This document shows positions 1-64,000 of a stretch of DNA of 64,000 nucleotides, piece by piece; position 1 is the stretch's first letter; each line of letters begins with the position of its first letter. This DNA is from Aquilaria yunnanensis (Eukaryota > Streptophyta > Magnoliopsida > Malvales > Thymelaeaceae). The stretch lies in the NCBI GenBank assembly GCA_039654915.1, contig CM077593.1:115499413-115563412 (forward strand), written 5' to 3'. Under the pieces are notes generated by a model, which was not told the DNA's origin, did not search any database, and saw nothing but the letters and a program-made list of their open reading frames with translations. Both the position numbers and the translations under genes were made by a program.

Positions 1-345
1 GACATCTTGAATGTATCTAAAGTATGATCGGGTCACCTTTAAGGTAATCTAAATAGATGACGAGGTCACCTTGAAAGCACTTAAAATATGACTGGATCAC
101 CTTTTAGGTAACCTAAAAACATGATCGGGTTACCTTGAAAGTACACAAAAAAAGTGACCGAGTCACATTGAAGGTATTTAAAGTGTGATTGGGTCATATT
201 TAAGGTAATCTAAACAAGTGATCAGGTCACCTTAAAGGTACCTAAAGTGTAACTGAGTCATCTTTTAGAGAACTAAAAATATAACCGGGTTATCTTGAAC
301 TTACCTTAAATGTGATTCAGCCACCTTTTGGGTAACCTAAAAAAA
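1..345. repeat. degenerate short-period tandem repeat
   Basis: A unit of about 29 bp, often paired into about 58 bp, recurs from the window edge. Each unit carries a GGTCACCTT-like core followed by AAGGTA and an A-rich spacer. Copies differ by several bases each, so this is an old array. It runs off the left edge and contains no gene. Confidence 0.7.
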
Positions 346-1325
346 AAAACTAACCGCATCCCTAAACCTTAAATCCTATCCTTAAATGGTAACCTAAACT
401 AAAAACCATAACCCCTTTAACATAACCCTATCCTTAAACTCAAAACATATACCCTAACATTAAATTAGGAATATAAACGAACAAAGCGTTCGGTGAGCCG
501 TTCGGCAATAGTTTGTTTATGTTAATTTATTAGATAAACGAATGAACACAAACATAGTTTTTTGTTTGATTAGTTAAACGAATAAGCACGAACAACCTGT
601 TCGTTCATTCACATTCACAAACCACTCAGTTATATTAATTTATTTATTTGTTTGTTTATGTCTATTTATTTGTTTATTTATATATTAGTTGTATATTTAT
701 TATTATATATATTTTATACATCATACATTTTTATTAGTTTCTATCTATTCCATACACATATGATTATGCCTCAATCTCCCTCAAATCAATCTATTGTCTT
801 TGTTTCTCCAAACATAATTAATTATTTCTCTTACAATGTGAACCTGTTGCAGCACCAAGCCAAACCCCTAGCTCCAACTCATAATCTCTCTCACTAATGC
901 CTATTGTTCTATCAATCATTGCTAGTCATCAACTTTAATTATTTGTATTCATATTCGTGTTCGTGTTCATTTATTAATAAACGATTGAATACGAACAAAG
1001 AAGCTGCATTCGTTTATTATTCATATTCATGTTTGTTCTATTCGTTTACAGCCCTGGTACCTTAAACCCTAAACCTAAAACAAATATCCTTTCCCTAAAT
1101 CCTAAATCATATACCCTAAACAGTAATCCTATAACTTAAACGTAACCCAGAACCCTACCCTTAAACAAAAAACCAAGAACCCCCTCCCAAATAAAAAACC
1201 CAACCTTATCCCTAAACCCAAACCTTATATCTTAACCCTAAACTCTACCATTAAACCTAACCTAAACCAAAACCATAACTCCATAAGAACACAATTATCT
1301 CTAAACCCAAAACCCATACCCTGGA
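346..1325. repeat. degenerate telomere-like (CCCTAAA-related) sequence
   Basis: The flanks (about 346-465 and 1053-1325) are built of loosely spaced CCCTAAA, CCTTAAA and ACCCTAA words, related to the plant telomere repeat but heavily degraded. They are interrupted by an unrelated AT-rich segment at about 466-1052. No gene is visible. Confidence 0.5.
466..1052. mobile_element. candidate small insertion rich in AAACGAAC words
   Basis: This segment splits the telomere-like repeat. It begins with AAACGAACAAAG-type words and ends with reverse-complement versions (GTTCTATTCGTTTAC), which suggests a short non-autonomous element with poor inverted ends. No target duplication could be defined, and the short ORF inside has no recognisable content. 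Confidence 0.35.
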
Positions 1326-1785
1326 TTAGGTAACATTGTATGCAACTATTTCTGTATATCTAATTCAATGATTGGTCATCGATATTAGTGGTCAATTTTA
1401 AATTTTTGTTATATGTTACTGTTAATTTATAAATTATATTTTCTATTATAAACAACTAAAAATTTGACCTAGTGATTATGGTTTTTACGTGTGCCAAAAA
1501 AATGTTTAAAAATTTTTCATTTACTTTACAAGTTGAGTAGACAAAAAAAAATTTATATTTGTATAATATTTATATATTTATGTTCCACTCACTTTAAATA
1601 ATATTTTATTAATAAATAATTAAATTTATTTATTTTTAAATAAAAAAGTTTTTATTCATGTACTTCTGTTTACAAAATATCTTCCTAATTTTTACATTTT
1701 TTTGCTCAATATAAAACTCTCATTTTCTTCTCTCTCCTCTCTCTTCTCATGCCACATCATCGGCACTTTTTATTTTTAATTTTTT

Positions 1786-3475
1786 TTTGGATTGTTCTAC
1801 GGTGCCTTCCCAAGCACCTACCTTGGACACGTGTTTATGGGTGATTTGATCTACTTTCTTCAAGGCATAACTTTTGAATGCATCACTTATTACTCATATA
1901 TTGTCACTTTAACCCTAATATTTCAAACACATACAACTAGACCACTGCTTTGTGAAAAGCTCTCTGCGCTCATTTAATTTCTGTTCCTTCTTTTTCTTTA
2001 ATTCGTTCATTCATTGCTTCATTCTTTCTCATTCTTCTTTTTTCTTTTTTAATTTTTTAGTATTTAATATTAATTTAATGAATTTATTTTCTCCGCCACA
2101 AATGATAAATGGATTTTACATATACTTAGTTTTTTTTTTCTGACACTTTCATTTTCTCATTTTTGTTTATTAAGTTGAAAATTATTTGTCGCTTTCATTC
2201 CATAAAATCAATATACAAGTATTTTTTTCCTTAAAAAACAAAAAAAGAGCTTTGTGAATGATATTATATAGTTGAAAAGTATAAAAATGACCATGTGTCT
2301 CAATGCACAATCTTCTATATTACATTTTATCATGTCTTTTCTATATTTCTTTAAAAACTATTTTATCATGCCAAATATTTGGAATTATCACTCATTTCAT
2401 GATAAGATCCAATAAACATTTTAAATTTTAATGGTTAACACTAGGACACTAAGAGGTATTAATTTAAAATTGGAAACTGAGAGTCACTTTTCCCTTGCCT
2501 TGGTTTGAGTGAAAAACCATATTTTATGCCAGGTAGGTTAGTTGGGAGGAAACTTAAAAGAAAAAAAATTTAGCTGTCAATTATGAAAAAGGTTTCATTG
2601 ATTTTTTTTATAGCCAAAGTTAGACAATATTTAGTGCAATATTTTTATTGTCAACCATTGGAAAAATGATTTTTACTACTAGAGTTTTGCAACGACAATT
2701 TTTTTTAATTATTGGCTTTTAAAAAACTTCGATAGTGCTATTATAAATCTAAAATGATGACAGAACCCCTTATACCATGGTGAGATTTGAAACCAATACT
2801 TCTTAGTGTCCTGTATTAATTGCTAAAATTTGAAATATTTTTTTTATAATCAAAATAAATTTAAAATGTTTATTATATCTTATCATTGAATGATTTCTAA
2901 TTCCATGGATTTGGCATGATGAAATAGTTCTTAAGGAAATATGGAAAAGACAAAATGAAAATTTTTTGACAATATATGTATGGTCATTTTTATACTTTTC
3001 AGTTGTATGATATCGCCCACAAGCTCATTTTTATTTTTTATTTTTAAAAATAATTGTATGTTGTTTTTATGAAAATGAGAGCCACAAAAAATTTTCAACT
3101 TAATAAATTGAAAGAGGAAAATCAAAGTTTCAGAATAAAAAAATAAAAACTGAGGACATTTGAAATCCATTGATCATTTGTGAACAAAGTAAAGACATGT
3201 TAAATTAATAGCAAAATAATAAGATGTAAGAAAATCAACAAAAAAAAAAAAGAAAGAGTGAAAGAATGAAAGAAAAAGAAAGAACATGGGACAGTAGCGA
3301 ATAAGACTTTTCACAAAGCAGTGGTCTAGTTGCATGTGATTGACACGTTAGGGTTAAAGCGGCAGGATATGAACAATAAGTGATGTAATGAAGAGTTGTG
3401 CCTTGAATGAAGTAGATGAAGTCATGGTGGCCACGTGTTCAAGGTATGTGCCTGGAAAGGTACTGTAGAATAACC
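1786..3475. mobile_element. foldback element (long inverted repeat)
   Basis: The sequence from about 1786 (GGATTGTTCTACGGTGCC) reappears inverted ending at about 3475 (reverse complement GGTTATTCTACAGTACC). The similarity continues inwards for several hundred bases on both sides, with matching landmarks such as the block reading ACTAGACCACTGCTTTGTG and TAGTGTCCT/AGGACACTA. Arms of about 650-850 bp flank a short loop near 2500-2750. There is no transposase. It could be a non-autonomous Mutator-like or foldback element; target duplications were not resolved. Confidence 0.65.
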
Positions 3476-3896
3476 TTTTTTTTTTTTTTTTCCTTCCGTC
3501 TCCTAACGGGTAATCCATGTAACCGGTTAATCTTCTGTTGACATCACCAGCAACCAACGGTGAGAGATGCGTGTGAAAGCGCCGCCCCAAGTTAGCTCAC
3601 TTTTGCTGAATTCACGTCCCCTAGAACATTATATTGTCCTTTTCTAATTTTTTAAACCCATGTCATTGTTTATTTCTCTTATTATACGGAAAGAATTGTA
3701 CACCTTTCAGGAATCTAATAATTCATCTTGTATATATATCAGCCAAATTCTTGAAAAGCTCATGCCATTTTTTTATTTGTCCTTTTCTTTCTCATTTCCA
3801 TTTCAAATTTTAGTTTGATTTTTTTGGTCAACTCTAAAAAGCTTATATGTTCTTTTCTATTAAACATATTTAGGACAAAACTGTAAACACTTCAAT

Positions 3897-4213
3897 CAAT
3901 TCATTATAATTTAAATCAACTTAACTTAAAATGACTTATTTTTATTTTTATATTTTTTTATCTGGTACTAATTTTATTTAAAAATAAATATTATATAGAT
4001 GTAATAATCCATTAAAAATATAGTTTTTATAATCTAATTATTTTTTTATGAATTTTCTAGTTTTATGTATTAAAAATAAAAAATTCATAAACATGTTATA
4101 ATATCATAAAATTTACTTTCAAATGAAATTAGTTTTAGGTAAAAAAAAATATAAAAAATAAAAATAAGCTATTTTAAATTAAGTTGATTTAAATTAAAAT
4201 GAATTAGTTGTAA
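3897..4213. mobile_element. AT-rich MITE, copy 1
   Basis: A segment of about 315 bp whose left arm (AATTTAAATCAACTTAACTT...) returns inverted at its right end (AAGTTGATTTAAATT). Both arms carry runs of TTATTTTTATTTTT. It is foldback-like and non-coding. Confidence 0.6.
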
Positions 4214-4272
4214 AGCTCTAAAAAAGTCTTTATAGCTAAATAGCATGCTAAACATTTATTTGACGATTTAGG

Positions 4273-4563
4273 GCTAATTCATTTTAATTTAAGTCAACTA
4301 ACTTATTTTTACTTTTATAACTTTTTTACTTGAAACCAATTTTATTTGAAAGTCAATATTATGTAGATACAATAATCAATTTGAAAGTAAATTTTCTTAA
4401 TATTGTTTAATTTTTATAAATTTTTATTTTTTAATGCATTAAATTAAAAAAAATTATGAAAATTATATTTTTAATGAATTATTACAACTACATAATATTG
4501 GCTTTTAATTAAAATTAGTTCCACTTGAAATAAGAACATGGAAAAAATAAGTCATTTTGATAT
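4273..4563. mobile_element. AT-rich MITE, copy 2
   Basis: A second copy of the MITE at 3897-4213, again starting with AATTCATTTTAATTTAAGTC and ending with an inverted match (AATAAGTCATTTTGA). The two copies lie only about 60 bp apart. No coding content. Confidence 0.5.
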
Positions 4564-4718
4564 GTCATACATATATATATTTACTTTTTCACCCAACCAA
4601 CACCGGCAACATCATATTATAATATGCCTATACTTTGTAAAAGCTTTTGTGTATCTTTAATTTTCCTAATTTTTTCCGTATGTGACACTAATATTTTATA
4701 AATAGTATTTAAATTTGT

Positions 4719-5621
4719 TCAGAATTCAAAAGTTAAAAAGAATGGAGAGAAAGTAATTAAAGAACCTGGGCTGGCAGCAACTGGAGAGTCGGACAGCGAA
4801 GGTGCGTCGTAAAACTGATAGAGTTCGTAGCGCAGGATACAGCTGGGATAGAGAATCGCTCCGCCGCGCCTCCCCGCCATGTAGTCTCCCAAATCGGCGA
4901 TCGCACCTTGAAGACAGGCGCTGCAGTCCACGTGCGACATGTCCGCGGTACACTGCGCCAGAGTATACACCGTAAAAAAATCCGTGAAGTTCATCTGCCG
5001 CGTCGCGTACTTCTTCACTGCCGTCGTCTCCGCCGCTTCCGCCCCCGCGCTCTTCAGCGACGCCGCCAACTCCCTCACAAACCTATCTTGGTCTGTCACG
5101 TTAGAAGTAAGCTTACTGCGGAAAACAAAAAACCAAAGGAAAAAACATGGTGGTCATCGAACAATCTAAGAAGCTAACCACAGAAGAATTTTTAGACTTT
5201 ACGGGAGGTCAAAGGGGTCTTTTCTCATTAGAGAGAAAATGTTGACATCGGAGTAACTGAGCCAGCACTTGACATCCCAGAAGCAGGGATCTTTGGTGTA
5301 GGGACAATCCTGGAGGGCGTAGCCGGTGATTTGTCGGACACAGTTGGCGCAGTCGTCCTCAGAGATGTCGCCGCGGCATTGGAAGAGGCCGTAGACCTTG
5401 TCGGGGTCGCGGCCAACTGTGGTGTTGAAGAATCCGGCGAAGTTGCGGGTGGCGTTGGAGGAGAGGGAGGAGAGGAGTGTGCGGACGTTTGAGTGGTAGG
5501 TGCTGTTCTGGGTGAAGTTTCTGCCTCCGCAGTCGCGTGTGCGGACGTAATCTTGAGATTTGGAGCAGGGGAAGGTGAAGAACATGAAGAGAAGAAGGAT
5601 TGGTGAGAATCTGGCTACCAT
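4719..5621 (-). CDS. cysteine-rich repeat secretory protein, two DUF26/Gnk2 domains
   Basis: Two-exon gene: exon 1 at 5621-5203, an 87-bp intron at 5202-5116 (GTAAAG...CGCAG, phase 2), exon 2 at 5115-4719. The intron removes an in-frame stop and joins the domains in frame. The chosen Met (5621) starts a signal peptide (MVARFSPILLLFMFFTF); an in-frame Met 21 codons upstream would place extra residues before it. Each domain has the DUF26 pattern C-X8-C-X2-C (exon 1: CRGDISEDDCANC; exon 2: CTADMSHVDCSAC). DUF26 proteins are extracellular; ginkbilobin-type members bind mannose, and others are ectodomains of receptor kinases or plasmodesmal proteins. I see no transmembrane or kinase exon downstream (below 4719), so this is either a secreted two-domain protein or the stump of a receptor kinase. 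A possible donor (CCAG|GTTCTT at 4766/4765) leaves the exact 3' end open. Confidence 0.8.
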
Positions 5622-5711
5622 CGGAGAAACCAAATCCAAATGTATTGTGATTGGTATTGTGTGTGCTAAGGACATCTTTTGCAATACTTAGTGGGAATTG
5701 GGAAGGAAGTG

Positions 5712-6445
5712 GGACAGCCATTAACATCTGATACGAGGACTTTAATTGACCATGACCAAGACAATAAGTACTTATTTCTTTTTTTTTTGCCCTTTTCTCT
5801 CTCTCTTTTTTTTTTTTTAACTTTTGGGCAATTACTGTTGGTAATTATTCCCTCCGTTCCCACGAAATGTGCATCATTTGTGTTTGCACGTATATTAAAA
5901 AAAAGTGTCTTTTTTCTTCTTTCCAATTCTACCATCTTTCTCCCTCGTTTGTTCATTTTCCAATGTGTCCACACAGCACGGTCGCCTCAACCCTCTGTCC
6001 CTCCTTCGCTTCCTTGCCTCGCCACCGTCCCTCCTCGTTGTCTCTCCCTCGTCGTCGCTCCTCGCAATGGCCTCGACCCAACCTTCTCGCAATGGCCTCG
6101 CCCCTTGCTCCTCGTCCCTTGCTCGGTCGCCGCCTCACTACATTCTCGCCCCGATTTCTGCAATTTGTTCGAAGAATTATCGATTCATTTAGTGGCCCAT
6201 GATTTTGCCTCGATCTCACCTTGTGGCCGGCCCCATTTCATCTCGTCGCCCCGATTTTGCCTCGTGATCTGCCCGATTTCGCCTCGTCGCCCATGATGCT
6301 TCGATCTTATCGCGCTCCTCGCCTTGCCTCTGTGTGTGTATCAGCCATTAACATTTCATGTGACTTCAACTGACCACGACCAAGAAAATAAGTACTTATT
6401 TCTTCTCTTTTTCCCTTTCTCTGGTTTTTTAAACTTTTGGGCAAT
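5712..6445. repeat. direct repeat of about 105-125 bp flanking a GC-rich segment
   Basis: The block at about 5712-5838 (CAGCCATTAACAT... through AAGTACTTATTTCTT to TTTTGGGCAAT) is repeated in the same direction at about 6341-6445. Between them lies a C/T-rich, GC-rich segment with repeated CTCGCCCCGATTT and CGCCTCGTCGCC phrases, opening with a Stowaway-like ATTCCCTCCGTTCC. The left copy lies immediately upstream of the DUF26 gene, so it may overlap that gene's promoter. The ORFs in this core are low-complexity and were not called. Confidence 0.55.
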
Positions 6446-7104
6446 CCTTTTAGTAAATATAAAATTTGGAGCCGAAACGCCTGGATGCACAGGGTCTGGT
6501 CCAAATAAAGACACCATGTTGACCCATATCAATAGATAGTGCATAGAATAAACCACATTTAATCAGAGATTTTTTTGTGGACTACATTTAACAAAGCTTT
6601 TCTTACACTCACATTATTGTGGGGGGACAACGTTGGAGGCTTTCTGTGGACTACATTTAACAAACCTTTTCCCATAATTAAGCAGCATTTTTTTTTTTAA
6701 ATTTTCAAAATTTTTGGAAAGTAATATTTATTGAAAGTGAGAATAATAAATAATTATTCTCCAAACTGAACCAAACATAGGATTATCAAGGTTTTAAATT
6801 TCTAAAAATCTAGATTCTTACAATACTCATTCAACTAAACAACTCTCACATTATTATGGGAGACTGAGAAAAAAATACTCAGTTTATTTATCAAACCCAC
6901 CTACCTAACACTACTTAAAAGTATGAATTTTTTAACAGCCAAAATTCTAACAGCTAAAGGTGGGTCAATTATCCAATGATCTTTGCGTTGAAAATATATA
7001 TACATTATTTCCAAAGGGCTGAACGGTCAGGTCATTGGAAAGTTCAAAATTTTAATTTGCAACAAGTTGGCCGTTGGAAATTTTCAATGTAAAGAGTTGA
7101 AAAA

Positions 7105-7495
7105 AAGGCTGTTAGAAACATATTATACATATATTTTACACATAATAATAATAGTTATAAATATAATACTTCTTGTTATTATTATTAAAAATATAATAAT
7201 ATATATTATAGTTTTTTATAATGTATGCATGTATTATATATTACAATGTATGTATCATAATGTATTATACATAATAATATATAATTAAATATAATAACAT
7301 ATATTTAAAATATATAATACATATATTCTAATATATGAAACATACATTTTAATACATAATACATGCCTACATTATAAAACATTATAATATATATTATTAT
7401 TTTAATAATAATAATAATAATAAGTATTACATTTATAATTATTATTATTATTATGTGTAAAATATATGTATAATATGTTTTCTAACAGCTTCATG
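7105..7495. repeat. near-perfect AT-rich hairpin
   Basis: The left arm begins GCTGTTAGAAACATATTATA (7109) and the right arm ends with its near-exact inverse (to 7491). Pairing continues for roughly 150 bases with only scattered mismatches, around a short AT-rich loop near 7270-7330. It lies inside the candidate CACTA element. Confidence 0.75.
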
Positions 7496-9445
7496 TTAGA
7501 AATTTTCAAAGGCCAGTTAAAAGCTAAAATTTTTAATTTTCTAACTGCCCTATGCATTAGAAATTTCCAATATTCAGGCCGTTAGAAAAAATGATGATAT
7601 ATTTCCAACACAAATGCTGTTGGAAAACTAACACTCCATTTTCCAACGGCCCTTTACATTGAACATTTCTAACTGCTAAGCCATTAAAAATTTATCCAAT
7701 GGAAAATTCATATGTATTGTTTCCAATCAAATAGTAATTGTTTTTCAGAATTTGAATCATTTTAGATCATCCATCAAACACATATAATTAGTCAAGTCCA
7801 TGGGTACATAAACTTGTACCGAGTATATCTAGAAGATACCAAAGATGAGCAAGTCAAGGCTTTTGTTGGGCATAGAGCCGTAGATGAGCAGCCTTTTGTC
7901 TCTTTGATTTCCCAACTCATAAGGCACTCCATCAACTCCAGCCTCATTCAAATCAATCTCCGTTCTTTTTTCCTTCAGCTCGGAACGCACTCAATTAGCT
8001 ACTCCTGCTTCAGTTCACTACTACACAAGCTCAAAATAGTAGTATCTATTAAAAACCGATAAAAACTAAAAAATGGCTGCTTTTACTTAAATTTTACATT
8101 TTTTAACTACTTCTAACACTTTTTTAAAGAGTGCTTCCTTTGCAATACTTTTTCCTAAGTTACATAACGTTCGGTCTTGGACCTTGAACGCTCCACTTAA
8201 TACAGCAATTCTACACTTTTCTAGTTCTGCTCATCGTTTATTTGTACTACTCTTCATTTTACCACATATGATTTCACCCATGCTTCCTATTTAAAATCCC
8301 TACCCCATAATAACATGTAGTCCACCCGAAAAACATTTAAGTACAATTAATAACTTCCTATCATTCTAAAAAGCGTCCCTACCAAGAAAAAAAACTAGAA
8401 CACTATGCCAAACTCAATTCTTCTTCCACACAAAAAAAAAAAAAAACCTATAATCAATATAGAAGACTATTCACCTTTGCAAATGCTTTCTTTCCACATC
8501 CTTGTAACACCTCTTCTTCCAATTACATACACAACACAACTACAACAACTTCATCACATTCGCACAAGTAAACATCTACTCAAAGCTGGTGACTTATGTG
8601 AGCACAAAATGTTTTACTAACACCAACGAGGAATTATCTTCAAACACCCCTATATGCTTCTTTCGTTCCCCGCTACTAGAAAAGTGCTATTTTCAATGGA
8701 TATTTTTTATGGAAATCAGTCAGAAATTGTTTGTTGTGTTTAGCCACATCAAAAAAAAATTTCGTACAGCTGACTTCGGAATTTTTTATGGTTAACCATA
8801 AAAAAAGAGGGAGCGAAGAATAGCCACCGGCAGCAGGTGCCTCTAATAGTATCACGCGGTCAAATTTTCTGAAGGGTTGTGATAGCCGTCCATCAGAATT
8901 TTTTTGTTTTTGTAATTAATAGTGCATGAAAATGGTGAGGAAAAAGGAGGAAGAAGAAGAAAAGGAAGATGAAAAAAAAGAATATAGTGAGAAAGAGAGG
9001 GAAAGAACAACAACAACAATAATAATAAAAATATGGTGAGAAAGATAGGAAAGGTGGAACAAGAAAATAAGAAAATGAAGTAAAAGATGGAGAGAAAGAT
9101 ATGGGAGGAAGAAGAAGAAGAATTAGAAGGTAATAATAAGGAAGTTAGAAGTAAGAAATAAGAAGAAGAGAGAGAAGAAGGTAATGATATGGGAGAGATG
9201 AAAGGGGAAGAAGAACAAGAACAAGAACAAAAAACAAGCAAAAAAAAGTTTCTGAAAGGGATGAACAGAATTTTGTGAGAAAGATAAGAAAGTTGGGAGA
9301 AAGAAAAAGAGGTTTTGATGAAAGATGATGGTTTCATAATAGTGGAAGAGAAGGAAAATTTTTATAGTTTCAGACGGTTGGTCATTAAAAAATTCAAAAT
9401 CAAATATATGATATATTTTAAGTACATATTGTTATATATGATACA

Positions 9446-9446
<1 letters not shown>

Positions 9447-9484
<38 letters not shown>
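9447..9484. repeat. (ATT)n microsatellite
   Basis: About twelve uninterrupted ATT units. A second, shorter ATT tract lies near 9820. Confidence 0.9.
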
Positions 9485-10011
9485 GTGTATGATAATGCAT
9501 ATTTTAAATTATAATTATTATTTGTAAAAAAATTTAAAAAAATATTACTTTACTTTCTAAAATTTGAAAACTATACTTTGTAAAATATATAATTTCATAT
9601 ATGATTATTATATGAAATATTTTAAATATATATTATTATATTTTTAATAATAACAATAATAGTAAGTATTATATTTAAAACTATACATATTATTATTCTA
9701 ATACAAAATATATAAATATGATACATATGATACATTATTTAATGTATGTATGTATCATATATATATTTAATGTATATATATGATATAAGTAAATTATATA
9801 TTCTTATATATGATACATTATATTATTATTATTATTATGATAATATTTCTTTTAAATTATAATATTTATTATTAAAAATAGTTGACTTACCAATGCATTG
9901 GACCATTGATAAATTTTTATTTTTTTTACTAACAGTTTAATAAGTTAGAAATTACCAATGTGCAGGTCATTGATAATTTGTCCATTAGAAAAACTAGCTT
10001 TTTTAGTAGTG

Positions 10012-11864
10012 CAATGAATTATGTGTATAATGTGCATTTGGGCTAATGGAATGATATCATGAATTTATAGTCACCCTATTATGATTTGCATTTCAAACAA
10101 TAATTAAATGGCTACACACAGTAGTATATAACATACAATGACAATTACAAAACTATTCGGGGAAAATAACTGAGAATAACAACATTTATATAATTTATAT
10201 AAGAAGAGTTTATATAATTATTGTGAAAATTATAGTAGATATTATACTACATTAATTAAAGTAAAGATGCTTTATCTACATTTAGCAAGGTGATGAGAGA
10301 GTAATTAATTAAGAAGATAAATGCAAGATTCTACAAAATAGAGAAGCTGTTAGAGTTGAAGGGAAAAACTATAGAAATTTTAGTTAAAAAAACCCCTAGC
10401 AGGATCATGATGCAATTTATTTTCGTATTTCTTGTGCCAACGCAATAATGGGGTAAATCTTATAAATTTTTATAAGTTTTAAACTATTATTCTATTTTAA
10501 TTTCTAACCTATTGATTGCTATACTATAGTTCTAAGTCTATTAAAAATATACTATTTTAGTACTAAGCTTATAAAAATGTATCGTCTTGGTCACTCATAT
10601 ATTCAAACAGAGTGATGTTTTACACCAATTTTTGAAATCTTATTTAAATCACCTAGTAATTGTCCTTTTGTAAATATAAACTATGCAAAATAATTTTATT
10701 ATTAATGAAATATTTGAATTATCTATTTTCTCTCTCTCTATTAATTGAATTTATTCCAATTAAAAAGGAAAAAGTAATAATTTAAATTATTCATTAACTA
10801 TAAAAAAATTACTGCATAATTTAAATATAGTTATCATATAGCTTAAATTATGATTTCAAAAGTTAATATTAAATAATTACCCTAAGTTAATGGATTGCAT
10901 CTAATAAATCGAAAAGAAATATTTTAAATATGTTTAAAACCAAAATAGAATGGTTAATAGGTGGGGACCAAAAGAAGATGATAATTAAAAGCTAGAGATA
11001 GCCCATGCAATTTACCCATTGAGGATGTATGCTCAACAAAGGGCTAAATTGTACAACTTACCCTTGAACTATACCCAAAATTTACATTTGCACGCTCCTA
11101 TTTTTTTAGGACTGAATATGATGATTTATCATACATGAAGAACTAAATATGTTTTATGATTTACTGAATATGATTATACTTTTTAACATTGAGAAAACAC
11201 CAAATTCGGAATTGTGTTTGGCTAGACTTTTTTCTGATCACTAGTGTTTTTATTTTAGTACATATTCCTAGTTAATTTATTTCAAATGTCAAAATGAATA
11301 GAAAGGTGTGCAAGTGTGGGTTTCAAAGTACTTGAGAGGGATATTATGTATTCCCTCAAATATGAGGGGGAAACTGTAGGTTTAACCATACTTTTGGCGA
11401 GTTTTGGTAATTTTCCATACTTAATATTGGAATTATTGGGTACAATATTGTAAAAAGATAACTAATATACCTATGACACAACATCGATCCATAATTCTTA
11501 TAAGAGAACAAAATAAATGAATAAATAGTATAGATCATTCGGACTAGTATTCAAGGACCCAGAAGACGTGATAGATTCATGATGATCAGCAAATATGGTG
11601 CGACTATATAGACCCTATGCGGTCAACAACATTATCACAAAGGTCTAGCAGAGACAACACGGATTTGAACATAGGGCTAGGGTTCATATGGTAGTAACAA
11701 CTTTATTTGTTCTTCAGGTCTCGAAAAGGTTGTCATTTCATTTCCCTTATATAAATTATTAATACATCTTCCCTTATATACTTATAAACATGCTTATGGA
11801 TATCAGGAAAAAAAAACAAGTTATGGTATGCTTTGATCATCACAATACCCAAATTTATTAAAAG
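10012..11864. other. AT-rich intergenic sequence with a possible Mutator-like relic at about 10455-11000
   Basis: No gene is supported. The segment at about 10455-11000 opens with GGGGTAAATC and ends with CAATTTACCC. Its arms share words such as CTATTCTATTTTA and its inverse, resembling the termini of the other Mutator-like elements in this window. No target duplication was seen. The rest is unremarkable. Confidence 0.4.
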
Positions 11865-12960
11865 TAAAGGCAAAAATAACAAATAAACTACTAATACTTT
11901 TGTGTTGCCCTGATTCATTCAATAATATTTTTTTGGGTCAAATAAACTACTAATGTTTCTGAGTTGAATCAAATTAGCTACTCTCATAACTTTTTTCATT
12001 AAGTATAACAAAATCTTAGTATAAGATTCCAAATTTAGTCTCTGTGTTTTCTTCTTATCCTCGTAGCACCTTTGATGTTTGTGGATCTAAAATTTCAGCC
12101 ACCTTCTTCATTCATTCAAAAGTCTTTGTTTAATATCACCTCCTCCATCTATTAGATTAAAAAATCCTTGGCTTGTGAGTTATAAACTCAAAAGTGTCTT
12201 TTCTTTCATCCTTGGTTCTCATCTTGCAATGGTGAGTTAGAAACTTGAGCATCTAAATGCAAGGGAGACAAGGAAGGATAGAAGGAATGAAAGTGACTTG
12301 TTGAGCTCAGCCTCCGTGACAAAGGTCGACAAAAAGGACTCCATCATAACTTCGGCCTTGGTAAATCAACGAAGAACGATGCTGATGCACTTGAAGGGCT
12401 CGATGTAAGAAATATGAGCAATTGCAAGAGAGTACCTGGAATCAATTGCTTGCTTGATGAATTGCCTATTGTCCTTGCACATTTAAAAGGCTTCTATTTT
12501 CTCGGTTTTGGACCGAGTTGGCACCACTCATTTTCCCACCAACAATCGACTGGCCACTTCACCAAACCAACCTCATTTCTAGAGCAAAGATAAGTTGGCC
12601 AAAAATGAAAATGAAAACCCTAAGCTGTTGATAGCAGAATAATCCTTAGTTAGTCACAAACTAAGGATATTCTGAAATGTATTGTGTTCGAATAAAGTAA
12701 TTGGAGAAGGTGGCTACAAAATTGTGTACTTAGGGAAGGTAGCCTATTTGGATTGTTTTAAATTAAGTGGATTTATTTTTCCAATTTCAAAAAGATAATG
12801 ACAAACTTTTGTAACATTTCAAAAATTGAGTAGATGAACTAAGTCATTTAAATAACATTAGTGGTTTACCTAACAAAGAAAAAAAAATATTAATGGCCTA
12901 TTCAAACCTGTCCCAAAACTTTAATAGTTTATTCATTATTTTTTCCAAAAGCAAATTAGT
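11865..12960. mobile_element. candidate non-autonomous TIR element
   Basis: The left arm contains AATAAACTACTAATACTTTTG and a second AATAAACTACTAATG block. The right end holds the inverse (TTTAATAGTTTATT near 12920, ATTAGTGGTTTACC near 12860). The core contains non-coding sequence of moderate GC. Ends and target duplication are not precisely defined. Confidence 0.4.
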
Positions 12961-12961
12961 C

Positions 12962-13007
<46 letters not shown>

Positions 13008-13009
13008 GA
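12962..13009. repeat. (TA)n(GA)n compound microsatellite
   Basis: An uninterrupted TA tract followed directly by a GA tract. Confidence 0.95.
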
Positions 13010-13248
13010 GAATTCACTGATTATTTCTAACCACTTCTCCCCCTATTAATGTGAGTTTCTTTTTTTATTTTCTTCACAAGTTTGGTCCTCATATATCAAT
13101 ATTTTAAAACTTTAATGTTAAAGTAATAATTTTTAGTTTGACTCCATTTATTTTTATAAAGATTTGTCAATTTTCTACATTTTACACATTTGAGCCATTG
13201 CATCTTAGTTTTTATCTCTTTTATACCCATTGTAACACTAGTTGATAG

Positions 13249-14598
13249 GTTAAATGCATCCGTGGACCATAGTCCCAAACCTTTAAATATTATTCCACTT
13301 TCATCCTTAACGTCGACTTTATTTCACTCTCATCCCTAATCTGATAAAAATGTTCTATTTTTGCCACTTTAGATAGAAAACATCATGGTGGGCGGAAACT
13401 ATAGGAAAAAGTATCAATTTTGATCCTTGAAAACTTACTAACTCCCCCCAGAACCCTTAAATTTTCTCATTTATCAATTTGACTCTCTTTCCTCCTTAAA
13501 CTCACCGAGCTTCACCTCAAGTATAACCAAAACCTCCGTTTGGCCCTCCCCTCAGCATTACTTTGCTGCCGTTCTCTCGGCCCCAGCCTCTGCCCTCCCT
13601 TGAGCGCTCCCCTACCGCCATTCTCCCGACCCCGACTTCTGCCTTCCCCTCTGCCCTCCTCTGCCCACTTCTACCGTCATTCTCCTAGCCCCGACATCTG
13701 CCCTCCCCTCTGCCCTCCTCTGCCACCGTTCTCTAGGCCTCGCCCTCTACCCTCCCCTCTGTTCTCTTTTGCTGCCATTCTCCCAGGCCTCGACTTTTCC
13801 CTCCTCTGCCCCCGATCTCTCAGCCCTTTCCTCTCCCTCCTCTACCACCATTCTCTCGACCCTACCCTTTGCCCTCCCCGCTGCTGCCGCTCTCTCGCCC
13901 CGTCATCTGTCCTTTCTTTTACCCGTCTCTACTGTTTTTCTCCCGGCCCTGACCTCTGCCCTCCCCCCTGCCCTCCTCTGATGCCATTCTCTCGGCCCCA
14001 CCCTTGTGCCTTCGAATCACTCTACAAGGTTCCGACCACCATTACCTCCAAATTTGCTTTCATCCGCTGCCGCCTTAACCAATTAGGGGCCTCTGCTTAC
14101 TTGCCGTTGAACTCCGGTTCCAACTTCGGCGATCGACCTTCGACTGAGATGGCTCTGCTACGCGCACTGGCTCATCATCAAGGAGCCACCAGGCAGCAAA
14201 ATGATCGATTTCTAAATTCAGATCTGAGGTCAAAATGGTAGAGATTGTCGACCGAAAAAACCAGGTCCAGCAACGGATCGAACTCAACTGAGAAAGGAGC
14301 ACTGGCGGTGGATCCAATGCGGGCGAAGTAGGAGTACGTGTAAAGCTAAGCAAGTTTATGGAGGAAACGGGAAAGGAAGTCAAATTGACAAATGAGAAGT
14401 TTTTGGGGTAGATAACAAGTTTTCAAGGGTCAAAACTGGGATTTTTCCTACAATTTTTGTCCACAATAATGTTTTCTGCCCAAAGAGGAGCAAAAATGGA
14501 ACATGTTAATCGGGTTAAGGATGAGAGTAGAACAAAGTAGAGGTTGGGGATGAAAGTGGAATAACATTTAAAGGCTGGGGGCCATGGATGCATTTAAC
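13249..14598. mobile_element. non-autonomous Mutator-like element with long TIRs
   Basis: The left end GTTAAATGCATCCGTGG and the right end CCATGGATGCATTTAAC are inverted, and similarity extends about 200 bp inward (shared words CTTTAAATATTATTCCACTT and CACTCTCATCC). The core at 13510-14180 is GC-rich and C/T-biased with repeated CCGCCATTCTC and CTGCCCTCC phrases. It gives a long proline/serine-rich open frame that looks like a composition effect. Flanks show no clear target duplication. Confidence 0.6.
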
Positions 14599-15421
14599 TC
14601 ACCATTGACCAACAATAACTTCTATTATTAATTTGTAACTCTCATTGTAAATGTGTTATTTAAACATAATTTGTTCTTTTGATTATCTTAATGCGAATCA
14701 ATTCATCATATTAATTGTCTCTAATTAACAAGATCTTATCTTTGGGCATGTATGTTTTATTCATGTTGACGTCGCCATAATTGTTTCATTATAATTTAGA
14801 CAAGAGTCAATGTGTATTAAATTACAGACCGTTTTAAATTGTCGAACATTTTATGATCTAGGTGGACTCGTTTTTAACTTAACTATGATGCTAGATCTAA
14901 AAACAATTATGTCACCACTTTAGACCTCTATTGTCTCAAGTTTTCAATTTTAGATATTCTTTTATCTAATTAGAATGTCATCTAACTACCTTTGAATACT
15001 ATAAATTTATTGACAGCATCTCTCTTGATATTTATTCGGGAACTAATATGTCATTTTTAAAAGTTTTGGTGTAAAGTATTTTAATATGATCATTGTAATG
15101 CTTGAGTACTATTTTTTTTTTCTCTTCATATATGCTAATACATAGCCAACAATCTTTTGCGTTCAATATTTTTAGTTCTTTATGTTTTAGATCTAAACTT
15201 TTGTATCCATTTAAGGCTTTGGATTGTAGTCATGTTACACACACAAGATAATAAATTCAACAAATAAATGCCTTGGGAATAGAAGAATTAAAGGCTTTAA
15301 AAATTAGCTACAAATCAAGTTGAAGAATAATCAATAAATTTCCTTTTTCTTAATGAGTTCTTAATTAAATCATTGATACTATTATTATCCTTAATTTTCC
15401 AATTTTTTTTCTTAATTAGTA
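14599..15421. other. intergenic, nothing recognised
   Basis: AT-rich sequence with no supported gene, RNA or clear repeat. Confidence 0.5.
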
Positions 15422-16214
15422 CTCCCTCTGTCCTAGGTTTTCTGCTCTGTTTTCCATTTTTTATTGTCCCAAATTCTTTGTATTATTTTCTTTTTTAGTA
15501 AGTTTTACTAGACAATTTTACAATTATGCCCATCCCTATCTACTTTACTCTCGTTTTGTTATGTTCTTGTTCAACTTCTCTAATCCCCTCCTGGCCACCA
15601 CCAGACAAGGTCATGATGACAATCAAGGTGGTGGACGACAGGGCAAGGAGGTCTAGGTGGCTGGCAACAGGGTGAAGAGGTCAGGGCTGTGGGCGGCGGG
15701 CGATTGGGAAAGAAGATTTGCGCGAGGAGATCGGTGCGGCTAGCGGTGAGCAACAGGGTGATAAGATTATAAGTGAAGGACAACGAGATCGGAAGCGACA
15801 GACAGATCGATGAATCAAGGAGATAACGGGAGATCGGAAGCGAAGGACTACGGGGCGATGAGGCCGAGAAAATGAGAGATTAGATGTGAAGGACGGCAAG
15901 AGATCCGACGAGAAGGTGGCGGTAAGAGATTAGACGTGAAGGATGGCTTGAGATCAGATGGAAGGATGATGAGAGGTTAGTCGCGAATGACTAAGTCTGT
16001 GAGGGGATGACAAGTTGGAGTCCAAGTGAGGAGGAAATGGAGCGCGGCGGACAACATGGTATGAGGATGGAGGCAGCCGAATGAGTGGTGGCAGCCGGTA
16101 GGCAGGGAAGTAAAAAGAAGGATCAAGGTATAATTTTCCAAACACATATATTTTCTTCATTTCATAAACTCTGTGTCAAACACAAATGGGGCAGAAAACC
16201 CGAGACAGAGAGAG
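15422..16214. mobile_element. Stowaway/mariner-like non-autonomous element
   Basis: The TIRs are CTCCCTCTGTCCTAGGTTTT (left) and the inverse of AAAACCCGAGACAGAGAGAG (right), flanked by TA on both sides (15420-15421 and 16215-16216), the target site of Tc1/mariner elements. CTCCCTCNGT is the Stowaway terminal consensus. At 793 bp it is long for a MITE. The core (about 15590-16120) is purine-rich with repeats such as GAAGGA and GAGATCGGAAGCGA, and encodes nothing convincing. Confidence 0.75.
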
Positions 16215-16742
16215 TATTCAATTGAATCATAATTGCATAAATTCATTTTCTGAGCTCTCTATATTATTGTGACTATATATTCACTTTATATTTCAAAGAT
16301 TCCAAACTAGATTATCATTTGTTTCTTTTTATATGACTTGATTTCCTAGCTTTTTATATTTTTTATTGAAACGGGATTCAGATTTTTCAGCTCAGGTAAT
16401 ATATTAAAATGTTTATTCTCTCATTCTTCTTTTGCTTTTATAATTTAGGGATCTAACTTCATATATTGATGCAAATTAATATTGTTGGCATGAGTCATGC
16501 AGTTACTATAGTAGAAGCTTACATTCAAACTATGTACTCCATATATATTAATATTTTTAAAATGACCAAAATTATTATTTAGTCATATGATTAAATTTTT
16601 TCATATTATATTCTATATATTTTATTTTCCTACTTGAAAATTACTACTCATTTTCTATTATAACTAGCCTATAAGAAAATAAGAGATTTTATGTACGAAT
16701 AAGTATAACAACAAAAAATCTTCCCCACAAATTCTACTCTAC
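16215..16742. other. intergenic, nothing recognised
   Basis: AT-rich spacer between the Stowaway-like element and the CACTA element, with no feature I can support. Confidence 0.5.
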
Positions 16743-19614
16743 CACTACTAAAATATAGGACTTTACCAACTGCCATTTACCAACGTGCAGCAGTTAGTAA
16801 ATTCAATTTACCAACTGCTACACGTTGGTAAGTGGCAGTTGGTATTCGATACGTTGGAAAATTTTTTACTAACGCACAATTAATAACACGTTGTTAAATT
16901 CCAACGCGTGCACGTTGGTAAAATTCACGTTGGTAATTACCAACGGCTATGAACCAGACTTAGTTTCCATCGCGTAGTTGTAGTTACCAACTGCCGGCAG
17001 TTGGTAACTTACCAATTGTTACCAACTGCCAGCAGTTGGTAACTTAGCAACTGCTACCAACTGCTAAGTTACCGAATCTATGTAGTCATAAATATCCGCC
17101 ACTGTGTACTCGGTAATACCACTCATGGTGAATGTCTTCCCACTGCTTGTTTGTCCATCAGCAAACACACTTGCTGGAAAGAATTCCATTATGGATAAAT
17201 CAATACCAGTGGAATTACAGAGAATTTTATGATTAGTGATGTAAGGAAAAGGAAAATGCAAGAAAAACATGTGCTCACAATTTATGCCACTGACAACCGC
17301 AAGAACAATACGCTTGGCACCTTCGTCATACACTTTCCTTGTGGGGCATTCAGCGCTAAAAACTCTGTCTGCAGTCCAGAAAAATGCTGTGAATTGAACA
17401 GAAGAAAATCCAACAGAAAACTATGGACAATAATGGCAATAGCCATATATTGCTTTCTTGGACGTACAGAATGCTGATCAATGGTTAGGTAGCACCAACA
17501 AAAGCCAAACCCTTTGCATAAGGAGGAATGGAGAAAAGTATATGGCAGCTAAGCTTAAGAAATTAAGTTGAAAAACTGAACTAGGAAATGGGAAATTATA
17601 AGATCATCATGAAGCACTAAGTGGCAGCATCATGAATGTCATGAGTTTGATCATTGAAAAACCAATTACAGAATTCGTTTCTGATTTTATGATTCTATTT
17701 CTTCTCTCTCATTCTCAAACCCGTGATGTGCAATGCAGAAGAAACTTCCACTGATGAGACACATGCATCAACAATCCTGAACTGAAGTGCTAAGATTAAC
17801 CAGAAAAAAGCAAAACTGTGTCTGCAAAAAGACCTGAAGGTGGAAGCTTTCTTACCAAATGTATAGGCAGCTGGATACATGGACTGCTCAGAAGCAGAAA
17901 GATTGTTCCTGCAAATGATGGTGGTGTCATTGATGCACTCCCAATCAGAAACATCATTCCTTGAGATTTCTTTCTCATTCAATGGCCACAGACGAACTGT
18001 GACAAAAATTTTCTCCTGCTGATCCACAGCAGGCTCTTGAAAAAGCTCTTTTCCCCTATCCATCCCATTGTCTCACCTTCCCTCTCCAGAAAACACCAGA
18101 AAGAAGACCATGGACTGAAAATAAATACAATGTCATTAAAACCCAATATTCCTTCCTGTCATCCCCCCACAAAATTCAAACAGCATCTATGAAGCTCAAG
18201 TCCAACTCCAAGCAGACACAAGGTCTTTCCAACGTCCTACGCACCACAAAAATCATTGTCGGCATGATAAGGCCAATGACTGGGAATGGATACTAAATTG
18301 GCCAAACAAAAACAAATTTTTGAGTTGAGCCATTTGTCTTGAGCTAGAAAACAAATTACCCAGATTCCTCATTCGCTGACAGGTCAAATGCAAAAGAAAA
18401 TGCAGATTACCTGTCCACATTCTATTGCTGCAATAATTCTTCAGACTACCCACAAACCCTCTAAGTTAATGTAATTTATTAACCAGTCATTAGTGCAAGC
18501 AATTTTGGAGTTTTCCTTAGATGCTCCCAATTACAGACTGTCAAAGTTGGACTTTCATGTTACACTATCAAAAAAATCTCAGCAACTTTTTCTTAATTAG
18601 TCTAACCGACAAGAAAAATACAACTAAAAACGAAGAAGAAAGGGGAAAAAAAAAAGAAGAAGAAAAAAGGAAAATGTGGGTGGGTCTTACCTTGGCTTCA
18701 GAATTGAGACCAGGAATTCCCAGCCCTTCACCAGAAATTCTTGATCTCATTCGAGAAGTCTTCAATGGCCTCCTTTGCGTGAAAATTTCTAGACCCTTTT
18801 GCCAAAATGTTTTTTTTCTTTGCACTCTAAAAAAACCAAGGTCACTAAAATTAGCCAAACTACTAATTATTAACAAGGTAATACGAAAATATCGTTTCCA
18901 TCCACAGAAGGGAAAACCAAAACCAAAAAAAAAAAAGAAAGCAAAACAGAGAGAAAAGAAAAACGACAATGTGTTAGAATACCAACCAATGTGCCCAAAA
19001 GAAGCAGAATCAGGTAATGCCAATTCAGCAGCAATGGACGTGAAAATCCCCTCCAAATGGCTGAGAAATTGACCCCGGAGTTAGAACAAAGTAGAGAAAT
19101 AGAGACCCTTTTGTGACTGTGTGTGCTGTGCGAAGAAGAGAATGCAGGAGAGAGAGACGCGAAGAGAGCGAGATGAAGAAGACGGCTGGCGCTTTGGGGG
19201 GGGGGGGGAATTTAAAAACAAATTTTCCAATGGCCTTAGCCGTTAGAAACCTAAACTCAATACTCACCGTTTCATTAATGAGCTACCAACGGTTGAAGCC
19301 GTTGGTAAATGTACGGGAGCTTTTTCCTTTTCCAACAGCTTAATCCGTTGGAAAGATTAAACAGTGAAACCACTAAACTATTTAAATTTGTACCTAATTA
19401 TTATATATTTTTTCCAACGCATCACAGTAGGAAACGATTCCAACGGTCACAACCGTTGCTAATTAAGCCGTTGGTAAAAATAAAACAAAAAAAAAAATTC
19501 AACCAACGCGTGCACGTTGGAAATTTTTCACCAACGGTTCTACACGTTAGCAATTACCAACGGCTTAGCCGTTGGTAATAAAACAGTTGGAAAATCATAA
19601 TTTTTTTAGTAGTG
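16743..19614. mobile_element. CACTA (En/Spm) non-autonomous element carrying a captured kinesin fragment
   Basis: The termini are CACTACTAAAA at 16743 and the inverse TTTTAGTAGTG ending at 19614. Flanking triplets are TAC (16740-16742) and TAC (19615-19617), the 3-bp target duplication expected of CACTA elements. Both subterminal zones (about 16760-17070 and 19200-19600) are dense with short direct and inverted copies of TTACCAACTGC and CCAACGGCT-type words, the usual transposase-binding architecture. No transposase ORF is present, so it depends on a partner element. The interior (about 17077-19190) is host-derived: the 5' part of a kinesin gene with introns and upstream sequence. It ends only about 230 bp from the large LTR element. 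Confidence 0.9.
17077..18063 (-). pseudogene. captured 5' fragment of a KIN-7-type kinesin gene
   Basis: Three exons can be read: 18063-17856, 17368-17279 and 17173 to about 17077, with GT-AG introns (GTAAGA...GCAG; GTGAGC...CCAG) that keep frame. The product covers the start of a kinesin motor domain: residues reading [14 protein letters not shown], then AAYTF joined to [19 protein letters not shown], then the P-loop [11 protein letters not shown] and [15 protein letters not shown]. This order matches the N-terminus of plant KIN-7 kinesins, microtubule motors. Beyond DYI the sequence passes into the CACTA subterminal repeats, so most of the motor, the neck and the tail are absent. Retained introns mean that genomic DNA was captured rather than cDNA. 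The sequence at 18064-19190 is probably captured promoter and 5' UTR. A truncated protein might still be made, but without the full motor it could not work as a kinesin. Confidence 0.85.
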
Positions 19615-19845
19615 TACCTTCATTGAGCACATGGTTTCTCAATTAAGCAAATTTTGCTAGGAAGAGATATTCAACCAATAGTAACTATATCTACAATGAA
19701 ATAGACAAAAAAGATTTCAACAACAATGAAATGACTTGTTGTCTCAATTCCATAGAAACAAATATCTCAAATAGTGGTCTCTTATAGGCATATCTCTGTC
19801 TCTCTTTTACACCCTTATATTTTTTTGTTTTATTGCTCAACATCA

Positions 19846-22781
19846 TGTGGCAACGTCGGGTTTTTTGGAGTCGCCACCAATCTGTTTCACCTAGGTCGAT
19901 TGGTCACCTTAAAATTGGTCTGCGAGAGTTCGGGGATCGGGAGTACGGTTATGCTAAAACAACTTTGTTATAGCCCCCAAAATTGGCACCTTAGTTGATT
20001 TTAATTTTGTTTTGCTTTGCTTTTAGAAAATATTCAGTTAATTTTCAAACTAGAAATTTTAACTGAATTAATCGGATGTGGATTTTTAAATTAATTTATA
20101 TAAAATTTGATACTTCCGAACCATGGACTCTGCCGAGTCATTTGGACACGGAAGATTTAATTCCGAACCATGGATTCTGCCGAGTCACCCGGACACGGAA
20201 TTTGATAAAATTTTAAATAAATTAATCCATATCGTAAATATGGATTTTTATCTTTGTATTTATTTAATTTAATTAAAAAGTAGATGTTTTTCAAACCGTA
20301 GATCCTGACGGATCATCCGGATATGGAAATTATTTTTAAAAAGGTGAGCCAAAAAATAATTATTTAATCAAAATTTCATTTATTTAATAATGAAACCAAA
20401 AATTTATGTATATTTCAAAAAAAATAAAAGAAAAGTCTTAATACTTTATTTGATAAAAGGTGAACAAAAAAAATAATTATTTAATCAAAGTTTTATTTAA
20501 TAAAGGAAACAAAAATTGATATGTATATTTCAAAAATAAAAGAAAAGTTTTAATATTTTTATTTGTTTTATTTTGTTTTAATGAAAGATTAACCAAAAGT
20601 AATTATTTAATTAAGAAACCAAAAGTAATTATTTAATTAAGAAACCAAAAATTTATATGCATATTTTAAAAATAAATAAAAGTTTTTTATATTTATATAT
20701 TTTATTTTTTTGTGTTCTTTTTTATTGATAAAATAATTTTCTAATTTATAAGTCTAAAAATACATCTAATTAATAAGTCTAAAATATTTAAAAAAATTTA
20801 ATTCTTTTTTTCTTGTTTATTTTTATTACCTTTATTTGAAATTATTTGGGTAAAATTTTATTTTGTTTAATAAAGGAAACAAAAAGTTATATCTTTTTAT
20901 TATTTTGAAAGAAATAAGTAAAATATTACTGGATAAAAAATAAGTAAAATATTATCCCAAAGTTTTTATTTTTTTTAATAATAAAAGAAAATTTATTTAT
21001 ACACTTTATGTAAAAAAAAATATATTTTATATACTTTATTTAAAAAATATTTTGCAAGCCATGGATCCTGGCGGATCATTTGGACATGGAGTTTAATTAA
21101 TTATTTATTTAATTAATTATTAATTAAATCATAATTTTTATTGGATTTTTATTATTGTTTTTCTTGAATTTTTAATTATTATTACTATAGAAATATATTT
21201 AAAAACAGAATTGATTTTTGTTGTATTTTTAGAATTATTTAATTATGTTTGTTAAATAATTTTTAATAAAAAGAATAAAAAGTTTAACTTTTTGTTCTCT
21301 TTAAAGAAATAATTAAAACATATGTTTCAAAATAATAAAAGATAATTGTCTTTAAAAAAACGATTTTTAAATAGAATAAAGTTAATTATTCACATAAAAG
21401 AATCTTCTTTTAATTAGTTACTGTTTACTTATTTATTTATTTTTTATTATCAAATAAGTAAAATAAATTTTATCATAAAATAAAGTTTTGGCATAAAGGA
21501 AAATTAAATAAAGTAAAGTAAAGGGGAGGTTTTATTTTAGTTTAGACATAAAAAAATGCATAAAATAACACATGTAAACATATAAAGGAATATTAAAAGA
21601 TAATAAATAAATAAATACAGTGGGGCTTTTTGACCATCCACTTAAAAAATAAATAAATATAAGGCATAACCTTCCATGAATTATAAAAGTTAGCAAGAGT
21701 TAGTAAAGTTAGATGTTAATATTAATGACAATAATAATAAAAGTTAGTAAAGTTAGTAAATTAGTAACAATAATAATAATAAAAGGTTAGTAAAGTTAGT
21801 AAGTTAATAACAATAATAGCAATAAAAAAAAAGGTTAGTAAGGTTAGTAAGTTAGTGAGTTAATAACAATTATAACAATAATAAAAGGTTAGTAAGGTTA
21901 GTAAGTTAGTAAGTTAATAACAACAGTAATAAAAGTTAATAATGATAATAATAATAAACAAGTAAAATATAAAAGGAAAGTTAGTAATTAATTCTCTGCA
22001 AGAATAAAATAAAAGGTTAGTGACTCAATAGAAATAAATTGAAAAGATAAAGGGCGAAAGCTGAATTTTACCTAGGAACTAAAATTTCTAATCCTCCAGG
22101 AAACGCGGACGCGCGCGAGGAAAAAAAAAAAAAAACAGTGAGAGAAGGTTTAGGTTTTCTGGAGAGGAAGAGAAGAGGGCCAGGGACCTAGGCTAATTTT
22201 TTTCCTTTTTCTTAAACGGAGCTCTAAGCTTTCTCTCTATTTTTTTCTGTGTTCAGCACAAAATTTGGGGGGGCTATTTATAGAGGAAGTTTGGCTGAAC
22301 TGTTGATGGATAAATTAATAAAAAATTTCAAACTTATCTTTAAAATTGGTAAAATGACAATTTTAGTCCTTTACGTCTCTCAGCCTCTAGATAAGTTCTT
22401 GAAGCTTCTGATTTTGACAATTTTGTCGTTTTCTGTCAATTTGGGCCAGAAACGTCGGCAGGCTCAAAATTTTATGTGACAAACTACCAAATGCTCCTGG
22501 AACTTTTAGAATTTGTCAATTTTTCCCGAAACTTCTCAATTTTGTCATTTTTACCTCAAACTTTAAATTTTTTGTCATTTTTTTCATGAAATTTTATTTT
22601 ATTTCAAACATACACATATTCACATATATATCATTTTAAATCAAATTTTCACAAAACAAAAATATATTTTAAACTAATTAAATTTTTCTAATAATAATAG
22701 TAATATTTTTTTTTAAAATTAATTTTTTTTAATAAAATTTTTTAAAATTTTAAAACACCCGGACGAAATTGGGTGTCAACA
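19846..22781 (-). repeat. 3' LTR of the large retroelement
   Basis: A 2936-bp LTR, bounded by TG...CA in both readings and preceded on the plus strand by CATCA. It is unusually long and AT-rich. It differs from the partner LTR by a small number of substitutions, several clustered in the last 20 bases near 19856-19867, plus one or two short indels. The minus strand holds a TATA box at 22275-22282. A 76-codon plus-strand ORF near 22249 is antisense to the element and was not called. Confidence 0.95.
22275..22282 (-). promoter_or_regulatory. LTR TATA box (3' LTR)
   Basis: TATAAATA on the minus strand, about 500 bp inside the LTR, in the context CTCTATAAATAGCCCCCC. The same box is present in the partner LTR (36192-36199) and in the diverged third LTR (61925-61932), so it is the likely core promoter and marks U3 as about 500 bp. 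Confidence 0.8.
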
Positions 22782-22796
22782 GCTGCCCCCCTTTGC
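22782..22796 (-). promoter_or_regulatory. polypurine tract
   Basis: Minus strand GCAAAGGGGGGCAGC immediately before the TGTTGACACC start of the 3' LTR, the position and composition of a plus-strand primer tract. Confidence 0.85.
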
Positions 22797-22884
22797 ATGC
22801 TTCATGGGACATGATGTATGCAAAGTCGTTACCAAATTTCGTCCGGCTTAGGTAGGCATTGAGAATCTTCTCGCCGCCCAAACA

Positions 22885-24440
22885 GTAAGGTTTAAGGAAA
22901 GGTCCTTAAAACCTCTAACGATAGGAAAGCTCCTATCGTTGTAAGATGGACTGATTGATTGATTATTTGTTTGAGGTTAAGGAAAGGTCCTTAGAACTTC
23001 TAACGATAGGAAAGTTCCTATCGTTGTAAGATGGACTGATGGATTGATTGTTTGTTTGAGGTTAAGGAAAGGTCCTTAGAACCTCTAACGATAGGAAAGC
23101 TCCTATCGTTGTAAGATGGACTGATTGATTGATTATTTGTTTTCGAGGCAAAGGTTCCATCCTTAAAACCTCGGATTGATTGATTGATTTCGAGGCAAAG
23201 GTTCCATCCTTACAACCCCGATGAATGAAAATTGATTGTTTTCGAGACAAAGGTTCCATCCTTAAAACCTCGGATTGATTGATTGATCTTGAGGCAAAGG
23301 TTCCATCCTTAAAACCTCGGATTGATTGATTGATCTCGAGGCAAAGGTTCCATCCTTAAAACCCCGGATTGATTGATTGATGTCGAGGCAAAGGTTCCAT
23401 CCTTAAAACCCCGGATTGATTGATTGATGTCGAGGCAAAGGTTCCATCCTTAAAACCTCGAATTGATTGATTGATGTCGAGGCAAAGGTTCCATCCTTAA
23501 AACCTCGGATTAATAATTGATCTCGGGGCAAAGGTTCCAACCTTAAAACCCCGGATTGATTGATTGATCTCGAGGCAAAGGTTCTATCCTTAAAACCTCG
23601 GATTGATAATTGATCTCGAGGCAAAGGTTCCATCCTTAAAACCCCGGATTGATTGATTGATGTCGAGGCAAAGGTTCCATCCTTAAAACCCCGGATTGAT
23701 TGATTGATGTCGAGGCAAAGGTTCCATCCTTAAAACCTCGAATTGATTGATTGATGTCGAGGCAAAGGTTCCATCCTTAAAACCTCGGATTGATAATTGA
23801 TCTCGAGGCAAAGGTTCCATCCTTAAAACCCCGGATTGATTGATTGATGTCGAGGCAAAGGTTCCATCCTTAAAACCTCGGATTGATAATTGATCTCGAG
23901 GCAAAGGTTCCATCCTTAAAACCCCGGATTGATTGATTGATCTCGAGGCAAAGGTTCTATCCTTAAAACCCCGGATTGATTAATTGATGTCGAGGCAAAG
24001 GTTCCATCCTTAAAACCTCGACGATTGATTGAGTTCGAGGCAAAGGTTCCATCCTTAAAACCTCGGATTGATAATTGATTGTTTTCGAGGCAAAGGTTCC
24101 ATCCTTAAAACCTCAGATTGATAATTGATCTCGAGGCAAAGGTTTCATCCTTAAAACCCCGGATTGATTGATTGATGTCGAGGCAAAGGTTCCATCCTTA
24201 AAACCTCGACGATTGATTGAGTTTGAGGTAAAGGTTCCATCCTTAAAACCTCGGATTGATAATTGATTGTTTACGAGGCAAAGGTTCCATCCTTAAAATC
24301 TCGATGATGAAAATTGATTGTTTTCGAGGCAAAGGTTCCATCCTTAAAACCCCGATGATGAAAATTGGTTCTTTTCGAGGCAAAGATTCCATCCTTAAAA
24401 CCCTGATGATGAAAATTGATTTTGAGGCTAAGGAGCTTTC
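22885..24440. repeat. array of hairpin-forming tandem repeats (87-bp and 47-bp units)
   Basis: The first part (about 22885-23140) has three units of about 87 bp, each with two inverted pairs: GAGGTT/AACCTC enclosing AAGGA/TCCTT, and the perfect stem AACGATAGGA-AAGC-TCCTATCGTT. The second part (about 23141-24440) has about 28 units of about 47 bp. Their core pairs CGAGG with CCTCG and AAGG with CCTT around a short loop, followed by GATTGATTGATTGAT. Some units change both stem sides together (CGGGG with CCCCG at about 23524-23553). The apparent minus-strand ORFs with MEPLPR repeats are a by-product of the unit length and are not called as genes. The array occupies the element's 3' untranslated zone, between LOG and the PPT. 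Confidence 0.9.
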
Positions 24441-24971
24441 CTTAGGACCTCGAGCGAAATTTATATGAAAACAATTGAAATTGGAATAATTTTCTTCGAA
24501 AGTGTGAATTTTCATAATAGGCGAGCGCAAAGAATTAGGCTTCGATAAAACGAGTGAATCTTGACGATGACAATAACACTGACAAATTATGTAAAGGGAA
24601 CGGATGTTTGGAATCAATATTCAAGGTTCATCTAATATTTTCTTCAGTAAATATAGATTCCCTTGTGAGATATGTCATCCGAATAAGGTTAAAGCTTAAC
24701 TACCCCAAAATGTTATGCCTAGTAGACCTAATAGGATGCGTCTCAAGAGTAACAAAAATTACTCTTTACTCAGCCATTCCAACCTAAAGGCATTGCCCTA
24801 TGGTTTTAATATCAGCATGGACGAAACTATCTTATATAGAAAAAAAGAAATTCCCTGAAAAGAAAAACTAAAACACGAAAGAAAATGCTGATAATAAAAC
24901 TAAAGGACAAGAAAAACGGATCAGATCGCTTCTTTCTTCCACAATACTTCAACAGGGTGAGTAGAGGACCA
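24441..24971. other. spacer between the hairpin array and LOG
   Basis: Unique sequence with no supported ORF. On the minus strand it is the likely 3' UTR of LOG. Confidence 0.5.
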
Positions 24972-25601
24972 TTATGGGAGTGAACTGGTCGGGAAAGACT
25001 GTCGTGTCCAGTCTATCTGAATCATTGCTGGATCTGATTCAGGAACAAAAGCTTGTATTTTATCTAGCAATTCTTCAGCAGTTGTTGCGGATATTATAAT
25101 TCGCCGTGCCACTCTTGATATGAAATTCTTCTGCATAGCATAATCCATAAAAGCTATCAGACCTGTAAAGAAATTGTTAACATTCAATAGCCCAATAGAT
25201 TTCTTATGCAAATTAAGTTGGGCCATGGAAGCGATTTGGAAGACTTCTCCTAATGTACCAAAACCGCCGGGTAAAGCGATGAAAGCATCAGCATTTAAAA
25301 GCATTTGTAGCACACGTTCTTGCAGATTTTTGACCACTAGCTCCTCTCCGATCGTGCCCCCAGAAATAAACTTCAAAGGTCCTGGGATAATGCATAGAAC
25401 TTGACTTCCTCCTAAAGATGCTGCTGATGCTACGCCTCCCATTAATCCGACACTACCTCCTCCATAAACTAAATGTATTTTACGCTCAGCTAATACTCTA
25501 CCCAAATGGTTGGCTGCCTTTAAATATTCTTCATCTTTTCCAGGAAAAGCCCCAGAAAATACACAAATACTTCGGGATTTACGAGTTGAGGTTTTCTCCA
25601 T
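24972..25601 (-). CDS. LOG-like: LOG-family cytokinin riboside 5'-monophosphate phosphoribohydrolase, retroelement-borne
   Basis: 209 codons without introns, starting at the Met that begins MEKTSTRKSRSICVFSG (25601). An upstream in-frame Met (25688) lies beyond the TATA box at 25634-25641, so it is unlikely. LOG enzymes cleave cytokinin riboside monophosphates to release the active base. Seen here: the Rossmann-type start SICVFSGAFPG, YGGGSVGLMGGVA at about residues 45-57, and PGGFGTLGE, matching the family's PGGxGTxxE signature. The Arg before the signature is kept (LQERVLQM), although its surroundings differ from the usual plant motif. Length is normal for the family. Plant LOG genes normally have several introns, so the intronless state fits passage through RNA. 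It is the last cassette of the retroelement cargo and shares a promoter box with the zinc-finger genes. Activity is plausible but unproven. Confidence 0.88.
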   Translation of the reverse strand: MEKTSTRKSRSICVFSGAFPGKDEEYLKAANHLGRVLAERKIHLVYGGGSVGLMGGVASAASLGGSQVLCIIPGPLKFISGGTIGEELVVKNLQERVLQMLLNADAFIALPGGFGTLGEVFQIASMAQLNLHKKSIGLLNVNNFFTGLIAFMDYAMQKNFISRVARRIIISATTAEELLDKIQAFVPESDPAMIQIDWTRQSFPTSSLP

Positions 25602-25633
25602 TCCTATCCTTACTCTTGTGAGAAAAGAGGATA

Positions 25634-25641
25634 TATTTATA
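25634..25641 (-). promoter_or_regulatory. TATA box of LOG with shared upstream box
   Basis: Minus strand TTCATCTCTATAAATATA ends about 30 bp before the LOG start codon. The same TTCATC-N-CTATAAAT box precedes the zinc-finger genes at 26903 and 27729, so these cassettes appear to have homologous core promoters. Confidence 0.65.
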
Positions 25642-25689
25642 GAGATGAAGAAAGAAGGCAATAATTTTATTTTCAAGAATGGATACATT

Positions 25690-26225
25690 ATTGCTAGCTA
25701 TTCACAGTAGTCACGAGTATGACTCTGGTCAGGTATGGGTACACTATCGTTAAAAGAGGAGGAAAATTTTCAAAATAGCTGCTAGCATGTACAGTAGTCA
25801 CTACTGTAGCTTACGTCAGGAGTAGGTACGTGATTGTTGAAAGAGAAGGAAAATTTCAAAAGTGGCAGCTATATACAGTAGTCCGTGTCAGGAGTGGGTA
25901 CATTATTGCCAAAGGAGAAGGAAAATTTCAAAAGCAACAGCTAGCATGTACAGTAATCGTGACTTTGGTTCACGTCAGGAGTGGATACATTATTACCAAA
26001 AGGGGAGGAAAATTTCAAAAGCGACGGCTAGCATGTACAGTAATCGTGACTGTTGCTCACGTCAGGAGTGGATACATTATTCTTGGAATAGAAGGAAAAT
26101 TTTCAAAAATGACAACTAGCCTGTACAGTAGTCGTGACTGTGGATCACGTCAGGAGTGGATACATTATTACCAAAAGGGGAGGAAAATTTCAAAAGCGAC
26201 AGCTAGCACGTACAGTAATCGTGAC
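25690..26225. repeat. 87-bp tandem repeat upstream of LOG (about six units)
   Basis: Units run from TACATTATT through GGGGAGGAAAATTTCAAAAG and GCTAGCATGTACAGTAATCG to a GTGACT...TCACGTCAGGAG end. Each full unit carries ACGTCA (TGACGT on the minus strand, a bZIP/TGA-factor core) and a short inverted pair CGTGA/TCACG. Single diverged copies of the same module lie at about 26938-27020 and 27765-27860 upstream of the zinc-finger genes C and B. The array therefore looks like local amplification of a cassette upstream region. Confidence 0.85.
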
Positions 26226-26277
26226 TTTGATCCTCGTCTTCCACTGGCTTTGCGTCCAGTAATGGCTTCAATGCTTT

Positions 26278-26826
26278 CTATGAATCGGTGATTTGCATCT
26301 CATCTAGCTTTCTTACAAACTGGCAAACAGGGTCGTTTAAAGTCAGATTCTTAATATTGTAGCGATCTCGTTCTTTTTGGAAAGTCATCCATAAACCGAC
26401 AATCCCAAATTGCACCATTCCACAAGAGTGCGCTTCAAGAGTCTCTCGAATATTTTCCAGAGATTCCTTACGCAGTCCATTCTTAATGAAACTTCTTCTA
26501 TCTTGACGATTTCTGGTGATCACTCCTGGAGAACGACATTTAGTGCCACAAATCCACCATCCACAATTATGACAAATGCCTAGCCTCTTTGCTCTTCTCT
26601 TTTTGGCATAAGCGCTTTTACCGAAGCCGGACATACGGGTAAAGAATGCTTCTGGAACTTCACCAGCTGAACGAACCTTAGCCTCGATTAGCCATCGCAC
26701 ATTATCAGGAATGCCTTTTTGCATAAATACTCTGAATCGTTCACATCTAGCTTGATAAATCTTTTTAAGAACATTTATTGAAAGGGAAGGAAAATATTTT
26801 CGCAGTGTGGAAAGAGAAGACTCCAT
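26278..26826 (-). CDS. retroelement-borne basic zinc-finger protein, paralogue C (viral NABP-like)
   Basis: 182 codons from the Met aligned with its paralogues (26826); a Met five codons upstream is also in frame. The N-terminus is predicted helical (LRKYFPSL, VLKKIYQARCERF). It is followed by a very basic stretch, GKSAYAKKRRAKRLG, then a C-X2-C-X4-C-X3-C cluster (CHNCGWWICGTKC), then a further basic region and a conserved C-terminal block (LNDPVCQFV). A basic patch directly before a four-cysteine finger is the layout of the small cysteine-rich nucleic-acid-binding proteins of carlavirus-type plant viruses, some of which suppress RNA silencing. The match is by pattern only. It could instead be an unrelated host zinc-finger family. 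It lies upstream of LOG and is followed by the module amplified there. Confidence 0.7.
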   Translation of the reverse strand: MESSLSTLRKYFPSLSINVLKKIYQARCERFRVFMQKGIPDNVRWLIEAKVRSAGEVPEAFFTRMSGFGKSAYAKKRRAKRLGICHNCGWWICGTKCRSPGVITRNRQDRRSFIKNGLRKESLENIRETLEAHSCGMVQFGIVGLWMTFQKERDRYNIKNLTLNDPVCQFVRKLDEMQITDS

Positions 26827-26895
26827 TGATGAAGGAGGCATTTAAGAGAAGAAGAAAGGAATTAGTGATTGTAGGAAACGGAAATAACTTATACG

Positions 26896-26903
26896 TATTT
26901 ATA
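26896..26903 (-). promoter_or_regulatory. TATA box of paralogue C
   Basis: Minus strand TTCATCACTATAAATA, about 70 bp before the start codon, shares its upstream hexamer with the LOG and paralogue B promoters. Confidence 0.6.
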
Positions 26904-27163
26904 GTGATGAAAGGATAACGCGTTAATTACACTTACAGAAGCAAGTACATTATTGTCAAAAGAAAAGACAAATGACAGCTTATATGTACAGCAATCATGA
27001 CTGTGGCTCTCATCTTCCACTGATTTATGTCCAGTAATGGCTTCAATGCCTTCTATAAGTTGGGGATTTGCTTCCCATCCAGTTTTCTTACAAACTGACA
27101 AACAGGGTCGTTTAAAGTCACATTCCCAAGACTGTAACGGTTTCGTTCTTTATGGTAAGTCCT

Positions 27164-27601
27164 TCATAAACCGATAATTTCACCTTGCACTTTTCCACAA
27201 GAATGCGTTTCAAGAGTCTCTCGGATATCTTCCAGAGATTCCTTACGCAGGCCATTCTTAATGAATTTTCTTTTATCTTCACGATTTATGGAGATGTATC
27301 CTAAAGAGCGACATTTAGTATTACAATTCCATCGCCCACATTTATAACACACGCCTAGTCTCTTTGCTCTTCGCCTTTTGGCATAACGGCTTTTACCTAA
27401 ACCGGACATGTGGGGCATAAATGTATCTGGAACTTCACCCGCCAAACGGACCTTAGCTTCAATTATCCACTGCACATTATCGGGAATGCCTTTGCGTGTA
27501 AAAACTCTGATTCTTTCACATCTAGCAAGGTAGATCTTTTTAAGGACTTTTATTGGAAGGGAAGGAAAGTATTTTCGCAGTGCAGAAAGAGTAGAATCCA
27601 T
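27164..27601 (-). CDS. retroelement-borne basic zinc-finger protein, paralogue B (C-terminally truncated)
   Basis: 145 codons aligned from the first residue with paralogues A and C: the same helical N-terminus, the basic stretch GKSRYAKRRRAKRLG and the finger CYKCGRWNCNTKC. It stops after GEIIGL, where A and C continue with Trp; the Trp codon has become TGA. Sequence similar to the paralogues' last 35 or so codons continues downstream with a second stop nearby, so this copy has lost the conserved C-terminal block. The finger and basic patch are intact, so a shortened protein could still bind nucleic acid. Function otherwise as for paralogue C. Confidence 0.65.
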   Translation of the reverse strand: MDSTLSALRKYFPSLPIKVLKKIYLARCERIRVFTRKGIPDNVQWIIEAKVRLAGEVPDTFMPHMSGLGKSRYAKRRRAKRLGVCYKCGRWNCNTKCRSLGYISINREDKRKFIKNGLRKESLEDIRETLETHSCGKVQGEIIGL

Positions 27602-27720
27602 TGATGAGAGAAGAATTTGAGAGAAGAGGGAAATGAATCAGTTATTGTAGGAGACTGGAATAACCGAATTTAGAAGTCACGGGGTATCTTATCCGCTGCT
27701 TAATCAGAAGGAAGAACACG

Positions 27721-27729
27721 CATTTATAG
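27721..27729 (-). promoter_or_regulatory. TATA-like box of paralogue B
   Basis: Minus strand TTCATCACTATAAATG, about 120 bp before the start codon, homologous to the boxes before paralogue C and LOG. Confidence 0.5.
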
Positions 27730-27890
27730 TGATGAAAAGGGATAACGTGTCAATTACACTTAGGGGAGCATGTACATCTGTCAAAAGAAAATGCAAACTT
27801 TTCCAAATATAACAAATTGTATGTACAGTAATTGTGACTGTGGCTCACATCTTCCACTGGTTTTACGTCCAGTAACGGCATTAACGGCTT

Positions 27891-28439
27891 CTATGAGTCG
27901 AGGATTTGCTTCCCATCCAGTTGTTTTACAAGCTGGCAAACAGGGTCATTTACAGCCAGATTCCCGGGACTGTAACGGTTTCGTTCTTCATGAAAAATGC
28001 TCCATAAACCAAGAAGTTCACGTTGCACAGATCCACAAGAATGCGTCTCAAGAGTTAATTGGATATCATCCAACGAGTCCTTACTCAGGCCATTCTTAAT
28101 GAATCGTATTTTATCTTCTCGATTATTAGAGATCATCCCTAAAGAACGACATTTAGTATTACAAGTCCACCGTCCACATTTATGGCAGACTTGTAACCTT
28201 TTCGCTCTTCGCTTTTTGGCATAAGAGCTTTTGCCTATACCAGGCATGTGAGACACAAATGCCTCTGGGATTTCACCTGCCAGACGAACCTTGGCTTCGA
28301 TTAACCACCGCACATCTTCAAGGATTCCTTTGTGCATCAGAACTCTTAATCGTTCACAGTGAACTTGGTAGATCTTTTTGAGAATGTTCATTGGGAGAGA
28401 AGGAAAATATTTTCGTAAGACAGAAAAAGTAGGATCCAT
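27891..28439 (-). CDS. retroelement-borne basic zinc-finger protein, paralogue A (viral NABP-like)
   Basis: 182 codons, the same length as paralogue C. Basic stretch GKSSYAKKRRAKRLQ at residues 69-83; cysteines at 85, 88, 93 and 97 (CHKCGRWTCNTKC); a second basic region at about 107-120; a conserved C-terminal VNDPVCQLV. It is the first cargo gene after gag on the element's sense strand. No intron, signal peptide or membrane segment is visible. Upstream, only a weak TATA-like stretch (AAAATAAAGTA near 28565) is seen, not the clear box of the other cassettes. Homology between A, B and C covers the coding and intergenic parts, so the cassette was tandemly duplicated inside the element and then diverged. 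The viral-type assignment is a motif-level inference. Confidence 0.7.
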   Translation of the reverse strand: MDPTFSVLRKYFPSLPMNILKKIYQVHCERLRVLMHKGILEDVRWLIEAKVRLAGEIPEAFVSHMPGIGKSSYAKKRRAKRLQVCHKCGRWTCNTKCRSLGMISNNREDKIRFIKNGLSKDSLDDIQLTLETHSCGSVQRELLGLWSIFHEERNRYSPGNLAVNDPVCQLVKQLDGKQILDS

Positions 28440-28688
28440 TTTCTAGAGGGAAGTAAAAGAAAGAAGAGAGGAAAGAATCAGTTATTATGGGCAACTGAGA
28501 GAACCGACTTGAGAGTCACGGAGTACCGTATCCGCCGTTTAACCGGAAAAGTGGATCCTACTTTATTTTGATGTGAATGATATTTCTTATCTTTGATATT
28601 CCATCCAGCTGATGTCGATCGAGTCCTTGATTATTGAATCTTTTGTCCGCTTTTGACAAAGTTTCAACGACAATATTTCTTGATGTCT

Positions 28689-28921
28689 GCCTTATCTTTG
28701 ACCACAGCTATCTCTTATCTTGGATGCTGCTAAGCTGGCATCAATCCTGTCCTACCAGGTGTAGCCTCGATTATTGAATCAATTACCAGGCTTTTGACAA
28801 TATTGTCTACTTTATATTTTTTTTTATATCTGCCTTATCCTTGGCTATAGTTATCTCTTATCTTGGATACTACTAGCTGGCATCAATCCTATCCTTCCAG
28901 GTGTAGCCTCGATTATTGAAT
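28689..28921. repeat. tandem duplication, period about 141 bp
   Basis: The block TGCCTTATC...TATCTCTTATCTTGGAT...GGTGTAGCCTCGATTATTGAAT occurs twice (about 28689 and 28830) with about 85-90% identity by eye. Internal part of the retroelement, no ORF. Confidence 0.8.
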
Positions 28922-29154
28922 TGGTAGCCAAGCTTTTGACAATATTGTCTACCTTATCCTTGAATTGCTGATGGGGGTTGGTCCCGCATATTAGCTGTGT
29001 ATCCAGTGATAGATTGGTAAGAGCTGATGTTATTGAGATCTCAGCTTATACTGCTGTAACTGTGCTGTGAATGTGATTCCTGTTTGGTCCTTGTCATGTA
29101 AAAGCTATGCATGCATGATGTGAAATGCATGAATGCACAGCATGCGTAACTGAT

Positions 29155-29187
<33 letters not shown>

Positions 29188-29936
29188 AATCTAGCTCTTT
29201 ATGTCTTTGCTTTACTTTACTGGATCTTCTTTGTGATTTCCTTCTCGGACTATTATTGAATCTCTTTATGCTTTCCAGCTGTTGTCCATTGTCTCAAAAG
29301 CCTAACTCTTTTCAAAAATCTTCTTTCTTTGACTTGTTCTTTGAATTTTGGCCTCAATTTCTTTAAAGTTGGCCCGCCTCATAATTTATATCTCTTTCGG
29401 GTACTCATCCATTGTCATGGATTTGATACCATCAAAGGCTTTACTTTCAATGTCTGCTTTGCCCCTTTTCTTGTGACCGTGCCGACACTTACTTATTCCC
29501 ATGTTATAATCTGAATGATTGCTCTTCCTTGAACTCATGTTTTGATCCATAAGACTTGCCCCCTTGTCTATTGAACTTCTTTATTGGCGGTACTCCTCTT
29601 ACGCTTCGTAGAGACTACTTTGCCCCCCTGAATATGGTGTTTATGTGGAAAGAGATATCATCTCGCCTTTGATTTAACAGAAGGTCGAGCATTTCTAGAC
29701 CTTTGTGATGGCACTTGATCGTAAATTTCTCTTACAAGAACCACATCTTATTAAAGAAAGACTCAAGCTATGTCCTCACTTTTAAGTCTACATACATTAA
29801 TGAATAATGGTTTGGCCTTAAAGAAAAACTTTCATCAATTTGCAAAGCTTGACAAAGTAATTTACGGTCTTTGTTTTTAATTAAAATATCCTGCCATTCT
29901 TCCCTTTCCAACTCGAAGACATAAACTGTGCAAGGC
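28922..29936. other. retroelement internal region, no gene recognised
   Basis: Contains a 31-bp poly-T tract (29156-29186) and several short C-runs of the type CTTGCCCCC and TTTGCCCCCC (about 29556 and 29622), which are PPT-like on the element's sense strand. A 63-codon minus-strand ORF at 29768-29959 has no recognisable domain. This is where pol would be expected, and I find none. Confidence 0.6.
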
Positions 29937-30415
29937 AATAAGGTAGAAACATGATTCACAAGGATAGCCTTTTAGCTGAATGAGGATGATATCGAGAGGT
30001 AAATGTTAGGTGTGAGGAAAGTTAAGTTTGAATGTTTTTTTTTTTTTTTGTGGCAGTCTTTTAGCTGAATGAGAATAATATTAAGAGGTAAATATTAGGT
30101 CTGAGTAAAGTTAAGTTTGAGTGGTGTAAAAGAAGGGTATTTTAATACTACTCGTGAGCAGTATTAAATAAGGTAGAAACATGATTCACAATGATAGTCT
30201 TTTAGCTGAATGAGGATGATAAGTCTGAGGAAAGTTAAATTTAAGTGGTGTGAAAGAATGGTCTTTTAATACTACTCGTGAGCAGTATTAAATAAGGTAG
30301 AAACATGTTTCACAATGATAGTCTTTTAGCTGAATAAGGATGATAAGTCTGAGGAAAGTTAAGTTTAAGTGGTTTGAAAGAAGGGTCTTTTAATGCTACT
30401 CGTGAGCAAATTTGA
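29937..30415. repeat. tandem repeat, period about 115-125 bp, with hairpins
   Basis: Three to four units share AAGGTAGAAACATG, TAGTCTTTTAGCTGAAT and GAGGAAAGTTAAGTTT. Two units contain a strong palindrome, TTTAATACT...AGTATTAAA enclosing CTC-GT-GAG. Confidence 0.8.
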
Positions 30416-30718
30416 TTATGGTGAAAAACTCAATAGTGATGACCTCAAACTTGCCACTCTTTCCAGAAAGTTAAACCTCATCTGTTGCCCCCCAACTATC
30501 GTGGTCTTTATGTATGCTTGGCTTGAGGGTTGCTTTTGTGTTCTAAACCGCCTTTGCAGGTTTTCAGTCTAGAATCCATAGCTCACTTTTTTCTTTTTTT
30601 TTTTCTTTTGCTCTAGTTTGAGCCCTTTTTCCTTTTTTTTTTTGTTTTTTTGTTTTTTTTGTTTTTTTTTGTTTCCCCTTTTTTTTTTTTGTGAGCTATG
30701 GTGATGACATACTTGATA

Positions 30719-31025
30719 ACTCTCTTGAAGTGAGATGACTCAAGTGGCCTTGCTTGCTCGTGCTTGTTCTCAGTCCTTTTTGGTTTTGAATTTTCCCTTG
30801 TTGTCTTTTGATGGAAGGGATGAATTTCTCTTTTCGGAGTTTGTGTTGCCAAAGAACTGAGAACATAGCCTTCTTGAAGTGAAATGATTCAAGTGGCCTT
30901 AGCTGCTTGTGCTTGCTCTCAGTTTTTTTTTTTTTGTTTTGGATTTTCCCTTTAATGGCTTTTGATGGAAGGGAGGAACTTCTTTCCTTTGTTGGAATTT
31001 GTGTTGTGGAAAACTGAGAATTTTT
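30719..31025. repeat. tandem duplication, period about 147 bp, beside T/C-rich tracts
   Basis: A block with TCTTGAAGTGA, TCAAGTGGCCTT, TTTTGATGGAAGGGA and AACTGAGAA occurs twice. Upstream, 30590-30690 is a run of T with scattered C and G. Non-coding internal region of the retroelement. Confidence 0.8.
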
Positions 31026-31249
31026 TTTTTGTATTGAGCATTTGTGAGAATTGTGAGGCCACTGAAGTCATTTAATATGAGAGCTAACTTCTTTGGAAGT
31101 TAATCCCGGACTTCTTGCAAGGATGTTGATAATCACTGTGAATTTTTTTTTTTTAAGAGTTGGGGTGCAACATATGAAATCATTCTTGCTAGATTTAGTA
31201 GTACTTTCCAGATCACCACTATCAAATCTCCCTTAACTTTTTATTTTCA

Positions 31250-31560
31250 CCCACGAGTAGTATCATTTAGAAAGCAAAGTATGATGGCAATAATAGTTAG
31301 TGCAATGGCAAAGATTGAGAGATAGAGGTAAAAATGAAATTTTTGGTAAAAAGTGGTAGAATGTGTAGGTGTAATAATTGAATTAAAAAGTGGTAGAATG
31401 CATACATAACATCTTTTTATTGGAGAACAAAAAGAATTACCGGTTGTCAAAAAGTAAAGTGTGATGACAATAATGGATAGTATAATGGCAAAGAGTGTAA
31501 AAATGGAAAGTAGTAGAATGCACGCATTACATCTTTTTGTTGTACCAGAAAGAATACCAG
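31250..31560. repeat. imperfect duplication, period about 190 bp
   Basis: The blocks AAAGTATGATGGCAATAATAG / AAAGTGTGATGACAATAATGG and the GTGGTAGAATGCATAC...ATCTTTTT parts recur. Internal retroelement sequence without a gene. Confidence 0.65.
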
Positions 31561-31785
31561 GTGTTCATCTAACAAAGACTACACCCTAGATTCTGGACTA
31601 AATCTAGGAGATTTTTACTATTAGATTACTTTTGCAAGCTTTCAAAGATACAAGTTTATTCAAAGGATTCCCTGTCATTCGAAAATGTATGCGGACTGTT
31701 AGGTCAGATCTGACTTGGAGGCCTTCCAAAGTCAATGTAATTCTAGCTCGAAATCTTCACTTTTCAATTATCAATCACATCGGGC

Positions 31786-32706
31786 CTAGCAACTTGGACT
31801 TGGTTTTGCTTGATAAGGCGGCAATGGATTGTGGGTGACATTTGGCTCATCGGAAAAGTCCAACCACTTTGACTCGATTAATTGTTGAACTATACGCTTC
31901 AATGCCATGCAGTTTTCCAAGCCATGGCCTGGAACGCCATCATGATATGGGCAGGTAATGTTAGGGTCATACCACCTTGGATATGGGGGTTTGAATGGCT
32001 TTGTAGGAATTGGACGGATAAATTGTCTTTCGATGAGTTTTGGGTATAACTCAGTATAAGTCATGGAAATTGGTGTGAAAACTTCTCTTGGTCTTGGTGC
32101 AGGTACTGGAGGAGTAGGAGCAGGTGGCCATGACTGATTAGGTCTGTTAAAAGGATAATTGTTGGGCCTATTGGAAGGATAATCATTGGGCCTATTGGAA
32201 GGATAATCATTGGGCCTATTTGGAGGATAATTATTGGGCCTATTCAGAGGATAATCATTGGGCCTATTTGGAAGGTAATTATCGGGCCCATTGGCAAAAT
32301 AGGATAGGCGAGGTCCGATAGCCACAGTATCCACGAGGGGAATCCTTCTTCCGCGTCCTATTTGTTGCACTTCGTCATCTTTTCTTCTGGATGGTCCTCC
32401 TCTTTTCATAGGATTATTAAAGGATTCAGCAATATTCCCAGTCCTAATCTCATGCTCGATTCTTTCTCCAGACATGACAATGTTAGAAAAATTAGTTGCC
32501 GAATTGCCAATGAGTTCGTCATAATATAAGTATTTCAGTGTCTGGACAAACAAAGTGACCATTTCTCTTTCTGTCATGGGTGGCTGAACTTGTGCTTCTT
32601 GAATTGCTTTCGCCTTGATTAGCTCGATCAATTGTCTCATTTGTTCGGCCATACTTTCTATCTTGGACTCTATCTTTATGAGACGTCCTTCGATTTGTTC
32701 TGCCAT
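31786..32706 (-). CDS. gag: Ty3/gypsy gag remnant with internal deletion
   Basis: 306 codons. The N-terminus is a coiled-coil-like stretch (residues about 1-40). Then comes an abrupt step into the middle-to-late gag region beginning VQPPMTEREM and SGERIEHEI. A degenerate seven-residue repeat of NRPN(D/N)YP type follows (about residues 137-190), and a C-terminal CPYHDGVPGHGLENCMALK motif, typical of plant Ty3/gypsy gag next to the protease boundary. Plant gags of this type carry a Retrotrans_gag core of roughly 130 residues between the coiled coil and the PPMTERE-like segment. That core is missing here and the frame is kept, so the deletion is internal. Without the core it probably cannot form particles alone. 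No protease or polymerase follows the stop. Confidence 0.85.
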   Translation of the reverse strand: MAEQIEGRLIKIESKIESMAEQMRQLIELIKAKAIQEAQVQPPMTEREMVTLFVQTLKYLYYDELIGNSATNFSNIVMSGERIEHEIRTGNIAESFNNPMKRGGPSRRKDDEVQQIGRGRRIPLVDTVAIGPRLSYFANGPDNYLPNRPNDYPLNRPNNYPPNRPNDYPSNRPNDYPSNRPNNYPFNRPNQSWPPAPTPPVPAPRPREVFTPISMTYTELYPKLIERQFIRPIPTKPFKPPYPRWYDPNITCPYHDGVPGHGLENCMALKRIVQQLIESKWLDFSDEPNVTHNPLPPYQAKPSPSC

Positions 32707-32824
32707 TAATCTTATTTGGAGCCGAGTTGAATATCGGTGTCGAGGTCCAATTTTATCCTTTTAAAAGTAAGGTATATTTTATTAGATCCTATGTGTATGT
32801 GATTGATGCAATGGATGCATGTAG

Positions 32825-33006
32825 GAAAAATGAGATTATGTTTTTATCAGACTTTGTATGCACGTGATTAATGTAATGGATGTATGCAATGAGATTATGT
32901 TTTTATCAGACTTTATATGCACGTGATTAATGTAATGGATGTATGCAATGAGATTATGTTTTTATCAGACTTTATATGCACGTGATTAATGTAATGGATG
33001 TATGCG
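32825..33006. repeat. 59-bp tandem repeat, three units
   Basis: Units ATGAGATTATGTTTTTATCAG...GTAATGGATGTATGC repeat at 59-bp spacing, almost identical. They lie in the element's leader between PBS and gag. Confidence 0.9.
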
Positions 33007-33739
33007 ATGAGTGAATTTGATTATCCACTATCATGGAACTTCAAGACTTTTAGTTGTTATTAAAAAGACCAAAAAGTTAGCATAGTTTGATTCGTGGTTT
33101 TGATGCATAAAGAATATTTGCACAAAACAGAAGTATAACAAAAGAAAGATAAGTTTATTAATAACTTAAATAGCAATTAACAACTCATGAACTATTATGG
33201 AAAAATGAGTTAAAACCATAAATACGAAAATAAAAGTGTAGAGCAACAACACAGCATAACAATGATATGCTTATGGCGTTGGTAAATGGGAGGAATACTA
33301 TGGTCAGTTCTATGGTTAAGTGGGGAGTTCTATATGCATAAGGTGGCTTATCAAAAAGGCAAGGGATAGTTCCCGAATCCCGTCACTAAATTATAGTAAC
33401 GGCCCGATTCCTTACCCCCTAGGGTTTATGTAAGGAATGGATTAATTCGAGTCGTAGCTTTTCGTGGGCCCATGCAGAGACTAACCGTCTCAGAAGGCAA
33501 TACACTACTTTGCTACTTTGAAACCGGTGAAGGCTTGGAGACCATGGCCTCACAAGGACAACAACACCAATTCCGCTTAGAAAGAATCGTGTTCGATTTA
33601 AGTAAGCTCGGGTATAGAGCTTCATATTGTGAATGCATAATGCATGTTTTCGCTAAGTAAATATAGCATATAAAAATCCACATAATAAGCAAAGTAAATT
33701 AAAACAAATCAACTTTAGGCTCGACTCACTAACGTCGAG

Positions 33740-33757
33740 TCCCCAGCGGAGTCGCCA
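33740..33757 (-). promoter_or_regulatory. primer binding site
   Basis: Minus strand TGGCGACTCCGCTGGGGA begins three bases after the end of the 5' LTR. TGG pairs with the CCA end of a tRNA. A PBS of this kind, reported as tRNA-Arg, is known from Tat/Ogre-lineage elements (from memory). It fixes the element's direction as minus. Confidence 0.85.
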
Positions 33758-33760
33758 AGC

Positions 33761-36698
33761 TGTGGCAACGTCGGAACGTTTCGGAGTCGCCACCAATCTG
33801 TTTCACCTAGGTCGATTGGTCACCTTAAAATTGGTCTGCGAGAGTTCGGGGATCGGGAGTACGGTTACGCTAAAACAACTTTGTTATAGCGCCCAAAATT
33901 GGCACCTTAGTTGATTTTAATTTTGTTTTGCTTTGCTTTTAGAAAATATTCAGTTAATTTTCAAACTAGAAATTTTAACTGAATTAATCGGATGTGGATT
34001 TTTAAATTAATTTATATAAAATTTGATACTTCCGAACCATAGACTCTGCCGAGTCATTTGGACACGGAAGATTTAATTCCGAACCATGGACTCTGCCGAG
34101 TCACCCGGACACGGAATTTGATAAAATTTTAAATAAATTAATCCATATCGTAAATATGGATTTTTATCTTTGTATTTATTTAATTTAATTAAAAAGTAGA
34201 TGTTTTTCAAACCGTAGATCCTGACGGATCATCCGGATATGGAAATTATTTTTAAAAAGGTGAGCCAAAAAATAATTATTTAATCAAAATTTCATTTATT
34301 TAATAATGAAACCAAAAATTTATGTATATTTCAAAAAAAATAAAAGAAAAGTCTTAATACTTTATTTGATAAAAGGTGAACAAAAAAAATAATTATTTAA
34401 TCAAAGTTTTATTTAATAAAGGAAACAAAAATTGATATGTATATTTCAAAAATAAAAGAAAAGTTTTAATATTTTTATTTGTTTTATTTTGTTTTAATGA
34501 AAGATTAACCAAAAGTAATTATTTAATTAAGAAACCAAAAGTAATTATTTAATTAAGAAACCAAAAATTTATATGCATATTTTAAAAATAAATAAAAGTT
34601 TTTTATATTTATATATTTTATTTTTTTGTGTTCTTTTTTATTGATAAAATAATTTTCTAATTTATAAGTCTAAAAATACATCTAATTAATAAGTCTAAAA
34701 TATTTAAAAAAATTTAATTCTTTTTTTCTTGTTTATTTTTATTACCTTTATTTGAAATTATTTGGGTAAAATTTTATTTTGTTTAATAAAGGAAACAAAA
34801 AGTTATATCTTTTTATTATTTTGAAAGAAATAAGTAAAATATTACTGGATAAAAAATAAGTAAAATATTATCCCAAAGTTTTTATTTTTTTTAATAATAA
34901 AAGAAAATTTATTTATACACTTTATGTAAAAAAAAATATATTTTATATACTTTATTTAAAAAATATTTTTCAAGCCATGGATCCTGGCGGATCATTTGGA
35001 CATGGAGTTTAATTAATTAATTATTTAATTAATTATTAATTAAATCATAATTTTTATTGGATTTTTATTATTGTTTTTCTTGAATTTTTAATTATTATTA
35101 CTATAGAAATATATTTAAAAACAGAATTGATTTTTGTTGTATTTTTAGAATTATTTAATTATGTTTGTTAAATAATTTTTAATAAAAAGAATAAAAAGTT
35201 TAACTTTTTGTTCTCTTTAAAGAAATAATTAAAACATATGTTTCAAAATAATAAAAGATAATTGTCTTTAAAAAAACGATTTTTAAATAGAATAAAGTTA
35301 ATTATTCACATAAAAGAATCTTCTTTTAATTAGTTACTGTTTACTTATTTATTTATTTTTTATTATCAAATAAGTAAAATAAATTTTATCATAAAATAAA
35401 GTTTTGGCATAAAGGAAAATTAAATAAAGTAAAGTAAAGGGGAGGTTTTATTTTAGTTTAGACATAAAAAAATGCATAAAATAACACATGTAAACATATA
35501 AAGGAATATTAAAAGATAATAAATAAATAAATACAGTGGGGCTTTTTGACCATCCACTTAAAAAATAAATAAATATAAGGCATAACCTTCCATGAATTAT
35601 AAAAGTTAGCAAGAGTTAGTAAAGTTAGATGTTAATATTAATGACAATAATAATAAAAGTTAGTAAAGTTAGTAAATTAGTAACAATAATAATAATAAAA
35701 GGTTAGTAAAGTTAGTAAGTTAATAACAATAATAGCAATAAAAAAAAAGGTTAGTAAGGTTAGTAAGTTAGTGAGTTAATAACAATTATAACAATAATAA
35801 AAGGTTAGTAAGGTTAGTAAGTTAGTAAGTTAATAACAACAGTAATAAAAGTTAATAATGATAATAATAATAAACAAGTAAAATATAAAAGGAAAGTTAG
35901 TAATTAATTCTCTGCAAGAATAAAATAAAAGGTTAGTGACTCAATAGAAATAAATTGAAAAGATGAAGGGCGAAAGCTGAATTTTACCTAGGAACTAAAA
36001 TTTCTAATCCTCTAGGAAACGCGGACGCGCGCGAGGAAAAAAAAAAAAAAAACAGTGAGAGAAGGTTTAGGTTTTCTGGAGAGGAAGAGAAGAGGGCCAG
36101 GGACCTAGGCTAATTTTTTTCCTTTTTCTTAAACGGAGCTCTAAGCTTTCTCTCTATTTTTTTCTGTGTTCAGCACAAAATTTGGGGGGGCTATTTATAG
36201 AGAAAGTTTGGCTGAACTGTTGATGGATAAATTAATAAAAAATTTCAAACTTATCTTTAAAATTGGTAAAATGACAATTTTAGTCCTTTACGTCTCTCAG
36301 CCTCTAGATAAGTTCCTGAAGCTTCTGATTTTGACAATTTTATCGTTTTCTGTCAATTTGTGCCAGAAACGTCGGCAGGCTCAAAATTTTATGTGACAAA
36401 CTACCAAATGCTCCTGGAACTTTTAGAATTTGTCAATTTTTCCCGAAACTTCTCAATTTTGTCATTTTTACCTCAAACTTTAAATTTTTTGTCATTTTTT
36501 TCATGAAATTTTATTTTATTTCAAACATACACATATTCACATATATATCATTTTAAATCAAATTTTCACAAAACAAAAATATATTTTAAACTAATTAAAT
36601 TTTTCTAATAATAATAGTAATATTTTTTTTTTAAATTAATTTTTTTTAATAAAATTTTTTAAAATTTTAAAACACCCGGACGAAATTGGGTGTCAACA
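33761..36698 (-). repeat. 5' LTR of the large retroelement
   Basis: 2938 bp, followed on the plus strand by the target duplication CATCA. Its TATA box lies on the minus strand at 36192-36199. Nearly identical to 19846-22781. Confidence 0.95.
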
Positions 36699-36703
36699 CA
36701 TCA

Positions 36704-37041
36704 TTATAAGGATAAATATGTTTATTATTATTATTATTATTAAGGTACCGTTTTAATGTATTTTACTTTTTTTATCGCCATGCACTCCATTCTCTTCCTT
36801 AACCTTATGCCATTACATCCCCAATTTCTTTCTTATGCAAACACTTTCATTCAACCCCCATATCAAATAAAATAAAAGTATTATAACTAATAAAAAATAA
36901 TCTTAAACAAATAATATATAACACAAAAGCTTCCGATAAAAAAAAAAAAAAAAGACCCATGTATTGCACGGATAACATAACTAGTTAAAAACAAAAAGAC
37001 ATAAGGCGATCGAGTTAAAGGATCCAACTTGTTCTTACGCT
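36704..37041. other. intergenic, AT-rich
   Basis: A short ATT tract (36720-36742) and a poly-A tract near 36941. It is the 3' flank of the NHL-type gene that follows. Confidence 0.5.
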
Positions 37042-37593
37042 CTAGTTGCTGGGAACATGCTTGAGCTTGATCTCCTTCTTCTTACTAGAAATCTTGCCAC
37101 TCCCATCAATAGGTATCTTGCCGCTCACGTGAATTGGATGGTGCTTGCTCTCGATGCCCCATGTCTTGTACTTCACCCTGGTCTGCACATCAACCTTTAC
37201 TTCAGCCTTCCCGCTGCGCATCGCGTTGCGAACATTTCTCCAGCCACCACCACTTACATCCACATAATCATCATACGACTGCGTGCTGCTCTTCTTCTGG
37301 CGGAAACCAGACTTGTTTCTTGTCCCGATTAGTTCGTTTTCACCGTCGAAAAAGCCGACCATGACTGGGTCGTAGTAGATTCCGGAATCTGTGTTTGGGT
37401 TCTTAAATTGTAGTTCGTAGCTGACTTTGCCACCGCCGGAATCATCACTGCGATTTAACGGAGGGACGGAGAAATCTATTATTGCAAGGCTGGGGCTTCT
37501 GGGACGCAAAGCTAGAAACAGGCACAAGGCGAGTAAGCCCAGGAGCCCAACAACTTGGAGAAGCCAGATGGAGAAGCGACCGGTGTCGCACAT
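37042..37593 (-). CDS. NDR1/HIN1-like (LEA14/LEA_2) membrane protein
   Basis: 183 codons in one exon. Residues about 8-29 form a transmembrane helix (WLLQVVGLLGLLALCLFLAL). It is followed by the family hallmark LRPRSP, then a LEA_2-type beta-sandwich domain with IIDFSVPPLN, YELQFKNPN and a C-terminal KYKTWGIESKHHP block. NHL proteins are type II plasma-membrane proteins related to NDR1 and HIN1, several of them induced in defence. The cytosolic N-terminus is very short (about seven residues). A related gene lies 4.3 kb away on the same strand, so this may be a small cluster. Specific function is not inferable. Confidence 0.85.
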   Translation of the reverse strand: MCDTGRFSIWLLQVVGLLGLLALCLFLALRPRSPSLAIIDFSVPPLNRSDDSGGGKVSYELQFKNPNTDSGIYYDPVMVGFFDGENELIGTRNKSGFRQKKSSTQSYDDYVDVSGGGWRNVRNAMRSGKAEVKVDVQTRVKYKTWGIESKHHPIHVSGKIPIDGSGKISSKKKEIKLKHVPSN

Positions 37594-38498
37594 TATGAGT
37601 TTAGTTGCTCGAGGAAATTAATTAATGAGAGCTAGCTCTTTGAGGTTATTGGGGGTGACTGGAAATGGAAATGAGAAATGAAAATGGGCTTCATTTCCCT
37701 GGGGAGGGTGGGGGAAGAAATAGTATACTTTGAGTGAGAATAAACCCAAGTTATAATTGGACGACATAACTTTGCAGGATGGAAGAATATGCTTTCCTTG
37801 GAGATGGTGAGATCCTTCGATCCTTAAGGACCTTAACTACTCCATTTCTTTTGTTTCAGGTTAATTTCATGTTTTGGAAACAGATTTATATGCATGGAGT
37901 GGCCTATACAGAAGAGAGACTAAGGGAGAAAACACAGATTGGTGGCTGTGCCTTTGCAAATTCATTAGCTTTTAATTTCACCTACATAAGTTACGATTGA
38001 CAAATTCTCCGCATGATTTTTTTTTAATTTTTTCAGAAAATTTTTCTAGTGTAATGTTCCATGTCTAGTTCAATTAAAATGGGCTTCTTAAACTTTGCCA
38101 CTTTTCATAATTACATCCTTTTTTTCAGATACATGAGACGGAGGTTATAGAATGAATTGGGATTGAACCTAGCGACAACAACAACTCTTTAACCATTAGG
38201 TCAAAAATTTGGTTATTAACGAGTTCTCTTATTTTCTGCTATTATTATTTGTTATATTCTGTTGTTTTTTTTCCATGATGTCCTTGCGACACTTTAGAGT
38301 AAGATTATTAATTTCTCGTTCTTCAAACCTAAAGTTTGTCATAGATTACGTAATTAGCTAAAGACTAAATAAACTATAATGCTCTCTGTATTTCTTGGTA
38401 TTTGGTTTTTAATCCAGCTGGTAGAAAAATGCCATAATGCTTGAGACTCTATCCAAAAAAAAAATAATAATAACAAGCCATCACTATATACCATTGAG
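37594..38498. other. upstream region of the NHL-type gene, no other gene
   Basis: Contains the presumed promoter of the minus-strand gene. No convincing TATA position or other ORF was recognised. Confidence 0.45.
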
Positions 38499-39632
38499 CG
38501 GGTAAATTGCACCTAGTACCCTTAACCTGTAATTGTTGTCTCATTTCTAACCCTAACCTTCACTTTACTTATAGCGTATTCATAACCTCAATAAAATGTT
38601 TCATTTTGGCATATTTTTAGAGGAAAATCGTTATCTTGGATGGAAAAAACTACGTCAGTAGTACTGTAGGGAAAAATGCTTATTTTAACCTTTATAGAAA
38701 TTCTTTTTGCCAAAAAAGCCTTAAAGCTTTTAAATCTAACAAAAACCCTTAAAACTTTCTCCAGCCAACTCTCTCCTCCCTCACCTCCCTCTCCGGCATC
38801 CCCATCTCAACAGCCTCCCTCTCCGGCGAACCCCCTCCTACCTCTCATCCCTTTTTGGCCTCTTTTCCACTGTGAGTTTGGTTAACTGGCTTCCTTTTCC
38901 TAAATCGAGCCTCCCTCTTGCGACAGAATCGAGCTCGGTCTTCAATTACAACTCTCGATCCTCGTGCACTTGTCATCGAATCATCATCATCTACTCACCA
39001 TTGAATCACCCTCACCCACTAACACCGAATCGAGAGGAAGCCGAATCGGGTTCTTCTCTCTCGCTTCCCTCTTGCAAATTAGGTGGACTTGGATGAATCG
39101 TGACATAATTTATGGAATTCGGAGAGGGAGAGGAACCATGAATCACGATGGAATCGATGGAATAGGACAAAATCGGACCGAATCACAAGTAAGGATGGGG
39201 GAGAGGAAGCAGGGATGGATAAGTGGATGGGTGAGCGATGGCAAGGATGGTGAGTGGCAGTGGGTAAGGGAGGCGAACGAAGAAGAGAGCTGGCCGAAGA
39301 TAGGAGGACAGGGCGAAAAGGGAGGCCGAAGATAGGGCCATCGGAGAGGGAGGAGAGGTAGGAGAGGTTGGCTTGATTTTTTGTTAGATTTAAAAGCTTT
39401 AAGGCTTTTTTGGTAAAGGAGATTTTTATCGGGATTAAAACAAACATTTTTTCCCACAATAATTTGCTGATGTGACATTTTTCGTTCGAGATAATGATTT
39501 CTGTCCAAAAATGGATCAAAATGAAACATTTTTTCCCACAATAAGGTTATGGATACGCTACGAGCAAAGTGAAAGTTAGGGTTAAAAAAAAGACAATAAT
39601 TAAATGTTGGGGGTAGCAAGTGCAATTTACCC
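38499..39632. mobile_element. non-autonomous Mutator-like element
   Basis: The ends are CGGGTAAATTGCACC and the inverse of GTGCAATTTACCC. Inverted similarity extends roughly 240 bp inward, with landmarks such as GCCTTAAAGCTTTTAAATCTAAC and its inverse. The flanking 9-mers ACCATTGAG (38490-38498) and ATCATTGAG (39633-39641) match at 8 of 9, as for a Mutator target duplication. The core (38760-39340) is GC-rich: C/T-biased on the left, G/A-biased on the right. No transposase. Confidence 0.75.
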
Positions 39633-39641
39633 ATCATTGAG

Positions 39642-40860
39642 TAGCTATAATTTGCACTTGGTACACCAACGTACACCATACTCTTGTATTTTATCGAACA
39701 ACACATTTATATGAATGCAACAACACATTCGTGTGATTAGAACAACACATCTTACGTAATGAACATAATTTTATAGAATAATACATTGGCGTAAATGGAA
39801 TGACACTTCATACTGGAAAAAATAGCAAAACTTACAAATAACAAATGAACACCATCTTACAGAATATCATATTTATATGAATAAAATACTACTTATTTTT
39901 TAAAGAAAGAGATTATTTACAGAACATGATTTTCTATGAAGTGAACAATATATTATAGAACAACATACATGTATAAATTGAATAATACTTTCTACTAAAA
40001 GGAACAAAATTGTTTACAAAACAACAATTCTTATAAAGTGAAAGCATATATGGAACAGAACATTTATATGAATAAAACGACACATTTTACTGAGAAAAAC
40101 AACATTAATGCTTGCAAAAAGAGGTTTTTTCTGATTACCAAGAAAAACAATAAAAGGGTTGCCCATTTTTTTTATACAAGGTGTCAACTCATATTTAGGA
40201 AAAATCAAGCAATGATGAAGCAAAATAATACGACCACAAAAAGAAATGTAGGAGAAGCTTATTTTAGCGATTTGGCTACAGTTGTTGGCTCGGATTCTTC
40301 AGCAACTTGTTCTTTAGCAGCAAGTGCCTCTTCTGTGGGTACTATGGGTGAAGCTCCGTTAGGTACATCTTCTTTGTAGTGGCAGGGCCTTTATCTGTAG
40401 GGGGTGTAGTTCCTCAACAACTTGCAGCACACAGAAACAACTCGGACGACGACGTCTCGTCCACTCTGACCAGAGGCCAGAGGCTCTCTTCCTCATCTGC
40501 TGCCAATTTGGGTGGCTCTGGTTGGGATCCTTTCAATCGGATGTTGTCATTGGAGATCGACCACGCGACGCGAGACAAATGCAAGTAAGGCTTAGACCCA
40601 AAGAATGGTGAGGCAAATTCAGATGAGGATCTCCGTCATTGTCGTTGTTCCAGCTAATCTAGAACATAGAGGCTGTAGCAGAAAAAAAGACCCTTCAGCT
40701 ATCGTTCGAGATTGTCACCCTTTGGGGCCGGCGCCGACTAAAACAATAGAGCAAGGAAATTAAATAGAGAGAGCGAGGCGAGAATCAGCAAAGAATGAGG
40801 ATAAAAGAGGAGAGGTAGGAAGCTAATGGCAAGATCCTAAATATGTTCAAAGTAGGGATG
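39642..40860. other. degenerate AACAACACAT-type repeats, then unrecognised sequence
   Basis: From 39690 to about 40210 the phrase GAACAACACATTTATATGAATAAAA recurs in degraded form. From 40216 to 40860 the sequence is of moderate GC with short ORFs (40038-40379 and 40379-40588) that lack recognisable domains. I do not call a gene. Confidence 0.4.
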
Positions 40861-41114
40861 CTTTGTGTAAGCCGGGAGTATTATTTTATCCCCAGTCTTA
40901 CAAAATAGAGTGAGTAATAATCTGACTTGGGCAATACCTCATGTAAGAATATATCCAAAATAAAATAAAAATAAAGTTCATTGTCATTTGGCCATAAAAT
41001 AAAATAAAATAGCATTTAGATAAATCTTAATAAAACAAATAATTGTAATTCTAAAGCCAACGGTTAAATCACCGTTGCATATTATAAGTTTACATGAAGG
41101 GGATTGAAATTACA

Positions 41115-41701
41115 GAACCCGATTCCTCTGTCCCTGTCCCTTTCATGTCCCCTAACCTGTTTTTTTACCACATGTTCAACTTAACAGGAATAAAAGACGG
41201 CAATGGATGGAGACGGAGAGAGATGGACAACGGAACGGACTAGCCTTTATTCCTGTTAACCTAACGGAGACACAGCACTCCATTGCCTGCATCCACCACC
41301 AAGTTCGCCCCCATTGTGGGCCATTTCTAGTACTGGTTCTCCAGAACTAGTTCCAACAGAGGCACCACCGACCCCGTCCAGTTGCCTGTATCTCTGAAGC
41401 ATTGAAGCAGAACTCAGGTGGCTTCACTTGTATAAAGGGCCGAAGTAGTTGATCAGGAATTTGTAGATCAATGAATGGAGGATCATGTAAGGCTCTATTG
41501 TGCTGATTGATCCCGCCGCCACTGGATTTGTCGAGGGTCAGAACCAATTTGGGAAATGAGTATGGCAGGTGGAAAAGGATTAATAAGCGAGTCCGTTTCT
41601 CTCTATCTCTGTCTACACTGCCATCTTTTATTTCTATTAAGTTGAACATGTGGTAAAAAGCCAAGCTAGGGGGGACACGAAGGGGCAGAGGAATCGGATT
41701 T
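41115..41701. mobile_element. small Mutator-like TIR element with perfect 9-bp TSD
   Basis: A perfect target duplication GAAATTACA flanks the element (41106-41114 and 41702-41710). The TIRs read GAACCCGATTCCTCTG and AAATCCGATTCCTCTG in inverse orientation, and extend about 72 bp to the shared TTTTTACCACATGTTCAACTT. The 105-codon minus-strand ORF inside has no recognisable domain and is probably fortuitous. Confidence 0.85.
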
Positions 41702-41856
41702 GAAATTACATAGTGTTATAGTAGAGTCAATTTATCGACACAAAATAATCGAAGAGCATACAAATGGAAAAAGAAAATGAAATAATTACACTTACCCAAA
41801 CACAACCAAACAATAAAATTATAACCCAAAGAATGAAATTTACAAATCCACTCATC

Positions 41857-42534
41857 TCAGGAGAAATAAACAGGACACCGCTTCTCTCGAAAGCCCGCCA
41901 GAATCGTCCCGTCGGGGCCAACCGGAACGTCACAGTTGGCATACATCTTATGGTGCTTGCTCTCCCACTGGAACACCTTGAATCGGATCGTCGATGATAT
42001 TTCCAGCCGGAAAGGCACCGAACCCCTCTGCCGGTCGTTCAGGAACTCCGACCACCGCGCGCTGTTCACCGTCAAAGTCGCCCCGCTCAGCGTTTCCGTG
42101 AAAACCTTAGTCGTTTTCGGCTCCTGGTTGAACTGGTCGGCCAAGGGCGTCGTCCCTATCTGCTGGTCCTTGTAATAAACGGTGGCATTAACGGACTCGT
42201 AGAAAATGATAATTTTCTGGTTGGGATTGCGGTCGGTGACGTTGAATGTGATCTGGGCGTTCTCGAAGCCGGCAGGTTGGGCGAGTCCTTGGACGGAGAA
42301 GTCGTGGATGTGGAAGCGGGGACGGTGGGGGCGGAGGCTGAGCCAGAAGATGAAGGCGATGAGGCCGAAGAGGAAGAGAAGAGACAGGAAAATGGAGCAG
42401 ACTACTTTGGATACGCGGGTGGTGAGGCTCTCCTTGACGCGGTGGGCGTAGTAGCCGGTGCGCGTGTGCTGGCGGTTGACTGCTTTGGTCTCGTCATTGC
42501 TGTAGTAGATGGGTAAGCGGGCGGGGGTCGACAT
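41857..42534 (-). CDS. NDR1/HIN1-like (LEA14/LEA_2) membrane protein
   Basis: 225 codons in one exon. The cytosolic N-terminus of about 40 residues is basic (NRQHTRTGYYAHRVKESLTT). A transmembrane helix lies at about residues 45-67 (CSIFLSLLFLFGLIAFIFWL), followed by the family hallmark SLRPHRPRFHIHDFSV. The extracytosolic LEA_2 domain has ITFNVTDRNPN, a possible N-glycosylation site in FNVT, and ends with VFQWESKHHKMYANCDV and two cysteines. Full length for the family; plasma-membrane, type II. It is more complete at the N-terminus than the gene at 37042-37593. Coding sequence is GC-rich against its surroundings, normal for an intronless plant gene. A defence role is known for some members but not shown here. 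Confidence 0.9.
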   Translation of the reverse strand: MSTPARLPIYYSNDETKAVNRQHTRTGYYAHRVKESLTTRVSKVVCSIFLSLLFLFGLIAFIFWLSLRPHRPRFHIHDFSVQGLAQPAGFENAQITFNVTDRNPNQKIIIFYESVNATVYYKDQQIGTTPLADQFNQEPKTTKVFTETLSGATLTVNSARWSEFLNDRQRGSVPFRLEISSTIRFKVFQWESKHHKMYANCDVPVGPDGTILAGFREKRCPVYFS

Positions 42535-43922
42535 CTTCTCCGGCGAGAGGAGGAAGAGGCCTAGTTGTGATGAACATGAAGCTTAGGAGAAGGAAGGTTA
42601 TATTGGATACGAGTTGAAGAATTTGGCATGGTGGAAGGAAAGAATATTGGCATGGATCGGCTAGCTGTAGCGTGCGTGAGGAAGCAAAGCGGCAACTTTG
42701 TTGTTCTGTTTTTAAGAAAAGCAGAAGAATATGGAAGTCTAAGTCTAGGATTCATGAGATTCTGTGCAAGAAATTAGATAAGGAGGAGTTAGTACTTTGT
42801 ATCGTATTATGTTTTGGAATAAAGCTAGCGAGCTTATTCATTGGAGAAACAAGGTATATAGTATAAAGGTATCCAGCCAAAAGGGTACGTAAGCATCTAC
42901 ATATATACTAGATATTCACCCTCTGGTATTTCTTTGCAGTGAAGGATGTAGCTAGACTTGGACAATATAATAACAGTACTAATAGAGTTATAACTATACC
43001 TTTTATTTTTCTACTGAAAGCAGTTTAATTCCTTCTTCTTTTTTTGTTTTGTATAGTGGGAATTAAACTTCCATGTCTCTCGTCTTTATAAACCAAACCT
43101 ACTCACTCCATACATTTTTCACAATGTCTGATACTTATTAAATCTAATTTAAACTATTCAAAATGCTATAGTTGATGGATAATGCAAGACTATCTTTTTT
43201 TCTTTTACTCCTGACAATCATGATCGAGTTCAATTTCCTTAACTTATACATCAATTAAAACATTATACTTTAATAAGATTGAAAACCACTTTAAAACATT
43301 TGTACGCCAAAAATAAGTATTTTTATGATTTTTTTTTTCTTTTTTTAAGCTGGCTAAGGAAAAACTTCATAAAAGAACGTTTATTTTGTAAAAATACCTC
43401 ATTTGACATTAGCGTCAACAATTAATATTAGAGTTTTGAAAAAACTATTAAATTTTAACTTTTAGCTTTAACGTTTTCATCTCATTTATTAAATAAATTA
43501 TCTAAAACTCTAATACTAATGACAAAAGCTGTTCCCAAATTAGGCTAATATAGTTTAAGTAATTATTAAAGTAAAATATTATATTTCAAATAATGTTGGC
43601 TGAGACAAAATTATAACTGATTCTTTTAGTTCGAAAATTTAGGCTTACGATATTTGGGTTGGATTGAGCTGTGCCCGTCTTGTGCAAGCAGGCCGTGCAG
43701 GATTTGAAAGAAAACAAATCATATGCCTCGGGTTTGTTTAACAATGTCTGGCGGGCTGACTGAACCCAGCTCAATGAGCATCTCTTTGCATAGAAGATGT
43801 ACGCTTCGAATCTTCGATTACCCAAAATAAAATGAGCGCTTCAAAATTAGAAAACCAGAAAATAGACAAAAGATGGAGATAGAGAGAGCGCGCGCCCAAA
43901 AACTACAATAATGCAACTAACT
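42535..43922. other. upstream and intergenic region, no gene recognised
   Basis: Promoter side of the minus-strand NHL-type gene, then AT-rich sequence. A TATAAA-like stretch near 43088 is too far away to assign. Confidence 0.45.
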
Positions 43923-45369
43923 TATTGGATTTGTTGACTCAAATTCAAGAAGTTTTATAAATTAGCTCTTAGTTTGTTTAGGATTAATTTGAAATGGATT
44001 AACTTTTAGTTTGTTTAGGATTTAGTGTTAATTTTCCTATTTATTTAGAATTTGGTTTTGCTATTCTAATGTGATTTGAGTTTGTGTATGACTTATAAAA
44101 AGCTTATTATGGTAAAGTTTTGAGTATGAGATAAAAACCAATGTATTGAAGAGGCAAAATCTGATAATTTTCAAAAGGGAAAAAGGTCCAAAAGAAAATA
44201 GGAGTAAGACAAGAAGCCTTTTATGATTATCATATTTTGTAATTGTGTGGGGACAAAATATTGAGATTATCAGTGATGTGTAGAAGATCCATAGGCCACC
44301 GTGAACACTAAGGACATACTTTTACTGTAATCTCTATATTTTGTTTGAATGAATTTCTCTCATCCATAGGTATAAGTTAGTTAAGAATCAAACAACATTA
44401 AATTTGTGTGTGCTTGCTAAATCATGTTTTCTGTTCTGTTGCACATAATGGTGATTGGAGAATTTTTTTTCCCAACAAACGCTATTAGAGCTTATGATAT
44501 GATCCTGGCATGATGGACCGTGTGGTGCATTCTTGGCATGTTGGAGGTTCTGATGTGTTCCTACCATGGTTGAGCTCATGGTTCGATACTTGGCATGGTA
44601 GCACATGTGGATTGTTTGGTGGAGCCCTAGGGAATCGCCCAAGGGATATTTGACAGTGATTGTAACATAATATCAACGGCTCAGTATAAGTTTGCAGATT
44701 GAATATTTTGTTTGTATAGATTGATACTTGTGATGTTGATGGTCGTGATATTCATGGTCATTTTCGTTCGTTGTTATGTTTGTGTCATGGCTTGTTTATT
44801 TGTCATTGTCATCACATGCACTCGTATTTGGGAGGATTTGAGCCAATGTGAAAATTGTTAGGCTTGTTGGCTCATACACAAAAAAATTTTAGAAAATTTT
44901 GTTTGTTTAGGATTTGGTGTGAGCTTTCCTATTTGTTTAGAATTTGATTTTCCTATATTGATCTAGTTTGAGTTTGTGTGTGACCTATAAAAAACTTATT
45001 GTTGTAAAATTTCAAGCATGAGAAACAAAAACTAATGTGTTGAAAAGACAAAATATGAGGAATTTCAAAAGGAAGAGATGTCCGAAAGAAAAGAGGAGTA
45101 TGATGAAAAACTTTTTGTAATTCTCATATATTTGTAATGTGTGGATGCAAAATAATAATGTTGTTAGCATTGTGTAGGAGATTCATAAGCCAACGTAAGT
45201 ACTAATTGCATACTTTTATTGTAATCTCTATATTTTGTTCAAGTAGATTTTTTTTACCCGTAAATGTAGGCAAGTTAAAAGCTTAACAATGTTAAATTTG
45301 CGTGTACTAGCTTAGTCATATTTTCTGTTCCACTGTGCATGATGGCAAGTGAGAAATTTTTTCCCAACA
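43923..45369. mobile_element. TRIM-like miniature LTR retroelement
   Basis: Two direct repeats, 43923-44477 and 44856-45369, both contain GTTTGTTTAGGATTT...TTTTGTTC...TAAATTTG and end TTTCCCAACA. They flank a 378-bp interior with no ORF of note. The interior starts with CTATTAGAGCTTATGAT, resembling a degraded initiator-Met tRNA primer site (TGGTATCAGAGC type), and ends with a purine-rich GGGAGGATTTGAG stretch. Flanking pentamers are TAACT and CAACT (4 of 5). The LTRs have diverged by perhaps 20%, so this is an old insertion. Orientation is probably plus. Confidence 0.75.
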
Positions 45370-45516
45370 CAACTATAGATGCCCTAAAACATAAAAGCGG
45401 TAAGATACATGTGGGATGTGGGAAGTGGTAAAAGATGTAAAAATAGAAGAATTGGTGCAAATGACATGGTCGTTTTTATGAAAGCTTGTAATTAATTAAT
45501 AGAAATAGATATATGC

Positions 45517-46362
45517 ACCATGGTTTTTAATTTGGTCCCATACCGGCCGGTACATATCGGTACCGAAGAAAAAATGATATGGAATAGGCTGGAATCGTTT
45601 CGGATTATATACCGGTCTATATCGACGGTACCGAATATCTCGGCATACTGATGACTCGGTGGTACCGGTTCCCTACGGTACAGACTTTAAGAAAAGTAAA
45701 AAAACAAAAAATCAAAAAACGTAAGGAACCTAAATGGCTAAATCCCTAAATCATTTACGACTTGCATTCATTTTGCTGTTTGCTCCTGGAGTGCGCGAGA
45801 GGGGCTGTCACGCATAGGCAGTTTCTGGATCTGCCACCGGAGGGAGCTCCGCCTCGTCGCCCATTTTGCTCCGCCACCATAGCCTCCACCCATCTACCAC
45901 CACCTTCGGTCCTCTACTCCACTTGTGTTTTGCGATTTGAGTTTGGTAGAGTGGAGAAGGAAATTGGAACGCGAGCCGGAGTAGAGCAGTCGATCGAACC
46001 TTCTCCTCCCCATTTGTGCAGCTCCACCACCACATCCTCCGTCTACAAGTATTTTCACTCTATTGCCGCAAAAGAGTTCTTCACAGAGGTTTGTTTTATT
46101 GCTTTTTTTTTTTTCATTTTACATTTGATTTGGTTTAATGTAATTGATTCGTATTTGTTATTGCTTTGTGAATTGTGAGTGAAAACTAATTCCGTTTTCA
46201 TTCTGCTGGCCATTTTAATTCCGTTTAATGTAATTGAGATATTTTAATGTGTTATTATGTTTTATGCATTATTTGAGACCTTAAATGTTGAATATTGGGA
46301 CTTTCAATGTGTATGTGTATCATGTGTTGATATGTTCTATTTATGTGTATGTGATTTGTATG

Positions 46363-46419
<57 letters not shown>

Positions 46420-46540
46420 TATTATTAACCGGTACATCCGAGACAAATCATTGAAATAATTCCTGCACCCAAGGCTGTACTATACCGCTAAAAAAATGAT
46501 ATAGCTTTTGATATGAGATTTAAAACCTTGATACGCACCC
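45517..46540. mobile_element. candidate TIR element with CG-rich palindromic end
   Basis: Starts near GGTTTTTAATTTGGTCCCATACCGG and ends with the inverse-type GGTATAG...TTTAAAACC. The left part is dense in ACCGG/CCGGT and GGTACC palindromes; the middle has a GC-rich core (45780-46060). The ORF through the core (from 45762) is not recognisable. No target duplication was confirmed. Confidence 0.4.
46371..46414. repeat. (TA)n microsatellite
   Basis: About 22 uninterrupted TA units. Confidence 0.95.
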
Positions 46541-48434
46541 ACCCCAAATTTGCCCCGCTACTCTCCTTTCGCTCGTGTGGTAATGAGGACATGACAAAGA
46601 AACAAAAAGAACTTCTTGGTATCAACTCTCGTGTCATTACGTCAAATTCTGATACACCACAAAAAAAAAAAAACGAAAAAGAATTTCTCAGTATTGTTGA
46701 TTGGTTACGTGAATTGAATATTTTTTTTTAAAAAAAAAAGGCTTCTCAGCTTGTGGATATAAAATTGTTCATTCATTGGCCCCAAACACAAAGTTGATTA
46801 TATTTGCATCATGCTGCTGTTGGAGAGCCAGCATAAATCAGAAAATGTGGGTGACATTAAAAGGGGTAAGGAAAATGAAAATGGAAAATACCCCTAAATT
46901 CTGGAATCCTTGAGTCCCCTTGCTCAACATTTATTGCGGCCCCGCAGAATGTTGGGCCGAATTCATCATCGTTATTATTCTTTAATGCGTATTTACTTTA
47001 TTATTATTACTATTGTTATTATTGTTGTTATTATTATTTGCTTAGAAGTATTTATAAGGTATATTAAAACATGAGAGATTATTTAGGAAAATAAGGGATA
47101 TTTACTTTATTTTTTGGTGTTCCCCTACGTAAGATGAAGTTGTTTACGGGACGAGGTCGGTCTGCCCATGGCTTGTATACAGGTATTTTCTCCAATTAGC
47201 TTATCTCTCCCCCTTTTTTAAACCCGGTTGCCCATTCCATTTGACTCAGAATCCACTACGTCTGTTTATAGTCGCATCCACATGATATATACGTCTAAAG
47301 ATGTCAGCAGGCTAGGTTTATGTTGGGTATAACTAATTTAAAATTTTTCCCTTAAGTTGTTGAATTTGGAAAATACTCATCTCACAAGTAGATGGATATT
47401 ATCTATCAATCCATTTTAAGATATATGTTTAATTTTTTAAAATTTTTTTTATATATTTTTAAAAGAGTGTGTATATTTATAATCAATTAATATTTAAAAA
47501 ATTATAAATTTAATTAATATAAGATAATTTATATTAAATTATAATTTTATTTTTAAAATAAAATCATATAAATAAAGTAATTTTAGAGAGGTATGGATAG
47601 AATCAGTTAAAATAAATTAAACTCATATGTTTCTCATCATTTTACGGGTAAGGTGTAGTTCAGGTTTGGAGAGGATAGAGGCGGATGTGTTATTTTTTGG
47701 CCTCACACAGCGATGTCACTTTCTTCTGTTTTTTCCAGTAAGAAAATCAGTGTTTACAGATTCCAAGATGCTTTAGATTTGTCGCAATTGGCTGCCAACT
47801 GTTTGAGTTCATATGTTTCTTTTTTCTCCTTATTTTTCTTTAGAAGTTCCAACTTATCATGAAGTTTCTAAATTTAAGCGAGTGTTGGATTTCTTTTTCA
47901 AAATTAATTTTTACAAATTTTTAGTCCCTCTACAATTTGACCATCTCATCTGTTAAAAGAAATAGTTAACCAATAATTTTTTTTATAGAATCAAACTATA
48001 GGAACAAACATGCCAAAATAAAATAAAATTTTAACAAAGCATATACAGTGGCTGAACTTGATAAACATTTTGGGGGGACAAAAATCAATAATATGGTATG
48101 TTGTACATTTGGGGGGAAAACATATTAGAGGTGATATATATGAAACTATCTTTTTTCCATTATTTGAATGTGAAAAGCTTACGTTTTCAAAATGGGATGG
48201 GCAAACTGTGATTTTATCAAAAAAATTGATGACATTCATGTAATGTAGCCATAGATCATCAATACTTATTAGTTCCAAAATTGGATCATGAATTTTCACC
48301 GGCGATTATTCAACCAAATTGTTGTGTTTTTATCCATTACATGGATAAGACCGGAATTCAGTGCCACCACAAAATGATGGTGATCTGATTTATCCTCCTC
48401 GAATGAGAGCTACCGGTCGGGAACACAAAGAGCC
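46541..48434. other. intergenic, no gene recognised
   Basis: AT-rich, with an ATT/GTT-rich tract near 46975-47040. No ORF, RNA or clear repeat can be supported. Confidence 0.5.
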
Positions 48435-48672
48435 TTATCCTGGTGGGCTTGGCGGTGGCTTGAAGAGGCGATTGTACTTGTGCATCATGTACTCAAGATC
48501 GTCATCATTGGTGATAGATATGAGGGCATCGAGGTCCTCCACAGGGAGCTGGAATTTGGAGGAAACTTCATCGCCACCACTACAGAGGGCGGAGAGCTTG
48601 GCAATCATGGAGGAGAACCTAATTAAGCAATTTGAAGGCGAAGATCCTGGCCTCGCCGCCGATGAACAGGAA
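48435..48672 (-). pseudogene. PB1-domain protein fragment, frameshifted
   Basis: On the minus strand from 48608 a frame reads MIAKLSALCSGGDEVSSKFQ, then LPVEDLDALISITNDDDLEY, then MMHKYNRLFKPPP, and stops at 48435. This is the second half of a PB1 domain, including the acidic LxxEDLDALISxTNDDDL signature used for partner binding. Just upstream (about 48672-48620) another frame reads FIGGEARIFAF, the start of a PB1 domain, but it is out of register by one base and ends in a stop before it can join. The rest of any parent protein (PB1 proteins include kinases and transcription factors) is absent. Best read as a broken gene fragment. Confidence 0.65.
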
Positions 48673-49932
48673 GTGAAAATTTTCTTCTAGTTTCTTTATT
48701 TTTTTGATTAATTTTTATTTTATAATTTTGAAATTTCTAAACAAATTTGGATTTAACTCTGATTAAGTGCTTCAAGGTACTTAGTTTTATAGTTTAGCAA
48801 CTAAGAGTTTAAATATTTACAATTAGGTCACTAAACTATTAAAAATCCAACGGAGTTAACGTTAAGCTGACCGAGTCAACGAGTTAAAGGATTTAAATGC
48901 TCTAAGTTTTATAGTTGAGGACTGCGTTGCACCAATAAAAAATTTAGGGAATAAAAAGCCTGATTCATTATAATCCGAGGGTGTAAAATGGATTTTAACC
49001 TACTTATTACTATTGTATAGTACGGTTGTTTTTTTTTATTGCTTTCACTCCTTAAAATTTATGTAAGTTACACTATAGTCCTTCACTTTAACTTTTTAGG
49101 GGAAGGGCCCACACTTTTACTTTCTCCTGTTTTATCCTATTTGTACCATAAATAACGATGTGGTATAAATAATTATCAAATAATTTGGGGTCCAAGGCCC
49201 TCCTCATTTTATTTCTAAAATATAATTTTATTCAGAAAAAACATTTCATGCGTTTTTGCTTTTATTCATGCTGATAGATTTCTACTAATCAGTTTCTTAC
49301 AACAACAACAAGGGATAAGAGTGAATGTCAAAACCTCTGCGATAAGAATGAATAAATTCCAGAACTTTAAGAAAAAGGCGTAATTCACACGATACTTTTG
49401 ATGGTTATTATCGACGAGTCGTTGTTTAATTAATACAGGCACCAGACTAGGAAAACCCCGGTTATTCCATATTCCAGGAATAAGCTTTCAGCTCCACACA
49501 AGCACAGCCAATTCACTTTTCACTTGCTCGTATTCTCTTCCTCTGTGTATCTGACAGAGTCCCCTGTTTTCCTTTTCGCTCCCTGTTTTCTTCCTCATCA
49601 AATTCTGCAATCCAGACAGCAAATATTTCACCATCGAACAAAAACAGAGCTTTTAGGTTATTGATTCTTCACTTGTGCTAAGGTTTTTTCGATTCTTCCC
49701 TCTCTCTCTCTGGACTGCTCTGTGTGTTCCAATTCGGGAGATTCGTTCGGATTCTCAGAATTCTTTTTCCAGTTGGTATCAGTTCAACTTGGTGGAATTT
49801 TGACTTACTGGAGTTATGATTGTTTTTTTTCCATGCGCTGTTCCAAATTCCAATCAGGTGGCTGTCCCTTTCGCCGCGAAATTCCTGATACCATAATTTT
49901 CGCTTACCATTTTTCCAGAGGAAGTGGTAGAA
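48673..49932. other. upstream region of the plus-strand membrane-protein gene
   Basis: AT-rich up to about 49440. The stretch 49480-49930 has a C/T-rich leader-like composition (CTCTCTCTCTCTGG at 49698-49712) and is the probable 5' UTR and promoter of the gene starting at 49933. A degenerate TE-like segment lies near 48760-49010. Confidence 0.45.
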
Positions 49933-52900
49933 ATGACAGAAAATCCAGACTTGGTAAGCACAAAGCATGGCTTTTCTTTTCTCTGTTCTGGGTTTTCGCT
50001 GTAACTGTTGCATTGGTCTTTCCGACCCTTGGGTTGTCTTTTTAGTAGCTGGCTTTTGTCCTTTATCTCATCCTAAACAAACAAAAGGAAGTCTGTTTTG
50101 TTCTGATGCCCTGCTCTGGTTCGTTGATTTGGGTGAAAGGAATCAGAAGGTTCATGTGATGGAGGGGGATGGGATGGGAGGAAGACGACGAGCGGGGCGA
50201 CTCCAGTTTCAGTTTCTGATGCTATGAAGGTCCATGGACCGATTCCATATGCAGCCAATTTTAAACCAGACTGCTTTGTCATTGACTTGCAAAGCTTCTC
50301 CCATGGTCATGGACATGGACATGGACCCAACCAAGACGCCACCCAAAGCCCACGTTTCAAGGTTAACGCTCCCTCTTTTTTCCCAAATATAGTTACATTT
50401 TTTTACCCTCTTCTTGGTTTGTTGTTTCAAAACCACGAACGTTTTTTTTTCTTAAAAATTAATGAATAAAGTCACGTTATCTTTTTCTAACATTATATGC
50501 TTAATTCTAAGCATCGGCACAAGTTCTACTCCTACTTCAAATCCTAGTTCAAAATTCAAATGTTAGTTGAGCAACGTTGATATCATGCCTTTGAGTAAAC
50601 TAGAAAAAAAAAGGTTCTAAATCTTAATTCTTCCTCTTTTTTTTTTTTGAACAGCCAACAAATTAAAAACACTTTATATTAATAAGCAAAATTACAAAAT
50701 TTAGCCATAAGTAGCTAGACTTTGAAAATTCTTCCTCTTAATAATTGTAGTAGTGATGATGCTAATATTTGAAGTGATCAATTGTTAACCCTATTTATAT
50801 TAACCTAATTAGTTTCCAACAATGATGAGATTGAAGCCATCTAGCTATATATATATATGTACAACTAGATAAGGAATCTTTTTGTCTCTTTTCTTTTCTT
50901 TATTTGAAAAGAAAATACGCCTTTAATCATTCATTCCCCTCCTGACAAACTATGATACCCAAATTCAATGCTTGTTCTTGTTGCTTGGCTAAAAAATTAT
51001 GATCAGATGCAGAGGAGCTTTTCCCGGAAAGGGTCTCAGCGTGGGGAGAAGAAGTTGAATTCTAATGCCACAGGGGGCGGGGGTGGGCCTGAAAGAGAAA
51101 GAGATGGGGATCCCCAGCTCATTGCTGCCACCTCGCCTAGAGGTAACCCTAACCCTACAGCTTCATCATAGTATTATATATATACAGATTTATTAATATG
51201 CTAGCTTGTTATTATTGATCTTGCTTTTGTCTTCAAGGTTTTGAAATTTAAATTTTAACCTTTTGATCAGGACTTCATTAATTTAAACTTTATTTGGACA
51301 TGTCTATTTCTCGTTAAAATTTTGTATTCAACCGCAATGATTTAGAAATGAGGGGAACTAATTTATTAGAATTAAACAAGGCACTAGATAAATTGCAATC
51401 TTAATTCTTATAATAGTAGTAGTAGTAGTAGTATTTTGTTTGGTGAAGGACCCCCTCGCAGCCAATCTCGAGGTTGATGTAGCTCCCAATTGTTGCACGC
51501 CATTTCTCAAATGGCACTATCATTAACTAAAGAGATAATTAAGCAATTAATTAAGAGAGGAACTAACTAATCGATGGATTAGTTTACAAACATCCATCAT
51601 AGTTAAGTAACTTGTTTAATTAATTGATTTTTTTGGTTGTGTCGGTTCCCATGAATAATAAGAGGTCCCGTTTGGGTAATTCGAGATTAGTAAACTTACT
51701 AGCTACCTCCATGAAAGTGAAATATTACCAAACATTTGGATCAACTTATTCAACTGGCCAGATTTACTAATTTCCAGAAATCATATTAACTATAATTATA
51801 AGAAAGAACTTTAACTATCTTCGGTAAAATTCTATAGTTTCTGGTTTCTTGCTGATAATTAGTCTATTTCAATTGCATGAAATTAAACTCAACTTAAAAG
51901 TTATCACAATTCCAAGTCTATATATGGAATAAATGGAAAAGTTTGCACTTCATTCTAACTATAAATGTTGAATGATTGATCCTTAATTGTATGAGCTAGA
52001 TGTTGTAACGTCAATCTTGTGTCAAAGTTTATTGCACAAAAATGTCTAATGTGAGAGTTTTGCAAGATTAGATATAAGAGCAAAAATGCAGGAAATCACT
52101 CTAAATGCCCACAATATTAGTGAGCTAATCAAGAATGGTTGTCAGTTCTAAATGAAACTATTTTATTTTTGGTTAAAATTTATTAGGGTATCTTAGCTTA
52201 TTTTTTTTATCCTGAATGGATACCCAATCTTCATATTGTCCTAACGTGGTACCTTATCTATTATTGTATTTCCTATCTAGATACTTTTCATTAATTTCAT
52301 GGTTATGTTTGACGATAAATGCTGATGTGCCAAAAGAAAATATTAAAATAAATTCTAAAATAACATTTCTAGTCTTTTTAGCTTTTCCTTTCAACAATTT
52401 AAACCATAAACTTTTCTTTTGGACTCCTTTGTCCCTCTCTTGCCCCTCCTTCTCTTCATCACCATCTCCTCCCACTCTTCGACCAACACCATCTGTACCT
52501 CAAGTGACAATGGGATTTTCCAGTGACCAATCGCGATAGCAAGAGGTAGAGTGACGTGAGGTAGCACCTCAGCCTGCCTGGAGCTCACTCTCACTATCCC
52601 TCATTTGCTCATTGCCTCACCCGCTCGGTTTCTATCGAGCTCGTGAAGCCAGATCTATCGTCTCTGGTTCCTCAATCATCTCCATAACCCTGATCTCCCA
52701 TCGCCCATCATCTCCATCTCTGAAGCCAATCTCCCGTCACCAAAGCCAAATCCATCGTCTTTGTCGCCCCGATTTTCCATCGCCTATCATCACCGCCACC
52801 CCTTACCTCTCCCTTTGTCGGCCATTGTCCCTGCCAGCCTTGACCTTGAACCCAAATCCAACACAACCTTCGCTGCCCATCATCTCTGCTACTCTTGACC

Positions 52901-55747
52901 TCTCCCTCCATCAGCCCTGATCTTGAATCTAGATTGGGGTTTCAGACGAAATTAAAGTTCTTGATGTTCTCGTGTCTAGAAGGAGAAAATAAAAAAAAAT
53001 TAACGGTGAAATAAACAAAAAATACTTAATTAAGATGTACATAACAAGGTAAGATACTTTAATAGGACAATCTTAAGGTAGGATATATACTTATTTAGGA
53101 CAAAAAAAAATAAGCTACGGTACCCTGGTGGATTTTACCCTTTTATTCTTTTATTAGAATAGCTATTATCGACATTGTATTGATGAGTGCAATACCTACA
53201 TGCTGGTCAAATATGATCTCAATAAGAGGTTTTTTGGGCAATTTACACATTTCCTATGGCTTTTATGCTAAAAAAAACTGTATTTTCATTTACAACAAAT
53301 GAAAAATTTTAGCATGGCACGAACATTGCAACATTGTTAATTAGTTTCTCATTTTTTAAAGGTTTGTTATAAATTTTAAAGGAACATTGTCTCATTCCTG
53401 GTCTCTAGCTCTATCAACACACACAGAGTACGAAGATGTTAGAATGATGAAAAAGGAATGGCAAGTCAAAGTTGACATGAGATTTAAATGTTTTCAAAAA
53501 ACGAGCCCTTATTACACTTCTATTAACGGGTAACAAACTCTTAAAACAAAAGATTTATGTCAATTTGGTAGCTTTAACTTGAATGAAACAAATTGGTAAA
53601 CTTAAAAGTGTGTGTCCTTGAGTCAAATCTGCTAAATTTATGCTAAATTTCCTGTAAATTTTTCTTTTATAGACTTCTAAAAAACTAATTAACTAAATAC
53701 TTTATGATAGTTTATCAAAAAGTGTGAGGTCGATAGTGATTTAAAATTTTAAATACTTTATCGTTAATAAATAAGTTTATTCACTCTTTTCTTGAGATCA
53801 AAATTTTACACTGGCTACTTAAAGTTATAGATTAGTATTATGGCACTATCAATACAAAATGGGAAAAATGTGCAAGTGAGAGGTCATGTGTTTGAACTTT
53901 ATTACATTGGGAAAAGAGTTGTATTAGTGTCTTTTTATGATCTGTCCTTTTTTCTTCTTTTAGTGAGATCAAAGTTTGACAGAGTGTAATTGACTCGAGT
54001 TAAATGAATAATAGAAATCTAAAGGATAAAAGAAAAAAAATGAAAAAAACCATCGCGCACAGGATGATTTTTTTGTGCTTTGCTGTTATGGGCAAAAAGA
54101 CAAAGTTGGGATTAACCAACTAAAAAAGTTGGGGCAAATTGTTATTAGTGTTAACGTTTGAAAATCAGCTCCATATTTAGATGTCAAGTTGTCAACTTCT
54201 TTCACATGAACAAATCAATAAAAATTTTAATGTTGGATAAATTGCATGGATAGTCCCTAATTTTTAATTGTTAATTATTCTATTTTAGTCTATAATTTAT
54301 TGTGGTACTAAATTTATTGAAGAAAAAACATTTCATTTTAATCCTCACTGAGTGGAATGTGTTAAATTAGGGTAACTATCTAAGACAGACATTTTATACT
54401 ATAATTTTAACTATTTGAAAATAGTCTTTTAGTAGAAATTTTAATATGTATGTTAAATTTTGTATATTTAATAGATGCTAGAAATGAACAAGTTTTTCTC
54501 TATCTCATTCAAGAATAAAAAATATTACTCTCTCTGTCTCATAAAACTTGTCGCATTTACTATTCACAACAATCAATTCATGATTTTATTTCTTTTAAAA
54601 TTTTTTATAAAAATATAAAAAAAAATTATGAAAATAGTACCTAAAATATGCTAGTTTATAAATATAATTTTTAAGAATTTTTTACAATACAAATTAATTT
54701 AAATATATTTAAGTCAAACTTTAGAAAAAGATAAAAAGGCCAACATTTATGAAACTAAGGGAGTACTAATTTAAATCGTTTATTAACTCTAAAAAAATTG
54801 TTACATGGTTTAAATTTATTGAAAGATAATTATCAAATATTTTTAATTAGAATTCTAAAAGTTTGTGTCAGGTAACTACTCTAAGTTAATGGATTTCATA
54901 TGGTTTAATAGGTTTATAACCAAAGCAAAATAATCAATAGATTAAGAACTAAAACAAAATGATAATTAAAAATTAAGAATGGATTGTGAAATTTTTCTAT
55001 ATAATGTTATTCAAATGAACATAAAAAACTGCTAATAATTTAGAAAATCCAGATATGTATGTTATTTTATGGTCTCAATTTTGACACTTATCTTTTGTAA
55101 TATCTTTTTATCTATAATAAAGATATTAATAGTCTAATAATTTCAATTATACTATTTTTCTATCAACACACGTGGAAAATGACTAGTATATGTATGTAAG
55201 TGTGAGAAAAGTTAATGTAAGATGATAATATAACTTAATAAATCATATTATTTTTTAGTTTGTAAGCTTAAACGTGACTAAGAACAATATATAAATTGAG
55301 GAACTGCATGAGACAGCTATGGTAGAGACAAGCATGCCGGAGAAGGCAATGTTTGTGGGGCCCACCGAGCAGTCCGGCAGCCATAAGGTTCATCATCAGA
55401 TTGCCATTACCACGGCGGCAGAAAGTAGACTTGGTTTGAGAAGGAACAGTTTCAAGCGCCCACCTCCTCCTTGGCTTCTTGATCCCAGAAGGATCCTCTT
55501 CTTGTTTGCCACATTGTAAGTTAATTACTCCACCAGTTCTCCAAATTAATTTTAATTATCTACTAGTACTTCCTAGTAATTGGGTTTCCTGCGGAGGAAG
55601 TAAAGAGTTGAAACCTCTGTTCAACTCGACCAACTCGACTAATAACTTGACCACGAACTAAAGCCAAACCTTGCTATTATGTACACGGATCTAAAATAAC
55701 TCATATGCCTACAACCCAATAGTCTTGTAAATAGTTTGATGTCTTTA

Positions 55748-55804
<57 letters not shown>

Positions 55805-56054
55805 ACATGTTTTTGTAACAGGCATATATATGATCATAATTGCTATGGTCATGCTATATGATGTAATGCGCCATTATCAGATCAAGATGAGAGACAATTA
55901 TAGTCTGTTTTTCCAAAATAAAAAACAAATCATCTAACTAGTTATCCTTGACTTTTGTGACAGATCAAGCATGGGAACAATTTTGCTGATATTCTTCACT
56001 CTCACAAGCAGCAACATCAATGGGGAAGACAGCCCTCATGATCCACAAACATAA
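49933..56054 (+). CDS. small plant-specific single-pass membrane protein, four exons
   Basis: Exons at 49933-49953, 51007-51142, 55317-55515 and 55964-56054 join in frame across GT-AG introns (phases 0, 1 and 2) to give 148 residues. The first exon adds only MTENPDL; translation could instead start at the Met opening exon 2 (MQRSFSRKGSQRGEKK). Exon 2 is Ser/Lys/Gly-rich and ends PQLIAATSPR. Exon 3 holds KVHHQIAITTAAESRLGLRR and the strongly patterned NSFKRPPPPWLLDPRR. The segment from about residue 111 to 133 (ILFLFATL joined to SSMGTILLIFFTLTS) is one transmembrane helix across the exon 3/4 junction. The tail is short and polar. I recognise the SFKRPPPPW-DP-R plus helix pattern as a conserved uncharacterised plant family, from memory. 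Function unknown. Intron 2 is 4.2 kb and full of transposons. Confidence 0.8.
52170..53140. mobile_element. Mutator-like element in intron 2
   Basis: The ends GGTTAAAATTTATTAGGGTA and the inverse (GGGTAAAATCCACCAGGGTA) extend to about 90 bp of inverted similarity. The flanking 9-mers TTTTATTTT and TTTTATTCT match at 8 of 9. The core at 52430-52930 is GC-rich and C/T-biased, with CATCATCTCC and CCATCGCC phrases. No transposase. Confidence 0.65.
54232..54990. mobile_element. candidate TIR element hosting a nested Stowaway MITE
   Basis: The left end GGATAAATTGCATGGATAGTC followed by TTTTTAATTGTTAATTATTC is mirrored at the right (AATAATCAATAGATTAAGAAC... AATGATAATTAAAAATTAAG). It resembles the element at about 10455-11000. 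A Stowaway copy is inserted inside it. The target duplication is unclear. Confidence 0.45.
54528..54763. mobile_element. Stowaway MITE
   Basis: 236 bp with TIRs CTCTCTCTGTCTCATAAA and the inverse of TTTATGAAACTAAGGGAG, flanked by TA on both sides (54526-54527 and 54764-54765). Nested in the element at 54232-54990. Confidence 0.8.
55750..55801. repeat. (TA)n microsatellite in intron 3
   Basis: About 25 uninterrupted TA units between exons 3 and 4 of the membrane-protein gene. Confidence 0.95.
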
Positions 56055-57299
56055 TATAATTTAATGTTTTGCATTAACTTATATGACATGGAGGTGGTGT
56101 GGTTAGGACCGCAGCTGTTGAGGTCAGTCCAGTTTGAGCATAATTCAGAAGCGCATGAACAAGAACGATAAAAAAAAAAAAAGGCAAGATAAGGAAGAAA
56201 GATTTGATTAATCAAAAGCAACGGAAAAATGGTAAATGCAAAACATCAATCTTGCCAGTTCCATTAAAGTTGGTTTCAGATTTGGCAATCTCCAACTTTA
56301 GTGTCCATTTTAAAAGCCATATGGAAATTAAGATAGTTAAGACAAGGAAACAGAGCAATGTGACAAACATAAGGAATTTTCCAGCCTTTTTCCTTTTTCT
56401 GGGTTCAATTCACTGTGGAATGGAATATTGGAAGAGCAGCAAAAAAGTGAAATTTTCTGATGGGTACTACTTTATTTTATGTCAGTATATGTATATTTTT
56501 GTGCAGTGTTTCTTCTTGTGGTAGTGCTAGTGGAAGTGGTTGTGGGTTTTATGGCAGGAATTGGGATTTAATTAGGGGTGTGAAGTGATTGTGATAGTGT
56601 AAGATGAGTATGCGCAAAATTTAAAAGCTTTTTTGCTTCTTGCGGCAAAAAGCAAAATGTCAGAAGAAAGGGCTGGTTAGTTCATCGAACGGAATAAGAG
56701 GCCCATGATCAATCTCTAAGAAACTTTCACACACTCGATTTGAGGAATTGTTTATAACTAAAATATTAATTTTGGTTATATACAGAAAAAAGCTATGGCT
56801 ATAGTTTTCTCATTCACTTGTTATATTAAATAGAGATGGGTCAGTGGCTAGAAGTTCCAAGTCAAGTCGATATGGTGAAAATTTGTTGGGATATATCATT
56901 ATTTCTGCATAACATCATACAAATTAAGAACATTAGTTTTTTACTTTTTACCTATCAGACAATAATACTAGTGGGTGTACCCAAAATTAAATCTGGGAAA
57001 GTAATCACTTATTCAAGTATAAATACAGCAATAGGAATACCACTATCATCAATTATTTTTTAAGTGCCTTATCGCTTTCAAAAACAACAAATGATTTTCT
57101 TTAAAGAAGTTTCATATTGATGCGAGCGTCCTAAAGTGACAAGCTCCAGGTAATATATAGTGAGAAAATTTTATGTGAGTCCGATTTATGTCATAAGTCA
57201 TCTTCCTATAATATAAAATTTAATAATTTTACCTAAATTTTTATAAATCAGTCAATCTAATCACTAGTTTATATATATCCAACAAGTTTTCTTTTTATT
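56055..57299. other. 3' flank of the membrane-protein gene, then intergenic
   Basis: No further gene is supported; short ORFs here lack recognisable content. Confidence 0.5.
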
Positions 57300-59780
57300 T
57301 TTAAACTTTTACCTCTTTGGCATTTATTTTCTCTTGTTCTATTTTTTGTCAAGCAACAATCTCCATTAGCACTTTTCTGTTCCCCTTTTTTTTCACTTCT
57401 TTTTTACTGGAACAAAAAAATCTATTTCTTTTTCTTACACTATTTTTTTTTCTACTACTTACGTTCTCTTATTTCATTAGTTTTCTGTAATTTCAGTTGT
57501 TTACTTTTATTTCAATTTCGCATTGATATTTGTTATTTGCTTTGATTTAGAATTTCTTTTTATAATTTCATTATTTTCTTTGTTTTAGATTTTTTTTATT
57601 TCATTCTTTGCTCTAGTTTATTCTTTCCTTCAATATATATATATCCCAAAAATAAATATGAAACTTAACATAAGAAAGTCTAAAAAAGAAGAAATCAAGC
57701 AACCAACACTAAAAAATTGAGATCTTATTCTTTTTTTATCAATTCCTATTTGTTCTTTTATTTGTAGTTGTTTGTTTTTTTTATTAGAAGTTGTTGTTTT
57801 TTCTTTTACTAGAAGTTGTTTGTTCTTTTATAAATTCCTGTTTATTCTTTATATAAATTAGTTATATGTTCTTTCATTAATAGTTATTTAATTTTTTTAT
57901 CAATAGTTCCATTATCAATTCTTGCTTGTTCTTTTGGTAACCAATTATATGTTCTTTTATTAGTAGTTATTTGTTTTTTTATCAGTAAATATTTGTTCTT
58001 TTACTAGCTGTTGTTTGTTCTTTTAACAATTTCTACTTGTTCTTTAGATGCTATCTGTTGTTTTATCAATAATCATTTATTATTTTTATCGATAGTTGTT
58101 TGTTTTTTTATCAATTTATTATTATTCTTTAGATAAATTAGCTATATATTCTTTTTAACAGCAGTTATTTGTTCTTTTACTTGCAATTGTTTGTTCTTTT
58201 ACTAACAATTATTTATTCTTTTATTAATTCATATTTATTCTTTAGATAAACTAGATATTTGCTCTTTTATTAGTAATTATTTGTTCATTTATCCATGGTT
58301 ATTTGTTCTTTTATCAATTTATAATTATTCTTTACATAAATCAATTAGCTATTAGTTCTTTTTATTAGTGGTTATTTGTTCTTTTATCAGTAGTTGTTTG
58401 TTCTTTTATTAACAGTTATTTGTTCTTTTATTAGTAGTTGTTTGTTCTTTTACTAACAGTTGTTTGTTCTCTTATCAATTCAGGTTTCTTTTTTAGATAA
58501 ATTAGCTGTTTGTTCTTTTATCAGTACTTGTTTGTTCTTGCATCAATAGTTATTTGTTCTTTTTATCAATTTATACTTATTTTTCAGATAATTTAGCTAT
58601 CAGTTCTTTTATTAGGGCTTATTCATTCTTTCATCAGTAGTTTTGTTCTTTTATTAATTCTTGTTTGCTGTTTAAATAAATTAGTTGTATTTTCTTTAAT
58701 AGTGCTTGTTTATTCTTTATCCATAATTGTTTGTTGTTTTATCAATTGTTGCTTGTTCTTTACATAAACTAGCTATGTGTTATTTTATTAGTAGTTATTT
58801 CTTCTTTCATAAGCTGTTGTTTGTTATTCTATTAGTAATTGTTTTTTTTTTTTTTGCATAACTTTTTGTTCTTTTGTTAATAGTTATTTCTTTTTTACTC
58901 AACTTATTGTTAAACACATCTATCTGTTATCATTTGTTAGGAACCAATTTTATGACAACATGTTCTACAAAACAAGTCCATGAAGCAATATAACTAATTG
59001 CTAGCAATCCAACTTAGAAAAATTTTGTTGTCGATAACAGCTTTGAAAACTTTTTCCACCATGCACTAATCTCTATTAAGAAAGAATTGTTTATTAGTTA
59101 CTATAATTTTTTTACTCATTACCACTTATCTTTTTATTTTATTTTTCATTTTTCAAGTTTTTTTTCCATTTTTTGTATTATTTCCCTTCTTTGTAGCTTC
59201 TATCTCTCTTTTTTTTTTTTTAATTTTTTTCTATTGTATTATTTCAAATTTTAGTACCTTATTTTTTCTCATTTGTTATAAATATATTTTTTTGAGTCCT
59301 TACAAATTCTTTTATTTTTGTTCTTTTTCAGTTATCATATATTCTTTTATGCATTATTGTTTGTTCTTTTATAAATTTATTCTTTTTAGTTCCTATATAT
59401 GTTCTTTTGTTTTGTTCTTTTTCATTTCCTATATGTTATTTTATACATCATTGTTTGTTCTTTTATAAATTTGTTTTTTTTAGTTCCTATATATGTTCTT
59501 TTTCATTTCCTATATGTTATTTTAGACATTGTTATTTGTTCTTTTATAAATCTGTTCTTTTTTAGTTCCTATATATTCTTTTATTTTTTTTGTTCTTTTT
59601 CATTTCCCATATGTCTTTTATGCATTATTATTTTTTTTTTATAAATTTATTTTTTTAGTTCCCTGTGTTCTTTTTCAATCTATTATTTTAATGATACCAA
59701 TCTATTCTTCTAATGTTATTAATTTATTATTTCAATGTTATTGATTTATTCTTTTAATGTTATTAAATTTTTTTTTAAAT
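57300..59780. repeat. degenerate T-rich minisatellite with higher-order structure
   Basis: The basic unit is about 22 bp, AGTTGTTTGTTCTTTTATTA with variants, repeated dozens of times. A longer phrase, TTCTTTAGATAAATTAGCTAT, returns every 90-130 bp (about 57855, 58130, 58237, 58487, 58757), giving a higher-order repeat. The last part (59350-59650) switches to a unit of about 90 bp with TTAGTTCCTATATATGTTC and TTTCCTATATGTTATTTTA. Non-coding; ORFs here are composition artefacts. Confidence 0.8.
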
Positions 59781-60000
59781 ATGCTCTTTTAAAAGCTGAT
59801 GAAAGAACAGATAAAACTAATAGAAGAATAAATAATAAAATAAAATAAAACAACAACTAAAAATGGTAAAATAAAAAAAGTAATAAAAGAATAGATAAAA
59901 CTGATAAAAACAAACAAACAAAAACTTGTAAAAGAATAGATAAAACAGAAGGAAAAAAACCTATACTAAAATCTCAAAAAACAATGAAAGATTAAAAACA
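59781..60000. repeat. A-rich segment, partly inverse of the T-rich minisatellite
   Basis: The words AAAGAATAGATAAAACTGATAAAA and AAAAACAAACAAACAAAAAC are similar to the reverse complement of the preceding array. The array and this segment may therefore be two arms of one inverted structure. Confidence 0.5.
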
Positions 60001-61436
60001 AAGGGGGACGCCAGCGATTTGAACCAGCACCCCCACTTTCTTCACCGTCATGTCTTTCCACCCCACTGACTACGGAATATTCTATAAAATGGACAAAAAA
60101 TATATAAGTATACAAGCGTGTCCCGAGACATATGTGCACCGAATGCACATAAGTCTGAGCCACATATAATTATTGGACCTATGCCCTTAATCCATTTTGT
60201 TTCAGATCAGTTGCTTGAAAAGTACTTGGGCTTTAACACCTTATTGGACCTGTCGGTCTAAAATGGGCTCAATCTAAGGCCCATTAGGGTGTGGTTTACC
60301 AGTTACAGGGAATTTTTAAGATGTATACTAGATTGAGATCCCTGTTTTGTTCTGGAGCAACCAACTAAGATACAAAATTTTCATGCTAATTATATTCATA
60401 AGGGAAAAAGTACTGAAAAAGGTTGTGAATTAAAAAATGAATTATGATCAATTCATAATATCTAAAAGAATTGAAACATCTAAAATGTGTCGGTAACAAA
60501 TTTAGTAAACAAAAAATATAAGGCATAAAACCAATATAACGAATTTGGGATTTCATGACAAATTAGGGCCTTAAGTGTCACTTATAAAAGTTTGGAGCAT
60601 AAAACACAAAAACAAAAAATTTAGGATAAAGTGGTATAAATGTCTACGTCAAAAGTTTGATGACCAGAAGATATAGCCGCAATAAGCACAGAACCGGTTG
60701 TGTAATTTACTCCTTCTCGGCCCAAAAAAATCAGTCCAGACAAAGTGTTAAAAAGGTCTACAAGACCAGCAGAAGACATCACCGTAGTTAAAAAGAGGAA
60801 TAATTATGTATTTGCCCTTATTGGACAATAGTGCCACCCCTAGATATTTAGTTAATATAATTAATTTTCTGTTTAGATTTGGCTGCATAATGGGTCGGTG
60901 TATAAAGAAAATGAATATGCTAGGTCACATAGCTGTCTGCTCGTCACCGCATATCAACTCAAAAGAAATGAGTAGTGAATTAGCTGCATCAAATTAGTAA
61001 AATCAAACATGAAAATAATACTTTTTTCTGTAGTCAGAAAATAATACTTGATCAAACCAAAATTTGACATTAAACTTCTACTAATTTTAAACTCTCCACT
61101 CAACTGATTGATTTTTCACTCAAAGATCTTCTGTTTGGAAGATTTTTTTAACCAAATACTTGAATCAACTTTTATTTTGTAACTAGACGGATACCCTTTA
61201 TCCGTCTCGCAAATATGGTTTTCTTTGACTTTTCAGAGACTATAAGAAATTTTCATTTTTCTATGTTTTTAAAACAGATAAATAAATAAATTTTTACTTT
61301 CTAATGAAAAATATGAGTAATTTGATATTTAAAAAATATAAATAAATGTTAGGTTTTTATGAAATTGATGAACTAAAATATTAGAAAATACACAAGTTAG
61401 CACCTAATCAAAGCCCAAAAGTTCACGGAGGCGGTT
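60001..61436. other. intergenic, no gene recognised
   Basis: Mixed-composition sequence. Near 60001-60080 it has a tRNA T-arm-like word on the minus strand but no tRNA fold. Confidence 0.5.
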
Positions 61437-61924
61437 TGTTGACACCCAATTTCGTCCGGTTGTTTAAAAATTTAAAAAAAAATTATTAAAAAATTTATTT
61501 TTATTATTATTATTACTAAAAAAAATTAATTAGTTTAAAATATATTTTTGTTTTGTGAAGATTTGATTAAAAATGATATATGTATCTATATGTGTATGTT
61601 TGAAAGAAAAGAAAATTTCAGAAAAAAAATGACAAAAAATTAAAAGTTTGAGATAAAAATAACAAATTTGAGAAATTCGGGCAAAATTGACAAATTCTGA
61701 AAGTTCTAGGAGCTTTGGGCAATTTTTCGCGTCAATTTTGGGCCTAAACGGACGTTTCTGGCCCAAATTAACAGAAAACGACAAAATTGTCAAAATCAGA
61801 AGCTTCTGAAGCTTATCCAGAGCCTGAGAAACGTAAAGGACTGAAATTGTCATTTTACCAATCTAAATGATAAGTTTTAAATTTTTTATTAATTTATCCA
61901 TCAACATTTCAGCCAAACTTCCCC

Positions 61925-61932
61925 TATAAATA
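61925..61932 (+). promoter_or_regulatory. LTR TATA box (third copy)
   Basis: TATAAATA about 490 bp inside the LTR, the same relative position as in the other two copies despite general divergence. Confidence 0.75.
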
Positions 61933-62610
61933 GGCCTCCAAATTCAGTTCTAAACACATAATAAAATAGAAAGAAAGCTTAGAGCTCAGTTTTAGAAAAA
62001 AGAAAAAATTACAGCCTTTATCCCTGTCCTCTCTTCTCTCTTCCCAAAATACCCAAACACTTCTATTTTTACATTTTAGCCCCTGTTCCCGTTTGTCCTC
62101 TCTCTCCTCCCGTACGCTATTCTTCTCTCTCTCTCCTCTACTGCGTATCACGCCGCCTCCGCCATGCCTGGTCTCCTCCGCCGTGTCACCTCCCTCCTCC
62201 GGCCGTCGTTCTCGTCGTTTCCGTCAAGCTCCGTCACGCTCTCCGTCACGTTTCTGTCGTTCTCGTCACTTCCGTAACGCTCCACCGCCGCCCTTGCCTC
62301 GCGCCGCCATCGCCTGCCGGCCGTCCACCTCTCCCCCGCCCCTCCGCAGTCGCTCCATGCCCAGCTGCCGTTTCTCCCGCGACGCGACGACAGCGTTTCC
62401 CTGTTTTCCAAAATTTCAAAATTAATTTCTAAGGGTAAAACCCTTGTTTAATCCTTCATCTTTTCATTTATTTTTACTTGAGTCACTAACTTTGTTTTTT
62501 TTATCTTTTTGCAGAAAAACTGATTATTAACTTTCTTTTATATTTGCTTTTTATTTATTGTTGTTATTATTACTAAATTTTATGATTATTGACTTATTAA
62601 CTTACTAACC

Positions 62611-62680
62611 TTATTATTATTACTTATTATTATTATTATTATTATTATTATAATTATTGTTAACTAACTTACTAACTTAC

Positions 62681-62724
<44 letters not shown>
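62611..62724. repeat. (ATT)n tracts inside the LTR
   Basis: Two long ATT tracts separated by a GTTAACTAACTTACTAACTTAC-type segment. The LTRs at 19846 and 33761 hold shorter, inverted equivalents (GTTAGTAAGTTAGTAAG). Confidence 0.85.
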
Positions 62725-64000
62725 GTTAACTAAACTAACTAACTTTTATTGTTATTGTTATTACTATTAATTTACTAATAACTAACTTTTAATATTATTA
62801 TTGTTACTAACCTTTTAATTTTTGCATTATTACTAACTTTTATTATTGTTGTTAATAATTAATTTAATTAACTTGACTAACTTTTATTATTGTTGTTAAT
62901 AATTAATTTAATTAATTTGGCTAACTTTTATTGTTGTTGTTAACAATTAATTTAATTAACTTTGCTAACTTTTATTATTGTTATTAACAACTAACTTTGT
63001 TATTATTATTATAATGCATGGCCAAAAAAGCCCCACTTTATCATTAATTGTTTTCTTTAAGTGGTTAAATTTATTTCTTTATAATAAAAAAATAATAACA
63101 AATAATAAAAATAAAAATAAAAAAGAATTTTATGTGAATAATTAAAATCATTTTTAAGACTAATAAAAAATTTATCTTTTCTTAAAATCCAATCATCTTT
63201 TGTTATTTCTAAAACACATGTTTTTATTTCATTAAAAAAAACAACAACAAAAAGATAATCTTTTATTCCTTTATTAAAATTATTAAACAGACATATTTAA
63301 ATAATTACAAAAAAGTACAAATTGTTTCTTTTTAAATATAACTTTAAAAACAGAAATAATTGAAGTTTAATAAAACAATAATAAAATCTAATAAAATTAT
63401 GATTAAAATTGATAATTAATTAAATAATTAAAAAAAATTAAACTCCATGACCAAATGATCCGCCAGAATCCATGGCCTGGAAATATCTTTTTTAAATAAA
63501 GTATATTAATAAATTTTCCTTTATTATTAAGAAATAAAAACTTTGGACTAATATTTTTACTTATCTCTTTATCCAGCAATATATTAATTATTTATTAAAA
63601 TAATAAAATATAACTTTTTAGTTTCTTTATTAGTAAAAAGAATAAAAGAGTAAAATTTTTGGGCTAATATTTTTACTTATCCAGTAATATTCTACTTATT
63701 TCTTTTAAAATAATAAAAAGATATAACTTTTTTTTGTTTCCTTTATTAAACAAAAATAAAATTTTAACCAAAAGAATTAAATTTTCTCTCAAATATTTTA
63801 GACTTATTAATTAGATGTATTTTTAGACTTATAAAAAAAAGAACATAAAAATGAAATATAAATATCAAAAAATTTCCTTTCTTTTTAAAATATACATATA
63901 AATCTTTGATTTCTTTATTAAATAATCACTTTTTTGGTTAATCTCTTATCAAAATAAATTATAAATATCAAACCTTTTCTTTTTGTTTAAAATATACATA

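Follow-up and report, generated by a model that had tools for sequence, protein, structure and literature searches.

A LOG gene and viral-type zinc-finger genes as family cargo of a plant LTR retrotransposon

Is the four-gene cargo of a pol-less LTR retrotransposon an accident of one insertion or a trait of its family, and what might such genes do for the element? The question arises from a locus of Aquilaria yunnanensis that we analysed within a window of 64,000 nucleotides, the whole stretch under study.

Anatomy of the window copy

Positions 19846–36698 of the window form an LTR retrotransposon on the minus strand, with paired LTRs, a target site duplication, a primer binding site (PBS)-like stretch and a polypurine tract all present. 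An earlier note, made from the sequence alone, had already described it as an LTR element with these hallmarks, and all of them were seen again, the PBS as a PBS-like stretch. The duplication, CATCA, stands at 19841–19845 and 36699–36703. In the orientation of the element, the 5′ LTR lies at 33761–36698 and the 3′ LTR at 19846–22781; these 2.94-kb repeats have TG..CA ends and differ by 17 mismatches over 2936 compared bases plus two gap columns (99.35% identity). The polypurine tract (22782–22797, minus strand) adjoins the 3′ LTR, and the PBS-like stretch (33740–33757, minus strand), which may resemble the tRNA-Arg site of Ogre elements, adjoins the 5′ LTR. The PBS of Ogre (Tat) elements is described as complementary to tRNA-Arg in a section of PMC9289625.

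The cargo comprises an ORF for a LOG-type phosphoribohydrolase (24972–25688, 238 aa) and the zinc-finger ORFs ZF1 (26278–26841, 187 aa), ZF2 (27164–27601, 145 aa) and ZF3 (27891–28439, 182 aa, with the motif C-x2-C-x4-C-x3-C). All four lie on the minus strand and thus in sense relative to the element, as the earlier note had it; its view that they are intact or nearly so needs amending for ZF2, which lacks the C-terminus of its 182-aa relatives. Judging from other copies, translation probably starts at inner ATGs in LOG (MEKTS.., 209 aa) and ZF1 (MESS.., 182 aa). Tandem repeats, also on the minus strand, occupy the interval between LOG and the 3′ LTR (22892–24460; 85-bp units, then units of ~47 bp) and that between LOG and ZF1 (25676–26226; ~87-bp units). 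The gag remnant reported before is a 306-aa minus-strand ORF (31786–32706) without the capsid part, which matches PF03732 in a pol-bearing copy, and pol is absent from 19846–36698.

The cassette across the genome

The cargo had been proposed to stand in place of pol. This is true of the window copy but not of its family: a pol-bearing member carries the same cassette, and we therefore rejected a replacement of pol by the cargo and regard the window copy as a derivative without pol. One pol-bearing copy combines gag, RT-RNase H and the full cassette between two LTRs that show no difference in the 2255 bp compared; no integrase ORF is listed in it. The sister copy L081 encodes an intact 1132-aa pol with RVT_1, RNase H, RVT_3, H2C2 and rve domains, in the order RT-RNase H-second RNase H-integrase, as in the Tat lineage of Ty3/gypsy. 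When listed matches were paired by eye, at least 8 of the 85 pol matches had a zinc finger 3.2–3.5 kb or a LOG 6.7–7.0 kb downstream on the same strand. The family may therefore be classed, by the domain order of this sister pol, as a young, high-copy, probably Tat-type Ty3/gypsy group.

Across the 842-Mb genome, considering the 150 best-scoring matches for each gene, LOG is stop-free in 149 and ZF3 in 146. Chance is excluded, because the cassette is found again in separate insertions spread over several chromosomes. It occurs in pol-bearing and pol-less copies alike and is a family trait rather than a one-off. The earlier note had reasoned that a cargo confined to a single insertion, or copies riddled with stops and evolving neutrally, would indicate accidental capture; we found instead that the copies are numerous and constrained, and that most of those examined are intact. 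Among 29 other copies chosen by LOG, 7 have a broken ZF1. Of 29 other loci chosen by ZF3, 23 have a 182-aa zinc finger next to it, where the window has the 145-aa ZF2.

Constraint across copies is visible in both types of gene. In two copies not chosen by LOG, silent-only codons of this gene outnumber amino-acid-changing ones by 27 to 5 (L080) and 28 to 5 (L061); between these two copies, 12 codons differ (7 silent, 5 changing), which says little. Where the zinc finger had played no part in choosing the loci, its pN/pS is 0.32 and 0.39, so that amino-acid sites change at 0.3–0.4 of the silent rate. Among controls read as codons, the spacer gave 0.50–0.87 and out-of-frame ZF1 gave 0.52 and 1.42. 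Their bootstrap ranges and those of the zinc fingers overlap in part, so that the zinc-finger pN/pS is lowered, though not dramatically. A pN/pS of 0.11 for LOG (25 unique sequences) comes from loci chosen by LOG itself and is excluded from the evidence. On these comparisons, the cargo genes look as if they were kept intact by selection.

The cargo proteins and their relatives

ZF1, ZF2 and ZF3 all score above the curated Pfam cut-offs for both Carla_C4 and Viral_NABP, in agreement with the viral aspect noted earlier for this triplicated basic protein. The matches are partial (positions 24–67 of 91 in Carla_C4 and 138–207 of 227 in Viral_NABP; ~30–70 residues, E about 1e-6 to 6e-5), and homology is limited to the part with the basic stretch and the C4 motif, whose zinc residues are conserved, and does not extend over the whole protein. 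Among the matches listed, relatives from Populus, Xanthoceras and other plants mostly share 53–72% identity, and PF01623 is precomputed for them; none of 14 control genomes matches PF01623, and scanning viral contigs for the zinc finger yielded no relative. The cysteine-rich proteins of carla-, allexi- and mandariviruses likewise carry a basic stretch ahead of a C4 finger (PF01623, PF05515), as described in part of PMC12172455, whereas the zinc fingers of the element are 182 aa long, have N- and C-terminal parts outside the match, stand in tandem and reside in a retrotransposon.

The LOG ORF, recognized earlier as a full-length LOG-family gene, passes the Pfam cut-off for Lysine_decarbox and retains the PGGxGTxxE motif and the conserved arginine. 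It shares domain family, motif and arginine with the plant LONELY GUY enzymes (2a33, 1ydh), but it is one uninterrupted ORF in the element and falls into a clade apart from host LOGs: a tree separates 29 LOGs (that of the window and 28 listed relatives) from three host LOGs with support of 98/84. Listed relatives, again from Populus, Xanthoceras and other plants, are mostly 54–62% identical, and a LOG scan of prokaryote genomes found none. Both cargo proteins thus have relatives in several plant families. Their linkage in other plants is only suggested by contigs of equal size (8723, 4511 and 2128 bases) that hold LOG and zinc-finger relatives; some shorter sizes also coincide between the two sets of rows, possibly by chance.

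A further difference from the host enzymes is the C-terminus of most listed LOG relatives. EAR motifs are defined as LxLxL or DLNxxP in the abstract of PMC6283911, and we observed LxLxL within the last 8 residues of 99 of 120 listed relatives, all 99 having at least two lysines or arginines among the six preceding residues; a few plants contribute many of these rows as multiple copies, which makes the rows non-independent. Applied to 120 zinc-finger relatives and 120 LEA_2 proteins, the same test was positive for 2 and 0, respectively. Among the rows listed for a neighbouring LEA_2 gene, the highest identity is 66%, to Tripterygium. This basic, EAR-like tail is a new observation for LOG relatives. 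Among host LOGs, it is missing from 2a33 (to residue 213 of 215), 1ydh (209 of 216) and Thalictrum P0002 (full length). LxLxL is also absent from the end of the window LOG, where three frames beyond the stop held no convincing remnant, and no EAR-like tail was seen in those copies of this genome whose LOG end was examined.

In the LOG alignment, the catalytic arginine and glutamate are conserved in 97 and 98% of rows. The window LOG has glycine for the first glutamate of the LEE pair (it is the second that is changed in 5zbk versus 5zbj) and sits on a long branch of the tree. Together with the missing tail, these features suggest that its activity could be altered.

Possible role of the module

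With moderate confidence, we favour the explanation that a young Tat-type family carries an old zinc-finger and LOG module with which it would manipulate the expressing cell. Two or three tandem zinc fingers, putative kin of the cysteine-rich proteins with which carla- and allexiviruses bind nucleic acids, and LOG would form an accessory module in sense between pol and the 3′ LTR; the window copy, which keeps the module, is presumably mobilised in trans by sisters that have pol. The element's LOG might free active cytokinin from its nucleotide and so hold the cell dividing. The zinc fingers could act on nucleic acids in the nucleus as silencing suppressors or transcription factors, like their viral relatives, which part of PMC12172455 describes as silencing suppressors and, in one case, as a hyperplasia-causing transcription factor. 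In other plants, the basic LxLxL tail of LOG may also recruit the TOPLESS corepressor. The element would gain more transcription and more inheritable insertions. Only tentatively do we extend this to a widespread retrotransposon lineage with a virus-like host takeover, in which a cytokinin-activating enzyme would sustain division, multiplied viral-type zinc fingers would suppress silencing or act as transcription factors and, in most listed relatives, the EAR-like tail of LOG would draw TOPLESS to host chromatin.

The module might instead serve replication itself. The zinc fingers would then chaperone nucleic acids or help in RNA export or packaging, and the target of LOG, rather than host hormone status, would be purine nucleotide pools or some nucleotide signal of the replication compartment. 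The basic stretch and C4 motif would suit such a role, and in the pol-bearing copy the gag ORF shows no CCHC match (Pfam, E 0.01), which leaves room for a separate nucleic-acid-binding protein. We nevertheless regard it as unlikely: LOG enzymes are known for cytokinin nucleotides, we know of no replication need for one, and the EAR-like tail of the relatives suggests the nucleus and transcription. Less probable still is a LOG turned nuclear adaptor, whose fold would bind a nucleotide ligand while the tail recruits TOPLESS, with enzyme activity secondary and the window subfamily a decaying version that lost this function. The frequency of the tail in LOG relatives (99 of 120, against 2 and 0 of 120 in the controls) and its absence from 2a33, 1ydh and Thalictrum P0002 argue for an adaptor, but the catalytic residues are kept although an adaptor would not need them, the examined LOG ends in this genome are tail-less, and the tailed rows are non-independent.

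That captured genes merely spread neutrally with an active element is very improbable. Gene capture by LTR elements is common, and in the window copy ZF2 is truncated and pol is missing; however, relatives of both LOG and the zinc fingers occur in several plant families, a young pol-bearing copy has an intact cassette, and recurrence together with the mostly silent LOG codon changes (27 against 5, 28 against 5) led us to reject passenger capture. A serious possibility, compatible with any of the other explanations, is that the kinship of the zinc fingers with the viral proteins is only apparent: a short C4 finger preceded by a basic patch would have arisen twice, and Pfam would detect the likeness. 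The shortness and E-values of the match (~30–70 residues, about 1e-6 to 6e-5) fit this, whereas the scores of all three paralogues above the curated cut-offs of two viral models, and the PF01623 precomputed for listed relatives, speak for kinship.

The usual view is that silencing is the main point of contact between transposable elements and their host; if the explanation that we favour is true, some plant retrotransposons would, like pathogens, manipulate development or defence. It would also bear on the origin of viral cysteine-rich proteins, the finger then being common to retrotransposons and plant RNA viruses.

The earlier note knew of no precedent for the combination. Our searches found no literature on carlavirus-type or other viral-type zinc fingers in retrotransposons, but LOG (YgdH) domains inside plant Ty3/gypsy elements are in print for Citrus sinensis, Citrus clementina and Populus trichocarpa (PMC9289625, crediting Steinbauerova 2011). 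The passages of that paper concerned with them name no carla-type zinc fingers, tail or selection test, and its screen is described as using RT as marker, so that pol-less copies like that of the window fell outside. In the same source, sections on Ogre-type Tat elements of Phalaenopsis describe Gypsy elements with dual RNase H, long LTRs and an extra enzyme that plausibly counters host control; there, the enzyme is an AlkB RNA demethylase assayed in vitro, and gag and pol form one ORF, whereas here LOG is known by sequence. Retand with TRP28 likewise has a long region between pol and the 3′ LTR, tandem repeats and extra ORFs thought to be nucleic-acid-binding, according to part of PMC11963269. 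The window element is distinct from it: the TRP28 ORFs are antisense, whereas the cargo here lies in sense, comprises several genes and belongs to different Pfam families, matching LOG and Viral_NABP.

Structure of the element and its cargo proteins

The element occupies positions 19846-36698 on the minus strand and is flanked by the TSD CATCA. Its LTRs (19846-22781 and 33761-36698) show 17 differences over the 2936 bases compared (K2P 0.0058), which at substitution rates of 1.3e-8 to 7e-9 would date the insertion to about 0.2-0.4 million years ago. A PBS-like stretch is followed by a gag remnant (31786-32706), about 3.3 kb in which no ORF of at least 90 aa is listed, the zinc-finger ORFs ZF3 (27891-28439), ZF2 (27164-27601) and ZF1 (26278-26841), the LOG ORF (24972-25688), a tandem array (22892-24460; units of about 47 bp and 85 bp), the polypurine tract and the 3' LTR. 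The array is a possible source of satellite DNA.

In a Pfam profile search, the LOG protein scores 97.9 bits against PF03641 (cut-off 27), and its best PDB match is 2a33, the Arabidopsis protein At2g37210 (E 1.2e-49). It retains the glutamate of the PGGxGTxxE motif and the conserved arginine, present in 98% and 97%, respectively, of ungapped rows when aligned with 120 listed relatives. All three zinc fingers score above the curated thresholds for two Pfam families, PF01623 (Carla_C4) and PF05515 (Viral_NABP), and each of the four cysteines in their C-x2-C-x4-C-x3-C pattern is conserved in 95-99% of 122-123 aligned rows.

Cargo-bearing copies and pol-bearing sisters

The element is mobile and young, and has retained its module. 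The cargo that the earlier note had described in a single insertion recurs in many copies of the genome searched (842 Mb; 345 contigs, eight or more of which span 86-120 Mb). Stop-free sequences make up 149 of the best 150 matches scored with LOG (3994 first-look candidates; 97-100% identity), 146 of the best 150 with ZF3 (8228 candidates) and 147 of the best 150 with a Populus LOG (3609 candidates); these best-match lists are biased towards intact copies and give no copy count, and from the candidate numbers we would guess at thousands of copies. Less biased figures come from neighbouring genes: full-length ZF1 is present in 22 of 29 other loci selected by LOG, and a full-length zinc finger adjoining ZF3 in 23 of 29 other loci selected by ZF3. 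One of the latter, L061, has two zinc fingers only.

The best 40 near-full matches to an LTR piece, scored from 4671 candidates, form 14 pairs spaced 12.9-15.0 kb, including that of the window, and two pairs at 19.7 and 25.9 kb. Since a pair of window-like spacing on contig C7 (34.55 Mb), a copy known from its LTRs alone, differs at 1 of 2255 LTR bases, short copies move, or moved recently. Adjacent copies about 14 kb apart (C8:17.957 and 17.971 Mb; C2:9.367 and 9.381 Mb) and seven clustered LOG matches at C4:82.39-82.76 Mb hint at tandem arrays of the element.

The pair spaced 19.7 kb, at 86.81 Mb on C4, has LTRs identical across the 2255 bp compared. Within two stretches of this copy, Retrotrans_gag and G-patch domains occur in a 1103-aa ORF, and RT and RNase H in a 503-aa ORF, with no integrase ORF of at least 80 aa listed in either stretch; LOG (209 aa) and ZF1 (from its own ATG), ZF2 and ZF3 (182 aa each) are all in sense, and their order is that of the window. 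Searching with the RT of this copy gave 31794 candidates, from which the best 85 pol matches were scored; 73 of these lie within a 1144-aa frame and two contain a stop. The pol at locus L081 comprises RVT_1, RNase H, RVT_3, Integrase_H2C2 and rve, an arrangement of Tat type that includes a second RNase H. At least eight of the 85 matches, paired by eye with the scored lists, have a same-strand cargo gene downstream, a floor given that the scored zinc-finger and LOG lists cover a small share of the candidates. Zinc fingers lie 3.2-3.5 kb downstream (five cases, one with an internal stop) and LOG 6.7-7.0 kb downstream (three cases).

The earlier note had taken the cargo to stand in place of pol. 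This describes the window copy, which has no pol ORF, but the pol-bearing sister has the same cassette; since such sisters carry this module, the window copy is most plausibly a derived form in which pol and part of gag are gone and the module is kept. The G-patch domain of a pol-bearing sister lies in its gag ORF (L079:3438-6746), and PMC9289625 lists such domains in type D retroviruses as well as in some Gypsy elements of plants. Frames of 2255 and 2263 aa at the pol matches C4:85865250 and C4:95134550 raise the possibility of a gag-pol fusion in part of the copies.

Constraint on the module and its putative working

A dN/dS-type comparison across copies, which the earlier note had named as a check, points to constraint on the cargo. 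Pooled Nei-Gojobori pN/pS, calculated on full-length copies only, which tends to lower the values, is 0.32 for ZF1 in the LOG-selected loci (95% bootstrap 0.21-0.52, 20 unique sequences) and 0.39 for the zinc finger adjoining ZF3 in the ZF3-selected loci (0.28-0.53, 17 unique sequences). These values lie under every control, narrowly for some and with overlapping bootstrap ranges: spacer read as codons gave 0.71, 0.87 and 0.50 (lower bounds 0.43, 0.54 and 0.33), and ZF1 out of frame gave 0.52 and 1.42. Zinc-finger paralogues within copies have dN/dS of 0.16-0.43 (nine pairs). For LOG, we compared pairs from copies not selected by LOG. The window differs from L080 by 27 silent-only versus 5 changing codons of 210, and from L061 by 28 versus 5 of 185 (binomial p <1e-9 for both, against a neutral share of 0.69 derived from the spacer and out-of-frame controls); L080 and L061 differ by 7 silent versus 5 changing codons (p 0.046).

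LOG would supply active cytokinin. The zinc fingers may act on nucleic acids, because the carlavirus proteins they resemble are described as silencing suppressors and pathogenicity determinants, and p12 of chrysanthemum virus B as a transcription factor responsible for hyperplasia (PMC12172455). Each of these activities would benefit from, and promote, a cell that divides and silences less, an attractive but putative convergence.

Relatives in other plants and the LOG tail

Among 7998 proteins scored, 7356 match LOG at E<=1e-10; the best 120, from Reevesia, Paulownia, Populus, Parasponia and Xanthoceras among others, are mostly 54-62% identical, with one at 90% and some host-type or fused gene models at 44-56%. 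The zinc fingers have 256 relatives at E<=0.001, and the 120 listed (including Populus, Xanthoceras and Orobanche) are 53-72% identical, with one at 94%. Contigs of 8723, 4511 and 2128 bases are common to both lists, which suggests that LOG and zinc finger are linked in other plants. In a 33-member LOG tree, 28 listed relatives group with the window LOG (98/84) and away from the three host LOGs included, and the window LOG shares a long branch with its closest relative; with these three and one bacterial LOG for comparison, a single capture of LOG appears likely.

PMC9289625, crediting Steinbauerova 2011, reports LOG (YgdH) domains in the Gypsy consensus sequences of two species of Citrus and, under a laxer filter, of Populus trichocarpa. 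The main text of that paper has no word starting with carla or NABP, although its figures or supplements may hold an entry, and the available text of PMC11963269 and PMC7264820 has none starting with carla or lysine decarbox. A literature search, with most subscription papers outside its reach, returned no paper linking viral-type fingers to retrotransposons.

Many LOG relatives end in an EAR-like tail, typically KKRKLDLTLRL or KLRLDLSLSL. LxLxL falls within the last eight residues of 99 of the 120 listed, many of these being copies from the same few plants, and all 99 have at least two Lys/Arg in the six residues preceding the motif. Under the same criterion, tails turn up in 2 of the 120 listed relatives of the zinc finger and in none of 120 LEA_2 proteins. 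The tail is absent from the host LOGs At2g37210 (visible to residue 213 of 215), At5g11950 (to 209 of 216) and Thalictrum P0002 (complete), as well as from the LOG ends compared in the window, L019, L023, L037 and L080. We know of no report of a basic stretch plus LxLxL on element LOGs; judged by title, none of the 15 papers listed, out of 118 matching on EAR motifs, TOPLESS and retrotransposons, deals with such elements. The EAR repression motif is defined as either LxLxL or DLNxxP (PMC6283911), and TOPLESS is bound by pathogen effectors (PMC7446885, PMC8126959).

Two LEA_2 (NDR1/HIN1-like) genes adjoin the element in the window (37042-37593 and 41857-42534, minus strand), and an ORF at 5199-5684 encodes a Stress-antifung domain (PF01657).
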